64,000 nucleotides of DNA, taken from positions 65,710,255 to 65,774,254 of the forward strand of contig OX393551.1 of the NCBI GenBank assembly GCA_947650365.1, written 5' to 3'. Both the position numbers and the translations under genes were made by a program. Under the pieces are notes generated by a model, which was given only the letters and a program-made list of their open reading frames with translations, was not told the origin of the DNA and ran no database searches. The stretch is from Chamaelirium japonicum. Taxonomy: Eukaryota > Streptophyta > Magnoliopsida > Liliales > Melanthiaceae. The number at the start of each line of letters is the position of its first letter. The stretch's first letter is position 1. Shown here in pieces: positions 1 through 64,000 of this stretch.

Positions 1-2240
1 AGCTAGGTGCAACGCTGGGGGTGTATCTTTCGGTATCCGAGGCAGCAATCAGTGCAGTACTGATATACGAGCGGGACAAGGTGGAGAGACCCATCTACTA
101 CGTCAACCGCATCATGACGTCGACTGAAACTAGATACGCGTGGATCAAGCAAGTTGCACTGGCGTTGGTGTATGTATCAAGAAGGCTCCGCCCATACTTC
201 GTCGCCCATTCTATCGAGGTCATCATCTAGCACCCCCTGAAGGAAGTACTATATAACTTTACGCGAGCAGGTCGTCTGAGTAAATGGGCTGCTGAACTGC
301 AAGAATTTAGCCCTCGGTACGTGCCTCGGAAAGCAATCAAGGGTCAAGCACTCGCAGCCTTCCTCAACGATTTTTTGGCGGAAGACTTTACACCGGTGCA
401 AGGATTATTGGAAGACCCGTCGGTAGCTACCGGCCGACCCATGGGAGTCGGTACGGCAGCAGGACAAGGGGAAGATGAAGAAGAAGGTTGGAGGTTGTTC
501 GTGGACGGCTCATCGTGCACAACTGGGAGTGGTGTGGGGGTAGTCCTGATAACCCCTGACCACACGAAACTCAAAAAATCAGTGCGACTACTCTTCCCGG
601 CAATGAACAATGAGGCCGAATATGAGGCGATGCTGGAGATGGCAGAAGCGCTGGGGGTGACCAGCTTAGAGGTCTATGGCGACTCCCAACTTGTGATCAA
701 TCAGATTACCGGTAGATACGAAGCCCGCGATGCGAGAATATTGGCCTACTTGAAGCTAGTGCGAGAACTGATGGTCAAGTTCGAGAGCATAGACTTCCAC
801 CAATTCTCCATATTGGAGAACAAGCGGGCGGATGCCCTCGCTAACCTAGCGTCAGTCCTTGGCGGAGATGAAGAAAAGCGGGTCATCATCGAGGTACAGG
901 CCAGCCCCAGAATAGTGGACCACACAGAGGATAGCCGCCTGATCGAGAAGATACAAGCCACTGGAGCGGTGTATGCTATCGCAGCCGGTGATGAGTGGGT
1001 AGTCAATATGAAGAAATACATTCTTGACGGGATACTACCAGAAGATACTGATGATTCAAGGAGAATTAGGACGCATGCACCGAGATACACTCTCATCGAA
1101 GATGAACTATACAAGTGCTCGTTCGGCGGACCCTACCTCAAGTGCCTTGTAGGAGGGCAAGCAACAGAGATCATGAAGGAAGTACATGAAGGAGGGTGTG
1201 GGAACCACTCCGGAGGAAGATCCCTGGCACGGAAGATAAAGTTGAAGGGCTACTACTGGCCCACCATGGAAGCAGATACGGAAGGATACATGAGGAGATG
1301 TCTTCAATGTCAAAAGCATGCTCCCTCCATACACCAACCAGCTGAAAAGCTGCACCCAATATCCAGCCCTTGGCCCTTCCAGCAGTGGGGGTTGGATATT
1401 TTGAGTCCGTTCCCGACATCGCCCAATCGAAGAAAGTTTTTCCTCATCGCCACCGACTACTTCACCAAGTGGGTGGAGGCCATTCTTTTGCTGAAAATCG
1501 GAGAGGTTCAAGTCAGAAAGTTTTTATGGAGTAGCATCATCTGCCGATTCGGATTGGCACTGGCTTTTGTTGCAAACAATGGGAGACAGTTCGATGCAGA
1601 GTCAATTAAGAAGTTTTGCACCAACAACAACATCAAGTTGTTCTTCTCTACACCCCGCTACCCTCAGAGTAACGGGCAAGCAGAGTCGATGAATCGAGCT
1701 ATTATGGACATGCTGAAGAATAAGCTGGAGCAGAAGAAGGGTCTGATGGAGGAAGCCTTACCAGGAGTTTTACGAGCTTACCGCACGATACCGAAGAGAC
1801 CGATGGGCGAGTCTCCGTTTAGTCTCACTTACGGCTCCGAAGCAGTCTTGCCCATGGAAGCACTGGTCTCGACATTACAGACAGCTATAATTTTCGACCT
1901 AGAGGTGAATAGCGAACTCCTGCTTGATAACCTAGGCCTACTGGAGGAAAAGAGGGAAAGAGCGAGGGCACGCCTAGCTAACTATCATCAATCCATTAAG
2001 AAGGCGTACAATCGCAAAGTTAGAAAGAGAATCTTCAAGCAAGGTGATCTGGTCATGCGGAAGGTCTTTGATAACACTAAAGAGCCAGGAAGTGGCAAAC
2101 TGGGCGCTACTTGGGAAGGGCCATACATCATGGATAGCATGGGGAAGAATGGTGCCTATCGTTTAAAGACCCAAGACGGTGACGCACTGGCAAGGCCATG
2201 GAATGCAACCAATTTGCGCAAGTTCTACCAAGGCAGCTGA
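1..2240 (+). pseudogene. pol 3' part of Tat element copy 1: RNase H, archaeal-type RNase H, integrase
   Basis: Bases 1-230 encode the end of the RT-linked RNase H (motifs like YLSVSEAAISAVL and RPYFVAHSIEV). From about 490 an archaeal-type RNase H follows (FVDGSSCTTGSG, then NNEAEYEAML and YGDSQLVINQI). The integrase zinc-binding region spans about 1180-1320 (H...H...CLQCQKH). The catalytic core spans about 1370-1720 (GLDILSPFP, YPQSNGQAES). A C-terminal GPY-type module (TWEGPYIM) ends near 2150. These domains would copy and insert the element DNA. About one break is visible. Copy 2 at 54103-56342 is the same region with about three. Confidence 0.9.
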
Positions 2241-2350
2241 GCAGGAGCAATGCATGTAGTCACATTATAGCTTGAATTCTATTTAATAAAGAGACATTTT
2301 CTTAGTGTTTTTGTATATGTGTAATGATAGTGGTTGACTAACACAATAAA

Positions 2351-2930
2351 AACCAAGTGGTACATAACACTCCAAGTGAGTTCTACCACTTGGTCGATCG
2401 TTCAACAGGTCCCTCGCAGGGCGTGACCGACTGGTGAACGCCTTGGAAGATTGGTCGACAAACCCTGCTTGGGTACGACCGATCAACCAGCTTAAACCAA
2501 GTGGTACATAACACTCCAAGCGAGTTCTACCACTTGGCCGATCGGTCAACAGGTCCCTGCACAGGGCGTGACCGACCGGTGAACGCCTTGGAAGATTAGT
2601 CGACAGACCCTGCTTGGGTACGACCGATCAACTAGATTAAACCAAGTGGTACATAACACTCCAAGCGAGTTCTACCACTTGGCTGAGCGGTCAGCAGGTC
2701 CCTGCGTAGGGCGTGATCGACCGGTGAATGTCTTGGAAGATCGGTCGATAGACCCCGCTTGGGTACGACCGATCAATCGACTTAAAACATGTGGTATATA
2801 ACACTCCTAGCGAGTTCTATCACCCGGTCGACAGGTCGATAGGTCCCTTCGTGGGGTATGAACGGTCAGAGAACACACAGGAAGATTAGTCGATAGACCC
2901 CGCTTAGGTACGACCTGACAATCTACATAA
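2351..2930 (+). repeat. 145-bp tandem repeat, four units, between pol and antisense genes
   Basis: Four head-to-tail units start near 2351, 2495, 2640 and 2785. Each opens with AACCAAGTGGTACATAACAC or a close variant and contains a GGTCGAC/GACCGATCAA stretch. The fourth unit is the most diverged, and a partial fifth start is seen near 2928. Downstream regions of Tat/Ogre elements are known to hold tandem repeats that can seed satellites. The same four units occur at 56453-57033. Confidence 0.9.
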
Positions 2931-3153
2931 GCCAAGTGTAAGTGACACGCCGTCGGCGTGGAATCAAATCACAAGGTTGGTGAGAGAAAAAACATAACCA
3001 AAGAATGCAGAATAGACAATCACCAGAGGTTCCAGTACAAGCCTAAAGATTGTTTCATTACATTGCCAGATACAAAATATGAGGGGGTCAATCCTCTGAG
3101 GGGGCTTTCCCTTTTCCCTTCGACAGTTGACTGCGTAACTTGTCTATTTTCTT

Positions 3154-3636
3154 TCACCATCCGACTGCATGATTATCGAGAGCCGCTTGCACCGCCTTGT
3201 TGAGAACCTCATACTGTCGAGCGAATACCGCCTTTTCCGATGCAGCTGCCCGGTCTGTAGCAATCTCGAGGGAAGATTTCAGCACAGCGAGTTCGGCCTC
3301 GTAAACTACTCGGGATGCGTTTGACTTGCTTCGTTGTGTCCTGGTTATGACGGCTTGATCTCTGAATCGAGCATTCATTGCAGCAAGCTCAGACTGCACA
3401 GTCTCCAAAGCGACCTCAAAATCAAAGCGGTCTGCAACAAGATCCACCTTCGCGAGTTCAAGTTGGGACTCAATTTCAACCACCTCCTCGGAGTGGAGCT
3501 TTTGGGCCTCTGCCAGCATGTCTCGGGTTTTAACTAACTCTCGATGAGTAGTCATCAAAGAGAGCTCAAGCTGAGCAATCCTTTGTGCACCCCCCTCGGC
3601 AGCCCGGTCAGCTAGCATGGTGATACGGCTCCCCAT
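3154..3636 (-). CDS. Antisense ORF 2 of Tat element copy 1 (coiled-coil protein)
   Basis: This open frame lies just downstream of antisense ORF 1 on the same strand. Its first 25 bases overlap the end of that frame. It encodes 160 residues rich in Ala, Glu, Leu and Arg with heptad-like spacing (AQRIAQLELSLMTTHREL, QLELAKVDLVADRF), so a long coiled coil is likely. It matches no catalytic family I recognise. GT...AG-like signals lie between the two frames, so they may be two exons of one antisense transcript; that is inference. Copy 2 (57257-57739) is nearly identical. Confidence 0.6.
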   Translation of the reverse strand: MGSRITMLADRAAEGGAQRIAQLELSLMTTHRELVKTRDMLAEAQKLHSEEVVEIESQLELAKVDLVADRFDFEVALETVQSELAAMNARFRDQAVITRTQRSKSNASRVVYEAELAVLKSSLEIATDRAAASEKAVFARQYEVLNKAVQAALDNHAVGW

Positions 3637-5156
3637 CTGTCAAAAGTGAAAGCGATGAGTATCGAAGAGCTAGTAGAGTAAGTCACTACTAGAAGGAAAC
3701 CATCGACTCCAAGAAGACTCACCTCACGAAGGTTGACAGGTGAGTCTTGCCAGCCTGCACTACCTGCCGTTGTATCATCCCTTTCCCGTCCTGGAGGAGA
3801 AGCCAGACCCTCTCCCTCCATCTTATAGTGAGCGGAGGTCCAGCTAGCACGACGACGAGGTGCAGACTCAGTAGCCCCGTGAGGATACCCAGAAGGGGGC
3901 CTGGCGGCACCCACTGAAGAAAAGGAGGAAGGCAAAGGAACGTGGGGTCGTACATTCAAGTGATCTCCCGGCATAGCAAATGTCGGAGCGCCACGGGTGC
4001 GAGACAAAGTTCGGATTCGAGAATCTGCAGAGTCGGATGACACTACGTGTCTACTCCTCCCGAATGAAGGGGGAGTGTATCCGCGTGACATCTCTGACTC
4101 GTCTACCTCAATGAAATTTGGACCAGGGGAAAGTACATCCTCGACCCAATCATCAGGAAGGGAACGCAACACCTTATAGGCAGACCGCCTTGTGACGTGA
4201 ATGCCGAAGACGTCATCCTCACCGATATCGCTGGTAGACTCGCCCAAGATGGCATGTCTCCTTGAATGCCCAGTTGACGCTGTTGTGTCACGGGCAGCAG
4301 CTGTTCGACTATCGTCACCCGCAGCTGTAATAGACCTCGTGCGACACTTGAGGATCACGCAAAGCTTAGACGTTAAGGTGTTGGGGTTATAGCGTCTAAC
4401 GGAGCTGACATACATATCGGAAAGTTCCATAGAAGGAGCAGATTGCTCCCCTCCTCCACTAGTTACCATAGGTTGTTTCCCCTTTTTAGGCATGTTGTGA
4501 GCTATAACTATCGGGAGTTTCGTGAATAGCTGCCTCCAGTCATCGTCATCCTGGGTGACTCTCCTGATCTGTGCATCCAGATCTTCCTCGACACCCTCAG
4601 GGCACTTGAGTTGCCCAGAGGGGTAATAGTCTTTGATAGTGTAAGCCAGATAGAAAACAGTCCTGGAGACCTTGTGACGACCCCTCCACGGTCCCCCAAC
4701 AACAAGGGGACACTCCTTCCAGCCCTTGACGGAGTCACACAAGCCTCCAATATGAGGGCGACTGCCAATGCGAGCCTGCAAGCTGAAGTATGAGTATACG
4801 GATCCAACGGTCACTTTGTAGTCTTTGATGAAGTATTTCTTAAGAAGGTAGGCCACGCAAAGTTGCTGCCTCGCCATCTCCTCTATTGCTTCAACACAGT
4901 GAAGTATCCTCCATCCGTTGCCGGCAATCTGGCCAGGAGACACCCCCATGCGCTCCAGCAGACGACCGAAGAAACTTGCTAAAGGAAGTCTCAGGCCACA
5001 CCGCAATTGTCCCAAAGTCACAATCGTGTGATCGTCCGAAGGGTCCAAAGGACCAGTCGCGTAGGAAAGAGAAATGTCAGCAGGAATGCAGTATGCCGTC
5101 CGGATGTCTTCCAGCAGCGGGAACTTCTTGGGAACTGAGAACCAATTGAATGACAT
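3612..5156 (-). CDS. Antisense ORF 1 of Tat element copy 1 (putative gypsy-type transposon protein)
   Basis: An open frame of 514 residues runs opposite to pol. Residues of about 40-130 read LRCGLRLPLASFFGRLLERM and GNGWRILHCVEAIEEM. This resembles the plant 'putative gypsy type transposon' domain (Pfam PF04195) found in antisense ORFs of Tat elements. The middle holds a basic stretch (MPKKGKQ) that could be a nuclear signal. The C-terminal half is rich in Ser, Arg and Pro and looks disordered. Its function in these elements is not established. The frame is uninterrupted here and in copy 2 (57715-59259), with many silent or conservative differences, which fits a gene that was recently under selection. 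A TATA box lies about 240 bases upstream of the start. Confidence 0.75.
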   Translation of the reverse strand: MSFNWFSVPKKFPLLEDIRTAYCIPADISLSYATGPLDPSDDHTIVTLGQLRCGLRLPLASFFGRLLERMGVSPGQIAGNGWRILHCVEAIEEMARQQLCVAYLLKKYFIKDYKVTVGSVYSYFSLQARIGSRPHIGGLCDSVKGWKECPLVVGGPWRGRHKVSRTVFYLAYTIKDYYPSGQLKCPEGVEEDLDAQIRRVTQDDDDWRQLFTKLPIVIAHNMPKKGKQPMVTSGGGEQSAPSMELSDMYVSSVRRYNPNTLTSKLCVILKCRTRSITAAGDDSRTAAARDTTASTGHSRRHAILGESTSDIGEDDVFGIHVTRRSAYKVLRSLPDDWVEDVLSPGPNFIEVDESEMSRGYTPPSFGRSRHVVSSDSADSRIRTLSRTRGAPTFAMPGDHLNVRPHVPLPSSFSSVGAARPPSGYPHGATESAPRRRASWTSAHYKMEGEGLASPPGRERDDTTAGSAGWQDSPVNLREVSLLGVDGFLLVVTYSTSSSILIAFTFDRWGAVSPC

Positions 5157-5396
5157 TATCGACGAAGAAGCAGCGACTCAACACACTGAGACACATAGTC
5201 GACTGCAAGCAGCTGACCGTAAGTAGCAACGAGACGTGCAACCTCTTACACGCAGCCCCAAGACATGTATCCAAAAGAGAGCTGCAGTGAAGCTACCGAC
5301 TCACGCAACACACTACCTACCCGAACAAACCTTCACCAGCAGAAGAGAAGGAAAGAAAAATTTGAATCAGAGGAGGAAATATAAACCCTCAGGGCC

Positions 5397-5405
5397 CTAT
5401 TTATA
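5397..5405 (-). promoter_or_regulatory. TATA box for the antisense genes (copy 1)
   Basis: The minus strand reads CCTATAAATAGGG about 240 bases upstream of the antisense ORF 1 start. A good TATA box at this distance suggests the antisense module has its own promoter rather than relying on the LTR. The same bases are kept at 59500-59508 in copy 2. Confidence 0.6.
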
Positions 5406-5744
5406 GGAAAACTTGGAGCTCTGGGGATTGGTTTAAATCCCGAAAAAGGAGGAAGCTGGGTGGCGACGCGTGGTAATGCCATGTGGCAAAAATTTGGAAA
5501 AGCCCGGACCTCCATTTGAAGCTCCAGCAACACTAAAACTGGGGTTAGGGCCATCATGGCATGTAAACCGAGGCTGGCATGTAAACCGAGGCGGAAGAGT
5601 CTTGATCAGACAGAGCTGAAAATAGACCAATCAGGAGGGGGTATTGTGTGTACCCTGATGATTGGACCGGAAGGGGGCTTTGTCGTGGCCCGACCATGCA
5701 CTTCGTCACGAGCCGACCTTACGTTTTGGGCCCCGGAGAAGCAA

Positions 5745-6105
5745 GCAAACTTACCAGTAACCGCAATCTTGTTGTGGGTCGGCCACACGCGAAGATGAGA
5801 AGAAGGCAAACTTATCGGTAGCCGCAATCTCATCACGGGTCGGTCAAACGTGAAGATAAGAATAAGGCGAACTTACCGGTAGCCGCAATATCGTCACAGG
5901 TCGGCCACACGCGAAGATAAGAAGAAGGTAAACTTACCGGTAGCCGTAATCTCGTCACGGGTCGGCCACGCACGAAGATAAAAAGAAGGCGAACTTACAG
6001 GTAGCCGCAATCTCAACACGGGTCGGCCACGCGCAAAAAGGAGAAGAAAGCAAACTTACCGGGAGCCGCAATCTCGTCGCAGGTAGGCCACGCATTAAAA
6101 TAGGG
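5745..6105 (+). repeat. 61-bp minisatellite in the LTR, six units
   Basis: Units start at 5745, 5806 and onward every 61 bases. Each has the pattern GCGAACTTACCGGTAGCCGC, a CGGGTCGGCCAC core and an AAGATAAGAAGAAG tail. Copy 2 has the same array at 59848-60208. Confidence 0.88.
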
Positions 6106-6530
6106 AGAGGGGGGAGTCCAAGAACCCCCCCTGGTCGTCCGCGCGCTATGATTGGGAGAGGGGGGAATCCAACTCCCCCCCTGGCCGACCGCGCACTAAG
6201 CAAGGAGAGGGGGGGAGTCCAAGTCCCCCCCCCCCCCCCACACAAAGAGAGTCGGCCGCGCACTATGATTGGGAGAGGGGGGGAGTCCAACTCTCCCCCC
6301 CTGACCGGCCGCGCACTAAGCAAGGAGAGGGGGGAGTCCAAGCCCCCCCCCCCCCCCCCCCCCCCCAATGGGTCGACTGCGCACTATAACGAAGAGAGGG
6401 GGAGTCCAAACTGCCCCCCCGATGGCCGGCCATGCACTAAAATGACGAGAGGGGGACTGCCCCTCCTTTTGGCTGCTGGTCGGCCATGCACAAAAGTGAG
6501 GAGGGAGCACCCCCCCCCCCTCTGTTGATC
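6105..6530 (+). repeat. C/G-tract minisatellite in the LTR
   Basis: Roughly eight short units of the form GGGAGAGGGGGGAGTCCAA, then a C run, then GGCCGGCCGCGCACTA. C runs reach about 25 bases. Copy 2 (60208-60715) is about 71 bases longer overall, so this array changes length fast or is unreliable in the assembly. Confidence 0.85.
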
Positions 6531-6787
6531 GGCCGCATGCGAAGATGCTGCTCGAGGGGAATCAAGATACCCGAGAATCACGCCACCAAAATTCGTGACG
6601 GTTGAACCCAGGAATCTCGGGCGTACGACGGTTACGGGAGTAGAGCCCACGATCCCATGATTCCTGGCTGAAGTAACCGGGTGCCAGCCGGGCGCCACGT
6701 CCCCACCACACCGACGGTTGAGTACTCTGCGGGAGCACGTCATCAACCCATCCCGCGCGGAGCGCGCACCAACTGTCATCCCGGGGC

Positions 6788-6794
6788 TATAAAA
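6788..6794 (+). promoter_or_regulatory. LTR TATA box (copy 1)
   Basis: GGGGCTATAAAAGAGGACC is a clear TATA box inside the LTR, about 400 bases before its end. That is the expected place for the element's sense promoter. It is conserved at 60962-60968. Confidence 0.7.
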
Positions 6795-7195
6795 GAGGAC
6801 CTACCCCTTCAGCGCTAAAGGATCGAATTCTAGCGAAGGTGTTGTCCGATTCTTCTAGGATTTTGCGGAGCTAGAGTGACCGAGATTGCAAAGGTCTGTA
6901 TCACAACCGAGACTGCAATGGTCGGTATCTTGACCGAGATTGCAGAGGTCGGTATCTTGAGTGAAAATACAGAGGTCGGTATCTTGGGTAACCGGTCCTC
7001 TCAAGGAGTAACTGGGTTAAGGGTAAGAGATTTGTAACCAGACGGTTGTTTAGTGCATTCTCGCCCCGCCCCGTGGTTTTTTTCCCTTCGACGTTGAGAA
7101 GGGGTTTTCCACGTAAATCCGGTCTGCTTTACTTTTTGACTTGTTAGATTGTGCTTGCCACCCGAACCGCCCGGTTCAAGTAAAAACCCCCCACA

Positions 7196-9911
7196 GATAG
7201 ATCAGTCCAATATTGTCTACTTGTGTTTTTATTACATTATGATTATGTTACTATATCATTTGATTCTAACTTTAGCTGTTTGGACAACTCTCCTAGTCAA
7301 AGCTAATCAGACTCCTATCAACTGTCATTTCTTGGTGTTCATTCACTTTTTACTTAGAAACTTCCTCCATATCTTTAGATATATGTGGGTGAATTTTGTT
7401 GGACTTTTATAGATTTTTATATTTGCATTATAGCTGAAAGCTCTCTAGATAAGCTTTTGAAGGAGTCTACCTCCAAAAGGGAATGGTGAGGGATTTATAT
7501 GACCTGCATTACACTAATCAGATCCCTCCTTCCATTTGGTGCACGGCCAACATAGAACACAAGTGTTCATCATCCCTATTCCGAATGAGAAAGTAGAGAA
7601 CTTAAAGAAGGAATTATTGCAGCAAGTTTGATTGCAGCCAATTTTGGTGTAGTGTCCTCTCCAACCCTAGCCGCCATTCTCTCTCTCAGAGGCATCCCAA
7701 CAACTCTGAGGATCCGAACCGAGAACTAGGGCAAGGAGCGGAAGGATCACGTCTCGTCATCTCCTCTCGCACGCACCATCTCCCTCACATGCGCGACATT
7801 CACTCTCATGGAAACAATATATTTGATTCCATTTCCATCGATTCTGACGATGGATCTGGGGCTTTTTTCAATGAAAAATAATTCTAACACATTCCAGTGT
7901 ATATCCCTCGACGAGCAAATGTGTGCCCACGCCTTAGCTAGGCATACGATTGAATGTAATTGTAGTATTTTTTCTTTTGCTCTGTCATCATGTATTGTTC
8001 CTCTCATACTAAAGGAGAGGCTCGAAACTTTCACAATGAATATATTCAGGTATCTTTGGCTTCTCGATCTCCCTCTACCCCTTGTTGTGTTCCTGTTGAA
8101 TGCACTAACCAAGTGCAACATAGGGAAAAGGGAAGAATTACTCACACATTTAGGTAAAAGATAAAAAAAAATGTTCTCGTCTAATAAAATAACAAGAACA
8201 CCCTTAACTAATGTTGTAATCTTCTACACATCAAGTCATAAAATGGGAAGAATTCAGAACTTGGAAGGAACCCAATGCATCAAGGAAACATCAGTGATAC
8301 TACCAAGAGATTGTCGAATAAATCTCATTCACACAATCTGTAGAAGCATATATGAGGAATATAATATAAGTTAAATATGTTTTAGACTGTTTTACTCCCC
8401 CAAATCCCTCATTAAGTATAACTATTATCCCATACATATTTGTTTCTATCTACAGTTCCATAATTCAAAGTCAACAGAACCTATTTTTTCCGATAGGGTG
8501 AAGGACTTGGGAATGATAATTTATCACTCAGTCTGTTTCTATGCTAACCGGAACACGGAACCGTTGAATTACATTGGAAATAGTAATTGACAAAAATATC
8601 CTCTTCTGGATGAGGTTTAAGCAAAACAATTGTTCCTCATGCTAAACACCCCCTAACTAGCAGGGCATGCGATTTGTATGAAAAAATACTTGTGCTTTAC
8701 TCTAATTGCATATGGCATGAGATTTTATATATATGATATTTTTTGTTTTTATATTTTTTTAGTTTTATTTTTTCACTGCTTGGTTGCATGAGCTTAATTT
8801 GCGTAATCCATGGTACACTTGCCTCTCCGCCATTTGGACTTTTAGGTTTCTGAGCACGCTCCCTATCCTACCAAATTTACTTCTTTAGGTTTCATACCAA
8901 TAGTAGAGGGTTGATGTCGTGTTGATGGTCGGAAAATATTTTTAACTTATAGTCAACCCCAACTTGATGGGATAACAATGTTGATAATGATAATGATCAG
9001 TCGCTCGCAGGCAGAAGATCCAAACATTATTTTTAGATCATACATTGGAAAGCCTCAAACCCAGGTTACCCATCCCCTAACCACAGGAAATGATCAGTCT
9101 ACCATTACTGAAAATTTCAGCTGTTACTACATGGTGTGTTAGCATATACAACTATGAATTCATTATCTCATGTTTCTATTTTTGAATTTTTGGATATAAC
9201 CCCCAAACAAATATTGAAATTACGTTTTAAGTTTATGAATAATCGCCTCACATGCATATTCTGAAATTTACCCAACATAGGGCAAATAGTAACTATGGGG
9301 GGAGTTTATTAAATATCAGAATATATAAGGGGGTTATTCATAACGTCTAAAAAAGTGAGGGGGTTATTTGTAATATCAATATGTGTGACCTTCCAAAGGT
9401 ACATATTTAAGCTACTGTCACAAAAAATAAATAGCAATTAGAGACTGAAATCTACTATGGATAGATAAAGCAGCATTCTATCAGGAATGTTATGGAAAAA
9501 CAATATATACATAATAGATCACAATACTACAATGTAAAACCATAATTGTTTCTCCATAGCTATGGAAAATTTATCCAACTGAGCAATAATGCAGAAAATC
9601 AAAGGTCCATCTGAATGACAATCTAGAAAATCAAAGGTCGAATATTTGTCCCGAAATGCATTTATCATGGTGTCAACGGGTGATATCAAGATTCCTGTAG
9701 TTCTGACGAGCACCTCGAAAATTTCAACCCTGATAAATAAGGACAAATTAACACTGATCAAATTCAAAAGCCTAAAGCTTGAGTGCAAATAGCTGAAATA
9801 GATTCCACATGAGATTATAAAAGAACCAAGGATATAATATCATCACTATGTTATTTATATATGCAATGTGCATGCAAAGAAAAGTGGGCGCCAATGCATT
9901 GTTCAAAATAA
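7196..9911. other. Host flank between the LTR and ARF copy 1; no gene recognised
   Basis: AT-rich DNA downstream of the ARF gene. It holds a decayed MITE (8440-8652) and a palindromic tract with GGGGTTATT-like motifs (about 9190-9390). The longest open frames, such as 7747-8145 on the minus strand, show no recognisable protein. Bases 7196-9826 are repeated at 61370-64000. Confidence 0.7.
8440..8652. mobile_element. Decayed MITE related to the one at 15539
   Basis: GAAGGACTTGGGAAT, a later AAATAGTAATTGAC and the right end TGCTAAACACCCCCT match the element at 15539-15780. The left terminus is not recognisable. A second copy lies in the duplicated segment near 62614-62826. Confidence 0.55.
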
Positions 9912-14005
<4,094 letters not shown>

Positions 14006-14068
14006 TCAGCGACGGGAGGAGAGAGAAACAGAGAGAGATTAGTGTCGACGTTAAGGAAGGATGGCGGG

Positions 14069-14079
14069 TTATATATAGG
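14069..14079 (-). promoter_or_regulatory. TATA box of ARF copy 1
   Basis: The minus strand reads CCTATATATAACCC about 200 bases upstream of the ARF start codon at 13873. GA- and CT-rich leader sequence lies in between. A like-placed TATA occurs in copy 2 at 52941-52949. Confidence 0.55.
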
Positions 14080-14265
14080 CGGCCAGAGCGAGAGAGGGGA
14101 AAGGAACTCGGTGCCTTCGACGGGGAGGGTTCCCTCCGACGCCCCCTCCAGTTGGAACGCCAGCGTTTCCCTTGGGGGCGAAGACATTGACTGTGGCGAC
14201 GGACAGCTGACTACGATTTCTTAGACGAAGTCACTCATGGTGTTAAAAAAAAAGAAAAGGAATAT

Positions 14266-14510
14266 TGGACTTTGCCCCCTGATGTTTATATCAAAACACT
14301 TAACCGCCCTATAGTTAAAAAAACTACACTTTGCCCCCTTCAATTCAGTTTTGACCGGGCAAAACTTACCAAATGAGGAAGTTTACTAGTTGACAAAAGG
14401 GGGTGTTGTGCTAACGTTTCAAACTTTAGGGAGCGATTTGGAACAAAATAAGTTACAAGAGGGGTTAAGTGTTTTAGAGCTAAACTTTAGGGGGGTAAAG
14501 TATAATTTAT
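14266..14510. mobile_element. Palindromic MITE-like element
   Basis: The left arm reads GGACTTTGCCCCCTGATG and the right arm reads AAACTTTAGGGGGGTAAAGT. Other inverted GGGG/CCCC tracts lie between them. It belongs to the same style as 13329-13596. No clear target duplication was seen. Confidence 0.5.
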
Positions 14511-14527
14511 CTATAAAAAAAAGAAAA

Positions 14528-14702
14528 GAATTGCTATTCAGCCCCAAGGTTTTCCCGATTCTGCGTGGCAGCTCACAAGTGGTGGTTGAATGTCACTAGT
14601 AGATTTGAATGTCCCTTGTGAGATTCAACCACCACTCGTGCGCTGCCACGTCAATTGGGCTTAGCAGAATCCGAAAAACCTTCGGACTGAATAGCATTTC
14701 TC
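14528..14702. mobile_element. Mutator-type MITE, family 'TGCTATTCAG', copy 1
   Basis: A 175-bp element with inverted ends GAATTGCTATTCAGCCC and (reverse complement of the right end) GAGAAATGCTATTCAGTCC. It is flanked by a perfect 10-bp direct repeat AAAAAGAAAA (14518-14527 and 14703-14712). A 9-11-bp AT-rich duplication with long inverted ends fits Mutator-like MITEs. Relatives lie at 38156-38340 and 53408-53602. Confidence 0.7.
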
Positions 14703-15088
14703 AAAAAGAAAAGGCCAAGGCGATTATAGGTGTAAATCTTGCGTTTTCGCAAGAGCAATTTACTAAAAAGGGGATTTAAGTGAGCGGGTAAACCAGGGTT
14801 AGGTCTGAATTTGGTGGTTCAATAATACGACTTTTATATGTAAAAGTTGTATAAATTTAGCATAATGCTCATATATTTCCACACGCAACACCCCACATTC
14901 CACGTGTGTTTTCAAAGATACAAGCCAAAAACACAACCGCCAAAGTTACATGTGCGAACAGATACACGCGCAACATTTGCACCACATCCAAACGTACCTT
15001 TAATCGCACGGGTCACATGTGCAAACAGATGCACATGTAGTGTCTTCTCCCACCTATCACTCGGAACCTCAAGTGCCTTTAAAAAACT

Positions 15089-15089
<1 letters not shown>

Positions 15090-15121
<32 letters not shown>
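15090..15121. repeat. C homopolymer of 32 bases
   Basis: An uninterrupted run of C. Exact length is doubtful in any assembly. Confidence 0.95.
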
Positions 15122-15122
<1 letters not shown>

Positions 15123-15538
15123 ATGCTTGGAACCTTTGATGAGAGATAAATGCAGAGGATTTGGAGTTCAAATCCCTACCTAGTGAATTGGGGGACAATG
15201 TAATACCCAAAGCGGAACATACTTGACAATCCGTTCGGATTGGTGTCCAGTTTCGGGATAGAAAGAGGTGGAGTACACTGGACGGGTTAGATTTTGAAGT
15301 GGCAAAAAAAAAAACTCCATATTGCCATTGGCGTCATGGTGGAGCTGTTAACACCTACTCCCAACTCAAATCAAACTATAACCAACTTGAAAAATGGGTT
15401 TACAGTTCTACCAAGAACGACGCTAGCGACCGCGGTTTCCACGCCAATGGCAATATCAAAAGAGGCAGGAGTTCTTGAACACAGTGCCCTTCGCCTGATG
15501 GACGGTGATAGGGGCCAGTATACACAAAGGGCAAGTTA

Positions 15539-15780
15539 AGGGGGTGTTTGGCATCATTCCGGAACAGCCTATTTCCATTCCGAATTTCCTGTTTTGAAAT
15601 TAACGGCCAATAACTGATTCGGTGGAATGAAGGACTTGGGAACTAAAAAATCTCACTCCTGCTGTTTCTGTACTAACGGAAGAGATGGACCATTAAAATG
15701 CATTGAAAATAGTAATTGACGGTAATAACCCTTTCTGGAAGAGGATTAAGGGGACAGCTGTTCCGCATACCAAACACCCC
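15539..15780. mobile_element. hAT-type MITE
   Basis: Ends GGGGTGTTTGGCATC and (reverse complement of the right) GGGGTGTTTGGTATG form a terminal inverted repeat. Flanks GCAAGTTA (15531-15538) and GTAAGTTA (15781-15788) match at 7 of 8 bases, as expected for an 8-bp hAT target duplication. A decayed relative lies at 8440-8652. Confidence 0.7.
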
Positions 15781-15923
15781 GTAAGTTACCGTTGGAAACC
15801 AGTCCAAACAGCGAACGACATGCTGACATACAGTAAAATATGAAAGAATCCAGCCAGTGGGGGAGTCGGCAATGTCTTTGCCAAGTCGGCTACTCACGAT
15901 TTACAGATTGAGAAATGATCGAA

Positions 15924-16044
15924 TAAGGCGACCGTACATAAGGTGACGCGTCACAGCCGTTCGATGGCAAACAATCCGGCAGGTGAATGACACTCAGCCC
16001 GAACTGATGGCTGTGATGCGTCACCTTACGCACCCGACGCCTTA
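15924..16044. mobile_element. Short foldback element
   Basis: Inverted arms TAAGGCG...AAGGTGACGCGTCACAGCC and GGCTGTGATGCGTCACCTTA...CGCCTTA. The left arm contains the palindrome GTGACGCGTCAC. Target duplication was not found. Confidence 0.55.
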
Positions 16045-16071
16045 GGGAATCACTACTCCTAGGCTCCGTTT

Positions 16072-16304
16072 GGTTCAAGGTATCTGATGCAGTAAGTCGC
16101 TTTGAGATAAGTACTTAGAATACAGTGTACAGTGTATGACTTACCGTGTTTGTTTTGCAGCATCCAGTACAGTTAATCGATTTAGTCTCTCTGACACCTC
16201 GTACCTGAGGCAACTCAATACCACAAAATAGGTAGCAAATACCTTGTATCCGAAATACCTCGCAACCATAATACCTCACAGGATACTTCGAACCAAACCG
16301 AGCC
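16072..16304. mobile_element. MITE with GGCTCCGTTTGGTTC ends
   Basis: The left end reads GGCTCCGTTTGGTTCAAGGT and the right end reads CTTCGAACCAAACCGAGCC. This terminal inverted repeat type is common in plant MITEs. No target duplication is clear, so the superfamily is left open. Confidence 0.6.
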
Positions 16305-16960
16305 TCACAGATTAGGTTTGGGAGTTGCTTGTTCCAGAACGATTAGTGCCCAAATAACTGCTATGAGCAAGTTAAATGAGAAGGGAATGGCTTGAATGGG
16401 TAGTAGATGGGGTGCTCAATGACAAACTATATCTGTAGAGGGGAAGCAGCAACAAGAGCAGGAGCAGAGAGAGAAGCAGAAGCAGAGGAGCATAAGAAGA
16501 ACCATCATAATCGTCACGACCGACTGACGATGAACTCGACAACCCTCCAAATTCTGTGCAAGAGAAAATATGCCAAGAAATCTAAAAGATCAGTTAGCAT
16601 GTACCGAGATTTACCGTATCGGCTACGCAGTTAAAGCTTGCACAAGCAAAGAGCAGCCCCTGCCTGTAACTTAGGCTAGAAAAAAAGTCAAGACGAAGAG
16701 GATTGAAGACAAGATTTGATGCAGGGAATTGCGTTCATTTCCGTAGCACAAATTATAATCCAAGATTTGATACCATACCATTGCATGTAACAAGATTTGG
16801 TCAGCTCCCTGGCATGGTCAGTGCACATGCATTTGGCATAAGGGCGAACTCGGTTTTGATATCCCGACCTCTTGGTGCGCTTGATCAAGGGCCCTATCCT
16901 CTGACCGCCTGGCCAGTCCAGCAAAAAAATATTCAACGCGTGGAGCGGTACGACAACCGT

Positions 16961-16987
16961 CCGTGCATTGCACGGGATTACAACTGG
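16961..16987 (+). mobile_element. Helitron-like 3' terminus
   Basis: A hairpin CCGTGCATTGCACGG (16961-16975) is followed after eight bases by CTGG and then T. A short hairpin just before CTRR and a following T is the known 3' end of Helitrons. The element would lie to the left; its TC start was not found. Confidence 0.45.
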
Positions 16988-17009
16988 TAAATACTTATAA
17001 AGCTGAGGC

Positions 17010-17032
17010 CTCTCTCTCTCTCTCTCTCTCTC
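17010..17032. repeat. (CT)n microsatellite
   Basis: A short uninterrupted CT run. Confidence 0.95.
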
Positions 17033-18007
17033 AACACAATGGATCGAAAGGCACCAAAACCATCCTTGCATTACATGGGATTAGAACCACTACTATGTAA
17101 AAGCAAATCCCTGTGGGGTCCAATCTAAAAATATTAGGCAGCAGTATAACATGGGTCAGATACAGCAGTGCATGGGAGGTTATAGCAACCATAACCATAT
17201 TGGAAAAACCTGAAAGTTAGAATTTTGGATGGTTTGGCTTCGCAACTCTCTCTTACTTCATCATCAGGTGTTTACAGCGCAAGCGCCGCTAGCATCTTCA
17301 ACACTGGCGCTGATATATCTGCAGGGAAAGAGGAAGACAATCTCATTTCAGGGAATGATCCTTCCCCTATTTGGATTTAAAATCAACATCCATCTTAAAT
17401 TGATTCACATCTTCAAGCAATGAAGTAGATGGTTCAAAGACTCAGAATCAGAAGACGAGCTCATATCAATCGTCAGTATTTACAATGCCTCGCGAGCCTC
17501 GTCACAAGTCTTTTTATGGCACCAGAAGCCCCAACTTGTTGCCATGTCTCGTGATTGTTGAAGCAGTGATTCCAAGCACCTCATGTCTAGTGGACTACAG
17601 TTAGTCTAGGGTCAGAAAAATTGAAGACCAAACTGCTATCAGGTCGAAGCCGTTGCTGATTCTCCAGCATCACCGGTCATCGAACAAACAGTTGAGGTGC
17701 CCCTTCCGAGTTGTAGTACGAGCGATGCTGTCCGACCCGAATGTCTAACCAGAATGGAATGCTAAAAAAGGTTCAGAATGGTATCGGTATTAAAAAAAAT
17801 AGAAACAAAAGTGAATTTGTTAAAAAACATGGGTGCAATAACATCATAAATCAACATAATATGAGCATTTGGTATATAATGTGAGAATATGTTATAATCG
17901 GTTCATGATTGATTCATGAAATCATCAAATCAGTAAATTGTCGAATACCTTTTGAATAAGTCCATCTTTGTGAACAATTTGGAAAGTCAATCAGCAGGTG
18001 AAAATGA

Positions 18008-19363
18008 TGCAGGACGGAGGAGGGATCCATCGAAAATAAAGAAACAAGGTCTATGTAAAGGAAGGGAAACAGCAAATCTCCTCTCACGGGATCGCTGGAT
18101 GGCTGCAAGAGATGTGATAGGATGATCGGGCATGACGAGGGCTTCGAAACGAGCCCAAGTTCGCCTGATTTGGATATGCGAGTCTCAAGTTATGGGACGA
18201 ACAAGTGCGGCATGTGGGACTGTTTAGGTCGAATGGGTTTGGGGCTTACGGAGTATTGGTTTCCATGTTTGTTGGGTATATGTGGGTCTTGATTTATTTA
18301 TTCATGGGTTTCGGGGATCTCGGATCTTAAGTCAGATGGATCTAAACCCAATTGACTTAAGGAGGTATAAAGAGGCAGCAAGAGGGCATTCAGATGGGGA
18401 AACGAAACAAGGGCTCTTGATTCACATGGGAGTATGGGATACTGGTTGGGGGAAAGCAGAAAATGAAAACGGTGGGCTTCAGATTTCTTTTGTTTGGGGA
18501 TTTAGGATTCTTTTAAGGTCGGATTCTTTTAAGGTCTCACAGAACATGGGAGAAAAGGGAAGAAGGCAGCAGTGGCTCGGGACACAGGCAGCAGCGGTGC
18601 TTAAAATGCCGGAGAGGTGGGGCCTATGGTGCCAATGACACTCGACAAGGCTGTAACAAGGACAATCGGGTTCAGCACGTGATGGTCCGATGGGGGACGG
18701 GATTGGCATGGTGGGTTCTGCAGGGGGGCGATCAGAGTGGACATATGAGATGGTTTTCTTTTTCTTCTTCTTTCGTAAAATCTGGAGAATAGAACACTTT
18801 TTTTTTTCTCTTCTAGGTTTGACTGTTTGAGATTTGAGGGGAAAAAGAAGATAATTTCTTTGTTGGAGTGGATGGATTTTTCTACAAAGAAGGTGATGAT
18901 GGTGTCTGTTGCTGGGACGGAGGGGATTGAGGCTGGTTCTGATTTTCTTTTTCTTTGGTTGCAATCAAGAATAAAACATCGCATAGGTAGATATCATAGA
19001 TTAACAGAGAGTAGAGAGGTAAGAGTGGTACCACGATAGAGACAGTGTCAAACAGGGTAGTGTCACGCCAGTTGGTCTCACATTCCATGGCTTCGTGCCG
19101 GGCGGTCTCACACAGGGTAGCGTCACATTGGAAACCCTAGGCATCGCACCATCGTAGAAGAAGAGTTGTCGCTACACTAATAACTTCCCATTAATCACTA
19201 ACTATTAACTGAAAAAAATGAGGACATGCAAGGCCTCGTCCATAAATAGGAAAATAAAAGATAATTATTGATAACTTTCTAAGTTGAAAACCAATCAAAT
19301 CTTAAAAAATATAGTTGAATCTTTAGTAGATGTCTACTAGATTACCAAACGTTTCCAAACTCA
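18008..19363 (-). repeat. Left direct repeat (3' LTR candidate) of the old LTR element
   Basis: It matches 20532-22385 along its length, for example AACATGGGAGAAAAGGGAAG against CACATGGGAGGTAAGGGAAG, and TTCCAAACTCATGATT against TCCAAATTCATGATT at the right ends. The ends are inferred from where the match fades. Confidence 0.6.
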
Positions 19364-20531
19364 TGATTTAGACTTAAAACCTATTTATTAGTTCAAAATT
19401 TAAGAAACTATTCAACTTGTGCCTTAATATCTGTGTGAAGGAAGATGTGCTCCGAAAAGCATGCATGACAGACCTGGCATCGCATTATACGTTTCTACTG
19501 TGCTAGAACATAACCTTGAGTTCTAATGAGTCAGACTGGGATCTGCACTCGTACGGGACACCAACGTCACTGTTGGGAAGTCTCAAAGTCAGGGTCTGGT
19601 GGTCGAGACCCAGTAGTTGGCGATGTGTCATAAGTAAATCATCTCCTGGATCCACACAAAGTGTCAGTTGGAGTCAATATAGGACTCTAATGGTAAAAAC
19701 ACGATGGTTATCATAGTAGTGCAGCCAATAAGCTGACTGGTGAAGGATGCCACTTGGAAGTTGGAACCATTGTAGCAGCTTGATGAAGAACTCGAGCAAT
19801 GGCACATCCAAATACCACAGAAGTATCTGAACCAAAGGTGGGAGGTCAAGTCCAATGAAGTCGATATGTTACTATGCTGGAAAGACTAGCCTAATAGAGT
19901 TAGCATCTATGAATAGGCGAAGGCTCAATTAGAGGCATTGCTGAAAGTGGAGGTTCCACTAGAGGCTAAGAATAAGCGGAGGCTCAATTAGAGGCACTAC
20001 TGAAAGTGGAGGTTCCACAAGAGGAGCTGCTGGGGGTGAAGGTTCCACCAGAGGCAGAGACTCCCGTGGGGTTGACTTGCAGTGCCTGGCACTTTCCTCA
20101 TCTAATCCTGCCTCTTGGTAATGGCATCATAGCTCATGCTCGATGATATCCACCAAGTTCTGTGTATACTCAAACATGTCATGATAGGTTTGATACCTAG
20201 AAGAGTGTAGAAACCACTAGAGGAAGGGTTGAGCTGTCAGGTTGAGTTCATAGGCTCCTTCATGGATGCATGAGGAATAGTCCTTCTAAAAAACGGACAA
20301 GGTAAATGAGTATGACGGTCATATTATACTAATTCGAATTTGGAATGATCAGAGTAAGTTATTGTTCGGTATGGAACATATGGACCATAGTCATTGCCAT
20401 ACAGTGGATGGAGCTCAAGAAGCCAAGGGAGAGGGTGTAAAACCAACTTTGGAATGGATGTAAAGAGTGAATAGGATCAGTCAACACAGTAGGACATGTT
20501 GACCGAACCTAAAATTCTCATACCAATTTCA

Positions 20532-22385
20532 TGTAGGACAAAAGAGGGTTCAACAAAAGTCAAGAAACTTGTTCTATGTAAAAGGAGGGAAACATCAAAT
20601 CTGCTCTTATGGGATCGTTGGGTGGCTACATAGATGTGATAGGATGATCCGGCCTCGTGAAGGGTTTAAAACAAGCCCAAGTTTGCTCGATTTGGATAAG
20701 CGTGTCTCAACTTATGGGACAAAGAAATCCAACGGACCTATTGGGCTTAAACGGGTATGTTGGTTTGTTTAGGCCAAACAGCTGTGGGGCTCATGGAGTA
20801 TTGATTTACATGTTTGTTCGGTTTAGGAATTAGAAGTTAAATGGGTCATGGTTAGACCTGTCAATGGACCGAATGTTAATCCGAATCCAATCCATTAACT
20901 TGACTATGGATAGATTTTTTTGATCCGATAATCCGATAACGGTCTGTATCCGATAACCGTTTAACAAATCAAATATTGATTTAGGCCGATACGATCAGTT
21001 CAGAACCCGATCCGATAAACTAAAACATAATATATTATATTTTAACCATTGTTAGATTAGATTGTGTTAGATCTAAGGCCCCAAGGGTTAATATAAAAAA
21101 AGATTATCATGGTCCCCCGATCGAGACTCAGATTTTATCCTGATCCTTCCGAGTCCCAAGCTCGGAATCGACGATTCTTTTATGGATTCGATGCTCAACG
21201 ATATCACAACTATCCGATGTACTCATTCCACGATCCGGATTCTGGCCAGAATTCGATCCGATCCGTACTGAAACGGATATGAATTGGGTTTTTTTATCCA
21301 ATAACAATCCGAATCCAATAACCCGTTTACTTAATGGATCGAATTTGGAAATAGCCTAATATGATCCAAATCTGATACGTTGACATGTCTAGTCTTGGTT
21401 AATCTATTGGTGGATTTCGGATCTTCAATCTTCGGTCGGATGGATCTAAATCCAATATAAAGGCGCCTAAAGAGGAGATGTGTTGCCTTTTGTGTTGTCA
21501 TTCAAATAGGAAACGAAACAACAACTCTTGATTCACATAGGATGTTGGTTGGTGGATCAGAGAAGGAATTAGATGGGCTTAAGATTTCTTTGTTTGCGGA
21601 TTTAGGATTCTTTAGGCTTTCACAGCACATGGGAGGTAAGGGAAGAGGGCAATGGGGGCTTGGGATGATGGTGGTGGTTCTCCGACGTGGGAGAGGTGTG
21701 ACCTAAGACACGGACGACACTCGACTAAGCTATCACAAGAGCGGTCTGGTTCAGCACGCGATGGACGACAGGATCGGTATGGCGGGTTCTGTAGATGGCA
21801 TCATCATAGTGGATCTGAGTAATGTTTTTTTTTTCTTCTATTTCTTCAATTCTATAGAATAGAACACACTATTTTTCTTTTATTGGTTTGGGTTTGAGAG
21901 GAAAAGATGGAGGATGGATGAGTTGTTCTGTGAAGCACACGATAATGTCGTAACAAAGGGGATTGAGTTTGTTCTGAATTTTTTTTCCCTTTGGCTGCAA
22001 AGCGATAATAGAGAGATGCATTGATGGAATAACATAGTAGAATGAAACAGACACACCACAATAGAGATAGGAAGGAGATAGATCGAAGCAGCACACTCCA
22101 CGGCCTTGAACCAGACGATCTCATACCGAATGGCTTCACGCCATAAACCTTGGGCATCGCAATATCGGAAAAGAAGAGTCATTGCAACACTCATAATTTT
22201 TCATGAATAATTAACCATTAGCTAATTACAATGAGAGGGTGAAGCCTCTTAAAAAGAAAAGCAAAGGGCAACTATTGAGTATTGATAACTTCCTAATTTG
22301 AAAACTAATCAATTTTTTTAAAGATATAATCAAATCTTTACGAAATAATAACTACTGAACTACCAAACTTATCCAAATTCATGAT
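20532..22385 (-). repeat. Right direct repeat (5' LTR candidate) with a hAT insertion
   Basis: It is the homologue of 18008-19363, longer by the 539-bp insertion at 20853-21391. The match resumes on both sides of the insertion. Confidence 0.6.
20853..21391. mobile_element. Non-autonomous hAT element, 'TAGAC' ends
   Basis: Ends TAGACCTGTCAATGG and (reverse complement of the right) TAGACATGTCAACGT. Flanks GTCATGGT (20845-20852) and GTCTTGGT (21392-21399) match at 7 of 8 bases. The absence of this block from the paired repeat at 18008-19363 confirms it as an insertion. The inside is made of many GATCCGATAA-like short repeats in both orientations. Confidence 0.8.
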
Positions 22386-23256
22386 TCAAAATTAGTGCTA
22401 ACTATATCAACCCCTATAATTAGACTTAACTACATATAAACCCCTGTAATCATACTAATGGCATGTCATCCCTGAAATCATCATACATTGTGCACTTTAG
22501 GCCCTCCAGCTAATAACCGTCCAAATTTGAGGACTATTTCATGTTAATGTTGCCTTTTATCGGACGAGAATACCCCTAAAGCTGTTAAATGTACATAAGA
22601 CCCTTATGTCTATTCATGTATACATTGCCTCGAATCGAACGAGAATACACTGAAGAAGATGATCATTGAGATATTTTCTTCCTAGTACTTAATCCTTCTT
22701 TCTCCATATAAATCATAGTCCTCCCCTACATCTAATCCATTCCTAGGAAAACACACTGACTTCATCCTCCTAATAAGTGATTTACTGATTTCCCAATCCT
22801 CATCAAGTTTTACCAAGGTGAATCTTGATCAACGGTTTTCCGGTTCTGATCAACGGTTTCTCAGTTCCTGATCAGCAAGGTGTAGTATGTTGGATGAGTA
22901 CTCCATCAATGTTCCCTCGTCCAAAAGCTTTCCATCTATGTTATGCTATTGTGGGTCGACTTGCAAGCTCTATACTTACCAACAACCTCACAATACTTAC
23001 CAACAACCTCACAGCAAAGAGAGGAGATTTTTCAGATATATGATTTATAGAGATGGATGTATTTTTTTTGCTGGGAATACAATGCATGTCACAACAATAT
23101 CGATTTAAAATGGCAGATTGAAGCTCTTGAAAAGTTATGACGAAAAGCTTGCTTCAAATTGAAAAGCAAATAGAGCTTAATATATAAGCGAACCACATTT
23201 GTATTTCTGATCATTATGATGTGTCTTTTATGGAAGTTGATAGTTTTGTAATTAGA

Positions 23257-23287
23257 CTAGTGCACTGGGTACGTGCGATGCACGTGC
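23257..23287 (-). mobile_element. Helitron-like 3' terminus
   Basis: On the minus strand a hairpin GCACGTGCATCGCACGTAC (23269-23287) is followed by CTAG and T. The element would extend to higher coordinates; its start was not found. Confidence 0.4.
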
Positions 23288-23862
23288 AACTGTTGCTGAT
23301 CTATGAACCTTTTTACACATACAAAAATTAAAAATAGCCATTTTAGTATAGGGTATGGACACATGAAATAATGATAGGGGCATAAAGGCATATTGGTAAT
23401 TTTTGTAGGGTCGGAATGGAAAGTGCAAATAATGCAACAATTCTTTCCTTGCTTGATCCAAATATGGGGTATATGTACACTATATATATGTCAAACTCTA
23501 TTATCTACCCAAGTTAGAGAGAACCGGGTTTCGGGTTTTAAATATGGGTATTGAGATACCCATGCCCACACCCAAACCTGAAAGTTAATCGGATAGAATT
23601 CCTATACCCATATCTTACCCAAGCCTTGAAAAAACCTTGTACAACCCATACACATACTAGAAAGTATATTTGTACCCAAACCCATACCTGATGTTTCGGG
23701 TCGGGGTCGGGTCACAAGTTAGAGGGGCAATTGGGTTCAGGTATAAGTATTCGGATATCCGTACCCATACCCGAAAGTTAATTGGGTAAAGTTCCTATGC
23801 TCATATCCTACCCAAACATTTTCCTTGACGTTGTTTTAAAACATACTAACATAGGATTGAGA

Positions 23863-24130
23863 GGGTAAAATGGAAAACAAAATGTATGATGGAAGAAAGA
23901 ATGGGTTAGTGGGATTGCCCTTTCTATTATAGCCCTTGTTTTTTTAATGGATAAATAAGATTCAATTGATTAGTGGCAAAAAAGAGAAGGGCAAATTGGG
24001 AAAGAAAAAGTAGGATGGAAGGAAGAATGGGTTAGTGGGTTACTGGGTTAGTGGGATTGCTATTCTCATAATAGCCCTTGGGTTTTTAAAATCGATAAAT
24101 AAGACTCAACTGATTAGTGGTTAAAGGGTA
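23863..24130 (+). repeat. Two-unit tandem repeat of about 135 bp
   Basis: Each unit contains GAATGGGTTAGTGGG, ATAGCCCTTG and a following GATAAATAAGA...TTAGTGG. The second unit carries a small internal duplication of the GGGTTAGTGGG motif. Confidence 0.75.
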
Positions 24131-24749
24131 ATATTCTTGGATGGTATTTGTGATTTGTATAGGGATTAAACGGGAAGGGAAAAAATGGCATATTACGGTC
24201 CTAGCCCTTGTGTTTGTTTTCATGACATAGGATTCAAAATACTGGGTATGGATTAATATATAAGGTGAAGGGTAAAATGGGAACAAATGTAAAAGGATGG
24301 ACGGATGTAAGGAACCAAAAGTGTTCATTTATCTGGGGTGGTATGGATTATGATAGTATTCAATCCCTATTAACCTGCTTGACCACTATAGTGTGCCATT
24401 TTTTTTATGGAAGAATGAATGTCCCTGTGATGTTATTCATCTAGGATTATTGTCAATGTGAACACACATTAGCTGTACTAACCTCCAAAATCTCATAATC
24501 ATCTAGGACTATAGTACTTCACAAAGACCTACCATAACATGTAGAAAAACAAATAGTCAGAACCACCATAGCTTAGCATTCATAACCACCATGGTGACGA
24601 CCAAGATCCAAGAGCCAATATCTAATAACCAAGAGCCAATAACCAAGACTCTTGAGGCGGGGAAAGCTAAGATGAATGAGGTGAGATAAGGTGTCCGAGG
24701 ACACGAATTAGTTTTACATCACCTAGAGAGAGAGATTTTAAGTTATAAA

Positions 24750-24950
24750 TATAATATCCCATCCCAAACAGATATGACGCATTCTCAAATCGTGTGCCAC
24801 TACGGTTCCCATAATAACTCCGTAATTAAACGTGCTCAGGCAAGAGCAATACTAGGATGGGTGACCTCATGGGAAGTCCTTGTGCGGCATGAGCAAAGCG
24901 GATAATATCTTGCGTGTTTGGGCCGGGATGTTAGAAAATGGTATCAAATG
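24750..24950 (+). mobile_element. Cassandra-type TRIM LTR with 5S rRNA sequence and primer site
   Basis: Bases 24811-24892 are clearly derived from 5S rRNA (AACTCCGTAATTAAACGTGC, GATGGGTGACCTCATGGGAA). The block starts near TATAATATCCCATCCC and ends near GGGCCGGGATGTTAGA. It is then followed by TGGTATCA (24939-24946), an initiator-methionine tRNA primer site. LTRs that carry 5S sequence are the mark of Cassandra, a short non-coding LTR element of plants. Only one LTR is seen, so it is a broken remnant. It is too diverged to be a 5S gene. Confidence 0.85.
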
Positions 24951-25039
24951 CATGCCCCCTTATGGTTCCCTTTCTTCATCCTATATCTAACCCACCTGCT
25001 CACACGCACTCTCTCTCTAACCCCTCGTGCTTTTCGTTA

Positions 25040-26329
25040 CTAGCATTTGTCCCCTTCACCCGTAAATCGTAATTCGTTTGAAAGAAGTACATCGGCAACA
25101 TCCTGCAAGTTAATGGTGGTTTTTCGACAGAGCAACATAATTCTTCGATGCTCTAACAATGAGGAAAAAGAACCCAGAAGAAACAATGCATTGTCTTCAT
25201 CTTTCATGTCGTCACCAACATTAGTCAATTCTGAAATTATCTGATTAAATGTGCTTAGATGCTTGCGCGTATTTATATCATCCTCCATTTGAAGTGTAAA
25301 CAACTTTTGCTTGAGGTATAGACGATTTGTGGGCGATTGCCATATAGTCTTCCTCCAACTTTTGCTTAAAGTTTTGCCGCAGAATATTCGCCTGATACGT
25401 CTACCAAGACGTTCTTCGTCAGACATAGCCAAATTCCATTTGCCGCCTTTAAATCATATTCCGCCCAATCTGCATCCTTCATATCCGCTAACTTCTCACC
25501 CTTCAGTGTCTTATGTAACCCTGCTTTGATCAACATGTCCTTGATTTGCACTTGCCACCCTGATTTGCACTTGCCACATGCCAAAGTTGATCCTCCCATC
25601 AAACTTCTCTATGTCAAACTTCATGGTTAATTCGCTTGACGCCATCTCCGCTCAACTTACCTCAAATCTGGCTCTAATACCACTTGTTGGAAAAACAAAG
25701 ACCCGACAATCTAGATCTGATACATCAAGCCTTTCCGAAGCGTGCCGCGAGATTCAAGGTTGGAGTTTCCGGAGATCACACAACAAGAGAAGATGATGCA
25801 CACACAAGCACAAACAAGAGAAATATCGGCAATAAAGGATTTAGGATTTCACTAACAAAGATTACAATACTCGGTTTACCATTTGTCGAAACCCTACAAC
25901 TTGTATCTCTCACCCACTCTCAAAACAATCACACCACAGAAGACAATCACATGGAAGTACACCATAGATTACATAACAATATTAAAAGATGAAACACCAA
26001 GAAGTTGCCGAAGTAGACACATCAAGGAACTCGGAGAAGATCCAAGAAGCTGATAGAGATGCCCATACCTTCCTCCTCTTTTGTGTGTGTTTGTCGTACA
26101 AACCCTAGTGTTGTACACCTCCTTATCTAAATGATTCCCGGTCATCAGGAATAAAGAGAAACACACACTGTTAAGAGTGCCCGATCCCAAATCACTCGGG
26201 TGAAATCCTAGGCTCCCAGGACCCAGGCAAATTTAACCTGCACCTTGCCTGCCTGCACGCGGGGTACCTGAGAGAATCTCCCAACCAGTTTGCCCTTGGG
26301 TCAGGCTTTTAACAGGCCAAAACCCAACA
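25040..26329 (-). mobile_element. Ty1/copia remnant: 5' LTR, primer site and gag part
   Basis: Read on the minus strand, an LTR (26329-25685) is followed by the primer site TGGTATTAGAGCC and then gag-like coding. Motifs include GMWQVQIKDMLIKAGLHKTL-like sequence and LKQKLFTLQMEDD...HLSTFNQIISEL, typical of the copia gag (UBN2) family. The element stops within gag near 25040, where Cassandra-adjacent sequence begins. Protease, integrase and reverse transcriptase are absent. It has about one or two breaks within the piece that remains. Confidence 0.85.
25685..26329 (-). repeat. Copia 5' LTR, 645 bp
   Basis: It begins TGTTGGGTTTTGGCCTG on the minus strand and ends CCAACA directly before the primer site. 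The TGTTGG/CCAACA inverted ends are perfect. Confidence 0.8.
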
Positions 26330-26690
26330 CCATTGTCATCACCAAACCACCACCACCACAGTTGTTACCACAACCACCGGTTTTGCCATCATTGCAGCCA
26401 AAAACTGCCACCACCAACTATGTCGCCACTGCTACCACAATCGTTGCCACCACCGTCATCACGAGTTCACGACCACCGCCACTGCCACCGCCACCATTGT
26501 TAGCACCCCTACTACCACAATTGACTAGAACACTAGTAAATGCCAACTAGGTTGAGGACATTTTAGGAAGTTTAGTTTTAAATTGATTTCATTCTCGAAA
26601 TTAACTAGTACTAATCCCGTGCAATGCACGGATGATTAGGATGATGCTCGAACGAATCGCACATCCGACACCGCGTCCCCATTATGGGGG

Positions 26691-26730
<40 letters not shown>

Positions 26731-27164
26731 TATGTTTAAATTATAAAAGAATTTTTAAAAGGGGGGAGAGAGATGGGAAGAGCAAGAAAATAAGGTCGTA
26801 CAACCTTTGAGTTAAATTTGGAATCTAAAGCCATCATTTGGAGTGTAGTTATGCAACAAACTTTCAAAAAATTCAATTGAGATTTGAGGGTACATAACAC
26901 CTTTAAGAAAAAATTTCACTCAAGAACAATTCAAATAGAGTGCAGCAAGGATAACAAAAGCTACTACCATGTAGAGGTGATGAAAGAAATTATCGCGAGT
27001 AGAAAAGCCAAACAGTTGCATTGGTATGAAGAAAAGAAAATAGATACCAACTAAAGTAAAAGAAAGAGAATAAACATTAGATTAGGTACTTAGCTTGAAC
27101 TAGGGTCTTACTGATGTTGAACTATTTAAGGAAAAATAATAATGCATGGACACCTACTTACTCT
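26330..27164. other. Low-complexity and intergenic DNA downstream of the F-box gene
   Basis: An ACC/CCA-rich trinucleotide tract fills 26335-26540. A (GA)n run lies at 26695-26727. A Helitron-like end lies at 26605-26631. I see no gene. Confidence 0.7.
26605..26631 (-). mobile_element. Helitron-like 3' terminus
   Basis: On the minus strand the hairpin CCGTGCATTGCACGGG is followed by ATTAGTA, then CTAG and T. This matches the known Helitron 3' end design. The start of the element was not identified. Confidence 0.45.
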
Positions 27165-28859
27165 TTATGTTTTCCAATCACACCACTTGCTGTGGTGAAT
27201 GCCATTTCGGTTTCCAATCATTTGGCTCCTCTTGGCTGAGGCAGAGCTTTGATCTGCCCGTCCACCTTTGCCATTAATCTCAATCTGCACCTTCCGACGC
27301 CTCATTCGGTTCTCCAACCTTATGCCTCTCAGTGCCCGAACCCTCTTCTCAATCTCCAGAGCTCTAGAAAAGTCCCAGACCCTAACAATACCATCCTCAC
27401 CTCCAGATACAATCCTATCTCCGCCAACAGCAACAGAGAACAGATTGCTCCCAAACCCATGCAGTATCCTTTGAGGAGGTTCCACACTGCCTGGGCCCAA
27501 CTTCCTGACAATAGAATGGTGCCGGGACGAAGACTGCTGGCTTGATCCCAGTAGCTTCCTCACATTGATTAAAGCTATCCGTCCATCATTAGAAGATGAC
27601 ACAAGCCACGGAAACTCAAATGCAAGCGAATGAACTGAACCTGTGTGAGGAGTCCAGGTGGTAGCTGCCTTGATGTCAACATCACCACTGCAGCTGACAA
27701 CCTTAAACATGTGAATGGACCCATCTTCTCCCCCAGTAAACAGCAGATCTCCCGTGTGGCTCCGGGCCAAAGCATGTGCATTGCCTACATGAGTATTATC
27801 AATAACAGCCATCAGGTTTCCCTCGTCAATATCCCAAACATAAACATCTCTACCAGCCGTGCTTGCCACAGTAGAGCCGCGAGGTGCAAGAGCCCAAATC
27901 CAATCACCATGTATCAATGTCTTCAAGCACTGCAATCGAGCTCGGTCCCAAACTCGAACGCTCATATCCCACGAACCGCTAAAAATTCTAGTAGAATCCA
28001 ATGCAAGGCAGGTGACTGGGCCTTCATGCCCCCAAAGTCGGAACTCGGAATTCTGGTTTGCAGCGGACCCAGTAATGTCAAACAAATGGGGGTGCCCTTC
28101 AATCGCCCTCCAACACTGGAGAAAGGCATTTGTGCCTCCCGCTACCAAGAGCTCAGCATCTGCTGCAATGGCACGAATGGTGCACCCAAGAGGCCGAGAC
28201 GCTGAAACCAAAAGGCCTTCTTCCATGTCCCACATACGAACAATAGAGTCGTACCCACCGGAGAATATGAGCTTCACGGACTGCAGGAGGAAGACCGCAC
28301 GGACCGCTTCCGTGTGCCCGCGGAGAGCGTCAACGCTAAAACGCCCCATGAACGACTTGCTCCGGAGCTCCCTCTCTACGAATATTTCCTTCCATGACCT
28401 CTCGTTCGGAAGGTCCGGCCCCGACGGTGCGGTAGGACCCAAAGGAGGGCCCCATCTCTTGCAGTAGAAGTCCTTCCACCCGTGATGATCAGACGCTAGA
28501 CCGTTGAGGAGGGTGGAGACACAGGAGACAATCCCAAGATCTTTTGGACCAAGGCAATGTAAGATCTCAGAGACTAAAGCCAGAGGGAGGTCAGTGATCG
28601 ACCGGCCGCCATAAGGATCCGAGCCTTTGACGCTCGTGCCCTCTAGCGCTGTGATACCCTTCTTCGAAGGAAATTGAGAAATTCGTTTCAGTGCAGACTG
28701 TGCAGTACATTTGTTGCCAGATTTCTTTGCGGTATTGGATGCCGAAAGGGCGCTAGGGCGGCGAGAACTTGGATTGGGTGGTGCAGCCTTTTCGTCTGGA
28801 AGACTATCTACTAAGTATCCGGATGAGGAATCACCTATTTTCGGGCATTCCAAGGCCAT
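27165..28859 (-). CDS. FBX2: F-box/WD40 repeat protein, FBX2-like (At5g21040 type)
   Basis: An intronless 564-residue coding region. A low-complexity N terminus (1-85) is followed by an F-box at about 87-130 (ITDLPLALVSEILHCLGPKD). About seven WD40 repeats follow, starting near residues 178, 222, 275, 315, 362, 404 and 466 (for example LRGHTEAVRAVF...SIVRMWD and LWGHEGPVTCLAL...SVRVWD). The C terminus is basic (RMRRRKVQ, 518-525), perhaps a nuclear signal. F-box proteins link substrates to SCF ubiquitin ligases through SKP1; the WD40 propeller would bind the substrate. In Arabidopsis FBX2 has been tied to phosphate-starvation responses. Orthology is judged from domain order and sequence feel, not a search. 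The start is the first ATG of the frame, in keeping with MALEC at the N terminus. Confidence 0.9.
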   Translation of the reverse strand: MALECPKIGDSSSGYLVDSLPDEKAAPPNPSSRRPSALSASNTAKKSGNKCTAQSALKRISQFPSKKGITALEGTSVKGSDPYGGRSITDLPLALVSEILHCLGPKDLGIVSCVSTLLNGLASDHHGWKDFYCKRWGPPLGPTAPSGPDLPNERSWKEIFVERELRSKSFMGRFSVDALRGHTEAVRAVFLLQSVKLIFSGGYDSIVRMWDMEEGLLVSASRPLGCTIRAIAADAELLVAGGTNAFLQCWRAIEGHPHLFDITGSAANQNSEFRLWGHEGPVTCLALDSTRIFSGSWDMSVRVWDRARLQCLKTLIHGDWIWALAPRGSTVASTAGRDVYVWDIDEGNLMAVIDNTHVGNAHALARSHTGDLLFTGGEDGSIHMFKVVSCSGDVDIKAATTWTPHTGSVHSLAFEFPWLVSSSNDGRIALINVRKLLGSSQQSSSRHHSIVRKLGPGSVEPPQRILHGFGSNLFSVAVGGDRIVSGGEDGIVRVWDFSRALEIEKRVRALRGIRLENRMRRRKVQIEINGKGGRADQSSASAKRSQMIGNRNGIHHSKWCDWKT

Positions 28860-29340
28860 AAAAGAGGCACGCCCAAAACCAAAGGAACCCTAGAACAGGG
28901 TCTCTCAGATTCAATTCAACTCCAAAAAAAAAAAAAAACCTAAAAGGCCTCCCTTTGAAACCCTAGGATCAGCAAACCCCAAAATCTAAACAAAACACTC
29001 AAAGGCCACCCTTTAGAACCCTAGGATCAGCAAACCCTAAAAGGCCTCCCTTTGAAACCCTAGGATCAGCAAACCCTAAAATCTGAACAAAACCCTAATC
29101 AGCCGGAGAGATTCACAATAATTCGAGATCTTGATAACGCTGAGTAGCCCTAGCGCCCACAGAAGCCCCAGAGAACGAAATTCAAAGCTCAATTAACCCT
29201 AGAAATCGAAATGCTAAGGAGAAATCGAATTGGGGGAAAAAAACTATCAGAAGATAATAAAAATATATAGCTGATGACTGAAACCCTAGAATGATTTTCG
29301 ATTGGTACCTCGGATGCCTCTCCTCTCCGAGATGTAAAGC
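28860..29340 (-). promoter_or_regulatory. Leader and proximal promoter of the F-box gene, with telo-box repeats
   Basis: Three near-identical tandem units of about 40-57 bases (28942-28980, 28999-29038, 29039-29080) each carry AACCCTAGGATCAGCAAACC. AAACCCTA telo-box motifs recur through 28957-29290. A possible 5' UTR intron has a donor CCGAG|GTACC near 29308 and an acceptor TTCTAG near 28890. This is inference without transcripts. Confidence 0.5.
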
Positions 29341-29630
29341 CGAGATGAGCAAAGAAAGATCGGGGTTTTAATCCACCGGCTCCCCTCTTTAAGAAAGTGT
29401 GATAATTAGCGCCAAAAGTGACTAGCGCCGTTTGATTATAGAATAGAAGAAATCTGAACCGTTCGTTTGGATGGGATTTATTATCTTTATACTTCCCTAT
29501 CCAAATCCAGAAGTTTGATGGGCCATTCATGAGGTTTTTCCCATAATGGCCCCAACTACCACTGATTGCCCTTTGGTGAAAATTTTAACTGCATCTTTGT
29601 CTTCCCAACACCGAGTAACCATAGTAAACC

Positions 29631-30256
29631 TAGGGCTGTAACTTGGGCAAGTTGGACCCGACCCAACCCAAGCCCAACTTGGGTGGGTTTGGGTTGGTGT
29701 ATTTGAAGATTGAGTTGGGTTAGGTTGATATAATATATACAACCCAAGTTGATTTTTTGTCGAGCTCGGGTTGAGAGGTCGGACAATCTGAACCCGAGTA
29801 CTCATATATATCCTATGAGTGTGATATATAGCTAACAATCACAACCATCCCGAGTACTCATATGTTGAGGGGTCACAGCCATCCGTTTCAACCAGTCCCA
29901 TATTATATATTTGCTTCTAGCTTATCAAATGAAAACACTATCTAATGATCTAATAAATTGCATGGATAGAAAAGCAAAAAAAGTTGTATGGTAGTGTTAG
30001 CAAGTATAAGTTCTTTTAGGTTTTCATCTTTAAATGGTAAAATTTTAAACAATAAGTATACTCGAACCTACAAAATCCGACCCCTCCTACCAACTTGGGC
30101 TAACCCAAGCCCAACCCGGGCATAGAAATTTTTCCTTGGGTTGGGCATCTTGGTTTGGAGGTTGGGTTGGGTTGGTCTAGAATTGGGGGTTTTAGTACTT
30201 GAGTTCAGCTTGGGTTGACCCCAAACCCGACCCAACCAGCCCGAGTTGCAGCCCTA
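29631..30256. mobile_element. Non-autonomous hAT element, 'TAGGG' ends, 626 bp
   Basis: Ends TAGGGCTGTAACTTGGG and (reverse complement of the right) TAGGGCTGCAACTCGGG. Flanks AGTAAACC (29623-29630) and AGTAAATC (30257-30264) match at 7 of 8 bases. The inside is full of GGGTTGGGTTGG and CCCAACCCAAG motifs in both orientations near the two ends. Confidence 0.85.
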
Positions 30257-30845
30257 AGTAAATCACTGAAAACCCACACCAGAAGCCGACGTCGACGTTG
30301 TGAAATAACACAAGGTATGCCTTTATGTCTAAAACCTTTTTTTTTTGTAAATCGCTCCCCCTTTCACCGAAATTATAAAACCTTTTTTTTTCGTTTTATT
30401 TCGATTGTAATCCATGATGTTAGTGTTTTTTTTTTTCGTTTTTTTTTCCAGTGTTCAATCCAAATACAACGATATTATGTTTGGACCCATGAAATTTGTG
30501 TTTCTTGCGATCTATGGTATGGGATTTTGGTATATCAAATTTTGTTAAAAAATATCCCTCTTCTTCTCTTCGGAATTTTTAACCCTAGCTATCTCCGTTT
30601 GTTTTTTTTTGTTTGATTTACGTATGTGATTCTAAAATCCCTCTTCAATCCAAATGTAACAATATTGATTTTGGACCCATAAATCATATCCATCATATAC
30701 CAAAGGAACTGAGCTGTGGTATTGGATTTGCTCAAATTTGAATATGTATGGGTATTAAAATCATAAATCTAATGACAATTCATGGGGTTTTAGATAACAA
30801 ATAATAATATATCTAAAACTCATTCCATATTAAAATAATTTTAGA

Positions 30846-31194
30846 CAATTAGTTAAGACTTTGGCCAATGGAGTAAGCTTTGGATTTCAAAAAATTATCC
30901 AAGAATGAGTCGATAATTCCAAAATATTTATGATACTTAAAAAAATTCAATCTATCTTTGTTCATAGAGTCGATAACTCCGAAATCCTATATAATTTTGA
31001 AGAGTTATAGAATTTAGGTATAAAATTCTATATCTTCAAATTCCTATAGGATTTCAAAGTTATCGACTCTATGAACAACGACTGATCAAATTATTTTAAG
31101 TGTTTTTTTATGCGCCTATACAGTTATTGACTCATCCTTGGGTAATTATTTAAAATCCAAACCTTAATTCATTAGCCAAAGTCTTAACTAATTG
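30846..31194. mobile_element. Foldback MITE, about 349 bp
   Basis: The left arm starts CAATTAGTTAAGACTTTGGC and the right arm ends GCCAAAGTCTTAACTAATTG. The arms continue inward through GGATTTCAAAAAATTATCC and its counterpart and through two GAGTCGATAACT-type motifs. There is a second inner palindrome around 30970-31065. No target duplication is clear. Confidence 0.75.
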
Positions 31195-31320
31195 CTTATT
31201 CTAACAGCTTTGCCTCAATAGGACTTTTCACAATATTTTTTTTAACCACTCGAAGTAGTCACATGAACTAAATTATTTTTCTCAATTGAACATTGCTATT
31301 TAGTTTTATATCGATATAGT

Positions 31321-32357
31321 TGGGGGGGGGAGGTAATTTTTGGGCTAAAATGGTAGGCACAATCTAACAAACCAAATAGACGCAAGATACCGGGTTTACA
31401 TGGAAAAGCCCTTTGCAACTTCGAAGGGAAAAAACCATGGGGTGAGGCAAAAAAATACACTAGAAATTAACCGGTTACAAACTCTCACCCTGACCCATTT
31501 ACACCTTGAAAAGTTCGGCCTCCCGATTGCTAACCTCTCCACTCTCTCTGTTGTGCAAAAAATTTGAAAAGAAAGCAACAACACCTCCCCTTCCAAAATT
31601 CGGATCCTTCTTCTGTGGGGGTAGGTCCCCTTTTATAGCGGCCTGGGAGCCTGAGGTGATGATCCAAGTGCTCCGAGTGGGACGAACTGGGTGACGTGCT
31701 CTTGTGATTTCAGCAGTTGTATGGCATCTTTCTTTACTGGTTGACCGAAAATCTCGAGGCATGAACTGTCCGACCGATATTTTCAGGAGTAACTGCCAAA
31801 TAAAATGGGTGCGGGATCTTTGGGCCACCTCTTCTTGTAAATTATGAAGCTACCTTGGGGCACGAAGTAGGACGACGCACTTAGCTTGGTCGGTCCCCCT
31901 TAGCGTGGTCGGCCAAAACCAAGTAGGACGACCCCCCTTTTTGCTTGGTCGGCCTTCCTTAGCACGGTCGGCCAAAACCGAGTAAGACGACCCCCTTTTT
32001 CTTGGTCGGCCTTCCTTAGCACGGTCGGCCAAAATAGAGTAGGATGACCCCTCCTTTGCTTGGTTAGTCCCTCTTAGCAAGGTCGGCCAAAACCGAGTCG
32101 AATGACCCCCCCCTTTGCTTGGTCGGTCCACCTTAGCACGGTCGCCTAAAATGGAGTAGGACAACCCTCCTTTGCTTGGTCGGTCTTCCTTAGCACGGTC
32201 GACCAAAACCGAGTAGGGCGACCCCCGGCCATTTTCTTGGTCGGTCCACCTTAGCTCGGTTGACTAATATAGAGTAGGACGACCCCCTTGACTCGGTCGA
32301 CCTTTCTTAGCACAGTCGGCCAAAACCGAGTAGGACGATTGATAAAACCCGATCACA
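31321..32357 (-). mobile_element. Solo or isolated LTR of a Tat-type element
   Basis: The minus strand carries the same layout as the LTR at 5645-7195: a tandem minisatellite, a TATA box (GCTATAAAAGGGG, 31631-31637), then U5 (TTTTTTCCCTTCGAAG, TTTTCCATGTAAACCCGG, TTGTTAGATTGTGCCTACC). It begins about TGTGATCGGGTTTTATCA (32357) and ends in a C run at 31321. No pol sequence is attached on either side. No good 5-bp target duplication was seen. It is clearly diverged from the other LTRs, so it is another family or an older copy. Confidence 0.7.
31880..32340. repeat. 59-bp minisatellite in the isolated Tat LTR, eight units
   Basis: Each unit reads about CTTGGTCGGCCTTCCTTAGC, then ACGGTCGGCCAAAACCGAG, then TAGGACGACCCCC. 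Eight units at 57-61-bp spacing. The GGTCGGCC core recalls the 61-bp array in the LTR at 5745-6105. Confidence 0.88.
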
Positions 32358-32459
32358 CCAGTATCTTAAGTCTGATTCGTTTGCAGTAAGGGCTAACAAC
32401 TAGTATCGTCCTCAGGGATTGTGACTGCATAACTAAGGTTGATTTTAGGGATTAAAGTA

Positions 32460-34465
32460 ATTAGGTGAGATTCTATCGGGTTTTTTGATAGTGAGATTCT
32501 ATTACTGGGTTTTTTCGATAGTGAGATTTTATCGGGTTTTTGATAGTGACATTCTACTACCGGGTTTTTCGACAGTGTGATTCATAATTGAGTTTTTCGA
32601 CAATGAGATTTATATAGAATCTCACTATTGAAAACTAATTCTCACTATTAAAAAACCAATTCTCAATGTCGTTGGGTCTTAATACCGTTGTTGACTTTTA
32701 TCCCTTTTAAATGATAAAAATATCCCGTCACATCATGCCTGTCCGTCCCTATCGCTACAATCACTTGCATATTTTTGCTACAATGATTTTACTTTAGCAA
32801 TTTTTTTACCAATAAGATTTTACCAAAAAATTTGATATTGCATCCGTGAACTCAATGTGAAAGTCAGCCTATACTTTGTTAGAACCATGTTTAGGTCATT
32901 ACAAACCTTTACATTTTTACGGATGTTCATGTGGGATTGCATCACACCTGCATATTTGATCGAGTTACATTTTTTTTTGGTGAAATCTCGCTGTGAAAAA
33001 AAATGCTACAGTAAAATCATTGTAGCAAAAATAAGCAAGCGACTTTAGCGATAGGGACGGAGAGACATGATGTAAAGGGATATTTTTATCATTTAAAAGG
33101 GATAAAAGTCAGCAACGGCATTGAGACGACATTGAGACCCAATGTCATTGAGAATTGGTTTTTCGATAGTGAGATTCTATTTGAATCTCATTATCAAAAA
33201 ACCCAATAATGAATATTACTATATAAAATCTGGTAGTAGAATCTTACTATTGAAAAATCCGATAGAATATCACTATTGAAAAACTTGATAATTTTCAGTG
33301 TTGGATTTTTTGACAATGAGATTCAATTTTTTGATAGTGAAATTCTACTATTATATTTTTCGATAGTGAGATTCTATCAGATTTTTTTCGATAGTGAGAT
33401 TCTACTATCGGATTTTTCGATAATAAGATTCATTATTGGATTTTTTAATAATGAAATTCATATAGAATCTCATTATCGAAAAATAAATTCTCACTGTCAA
33501 AAATATTACATATAAATCTCATTATCGAAAAACTCGATAGAATCTCACTATCGAAAAACCGTATAATATTGGGTTTTTCAACTATGAGATTTTAATGGTG
33601 GGCTTTTAGACAGTGAGATTCGATTTTTTAATAATATTTTGATAATGAGATTCTATCTGGTTTTTCAATAGTGAGATTCTATTGTCGAAATTTTTAACAG
33701 TGAGATTCATATGCCAGCTTTTTCGATAGCAAGATTCGATTTTTCGATAGTAAGATTCTATCGAGTTTTTCGATAGTGAGTTTCAAATGTCAAATTTTTC
33801 GATATTGATAATTGGTTTTTCGATAGTGCAATTTTATTGGGTTTTTCGATAGTGTGAATCATTATTGGGTTATTGATAATGAGGTTCATATGGTGGGTTT
33901 TGGGAGCTATAGAAAATAGTGAGATTCTACTGTCAGTTTTTTCAATAGTGAGATTATATTGAGTTTTTCGATAGTAAGATTCTACTACTGGGTGGACAGT
34001 TGGGTTTTCGACAATGAGATTCATATGCCGAGTTTTTCGATAGTGAGATTTTAATGCTAGGATTTTTTTATGGCAAGATTCGATTTTTTGATACTATTTT
34101 GATAATGAGATTCTATATGATTTTTTTATTGTGAGATTCTATGTCGGATTTTTCATCAATGGGATTCAAATGCTAGGTTTTTTCGACAATGAGCTTCGAT
34201 TTTTCGATAGTGAGATTATATCGGGTTTTCCGATAGTGAGATTACTCGCCGTATGAATCTCACTGTCAAAAAATTTGATAAAATCTCATTATCGAAAAAC
34301 CATTTCTTATTATCAAAAAATATGGTATATGAATCTCACTATCGAAAAACTCGATATAATCTTACTGTCGAAAAACCGAATCTCACTGTCGAAAAACTTG
34401 TCATATGAATCTCATTGTCAAAAAACCCAGCAGTAGAATTTCACTGTCGAAAAATCAGATATAAT
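32460..34465. repeat. Orientation-flipping array of about 25-30-bp repeats (foldback-like)
   Basis: Several dozen units of the form TTTTTCGATAGTGAGATTCT plus a short variable spacer. Blocks run forward (32467-32618), reverse (32619-32663), forward then reverse (33150-33300), forward (33300-33465), reverse (33470-33560), forward (33565-34245) and reverse (34250-34460). Flip points are themselves palindromic, such as GAGATTTATATAGAATCTC near 32606. Each unit holds CGATAG...CTATCG, a small hairpin. A non-repetitive palindromic core lies at 32664-33150. No coding sequence was found. Foldback transposons, whose arms consist of short tandem repeats, are the nearest known class. Confidence 0.85.
32664..33150. 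repeat. Long imperfect palindrome at the core of the array
   Basis: The left arm (ATTCTCAATGTCGTTGGGTC, TTTTATCCCTTTTAAATGAT, then CCCTATCGCTACAATCACTT) pairs with a right arm (CGACTTTAGCGATAGGG, ATCATTTAAAAGGGATAAAA, then GACCCAATGTCATTGAGAAT). The loop is about 180 bases near 32810-32990. The outer ends of both arms run straight into the short-repeat array. Confidence 0.8.
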
Positions 34466-35937
34466 CTTAAGAGACTTAGTGAATGGTCCAAAATAGAGGA
34501 TCTTTTTAAGCCTAAAAACATAGGATGAAAATGCCCCTCAATTGGCTTCAAATTTTTATTTGCATTTCACTTTCCTCTAAAGTAAGCCTAAAACCTAAAA
34601 GTAATCCAAAAACCTAAGATCCACAGGCCATGGGGTGAACCATAGACCTAATCTGAACCTAAAACCTAATATCTACAGGCCACGGGGTGAACTCTAGACC
34701 TAATCATAAAACCTAAACCCTAAAACCTATGATCTACATGCCATGGGGTGAACCCTAAAGTCCTAGATTTAATCCCAACCCTAATCCGAACCCGCTCGTC
34801 GTTGCTGCTTCTCATGTCCATTACTCGCTGCTGTCGCTCGTCGTAGTTGTTGCTGTCATTGGCTACTCACGGCAGTCCGTTGCAGCTCACAACTTGTCGC
34901 CATCTGCTCAAGAGAGAACATGGAAAGGGGGAGAATGGGGGGGCAATTTTGGGTTAATGAAATGCATTTTGGACCTCCCCTTAAAAGGATCTTATGAGTG
35001 TCCTATTCATTAATAGGATCTATTGTTTGGGACCTAACACCCATTTCCCCTAAAAAAAATTATTTTTTGTTTATTTTTATCACATACTCCAAAATCCTTT
35101 CAACAATCCATTATGAGAAATATTTTTAATAAATATGTACAAATTGGGTATTTAAGTTATGTTGTCTCAACCTTGCAATCTTACCCAAATTCAAATAAAA
35201 AGCAAATGAAAGCAGCAATAGCCTTCCATAGGCGCTCAAACATCTTTGGATAAATCCATGTGACACTGAAACGAAGGTTTTTGAAGGTGTGGGTGCCTGG
35301 GCGGAGAGTTGGCGGTAGAGATGGATCCAGGGAGGCATGTGGGGGTGACCACCCCCCCTAGATTCAAAATAGAACCCCTTATTAAAAGTTCGTCCCTCTG
35401 AATTTATCCAAAGAGAAATTAAGTTCCTATCAGGTGCGCATGGAAGAGAAAAAATTATAAATTGCTAGGATTATTTCTCTTCCATGCGCACCTGTACCTC
35501 CCCTTAAAAGGATTATTTTAAATTAAAAATTTTGCTCGTATGGAAGAGAAATTAAGTTCCTATCAGGTGCGCATGGAAGAGAAAAAATTAAAAATTATTA
35601 AATTAAAGATCTTATACCATTCGTGAAAAAAGTGCTGAACTATAGATCATTAATTAACCATATTTTTTTTTTAATTCCGATGAAGTAATTAATATAAAAG
35701 ATATCTCAAGGAAACTAAAACACAGTCTGCATTGAGTGAAGGTGGCATCGTGTGGTTCTTACCCCTACATGGTTTCTTTGACCATGTTCATTTGAATTGT
35801 TTATCACTAAAGTTTTAACATCATGTCAGTATTTCCATTTGTCGTAAAAATTGAACATAGAAGGTGTTGCCATTCAATATTCTAAAAAATATGAAGATAA
35901 AAAAATAGTAGTGTTGATGCCTAACTTATGATAAAAT
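34466..35937. other. Intergenic DNA with small repeats
   Basis: 34605-34780 holds three units of about 55-60 bases built on GGCCATGGGGTGAACC and AAACCTAA motifs. 35410-35590 holds two direct copies and one inverted copy of a tract with TTCCTATCAGGTGCGCATGG and AGAGAAAAAATTA. No gene is recognisable. Confidence 0.65.
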
Positions 35938-36422
35938 TAGGGGTGTGCATCGGTTCAAAATCAATATATTTAGGTAAAACCCAAACCGATCCAACCTTGG
36001 TCAGTTTTGAGGATTTCCAATCCGATCCAAACCGAACTGAGATTGGAATCCAATTCAATCCAATCCAATTGAAGTCAGTTTGGGCTTTGATCCATATGTT
36101 TTTTGGGCTTTTTTTTCCCCTTCTATTAAAACTTAGTTTTAACTTTACAAAATAATAATTGTTCACAAATTATTAGGCCAAAATAAGATTTGTAACTGAT
36201 TTTGAGTTATCTTACAATATTGCAAAGGTTGTTGGTATGACGATATGGTATATTTAATAAAGTATTATATGTACGTGCATATGCCCGTTCAGTTCGGTAC
36301 GGTTTTACATTTCAACCGATCCAATCATGTCGGTTTTTAAAAGACCCAATCCAATCCGATCCATTGAGTGTGTCGAAATCGATTAAAATCAATTGGTTTG
36401 GTTTGGATCCTGCACATCCCTA
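35938..36422. mobile_element. Non-autonomous hAT element, 'TAGGG' ends, 485 bp
   Basis: Ends TAGGGGTGTGCATCGG and (reverse complement of the right) TAGGGATGTGCAGGATCC. Flanks GATAAAAT and CTTAAAAT match at 6 of 8 bases. The inside repeats CCAATCCGATCC-like and CGGTTT-like motifs. Confidence 0.75.
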
Positions 36423-37249
36423 CTTAAAATCCCACTTGAATGCACATATTTGATCTATAAATAAATAATGGATGAAAAAAAAATTGAAAACATACAGGAT
36501 AGAAGAGAAGGAACATGACGAAGCAAACAACAACACAATCAAGTAACCAAGATTCCACTATGCCAATACAAAATCCAAACAATTAATTATCAAAATGCCA
36601 ACAAAATTGTTAATTGTAAACCACTATTGCTAGGTACTAATATTATACAGTATAGACCATTTGTTTTACAATTTGAGTATTTTCAAGAAAAAACATCTGC
36701 TTAAAAAAGAGTAATCCAAGGTTTAAGAATCATTAAGAAAATAATAATAATCAACAAAGATTTAAAAGAAACCCATAAGAGAAGTGCATTTTCAAATATA
36801 GGGAAGGGGGGGGGGGGGGTAAAAAGAAGAAGATAAATTTATTGACTGGTGAAACTATGGCCATGAAACCTATCGATACGAGGGTAATGATGGAACCAAA
36901 AAAGTTGTGTGCTCCTCGGCGAGCGCCTCGGCCTTCTCTCCATTCCTTCTCTTATGATCCCTTTGTATTCCATGCAATCGGCTTGATGGCTTCCTCTCGG
37001 TGGTGATGTGCAACAGACACAGACACCGACGAAGGGAAGATGAGTTGTGTTCATAAGAGGGGAGGCCATGAGGACGCGAACTGATAAAGAGACTACACCA
37101 AAATAGATAATTTGTAACGGTTGTACTTTTTGATTCCTAATGCTTAAAATCCATTCGTGGATTAGTAACGGTTCATAAGTGTTACAAACCATTAAATCCG
37201 TTATCATTTTAACTTGTTTAATTTTATTAAATTTCCAACCGTTTTTTTT
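36423..37249. other. Intergenic DNA, no gene recognised
   Basis: AT-rich to 36800, then a G run at 36807-36820 and a more GC-balanced tract to about 37090. A short palindromic tract with GTAACGG motifs (about 37110-37205) follows. Open frames here show no known protein. Confidence 0.55.
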
Positions 37250-37760
37250 TTATTCAGTACAAGGGGAGGTCACAATCGGACCTCCAGGAGGCGCCATAGG
37301 CCGACGCAAACCGATAACCGCCACACCGGCGGAAAGAACAAAGATGATCAAATCCCCACCACCACAAAGCCACTACGGGCGGAGACGCCACACCGGCGAA
37401 CTTACAACCAAGAGCACACTGCTCAAAAACACAAAAGAGTGAAGAAAAAAAAAAACCTACAGTGAGAAGAGCCAGGCTCAACGTTGAGAAGGAGTCATCG
37501 CCGACCACCGTTGACCACCTGAAGCCACCACCACCGAGTTGAGCAGAAGCCATCGTACCTCTGAGGTCGGGAGCCGCCAAAGACGAGCCGAGGCGAGGTC
37601 TGATGGATCTATACAAAGGCCTCGACATCGATCAGATATACCGCAGCACCCCGCGGGAGATGGATCTACCTGACCCGAGGAAAGCTAAAGTCAGGGCTGG
37701 ATCCGGAGCCGGAAGGGGCGAATCTAAAATCCCAAAATAACAAAAAGAGGAGAAGAGAAG
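37250..37760 (-). other. GC-rich island, possibly the 5' part of an unidentified element or gene
   Basis: This block is much richer in GC than its surroundings and rich in ACCACC/GCCGCC triplets. The minus strand has a TATA-like CTTATATAGATTGG near 37790 and an open frame of 124 residues (37628-37254) with no known domain. A LINE or Mutator-type 5' region, or a captured gene leader, would fit; I cannot decide. Confidence 0.35.
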
Positions 37761-37869
37761 GATTTACACACCATCGGAGCCCCAATCTATATAAGGAAGG
37801 AAGGGGTAACTGATCCGACCCCTAGCCATATCTCACCGAAGTCCCGGCCTCTCCGGTGCGACCATCGAC

Positions 37870-38085
37870 TATCAAGGAGGCCGGGGGGGGGGGGGGGGGG
37901 GTTTCCCAACCGGGGCATCACGGTAGATGTCTGTACATGTGGCAACCTATGATGCATCACAGCAAGTAGAGCAATGGGTCTTTGATTAGTGGCCTCTGAT
38001 CACAACCATTTTCAACCGGGTAATTATGAGGGACATGGGGATCGATCCCAGGACCCTTTACCATCTCACCAAGTAGACACTTACA
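37870..38085 (-). mobile_element. SINE-like tract with pol III box motifs
   Basis: On the minus strand, ACTTGGTGAGATGGTAAAGG resembles an A box (about 38055-38080). GGGATCGATCCCC (about 38038-38050) resembles a B box. A G run of about 20 bases sits at the left edge (37884-37903). Ends are not defined. Confidence 0.35.
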
Positions 38086-38155
38086 ACCTATTGTCAACAA
38101 ATGTAGTAGTTTTGACTCCACCAAGCGTCCTCTTGATGTATTGGAACCCAAAAAA

Positions 38156-38340
38156 AATGCCATTCAGCCCGAAGGTTTTTTCAATTTCTCCGGCCCGATC
38201 GACGTGATAGCGTGCAACTAGTGCTGTTAAATATTCTAAAATCACTAGTGGGTTTTAGCTTCAGCCACAAGTTGCACGCTGCCACATCAATCGGGCCAGC
38301 GAAATCGGGACAAACCTTTGGGCTGCTGGATAGCATTTCT
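38156..38340. mobile_element. Mutator-type MITE, family 'TGCTATTCAG', copy 2
   Basis: Ends AAATGCCATTCAGCCCGAAG and (reverse complement of the right) AAATGCTATCCAGCAGCCCA, flanked by A runs. It contains a second inner inverted pair (CGTGCAACTAGTG and complement-like sequence). It is related to 14528-14702. Confidence 0.6.
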
Positions 38341-38589
38341 TAAAAAAAAAGGATGACTTGGTGAAAAGCCCTTTTCAGAAGATACTTTTAAGCTCTAGTC
38401 CCGACAATGTTTTAGTTTGAGCTCAAGTCCATCCTGAAAAAGACACTTTTATATTAAACCCTTATTGACATGTTCAACCTTCTATCAAATAACTAAAATG
38501 TCCATTCCATTACCCTGTTGTAGCAGCCGAACTTATACTATGCTAATCGAAATTGATACTCCAGAATCCACTACAGTGATTCCAGAGTA

Positions 38590-38973
38590 TAGGGCTGGCA
38601 ATTTTGGACCCGACATGACCCGACACGAAATTAATGTGTCTAAGTTTGGGTTAAACGGGTTTGGGTAGTAAACGGGTCAGCACGACTAACCCGTTTAATA
38701 AATGGGTCGGGTCCAGGTTTAGGGTCTAGACACGGTAGACCCATTTAAAATTCAACGAGTCGTGTCGGGTCATCAGGTCTACCCGCAATCCGATACTGTA
38801 GTATGTAGTACCAGTGGGTCTTATCGGGTCTACCCGTTTATAAACAGGTATGGTACGGGTTTAGGGTCTAAACATAGGTTAAACGGGTCGGGTTTGGGTC
38901 TAGGGTTTTTGGACACGACTCGAAACTAGACACGACACGAACACGACCCGACACAACCCATTGCCACCCCCTA
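38590..38973. mobile_element. Non-autonomous hAT element, 'TAGGG' ends, 384 bp
   Basis: Ends TAGGGCTGGCAATTTTGG and (reverse complement of the right) TAGGGGGTGGCAATGG. A perfect 8-bp target duplication CCAGAGTA flanks it (38582-38589 and 38974-38981). The inside repeats CGGGTC/GACCCG motifs. Confidence 0.9.
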
Positions 38974-39359
38974 CCAGAGTATCAATTCGGACAATAGAGT
39001 ATCAATTCGGTTGCTATTCTCAAATCACTATAGCTGCACTATACCTGCCTCAGTGATTTTCACTGTTGTCCCGAATCGATACTCTGTTGTCCCGAATCGA
39101 TATTCCATTCGAGCTGCTATAGTCAAACCACTGTAGCAACTAGATTTATACTCCAGAATAGTTACTGATACAGTGAAATCACTGTAGCAACTATAGTGTT
39201 CTAGATCTACTATTGAAATTTCACTGTACAATAATAATAATAATAAAACTGTACAACGGTTTGTTTTTACTACAGCTGCTATAGGAGAAAAACAACCATT
39301 TTAAAAAATAAGGAGGATCAGGGAGGGATCAAATGCTCTATGTAAAAGGTAGAGGGGCC
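38974..39359. other. Foldback-like tract interrupted by the hAT element
   Basis: Motifs ATCAATTCGG, CCGAATCGATACTCTG and CACTGTAGCAACTA recur in both orientations on both sides of the hAT insertion. This suggests an older palindromic element that the hAT entered at about 38590. Confidence 0.4.
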
Positions 39360-39830
39360 TTAAACTAATTACACAATAAAAAAGTTGGTGAGCTGTTCCT
39401 CTGCCTCGGAGCCTCGTGTTCGCCGACCCGGATGCCATTCGCACCGTCCGGTGCACGATTTGCATCGCAGGGGTTGCTTACCGTTACCGTAACCCCCCAG
39501 AGCTGCCAATTCCTTCGTGCTGCCATCCCCGGATCGGTTCTTGGTCTCCAAAGTCCACCAAGAACAGGTCGGGGGTTCGATCTTTCAAAGGGCTCTACTT
39601 CGGTGCCGCACGCCTTCCAAGTTAAGGTTTCATTGAAGCAGAGGAGTGGATCCCTTTGCGGTTCTCAGGGCTGGATTCAAAGCATCCAGACTCTCTCAGG
39701 TACGCTGTCCTTCGTCTGTTCACAATTCCTTGGTTCCTTCTTTGGTTGCCCCGCGTAAGGATCTCGTTGCGATTCCTTCATTTCTGCATGGATCTTTGCT
39801 GAAACTAAAGATGGGTTTTGTCAGAATTTG
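39360..39830 (+). other. Possible orphan first exon or captured gene leader
   Basis: A GC-balanced block without the AT bias of its surroundings. It ends in a good splice donor, CTCTCTCAG|GTACGCTG (near 39700), followed by intron-like T-rich sequence. No coding continuation was found downstream to 44339. An open frame crosses the block but matches no family I know. It could be the 5' UTR of a gene now lost, or a captured fragment. Confidence 0.3.
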
Positions 39831-41004
39831 ACGATGACTGCTTTTTCTACCAGGATTCTGTTCTGTTTGTATTGGGTTGTCGAGTTTTGAAGCCCTCTAT
39901 TGGTAGGTAAAGAGAGATGGGTTTGATCGAATTTTTTTAATGTGGAAGTCAATTAGGTTTGCATGTTTATGATCGATGTAAATTGATTCAGATTCGAGCA
40001 ATCTTCTCTTGGGGTTGGTGGGAGGGGAAGGATACGAGGGTTTGGTGGGTGGAGCTTGTATATGCTGACATTTTGATGGAAATTGGTGGGTTTAAGTTAT
40101 TTATGTAAATAATCAAATACCCCTCCATTTGATTTCAATAAAAATATATATAAAAAAAACCAAATGAATAAAAAAATATTTTTTCAGTTTTAGCAAGAGA
40201 AAATCGTTTTTAGGGGTTTTTACATAATCCGCATGCTGAAAAAAGTGGTTAAATTAACTCATTTTTAACTCAAAAAATTTCACAAGATTTAGAACTATAA
40301 GCGCATCTAGAAAACCATGGTCCGTCAAAGAAAATTTTGAATGAATCAAAACTTTCCTATATAAAAACTCTTTTTTTGACTTTGTAAAAAAACAGTGTTT
40401 CACATCTCATCATAATATTTGCACGATTTCAAACTTGCATAACTTTTTTATTTTAAGTTTGTTTTCAAAATAATTTAAATCATTATTTTAACAATCAACT
40501 AATCTTTATTTTGAAAATATTTTTATCCACAAAAATGATTATATAAAAATAAATAGATCAAAACCGGACCAAACAGGACTGCATAAAAGCACATAAGACG
40601 TACTGACTCAAATGTATAGAATACATGCTATGTGAAACTCTACACCCTTGGATAGGGTACAAATATGATCGGAGTGTTCCAAAGTATGTATCTATGCTTG
40701 GTTTATGACTATCCAGGGTGTCACTGAAAATTTCCATTAAAAAATCAATATTTTCACCATTTCTATAAAACTGAATGTCGAAATATTTTCATATCCAGAA
40801 TGTTGAAATATTGGTCGAAATAAAAATTCTGAACCTTGATTGTAGGATACACCAGGTGCCCAATGTACCTTTTCGAGTTGTCTTGAAAAACCATTGTAAA
40901 AAAACAAGCCACGAGTATGCTCAGAATAGAGACCAAGACAATAGAGAAAAACCAAGAGAGGAGAGGGTTATTGTGTGATTATATCTCAAAGTATTGGTTG
41001 GAGG
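39831..41004. other. AT-rich intergenic DNA
   Basis: Intron-like or intergenic sequence with no recognised gene, repeat family or RNA. Confidence 0.5.
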
Positions 41005-41110
41005 CAGTGTTCTGAAAGGCTTAAGGTGCATATGACTATATGAGGTCCAAAGGTCTCCTAGAGCCTAGGCGCAAGGTGCAACTCAAGGCGCGCGCCTGAT
41101 TGAAGTAAGG

Positions 41111-41163
<53 letters not shown>

Positions 41164-41824
41164 TCAAAACATGTATAACTAGACTAAGAAAATAAATCTT
41201 AACACATTAGATAAATTAGATAGATCATTGTTGCAACAACACAAATGTTGTAGTCTTGTAGGTTTGAATTACGGCTCTAAATAGGCTATTTAAAATGTAT
41301 TAAATCTTCAAATATGTATAGCTCAAATTCAATAACTAGTTATAAACTATCAAATGTGTTATTATAGCAAACAAAAAATAAATAGTGAATGTGTTATTTC
41401 ATCTATGTGTTTGTGCACATGCTTCTAAGTCAATATGAAAGGTGCAAATCGAAAAAGAGAAGGAGACTTACTTAATCTTGTAATAGCTGAAATAATATCA
41501 AAGTCATCAAATCCAACCCACAATTGCTCATATGGTCCTATCTTAGAACTATAACAAATAATTTTAAATGTAAATAATATCCAATCAATATGTCAATATT
41601 CAAGACTACGGCAATCATGAATCAAATCTACGTCATAACTTAATCATATTGCCAAAAATATCAAGTACAAACATATAATTGTGCATGTATTCAACCAGGC
41701 ACGCATTTTCTATGCCTGGAGCCTTGAGCCTAGGCGCGCATCTTTCTAACAGATCCTCACCTTGTGCTTTTTGAGATGCAGGGGGTGAGCCTCGTTGAGC
41801 CTAGGCGTGCCTTTAATAACACTG
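41005..41824. mobile_element. Non-autonomous hAT element, 'CAGTG' ends, 820 bp
   Basis: Ends CAGTGTTCTGAAAGGC and (reverse complement of the right) CAGTGTTATTAAAGGC. A perfect 8-bp target duplication GTTGGAGG flanks it (40997-41004 and 41825-41832). CAGTG-type ends with 8-bp duplications define hAT. The inside is AT-rich with a (TA)n run at 41107-41155, GC-rich subterminal CTAGGCGC repeats, and no transposase. Confidence 0.92.
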
Positions 41825-43095
41825 GTTGGAGGCAACTCCCAATGTAAAGCATTATTTGTTCACAGAACCCACGTGTTTGCCAATTAGCCTAAGGTCAAGC
41901 CTACTCAGAACGAAACAACAAAATACAATAACAAGCATATGTGTACACATAGGCCCGAACCTGACCTGACATGGCACGGTGCGAGACAACATGGTCTGTG
42001 TACCTGTGCAGAAAACTTAGGTGCACAATTAATTTAAATAATACCTCATACTTACCAATGCCACATTTCCCCCAGCTCAAATGGAAATAAACAACAAATA
42101 TTTAAGAACAAACTAGTATAGGAGAAGGCGTCAAAGGTAAGAAAACCCCCCTCCAAAATCCTTTGAAAAATTTGAAATTTTCAACATTCCTCCATAATTT
42201 TGAAATAACAAAAATCATTGGTTGAGCATTCTCAGAGGAATTATATATACATGAACCAACGCCTAATCATACTAAGTCAAAGTTCATTGTGTCATCAGTG
42301 ATTGTTTGACACATCGTTGATGAATCAAGTATGCACATAATTTTTCTCAAAGACGTGTTATGTTCTATCATTTGCACTTGAACTAGTTACACTTGTTGAT
42401 GAAAGACTTATTATGCACATAATTTTTCTCAAAGACGTGTTTTGTTCAATCCATTTGTACTTTCATGGTCATGTGCTACCATCCTGGTTTTTCGTGGAGT
42501 TTTTTTTCCCAAATAAATTTTTTGAAAATACTTTTGAAAATATTAAAATTTCAAACTTTGTATGATATCCCCATTTATTGTTATTTTGGCCAATTTGTAC
42601 ACCATGCTGTAAGAACGGATAAAGCCGTTGTCTCGGTTTGCGACATTTTTTTTTTCATTTCTTTGCACAATAACCTTAAAGCTGTTATTGGAGACATCAG
42701 CTTTAAAGGAGAAGCTACCAGATTCGTATTCAAGACTTTGTTCAAACTATGAAAAAAAGTACAACTTCAAAGCCGCTAGCAAGGCCGCCTTTTTTTTTAT
42801 TGCAATTTATGGAAAAAAAAAGCCGGTAAAGCCGTTGCCTTGAACAACGGCTTGATTTTCTTTCCGTTGATGTCCGACTTGGCCAAAAAAGCAGTAGTCC
42901 TACGAATAGTTTTAAAAGAAGTATTATTTTAGAAAATATCTTTTAATAAAATTATATTGGAAAAAAAATCTTTTGTGAGTGTAATAGAATAAAAGCCTTT
43001 CTTACCCTAGAAGCCGTCAAATTTCTTTACTTGCCTAGGTGCATCTATTGAAAATGGTATTGTTATTGGAGATATCATATCATAAGGCTTGAATC
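41825..43095. other. Intergenic DNA with a local tandem repeat
   Basis: Two units of about 80 bases at 42316-42470 share GCACATAATTTTTCTCAAAG and ACGTGTT. 42600-42850 contains repeated AAGCCGTTG motifs. No gene was recognised. Confidence 0.55.
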
Positions 43096-43440
43096 TAGGG
43101 ATGACAACGGTATGGTTTCGGTGCGGTTTTGGGCAAAAACGAAACCGCACCGCAACACTGAACCGCCACACCGAAACCGCAGCGCACTGCGATGGTGTAC
43201 CATTATGTAAAATCGAGACCGCACCATGTGGTGTGGTGTGGTGTGGTGCACCGCAGTTTATCATTATAATGGCCTAAACGGTGCGATTTTGGTCAAAACT
43301 GAAACAGCACCGCTACACCGAAATCGAAAACCGAAATCGCACCGCACCACGACGGTTTTATATTTTGACAAACCGAAATCACACCATGTGGTGCTGTTTA
43401 CCGCGGTTTTCGGTTTTAGATTGCACCGCTGCCATCCTTA
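43096..43440. mobile_element. Non-autonomous hAT-like element, 'TAGGG' ends, 345 bp
   Basis: Ends TAGGGATGACAACGGT and (reverse complement of the right) TAAGGATGGCAGCGGT. The inside repeats ACCGCACCGC and GCGGTTTT motifs in both orientations. The flanks do not show a clean 8-bp duplication, so the assignment rests on the ends and the family likeness. Confidence 0.65.
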
Positions 43441-43880
43441 TTGATTTCCCATTTAACCTAATTTCGGATTCACTATATGTTCGACTTCCACAACCAATGA
43501 GTTAATGGCTTTTGAACCCATTCCAATAGATCCCTTATACACTCCATCCTTTGCATGACCTTTTTCAGAGTGGACCTGCTCTTGCAAATATTTGGTACCC
43601 GGTACAACTCTTTCTCCTTGTTTGAGTAACTGTCTCACATAATCATGTTTTTGACATGTATGTCTTGATTTTCCATTTCACATTCTACAATAAGAATTTG
43701 ATAGTATTGCCTCACAATCAGAGTTGCCACCTTAATTTCCATAGTAAGCTCCTTAACCATTCCGCCTGCTTTCTGCATGCCGCTAATGCAACAAACTTAG
43801 ATTCCATTGTGGAATGGGCAAACATGTCTGATTCTATTTCTAATTAGCATAAGTCTTAATAACAAATCAACATTTCCCTC
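43441..43880 (-). pseudogene. Ty1/copia pol remnant (RNase H end)
   Basis: On the minus strand, SKFVALAACRKQAEWLRSLL matches the copia RNase H signature near its end. Further on, GMGSKAINSL resembles the GMGLKPI motif that closes many copia polyproteins. Only this small piece is left and it has several breaks. No LTR was found beside it. Confidence 0.65.
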
Positions 43881-44339
43881 ATCCTTCATAATAAAAGTAG
43901 AAATTATGAAACTTTTAGTTTATAACATGATATCCATATTGGATGAAAATAAAAACATGGCATTCGCAAAAGCCAAATTTAATGCCTTCATTGTTCTGAA
44001 ACTTATTCACATATTTCTCATGTTTATTTACTTGGGAAATCAAAATCAAGTACTAATTCATCATATCTATGATTTCACTATTTAGGAGCATGTTTCTGCC
44101 CGTATAAGGGTTCTAAAGTAACAAACCTTGAATTTATTTACCTTTTGAACAAATCCTTCGTGTTTCTCCACATGAACTTTTAAATATATATTTTAAAAAA
44201 ATGTTTGGACATTCATTAGGTGAATAACTAAATCATGCATGGAGAGTAGTGCAAATAGAATAATGGTGGGCAGCTATGCTGCAAGTGCAAAGTGTCAAAT
44301 TAACAACTCCTTCCTTTTGCCTAACACGCGATCTAGTGT
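43881..44339. other. AT-rich intergenic DNA up to the gap
   Basis: No gene or repeat family was recognised. The last 16 bases before the gap are the inverted partner of the first 16 bases after it. Confidence 0.55.
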
Positions 44340-44839
44340 NNNNNNNNNNNNNNNNNNNNNNNNNNNNNNNNNNNNNNNNNNNNNNNNNNNNNNNNNNNNN
44401 NNNNNNNNNNNNNNNNNNNNNNNNNNNNNNNNNNNNNNNNNNNNNNNNNNNNNNNNNNNNNNNNNNNNNNNNNNNNNNNNNNNNNNNNNNNNNNNNNNNN
44501 NNNNNNNNNNNNNNNNNNNNNNNNNNNNNNNNNNNNNNNNNNNNNNNNNNNNNNNNNNNNNNNNNNNNNNNNNNNNNNNNNNNNNNNNNNNNNNNNNNNN
44601 NNNNNNNNNNNNNNNNNNNNNNNNNNNNNNNNNNNNNNNNNNNNNNNNNNNNNNNNNNNNNNNNNNNNNNNNNNNNNNNNNNNNNNNNNNNNNNNNNNNN
44701 NNNNNNNNNNNNNNNNNNNNNNNNNNNNNNNNNNNNNNNNNNNNNNNNNNNNNNNNNNNNNNNNNNNNNNNNNNNNNNNNNNNNNNNNNNNNNNNNNNNN
44801 NNNNNNNNNNNNNNNNNNNNNNNNNNNNNNNNNNNNNNN
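44340..44839. other. Assembly gap of exactly 500 N
   Basis: A round 500 is a placeholder size, so the real distance is unknown. The flanks are perfect inverted repeats: ACACGCGATCTAGTGT on the left and ACACTAGATCGCGTGT on the right. Any reading frame drawn across it is meaningless. Confidence 0.99.
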
Positions 44840-45387
44840 ACACTAGATCGCGTGTTTCAAATACCTAACAAGATTCAAATGATGCCCAGATTAGACAGGC
44901 CATATTTGTGTGAAAGGGCAATATACTATAGGGGGACAAACTAAAAAACTGAGTTTCTTTAAATTACTGGTAAAGATAAAATGAGAAAAAAGATACAACA
45001 CTTGCACAAGTAACATGGAGCTTCATACACAACGGTCCTTAAAAGGGCTATTGAAATGTTTAGCCCTTGATAAGAACAAATCATGACAGATTCAATTAGT
45101 GGATAATAGATGCAATGTGGCTTGTCGATTAAGATTCTGCTAAGATTCAGATACAAAAGGAGAAGATTGAAAATGCAACAAAACAAAGTTGGCTTAATTT
45201 TTCTCTCTGGCAAATGATAGACTTTTTTAAATCAGCTTACACATGCTTGATCTTCGTTTCTAAGTTAAAGTTCCAAAGTGAACTTCACGTAGCTCAAATC
45301 ATTAATACAAGAATCGGTGCCATTATGTAATATCTATCAAACATTCGATGCAGCAATCACACACAATTACTTTAAATTAACAGATTA

Positions 45388-52949
<7,562 letters not shown>

Positions 52950-53027
52950 TGGAAGCGAGAGCAAGGGGGAGATCCCGCGTTCATCGCACGCACGGCACAT
53001 GCACTGCCAGCCAGTGTCGCGTTGCCA

Positions 53028-53215
53028 CCAGGAATCGAACTCAGGTCTCCTCCAGTCGGCCGGCCCGGTCGGTGGCCCAGGTGCACATCACAGCCGCACA
53101 GAGTCGCTGGAGTGCGATTCTGTTTTGGGTCGTCAGCCATTGTACGGTTGTTATGCCCGTCAGGCCCACCGACCGGGGTCGACCGTCTGGAGGAGATCTG
53201 AACTCCCAGGAATCT
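53028..53215. repeat. GC-rich inverted repeat with a pol III B-box-like motif
   Basis: The left arm has AACTCAGGTCTCCTCCAGTC and CCCGGTCGGTGG. The right arm has CCCACCGACCGGGGTC and GTCTGGAGGAGATCTGAACT. On the minus strand the left arm reads GAGTTCGATTCCTGG, a B-box-like motif. This may be two SINE heads facing each other, or a foldback element. It sits just upstream of the ARF copy 2 promoter. Confidence 0.5.
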
Positions 53216-53407
53216 GAAGAACGCGGTCGCCCGTTACGGTGTGTCGGTCACAACGCCGGTGCTGCAAATTTATAGCCGTCCACTTGTATCGGATGCGGGT
53301 AGGGCAGAGACCCGACTCCGCGTAATTGGTGGATCCTTGAAATTCGGAGCCTCAAGTAGTAGGCCTTCCTCGATTTTCTGATAACCATGTATACATTTTA
53401 TAGGTTT

Positions 53408-53602
53408 TGGAAAATACTATGTATCCTGAAACATTTAACCCGAATGGTCAACCTGAATGATGTGTCCGAATCACAGTCGTCCGTTGCACACAGCCCCGAT
53501 CCATAGATCGCACATTGTCCCGATCGACAGGCAAAGGGACATTGTGATTGGATGTCAGTACCAAGGCATTCTGGTTGTGCATTCAGGTTGAATAGCATTT
53601 CT
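53408..53602. mobile_element. Mutator-type MITE, family 'TGCTATTCAG', copy 3
   Basis: Ends GGAAAATACTATGTATCCTG and (reverse complement of the right) AAGAAATGCTATTCAACCTG, with flanks TTATAGGTTT and TTATAGAATT. It is more diverged than the copies at 14528 and 38156. Confidence 0.5.
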
Positions 53603-53899
53603 TATAGAATTTTCATAATTAACCATCGTTCACTTGGCGTCGAAAGGCATATACAATGGCCCATATGTTAAAGCAAAGTTGTTTATAGGTGTAGGAGTAA
53701 TCGGATCTCTTTCTTCCTCATAGATCCTCAATTGCGGCATCAATTATATTGTTTATCTAACAAGCCCGGAACTCTATGGTGTTTGAGAATAGACGGCTAA
53801 ATTCAATGAATATCCTATAATTGGTAAGAATCTCAATGGGGACTAAATTTCAAACGAATATATTTCCCTCTCACGTAGGTGATACTTGTTTAGTTATCT

Positions 53900-54100
53900 C
53901 AACACGACCTGTCGAGCAATGGTCGACATCACCAATGCGATTTTTCTGAGAGTGAATGTAGATGTTGATGTCATAGAATCTCGCGTCATTGTGGGGTTTG
54001 TGCTTTGGAATAAGGAGGGCCTTTATGTTCTAAGATGTTCTCTCCTTGTTCTCCAGTTGAAGCAGAGGCACTAGGTGATTCTGGAGGATTTTCAGGCCCT
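53900..54100 (+). pseudogene. RNase H-like (RVT_3 type) fragment at the left edge of duplicated copy 2
   Basis: FLRVNVDVDVIESRVIVGFV and LWNKEGLYVL recall the NVDGA...GIGGVIRDEEG start of the RVT_3 RNase H family found in plant LINEs and related host-like genes. PVEAEALG follows in another frame, matching the family's EAEAL motif. So it is a short broken fragment. It ends where the match to base 1 of the window begins. Confidence 0.4.
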
Positions 54101-54102
54101 TG

Positions 54103-56342
54103 AGCTAGGTGCAACGCTGGGCGTGTATCTTTCGGTATCCGAGGCAGCAATCAGTGCAGTACTGATATACAAGCGGGACAAGGTGGAGAGACCCATCTAC
54201 TACGTCAACCGCATCATGACGTCGACTGAAACTAGATACGCGTGGATCAAGCAAGTTGCACTGGCGTTGGTGTATGTATCAAGAAGGCTCCGCCCATACT
54301 TCGTCGCCCATTCTATCGAGGTCATCATCTAGCACCCCCTGAAGGAAGTAATATATAACTTTACGCGGGCAGGTCGTCTGAGTAAATGGGCTGTTGAACT
54401 GCAAGAATTTAGCCCTCGGTACGTGCCTCGGAAAGCAATCAAGGGTCAAGCACTCGCAGACTTCCTCAACGATTTTTTGGCGGAAGACTTTACACCGGTG
54501 CAAGGATTATTGGAAGACCCGTCGGTAGCTACCGGCCGACCCATGGGAGTCGGTACGGCAGCAGGATAAGGGGAAGATGAAGAAGAAGGTTGGAGGTTAT
54601 TCGTGGACGGCTCATCGTGCACAACCGGGAGTGGTGTGGGGGTAGTCCTGATAACCCCTGACCACACGAAACTCAAAAAATCAGTGCGACTACTCTTCCC
54701 GGCAATGAACAATGAGGCCGAATATGAGGCGATGTTGGAGATGGCAGAAGCGCTGGGGGTGACCAGCTTACAAGTCTATGGCGACTCCCAACTTGTGATC
54801 AATCAGATTACCGGTAGATACGAAGCCCGCGATGCGAGAATACTGGCCTACTTGAAGCTAGTGCGAGAACTGATGGTCAAGTTCGAGAGCATAGACTTCC
54901 ACCAATTCTCCATATTGGAGAACAAGCGGGCGGATGCCCTCGCTAACCTAGCATCAGTCCTTGGCGGAGATGAAGAAAAGCGGGTCATCATCGAGGTACA
55001 GGCCAGCCCCAGAATAGTGGACCACACAGAGGATAGCCGCCTGATCGAGAAGATACAAGCCACTGGAGCGGTGTATGCTATCGCAGCCAATGATGAGTGG
55101 GTAGTCAATATGAAGAAATACATTCTCGATGGGATACTACCAGAAGATACTGATGATTCAAGGAGAATTAGGGCGCATGCACCGAGATACACTCTCATCG
55201 AAGATGAACTATACAAGTGCTCGTTCGGCGGACCCTACCTCAAGTGCCTTGTATAAGGGCAAGCAACAGAGATCATGAAGGAAGTACATGAAGGAGGGTG
55301 TGGGAACCACTCCGGATGAAGATCCCTGGAGCGAAAGATAAAGTTGAAGGGCTACTACTGGCCCACCATGGAAGCAGATGCGGAAGGATACATGAGGAGA
55401 TGTCTTCAATGTCAAAAGCATGCTCCCTCCATACACCAACCAGCTGAAAAGCTGCACCCAATATCCAGCCCTTGGCCCTTCCAGCAGTGGGGGTTGGATA
55501 TTTTGAGTCCGTTCCCGACATCGCCCAATCGAAGAAAGTTTTTCCTCATCGCCACCGACTACTTCACCAAGTGGGTAGAGGCCATTCTTTTGCTGAAAAT
55601 CGGAGAGGTTCAAGTCGGAAAGTTTTTATGGAGTAGCATCATCTGTCGATTCGGATTGGCACTGGCTTTTGTTGCAAACAATGGGCGACAGTTCGATGCA
55701 GAGTCAATTAAGAAGTTTTGCACCAACAACAACATCAAGTTGTTCTTCTCTACACCCCGCTACCCTCAGAGTAACGGGCAAGCAGAGTCGATGAATCGAG
55801 CTATTATGGACATGCTGAAGAATAAGCTGGAGCAGAAGAAGGGTCTGATGGAGGAAGCCTTACCAGGAGTTCTACGAGCTTACCGCACGATACCGAAGAG
55901 ACCGATGGGCGAGTCTCCGTTTAGTCTCACTTACGGCTCCGAAGCAGTCTTGCCCATGGAAGCACTGGTCTCGACATTGCAGACAGCTATAATTTTCGAC
56001 CTAGAGGTGAATAGCGAACTCCTGCTTGATAACCTAGACCTACTGGAGGAAAAGAGGGAAAGAGCGAGGGCACGCCTAGCTAACTATCATCAATCCATTA
56101 AGAAGGCGTACAATCGCAAAGTTAGAAAGAGAATCTTCAAGCAAGGTGATCTGGTCATGTGGAAGGTCTTTGATAACACTAAAGAGCCAGGAAATGGCAA
56201 ACTGGGCGCTACTTGGGAAGGGCCATACATCATGGATAGCATGGGGAAGAATGGTGCCTATCGTTTAAAGACCCAAGACGGTGACGCACTGGCAAGGCCA
56301 TGGAATGCAACCAATTTGCGCAAGTTCTACCAAGGCAGCTGA
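54103..56342 (+). pseudogene. pol 3' part of Tat element copy 2
   Basis: RNase H end (54103-54332), archaeal-type RNase H (about 54600-55000), and integrase zinc and core domains with a GPY-type C terminus (about 55280-56250). Broken in about three places. The domain signatures are as described for 1-2240. Confidence 0.9.
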
Positions 56343-56452
56343 GCAGGAGCAATGCATGTAGTCACATTATAGCTTGAATTCTATTTAATAAAGAGACATT
56401 TTCTTAGTGTTTTTGTATATGTGTAATGATGGTGGTTGACTAACACAATAAA

Positions 56453-57033
56453 AACCAAGTGGTACATAACACTCCAAGCGAGTTCTACCACTTGGCCGAT
56501 TGTTCAACAGGTCCCTCGCAGGGCGTGACCGACTGGTGAACGCCTTGGAAGATTGGTCGACAGACCTTGCTTGGGTACGACCGATCAACCAGCTTAAACC
56601 AAGTGGTACATAATACTCCAAGCGAGTTCTACCACTTGGCCGATCGGTCAATAGGTCCCTGCACAGGGCGTGACCGACCGGTGAATGCCTTGGAAGATTA
56701 GTCGACAGACCCTGCTTGGGTACGACCGATCAACTAGATTAAACCAAGTGGTACATAATACTCCAAGCGAGTTCTACCACTTGGCTGATCGGTCAGCAGG
56801 TCCCTGCGTAGGGCGTGATCGACCGGTGAATGTCTTGGAAGATCGGTCGATAGACCCCGCTTGGGTACGACTGATCAATCGACTTAAAACATGTGGTATA
56901 TAACACTCCTAGCGAGTTCTACCACCTGGCCGACAGGTCGATAGGTCCCTTCGTGGGGTATAAACGGTCAGAGAACATATAGGAAGATTAGTCGATAGAC
57001 CCCGCTTGGGTACGACCTGACAATCTACATAAG
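56453..57033 (+). repeat. 145-bp tandem repeat, four units (copy 2)
   Basis: Same unit number and order as 2351-2930. Single-base differences are scattered and there is no change in unit number, which fits copying of the whole block rather than local expansion. Confidence 0.9.
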
Positions 57034-57256
57034 CCAAAGTGTAAGTGACACACCGTTGGCATGGAATCAAATCACAAGGTTGGTGAGAGAAAAAACATAA
57101 CCAAAGAATGCAGAATAGACAATCACCAGAGGTTCCAGTACAAGCCTAAAGATTGTTTCATTACATTGCAAGATACAAAATATGAGGGGGTCAATCCTCT
57201 GAGGGGGCTTTCCCTTTTCTCTTCGACAGTTGACTGCGTAACTTGTCTATTTTCTT

Positions 57257-57739
57257 TCACCATCCGACTGCTTGATTATCGAGAGCCGCTTGCACCGCCT
57301 TGTTGAGAACCTCATACTGTCGAGCGAATACCGCCTTTTCCGATGCAGCTGCCCGGTCTGCAGCAACCTCGAGGGAAGATTTTAGCACAGCTAATTCGGC
57401 CTCGTAAACTACTCGGGATGCGTTTGACTTGCTTCGTTGTGTCCTGGTTATGACGGCTTGATCTCTGAATCGAGCATTCATTGCAGCAAGCTCAGACTGC
57501 ACAGTCTCCAAAGCGACCTCAAAATCAAAGCGGTCTGCAACAAGATCCACCTTCGCGAGTTCAAGTTGGGACTCAATTTCAACCACCTCCTCGGAGTGGA
57601 GCTTTTGGGCCTCTGCCAGCATGTCTCGGGTTTTAACTAACTCTCGATGAGTAGTCATCAGAGAGAGCTCAAGCTGAGCAATCCTTTGTGCACCCCCCTC
57701 GGCAGCCCGGTCAGCTAGCATGGTGATACGGCTCCCCAT
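57257..57739 (-). CDS. Antisense ORF 2 of Tat element copy 2 (coiled coil)
   Basis: 160 residues, differing from 3154-3636 at only about four positions. It has the same coiled-coil composition and the same overlap with antisense ORF 1. Confidence 0.6.
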   Translation of the reverse strand: MGSRITMLADRAAEGGAQRIAQLELSLMTTHRELVKTRDMLAEAQKLHSEEVVEIESQLELAKVDLVADRFDFEVALETVQSELAAMNARFRDQAVITRTQRSKSNASRVVYEAELAVLKSSLEVAADRAAASEKAVFARQYEVLNKAVQAALDNQAVGW

Positions 57740-59259
57740 CTGTCAAAAGTGAAAGCGATGAGTATCGAAGAGCTAGTAGAGTAAGTCACTACTAGAAGGA
57801 AACCATCGACTCCAAGAAGACTCACCTCACGAAGGTTGACAGGTGAGTCTTGCCAGCCTGCACTACCTGCCGCTGTATCATCCCTTTCCCGTCCTGGAGG
57901 AGAAGCCAGACCCTCTCCCTCCATCTTATAGTGAGCGGAGGTCCAGCTAGCACGACGACGAGGTGCAGACTCAGTAGCCCCGTGAGGAGACCCAGAAGGG
58001 GGCCTGGTGGCACCCACTGAAGAAAAGGAGGAAGGCAAAGGAACGTGGGGTCGTACATTCAAGTGATCTCCCGGCATAGCAAATGTCAGAGCGCCACGGG
58101 TGCGAGACAAAGTTCGGATTCGAGAATCTGCAGAGTCGGATGACACTACGTGTCTACTCCTCCCGAATGAAGGGGGAGTGTATCCGCGTGACATCTCTGA
58201 CTCGTCTACCTCAATGAAATTCGGACCAGGGGAAAGTACATCCTTGACCCAATCATCAGGAAGGGAACGCAACACCTTATAGGCAGACCGCCTTGTGACG
58301 TGAATGCCGGAGACGTCATCCTCACCGATATCGCTGGTAGACTTACCCAAGATGACACGCCTCCTTGAATGCCCAGTTGACGCTGCTGTGTCACGGGCAG
58401 CAACTGTTCGACTATCGTCACCCGCAGCTGTAATAGACCTCGTGCGACACTTGAGGATCACGCAAAGCTTAGACGTTAAGGTGTTGGGGTTATAGCGTCT
58501 AACGGAGCTGACATACATATCGAAAAGTTCCATAGAAGGAGCAGATTGCTCCCCTCCTCCACTAGTTATCATAGATTGTTTCCCCTTTTTAGGCATGTTG
58601 TGAGCTATAACTATCGGGAGTTTCATGAATAGCTGCCTCCAGTCATCGTCATCCTGGGTGACTCTCCTGATCAGTGCATCCAGATCTTCCTCGACACCCT
58701 CAGGGCACTTGAGTTGCCCAGAGGGATAATAGTCTTTGATAGTGTAAGCCAGATGGAAAACAGTCCTGGAGATCTTGTGACGACCCCTCCACAGTCCCCC
58801 AACAACAAGGGGACACTCCTTCCAGCCCTTGACGGAGTCACACAAGCCTCCAATATGAGAGCGACTGCCAATGCGAGCCTGCAAGCTGAAGTATGAGTAT
58901 ACGGATCCAACGGTCACTTTGTAGTCTTTGATGAAGTATTTCTTAAGAAGGTAGGCCACACAAAGTTGCTGCCTCGCCATCTCCTCTATTGCTTCAACAC
59001 AGTGAAGTATCCTCCATCCGTTGCCGGCAATCTGGCCAGGAGACACCCCCATGCGCTCCAGCAGACGACCAAAGAAACTTGCTAAAGGAAGTCTCAGGCC
59101 ACACCGCAATTGTCCCAAAGTCACAATCGTGTGATCGCCCGAAGGGTCCAAAGGACCAGTCGTGAAGGAAAGAGAAATGTCAGCAGGAATGCAGTATGTC
59201 GTCCGGATGTCTTCCAGCAGCGAAAACTTCTTGGGAACTGAGAACCAATTGAATGACAT
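57715..59259 (-). CDS. Antisense ORF 1 of Tat element copy 2
   Basis: 514 residues, the same length as 3612-5156, with roughly 20 residue differences. The PF04195-like region (GLRLPLASFFGRLL) is kept. The frame is whole although pol on the other strand is broken in several places. That contrast may reflect youth or selection; it cannot be settled by eye. Confidence 0.75.
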   Translation of the reverse strand: MSFNWFSVPKKFSLLEDIRTTYCIPADISLSFTTGPLDPSGDHTIVTLGQLRCGLRLPLASFFGRLLERMGVSPGQIAGNGWRILHCVEAIEEMARQQLCVAYLLKKYFIKDYKVTVGSVYSYFSLQARIGSRSHIGGLCDSVKGWKECPLVVGGLWRGRHKISRTVFHLAYTIKDYYPSGQLKCPEGVEEDLDALIRRVTQDDDDWRQLFMKLPIVIAHNMPKKGKQSMITSGGGEQSAPSMELFDMYVSSVRRYNPNTLTSKLCVILKCRTRSITAAGDDSRTVAARDTAASTGHSRRRVILGKSTSDIGEDDVSGIHVTRRSAYKVLRSLPDDWVKDVLSPGPNFIEVDESEMSRGYTPPSFGRSRHVVSSDSADSRIRTLSRTRGALTFAMPGDHLNVRPHVPLPSSFSSVGATRPPSGSPHGATESAPRRRASWTSAHYKMEGEGLASPPGRERDDTAAGSAGWQDSPVNLREVSLLGVDGFLLVVTYSTSSSILIAFTFDRWGAVSPC

Positions 59260-59499
59260 TATCGACGAAGAAGCAACGACTCAACACACTGAGACACATA
59301 GTCGACTGCAAGCAGCTGACCGTAAGTAGCAACGAGACGTGCAACCTCCTACACGCAGCCCCAAGACATGTATCCAAAAGAGAGCTACAGTGAAGCTACC
59401 GACTCACGCAACGCACTACCGACCCGAACAAACCTTCACCGGCAGAAGAGAAGGAAAGAAAAATTTGAAGCAGAGGAGGAAATATAAACCCTCAGGGCC

Positions 59500-59508
59500 C
59501 TATTTATA
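59500..59508 (-). promoter_or_regulatory. TATA box for the antisense genes (copy 2)
   Basis: CCTATAAATAGGG on the minus strand, conserved with copy 1 and about 240 bases upstream of antisense ORF 1. Confidence 0.6.
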
Positions 59509-59747
59509 GGAAAACTTGGAGCTCTGGGGATTGGTTTAAATCCCGAAAAAGGAGGAAGCTGGGTGGCAACGCGTGGTAATGCCATGTGGCAAAAACTTGG
59601 AAAAGCCCGGACCTCCATTTGAAGCTCCAGCAACACTAAAACTGGGGTTAGGGCCATCATGGCATGTAAACCGAGGCTGGCATGTAAACCGAGGCGGAAG
59701 AATCTTGATCAGACGGAGCTGAAAATAGACCGATCAGGAGGGGGTAT

Positions 59748-61369
59748 TGTGTGTACCCTGATGATTGGACCGGAAGGGGGCTTTGTCGTGGCCCGACCAT
59801 GCACTTCGTCACGAGCCGACCTTACGTTTTGGGCCCCGGAGAAGCAAGCGAACTTACCAGTAACCGCAATCTTATTGTGGGTCGGCCACACGCGAAGATG
59901 AGAAGAAGGCAAACTTATCGGTAGCCGCAATCTCATCACGGGTCGGTCAAACGTGTAGATAAGAATAAGGCGAACTTACCGGTAGCCGCAATGTCGTCAC
60001 AGGTCGGCCACACGCGAAGATAAGAAGAAGGTAAACTTACCGGTAGCCGCAATCTCGTCACGGGTCGGCCACGCACGAAGATAAAAAGAAGGCGAACTTA
60101 CAGGTAGCCGCAATCTCGTCACGGGTCGGCCACACGCAAAAAGGAGAAGAAGGCGAACTTACCTGGAGCCGCAATCTCGTTGCAGGTAGGCCACGCATTA
60201 AAATGGGGAGAGGGGGGAGTCCAAGAACCCCCCCTGGTCGGCCGCGCGCTATGATTGGGAGAGGGGGGAATCCAACTCCCCCCCTGGCCGACCGCGCACT
60301 AAGCAAGGAGAGGGGGGAGTCCAAGTCCCCCCCCCCCCCCACAAGGAGAGTCGGCCGCGCACTATGATTGGGAGAGGGGGGGAGTCCAACTCTCCCCCCC
60401 CTGGCCGGCCGCGCACTAAGCAAGGAGAGGGGGGAGTCCAAGTCCCCCCCCCCCCCCCGGGCCGGCCGCGTACTATAATTGGGAGAGGGGGGGAGTCAAA
60501 CTCCCCCCCCCCCCCCCCAACGGGTCAACTGCGCACTATAACGGAGAGAGGGGGAGTCCAAACTACCCCCCCCCCCCCCCACCCCCCGATGGTCGGCCAT
60601 GCACTAAAATGACGAGAGGGGGACTGCCCCTCCTTTTGGCTGCTGGTCGGCCATGCACAAAAGTGAGGAGGGAGCACCCCCCCCCCCCCCCCTCTCTGTT
60701 GATCGACCGCATGCAAAGATGCTGCTCGAGGGGAATCAAGATACCCAAGAATCACGCCCCCAAAATTCATGACGGTTGAACCCAGGAATCTCGGGCGTAC
60801 GACGGTTACGGGAGTACAGCCCACGATCCCGTGATTCCTGGCCGAAGTAACCGGGTGCCAGTCGGGCGCCACGTCCCCACCACACCGATGGTTGAGTACT
60901 CTACGGGAGCACGTCATCAACCCGTCCCGCGCGGAGCGCGCACCAACTGTCATCCCGGGGCTATAAAAGAGGACCTACCCCTTCAGCGCTAAAGGATCGA
61001 ATTCTGGCGAAGGTGTTGTCCGATTCTTCCAGGATTTTGCGGAGCTAGAGTGACCGAGATTGCAAAAGTCTGTATCACAACCGAGACTGCAATGATCGGT
61101 ATCTTGATCGAGATTGCAGAGGTCGGTATCTTGAGTGAAATTACAGAGGTCGGTATCTTGGGTAACCGGTCCTCTCAGGGAGTAACTGGGTTAAGGGTAA
61201 GAGATTTGTAACCAGATGGTTGTTTAGTGCATTCTCGCCCCGCCCCGTGGTTTTTTTCCCTTCGACGTTGAGAAGGGGTTTTCCACGTAAATCCGGTCTG
61301 CTTTACTTTTTGACTTGTTAGATTGTGCTTGCCACCCGAACCGCCCAGTTCAAGTAAAAACCCGCCACA
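59748..61369 (+). repeat. 3' LTR of Tat element copy 2
   Basis: It starts TGTGTGTACC after the same purine tract and ends ...CCGCCACA. Length is 1622 bases against 1551 in copy 1. The extra length is in the C/G-tract array (60208-60715). The 61-bp minisatellite is at 59848-60208 and the TATA box at 60962-60968. Confidence 0.75.
60208..60715 (+). repeat. C/G-tract minisatellite in the LTR (copy 2)
   Basis: It has the same short units as 6105-6530 but more or longer C runs. It accounts for nearly all of the 71-base length difference between the two duplicated copies. Confidence 0.85.
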
Positions 61370-64000
61370 GATAGATCAGTCCAATATTGTCTGCTTGTGT
61401 TTTTATTACATTATGATTATGTTACTATATCATTTGATTCTAACTTTAGCTGTTTGGACAACTCTCCTAGTCAAAGCTAATCAGACTCCTATCAACTTTC
61501 ATTTCTTGGTGTTCATTCACTTTTTACTTAGAAACTTCCTCCATATCTTTAGATATATGTGGGTGAATTTTGTTGGACTTTTATAGATTTTTATATTTGC
61601 ATTATAGCTGAAAGCTCTCTAGATAAGCTTTTGAAGGAGTCTACCTCCAAAAGGGAATGGTGAGGGATTTATATGACCTGCATTACACTAATCAGATCCC
61701 TCCTTCCATTTGGTGCACGGCCAACATAGAACACAAGTGTTCATCATCCCTATTCCGAATGAGAAAATAGAGAACTTAAAGAAGGAATTATTGCAGCAGG
61801 TTTGATTGCAGCCAATTTTGGTGTAGTGTCCTCTCCAACCCTAGTCGCCATTCTCTCTCTCAGAGGCATCCCAACAACTCTGAGGATCCGAACCGAGAAC
61901 TAGGGCAAGGAGCGGAAGGATCACGTCTCGTCATCTCCTCTCGCGCGCACCATCTCCCTCACATGCGCGACATTCGCTCTCATGGAAACAATATATTTGA
62001 TTCCATTTCCATCGATTCTGACGATGGATCTGAGGCTTTTTTCAATGAAAAATAATTCTAACACATTCCAGTGTATATCCCTCGACGAGCAAATGTGTGC
62101 CCACGCCTTAGCTTGGCATACGATTGAATGTAATTGTAGTATTTTTTCTTTTGCTCTGTCATCATGTATTGTTCCTCTCATACTAAAGGAGAGGCTCGAA
62201 ACTTTCACAATGAATATATTCAGGTATCTTTGGCTTCTCGATCTCCCTCTACCCCTTGTTGTGTTCCTGTTGAATGCACTAACCAAGTGCAACATAGGGA
62301 AAAGGGAAGAATTACTCACACATTTAGGTAAAAGATAAAAAAAAATGTTCTCGTCTAATAAAATAACAAGAACACCCTTAACTAATGTTGTAATCTTCTA
62401 CACATCAAGTCATAAAATGGGAAGAATTCAGAACTTGAAAGGAACCCAATGCATCAAGGAAACATCAGTGATACTACCAAGAGATTGTCGAATAAATCTC
62501 ATTCACACAATCTGTAGAAGCATATATGAGGAATATAATATAAGTTAAATATGTTTTAGACTGTTTTACTCCCCCAAATCCCTCATTAAGTATAACTATT
62601 ATCCCATACATATTTGTTTCTATCTACAGTTCCATAATTCAAAGTCAACAGAACCAATTTTTTCCGATAGGGTGAAGGACTTGGGAATAATAATTTATCA
62701 CTCAGTCTGTTTCTATGCTAACCGGAACACGGAACCGTCGAATTACATTGGAAATAGTAATTGATAAAAATATCCTCTTCTGGATGAGGTTTAAGCAAAA
62801 CAATTGTTCCTCATGCTAAACACCCCCTAACTAGCAGGGCATGTGATTTGTATGAAAAAATACTTGTGCTTTACTCTAATTGCATATGGCATGAGATTTT
62901 ATATATATGATATTTTTTGTTTTTATATTTTTTTAGTTTTATTTTTTCACTGCTTGGTTGCATGAGCTTAATTTGCGTAACCCATGGTACACTTGCCTCT
63001 CCACCATTTGGACTTTTAGGTTTCTGAGCACGCTCCCTATCCTACCAAATTTACTTCTTTAGGTTTCATACCAATAGTAGAGGGTTGATGTCGTGTTGAT
63101 GGTCAGAAAATATTTTTAACTTATAGTCAACCCCAACTTGATGGGATAACAATGTTGATAATGATAATGATCAGTCGCTCGCAGGCAGAAGATCCAAACA
63201 TTATTTTTAGATCATACATTGGAAAGCCTCAAACCCAGGTTACCCATCCCCTAACCACAGGAAATGATCAGTCTACCATTACTGAAAATTTCAGCTGTTA
63301 CTACATGGTGTGTTAGCATATACAACTATGAATTCATTATCTCATGTTTCTATTTTTGAATTTTTGGATATAACCCCCAAACAAATATTGAAATTACGTT
63401 TTAAGTTTATGAATAATCGCCTCACATGCATATTCTGAAATTTACCCAACATAGGGCAAATAGTAACTATGGGGGGAGTTTATTAAATATCAGAATATAT
63501 AAGGGGGTTATTCATAACGTCTAAAAAAGTGAGGGGGTTATTTGTAATATCAATATGTGTGACCTTCCAAAGGTACAGATTTAAGCTACTGTCACAAAAA
63601 ATAAATAGCAATTAGAGACTGAAATCTACTATGGATAGATAAAGCAGCATTCTATCAGGAATGCTATGGAAAAACAATATATACATAATAGATCACAATA
63701 CTACAATGTAAAACCATAATTGTTTCTCCATAGCTATGGAAAATTTATCCAACTGAGCAATAATGCAGAAAATCAAAGGTCCATCTGAATGACAATCTAG
63801 AAAATCAAAGGTCGAATATTTGTCCCGAAATGCATTTATCATGGTGTCAACGGGTGATATCAAGATTCCTGTAGTTCTGACGAGCACCTCGAAAATTTCA
63901 ACCCTGATAAATAAGGACAAATTAACACTGATCAAATTCAAAAGCCTAAAGCTTGAGTGCAAATAGCTGAAATAGATTCCACATGAGATTATAAAAGAAC
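61370..64000. other. Host flank of copy 2, matching 7196-9826
   Basis: About 20 single-base differences from 7196-9826 and no gene. It carries the same decayed MITE. It ends just before the place where copy 1 has the last ARF exon. Confidence 0.9.

Follow-up and report, generated by a model that had tools for sequence, protein, structure and literature searches.

A 2-kb array of 19-base units in alternating orientation in Chamaelirium japonicum is probably an old foldback-type transposon

We analyzed 64,000 nucleotides of DNA from Chamaelirium japonicum (positions 65,710,255 to 65,774,254 of contig OX393551.1, assembly GCA_947650365.1; we refer to this whole stretch as the window). Among the ten open reading frames that we scanned, one is a clear host-type gene: an open frame of 574 amino acids with F-box and WD40 domains (27168-28889, minus strand). 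Pieces of gypsy- and copia-type retrotransposons were also found among these ten frames. A direct repeat of at least 9.9 kb (1-9826 and 54103-64000; 97.4% identity, 54.1 kb apart) reaches both ends of the window. Its left copy contains one frame with RNase H and integrase domains and another with a sub-threshold gypsy-type match. This pair could have come from a segmental duplication or from two related insertions, or it could reflect an unpurged haplotype. The window also includes a gap of exactly 500 N (44340-44839) and a 57-bp tandem repeat (31866-32338; 8.2 copies, 76% matches) that ends 126 bp to the left of the array described here. Besides the array, there are four other self-complementary stretches of at least 150 nt (72-78% by blastn; 30846-31194, 13320-13605, 14527-14701, and 38165-38325), which resemble small inverted-repeat elements.

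The array spans about 2 kb (32465-34467, including parts of units at its ends) and contains 54 copies of the 19-base word TTTTTCGATAGTGAGATTC, with at least 13 of 19 positions matching. (At this threshold we counted 55 non-overlapping units in 32440-34480 and dropped the one within the core, at 32983.) The rest of the window contains 29 units at the same threshold: 24 with 13 matches, 3 with 14, and 2 with 15. If up to three mismatches are allowed, then the 19-mer has 42 matches, all of them within 32481-34454 and none elsewhere in the window, while 0.07 were expected from shuffled sequences.

The units are arranged in eight blocks, in the order F5, R2, core, F1, R4, F6, R4, F24, R8, where F or R gives the orientation (forward or reverse) and the number is the count of units (Table 1). 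There are seven orientation switches; one spans the core and five lie to the right of it. This agrees with the original prediction, which had described several switches and a right arm that flips four or more times. The same prediction described a 2-kb array of repeats of about 28 bp. The array is present, but its period is not uniform: of the 46 steps from one unit to the next within a block, 36 are 21 bases (7 steps), 26 bases (10), 28 bases (7), or 29 bases (12), and the remaining 10 steps are between 20 and 40 bases long. Furthermore, a 76-bp higher-order repeat (steps of 29 or 30, 21, and 26) occurs five times, with two of the five in R8, and Tandem Repeats Finder (TRF) also reports a period of 76 in the array. 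Within F24, the stretch 33616-33675 recurs as a direct repeat 460 bp further on, at 34076-34135 (88% identity; 73% over 150 nt). The array is more ordered than was first described.

Table 1. Parts of the array, in window coordinates.
Feature	Position	Strand
Block F5, left arm: five forward units and a partial terminal unit	32465..32611	+
Junction J1, near-palindromic F-to-R flip GAGATTTATATAGAATCTC; homologous to J1' (inverted) and J2	32605..32623	
Block R2, inner reverse units left of the core	32617..32655	-
Core, holds inverted repeat 32676-32830 / 32973-33127	32664..33150	
Block F1, inner forward unit right of the core	33159..33177	+
Junction J1', inverted copy of J1	33171..33189	
Block R4, outer right arm of the putative core-bearing foldback	33183..33283	-
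Block F6, left arm of the further core-less arm set	33306..33459	+
Junction J2, homologous to J1 (67%) and J1' (75%, inverted)	33453..33471	
Block R4 of the core-less arm set, directly after J2	33465..33558	-
Block F24, with 3 of the 5 76-bp higher-order repeats and the 460-bp-offset direct repeat	33574..34244	+
Junction J3, F-to-R flip centred differently and not closely matching J1, J1', or J2	34238..34261	
Block R8, inverted relative of 33648-33862	34255..34467	-

The core had been predicted to be palindromic, and indeed it contains an inverted repeat whose arms are 155 nt long, 88% complementary, and 142 nt apart. A second inverted pair (32640-32688 and 33126-33174; 49 nt, 86%) extends from the core into the units. 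The units that flank the core are reverse on its left and forward on its right, which places the core at the center of a foldback. We also considered whether the core might be a separate element that was inserted into a one-way array, and we rejected this because the flanking units are inverted rather than direct. The right arm of the core contains a degenerate unit-like word (14 of 19 matches; 32983-33001), which may be a trace of the core arms also deriving from units. At the other end of the array, F24 and R8 form a hairpin of their own (33648-33862 versus 34253-34467; 215 nt, 80%). If folded as single-stranded DNA, 32540-33290 has a predicted energy of -197 kcal/mol (the mean of 20 shuffles is -64; z = -22.7) and 33570-34468 has a predicted energy of -143.5 kcal/mol (the mean of 20 shuffles is -74; z = -15.0); these modeled energies reflect the inverted repeats and do not in themselves demonstrate the cruciforms that the original prediction suggested, which might stall replication.

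Four of the switches are from forward to reverse, with centers near 32613 (J1), 33181 (J1', inverted), 33461 (J2), and 34248 (J3). The flip points had been described as palindromes of the GAGATTTATATAGAATCTC type. We found this type at three of the four F-to-R flips, but they are near-palindromes with an unpaired middle, and the flip at 34248 has another center. When scored roughly one base away from the true axis, the ungapped self-complementarity of the 101-bp flip windows is only 24-36%. All four flips, including J3, are predicted to fold as hairpins over 81 nt (with RNA parameters and no shuffle control).

We compared ungapped 101-bp windows near the four F-to-R flips to every position in the array, on both strands. 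Over 101 bp, J1 and J2 are 67% identical, J1 and J1' are 60% identical, and J1' and J2 are 75% identical. For comparison, the background is 28-31% (for these three junctions, a mean of 29-31% with a standard deviation of 5%) and the next-best match is 50-54%. For each of J1, J1', and J2, the two best matches in the array are the other two. The arms that lead to these junctions are also similar: when read from the outside to the junction and slightly beyond it, E1-left, E1-right, and E2-left are 74-78% identical in all three pairs. Furthermore, the spacers outside of the junction, reading inward, are 25/29/28, 26/28/28, and 28/29/28, which are the same classes in the same order, with small differences in length. 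Together, the mutual best matches, the identity of the arms, and the order of the spacers indicate that three of the four F-to-R junctions (J1, J1', and J2) are copies of one ancestral junction. J1 and J1' belong to the two arms of one foldback, and J2 belongs to a further arm set without a core. E2 is not simply a recent tandem copy of E1, as E2-left is no closer to the E1 arms (74% and 78%) than these are to each other (78%). In contrast, J3 has a best match of 56%, near several positions in the array, and has no partner junction. Because J3 is unrelated to J1, a single ancestral design cannot account for every flip.

We searched for a target-site duplication with paired ends outside of the array, and 31 of 60 shuffles of the flanks scored at least as high. 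The outer flanks share just one 5-mer, and no superfamily-defining ends are supported at the ends of the array. Its original ends might since have decayed, or they might be missing altogether. The one open reading frame from the array that we scanned (33761-34093) had no match in Pfam, so there is no sign of a transposase in it. By blastn (E up to 1e-3), 31800-35200 has no match in the rest of the window, and an Rfam scan of the whole window gave no matches at gathering scores. The exact 19-mer had no matches in viral contigs and one match in genome contigs, from a bacterial MAG record, which we treat as chance. We also tried two other accounts of the flanks. The right flank might have been a further small inverted-repeat element, but this was not supported: it has no pair at its left edge, and its score of 36 is below the maximum of 46 for shuffles. 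Another idea was that the flanks of the array are part of the repeat 7001-7160 / 31351-31509, so that there might be an empty site, and this was not supported either.

The array has the structure that is sought in a foldback element: long inverted arms of short tandem repeats around a middle domain. Our preferred reading (probability roughly 0.68) is that the array is a non-autonomous foldback-type DNA transposon of considerable age, consisting either of a single unit or of two or three of them compounded. A foldback reading had been offered in the original prediction, and the arrays around an inverted-repeat core and the strong predicted hairpins fit it; the flips, however, are not all independent. 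The core-bearing unit (about 32465-33290) has arms of short words around the central inverted repeat, with a near-palindromic J in each arm. Adjoining it are an arm set with J but without a core (about 33306-33560) and a core-less hairpin array (33574-34467). In Galileo, which is a member of the P superfamily, the transposase binds with its DNA-binding domain to tandem repeats within the long terminal inverted repeats (TIRs), and the available text of the same study describes such binding as untested for Foldback elements proper (PMC3688188). By analogy, the words in the array might have been repeated binding sites for a transposase that was supplied in trans. The TIRs of Galileo are described as differing in length because tandem repeats expand and because inner sequence is taken up in inverted orientation (excerpts of PMC3688188 and PMC3573991), and the extra arms in C. 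japonicum likely arose in these ways. The arms could have been multiplied by unequal exchange or by template switching between inverted repeats, and the locus would now be immobile and decayed. More tentatively, the array could represent a family in which each arm carries a built-in J between its outer and inner arrays (so that the element is F-J-R-core-F-J'-R) and which multiplies its arms, both inverted and direct, at the site. This would yield a self-inverting modular array with a spacer code of 21, 26, 28, and 29, and we consider this more specific scenario to be doubtful. If other copies share the plan F-J-R-core-F-J'-R, then the growth of long inverted arms, and the reason why foldback families are so variable, could be tested at the level of sequence.

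The flips themselves raise the possibility that the array was misassembled from chimeric reads that fold back on themselves, and the window includes the 500-N gap and the 9.9-kb repeat at both of its ends. Such errors should yield inverted copies that are nearly identical. At its highest, inverted identity reaches 97.5% over 40 nt, but over longer stretches it falls to 92% over 100 nt and 88% over 150 nt in the core, and to 85% over 100 nt and 82% over 150 nt in the arms. Because the best inverted pairs of at least 100 nt differ by 8-20%, we consider misassembly to be very improbable. The differences among units speak for decay of the element and are consistent with past cytosine methylation: relative to the 19-mer, the units have 91 transitions and 43 transversions, and at the CpG of the unit, 27 of the 54 copies have CG, 12 have TG, 7 have CA, and 8 have something else. 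The ratio of transitions to transversions varies among pairs of arms (11:8 for the core, 29:14 for E3, and 6:7 for J1'-J2), and the J1'-J2 pair does not have such a bias. The long predicted stems would also suit a hairpin-RNA locus that is kept to make small RNAs that silence related elements. However, the 80-88% identity of the stems resembles drift, and we view this explanation as very improbable too.

Two other explanations deserve more weight than these, although we consider both of them to be unlikely. The array might represent the subterminal repeats of a CACTA (En/Spm) element that has degenerated. The subterminal regions of CACTA elements have words of 10-20 bp, in direct and inverted orientation, that bind TnpA (PMC8978399, PMC8195511), and the short words of the array likewise occur in both orientations. 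TAGTG, the inverse of CACTA, is found near the right end (34477-34481, starting 10 bp beyond it), but a single match of five bases at only one end could be coincidental. On the left side, there is no CACTA in 32301-32500, and the single TAGTG there (at 32489) is inside a unit, so the ends are not those expected of a CACTA element. The 3-bp duplication of these elements was not found either, and no paired-end duplication rises above the shuffles. For subterminal regions, the available portions of these papers (PMC8978399, PMC8195511) describe neither blocks with as many as 24 units in the same orientation nor a central inverted repeat. Alternatively, the array might not be a transposon at all but a minisatellite that expanded locally through tandem amplification and was repeatedly inverted in place by template switching at palindromes. 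The 76-bp higher-order repeats and the 460-bp-offset direct repeat inside F24 speak for such a process, and it would also be consistent with the lack of another copy in the window, the lack of a supported duplication at the ends, and the independence of J3 from J1. On the other hand, a structured ancestor is indicated by the core, which is not made of units and has a 155-nt inverted repeat of its own, and by the repeated J with its ordered arms.

The plant foldback elements FARE, Tnr8, and SoFT have long inverted arms of short repeats around a middle part. As these elements are generally described, the array is similar to them, but its arms have internal near-palindromic flips, and they are followed by another set of arms and by an additional hairpin array. 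The original prediction also held that no named plant family matches, which was too strong: the titles cited in PMC3169594, as far as its text is available, include FARE (from Arabidopsis), Tnr8 (from rice), and "Foldback transposable elements in plants." Outside of plants, Tetris from Drosophila virilis is a non-autonomous foldback that is also modular, with variable internal tandem repeats and rearranged forms. It differs in having 220-bp repeats and target duplications of 8-10 bp, whereas the array has 19-bp units and no supported duplication (excerpts of PMC4079207). Galileo resembles the array in its long and internally repetitive TIRs, but its transposase is known and its repeats are about 210 bp, whereas nothing in the array points to a P-type transposase (PMC3573991, PMC3688188, in part). 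Tm1, a Mutator/Foldback element of root-knot nematodes, has composite arms with a varying number of a motif of about 14 bp, as the array does with its own units; in Tm1 there are 9-bp duplications and a transposase with a MULE domain (available sections of PMC3169594). The foldback arms of Tetris are described as able to seed satellite arrays (PMC4079207, in part), and the locus in C. japonicum suggests how a foldback element can become a satellite-like array of alternating polarity. In summary, elements of this kind are known; what makes this one an unusual variant is its compound plan, in which each arm has an internal flip.
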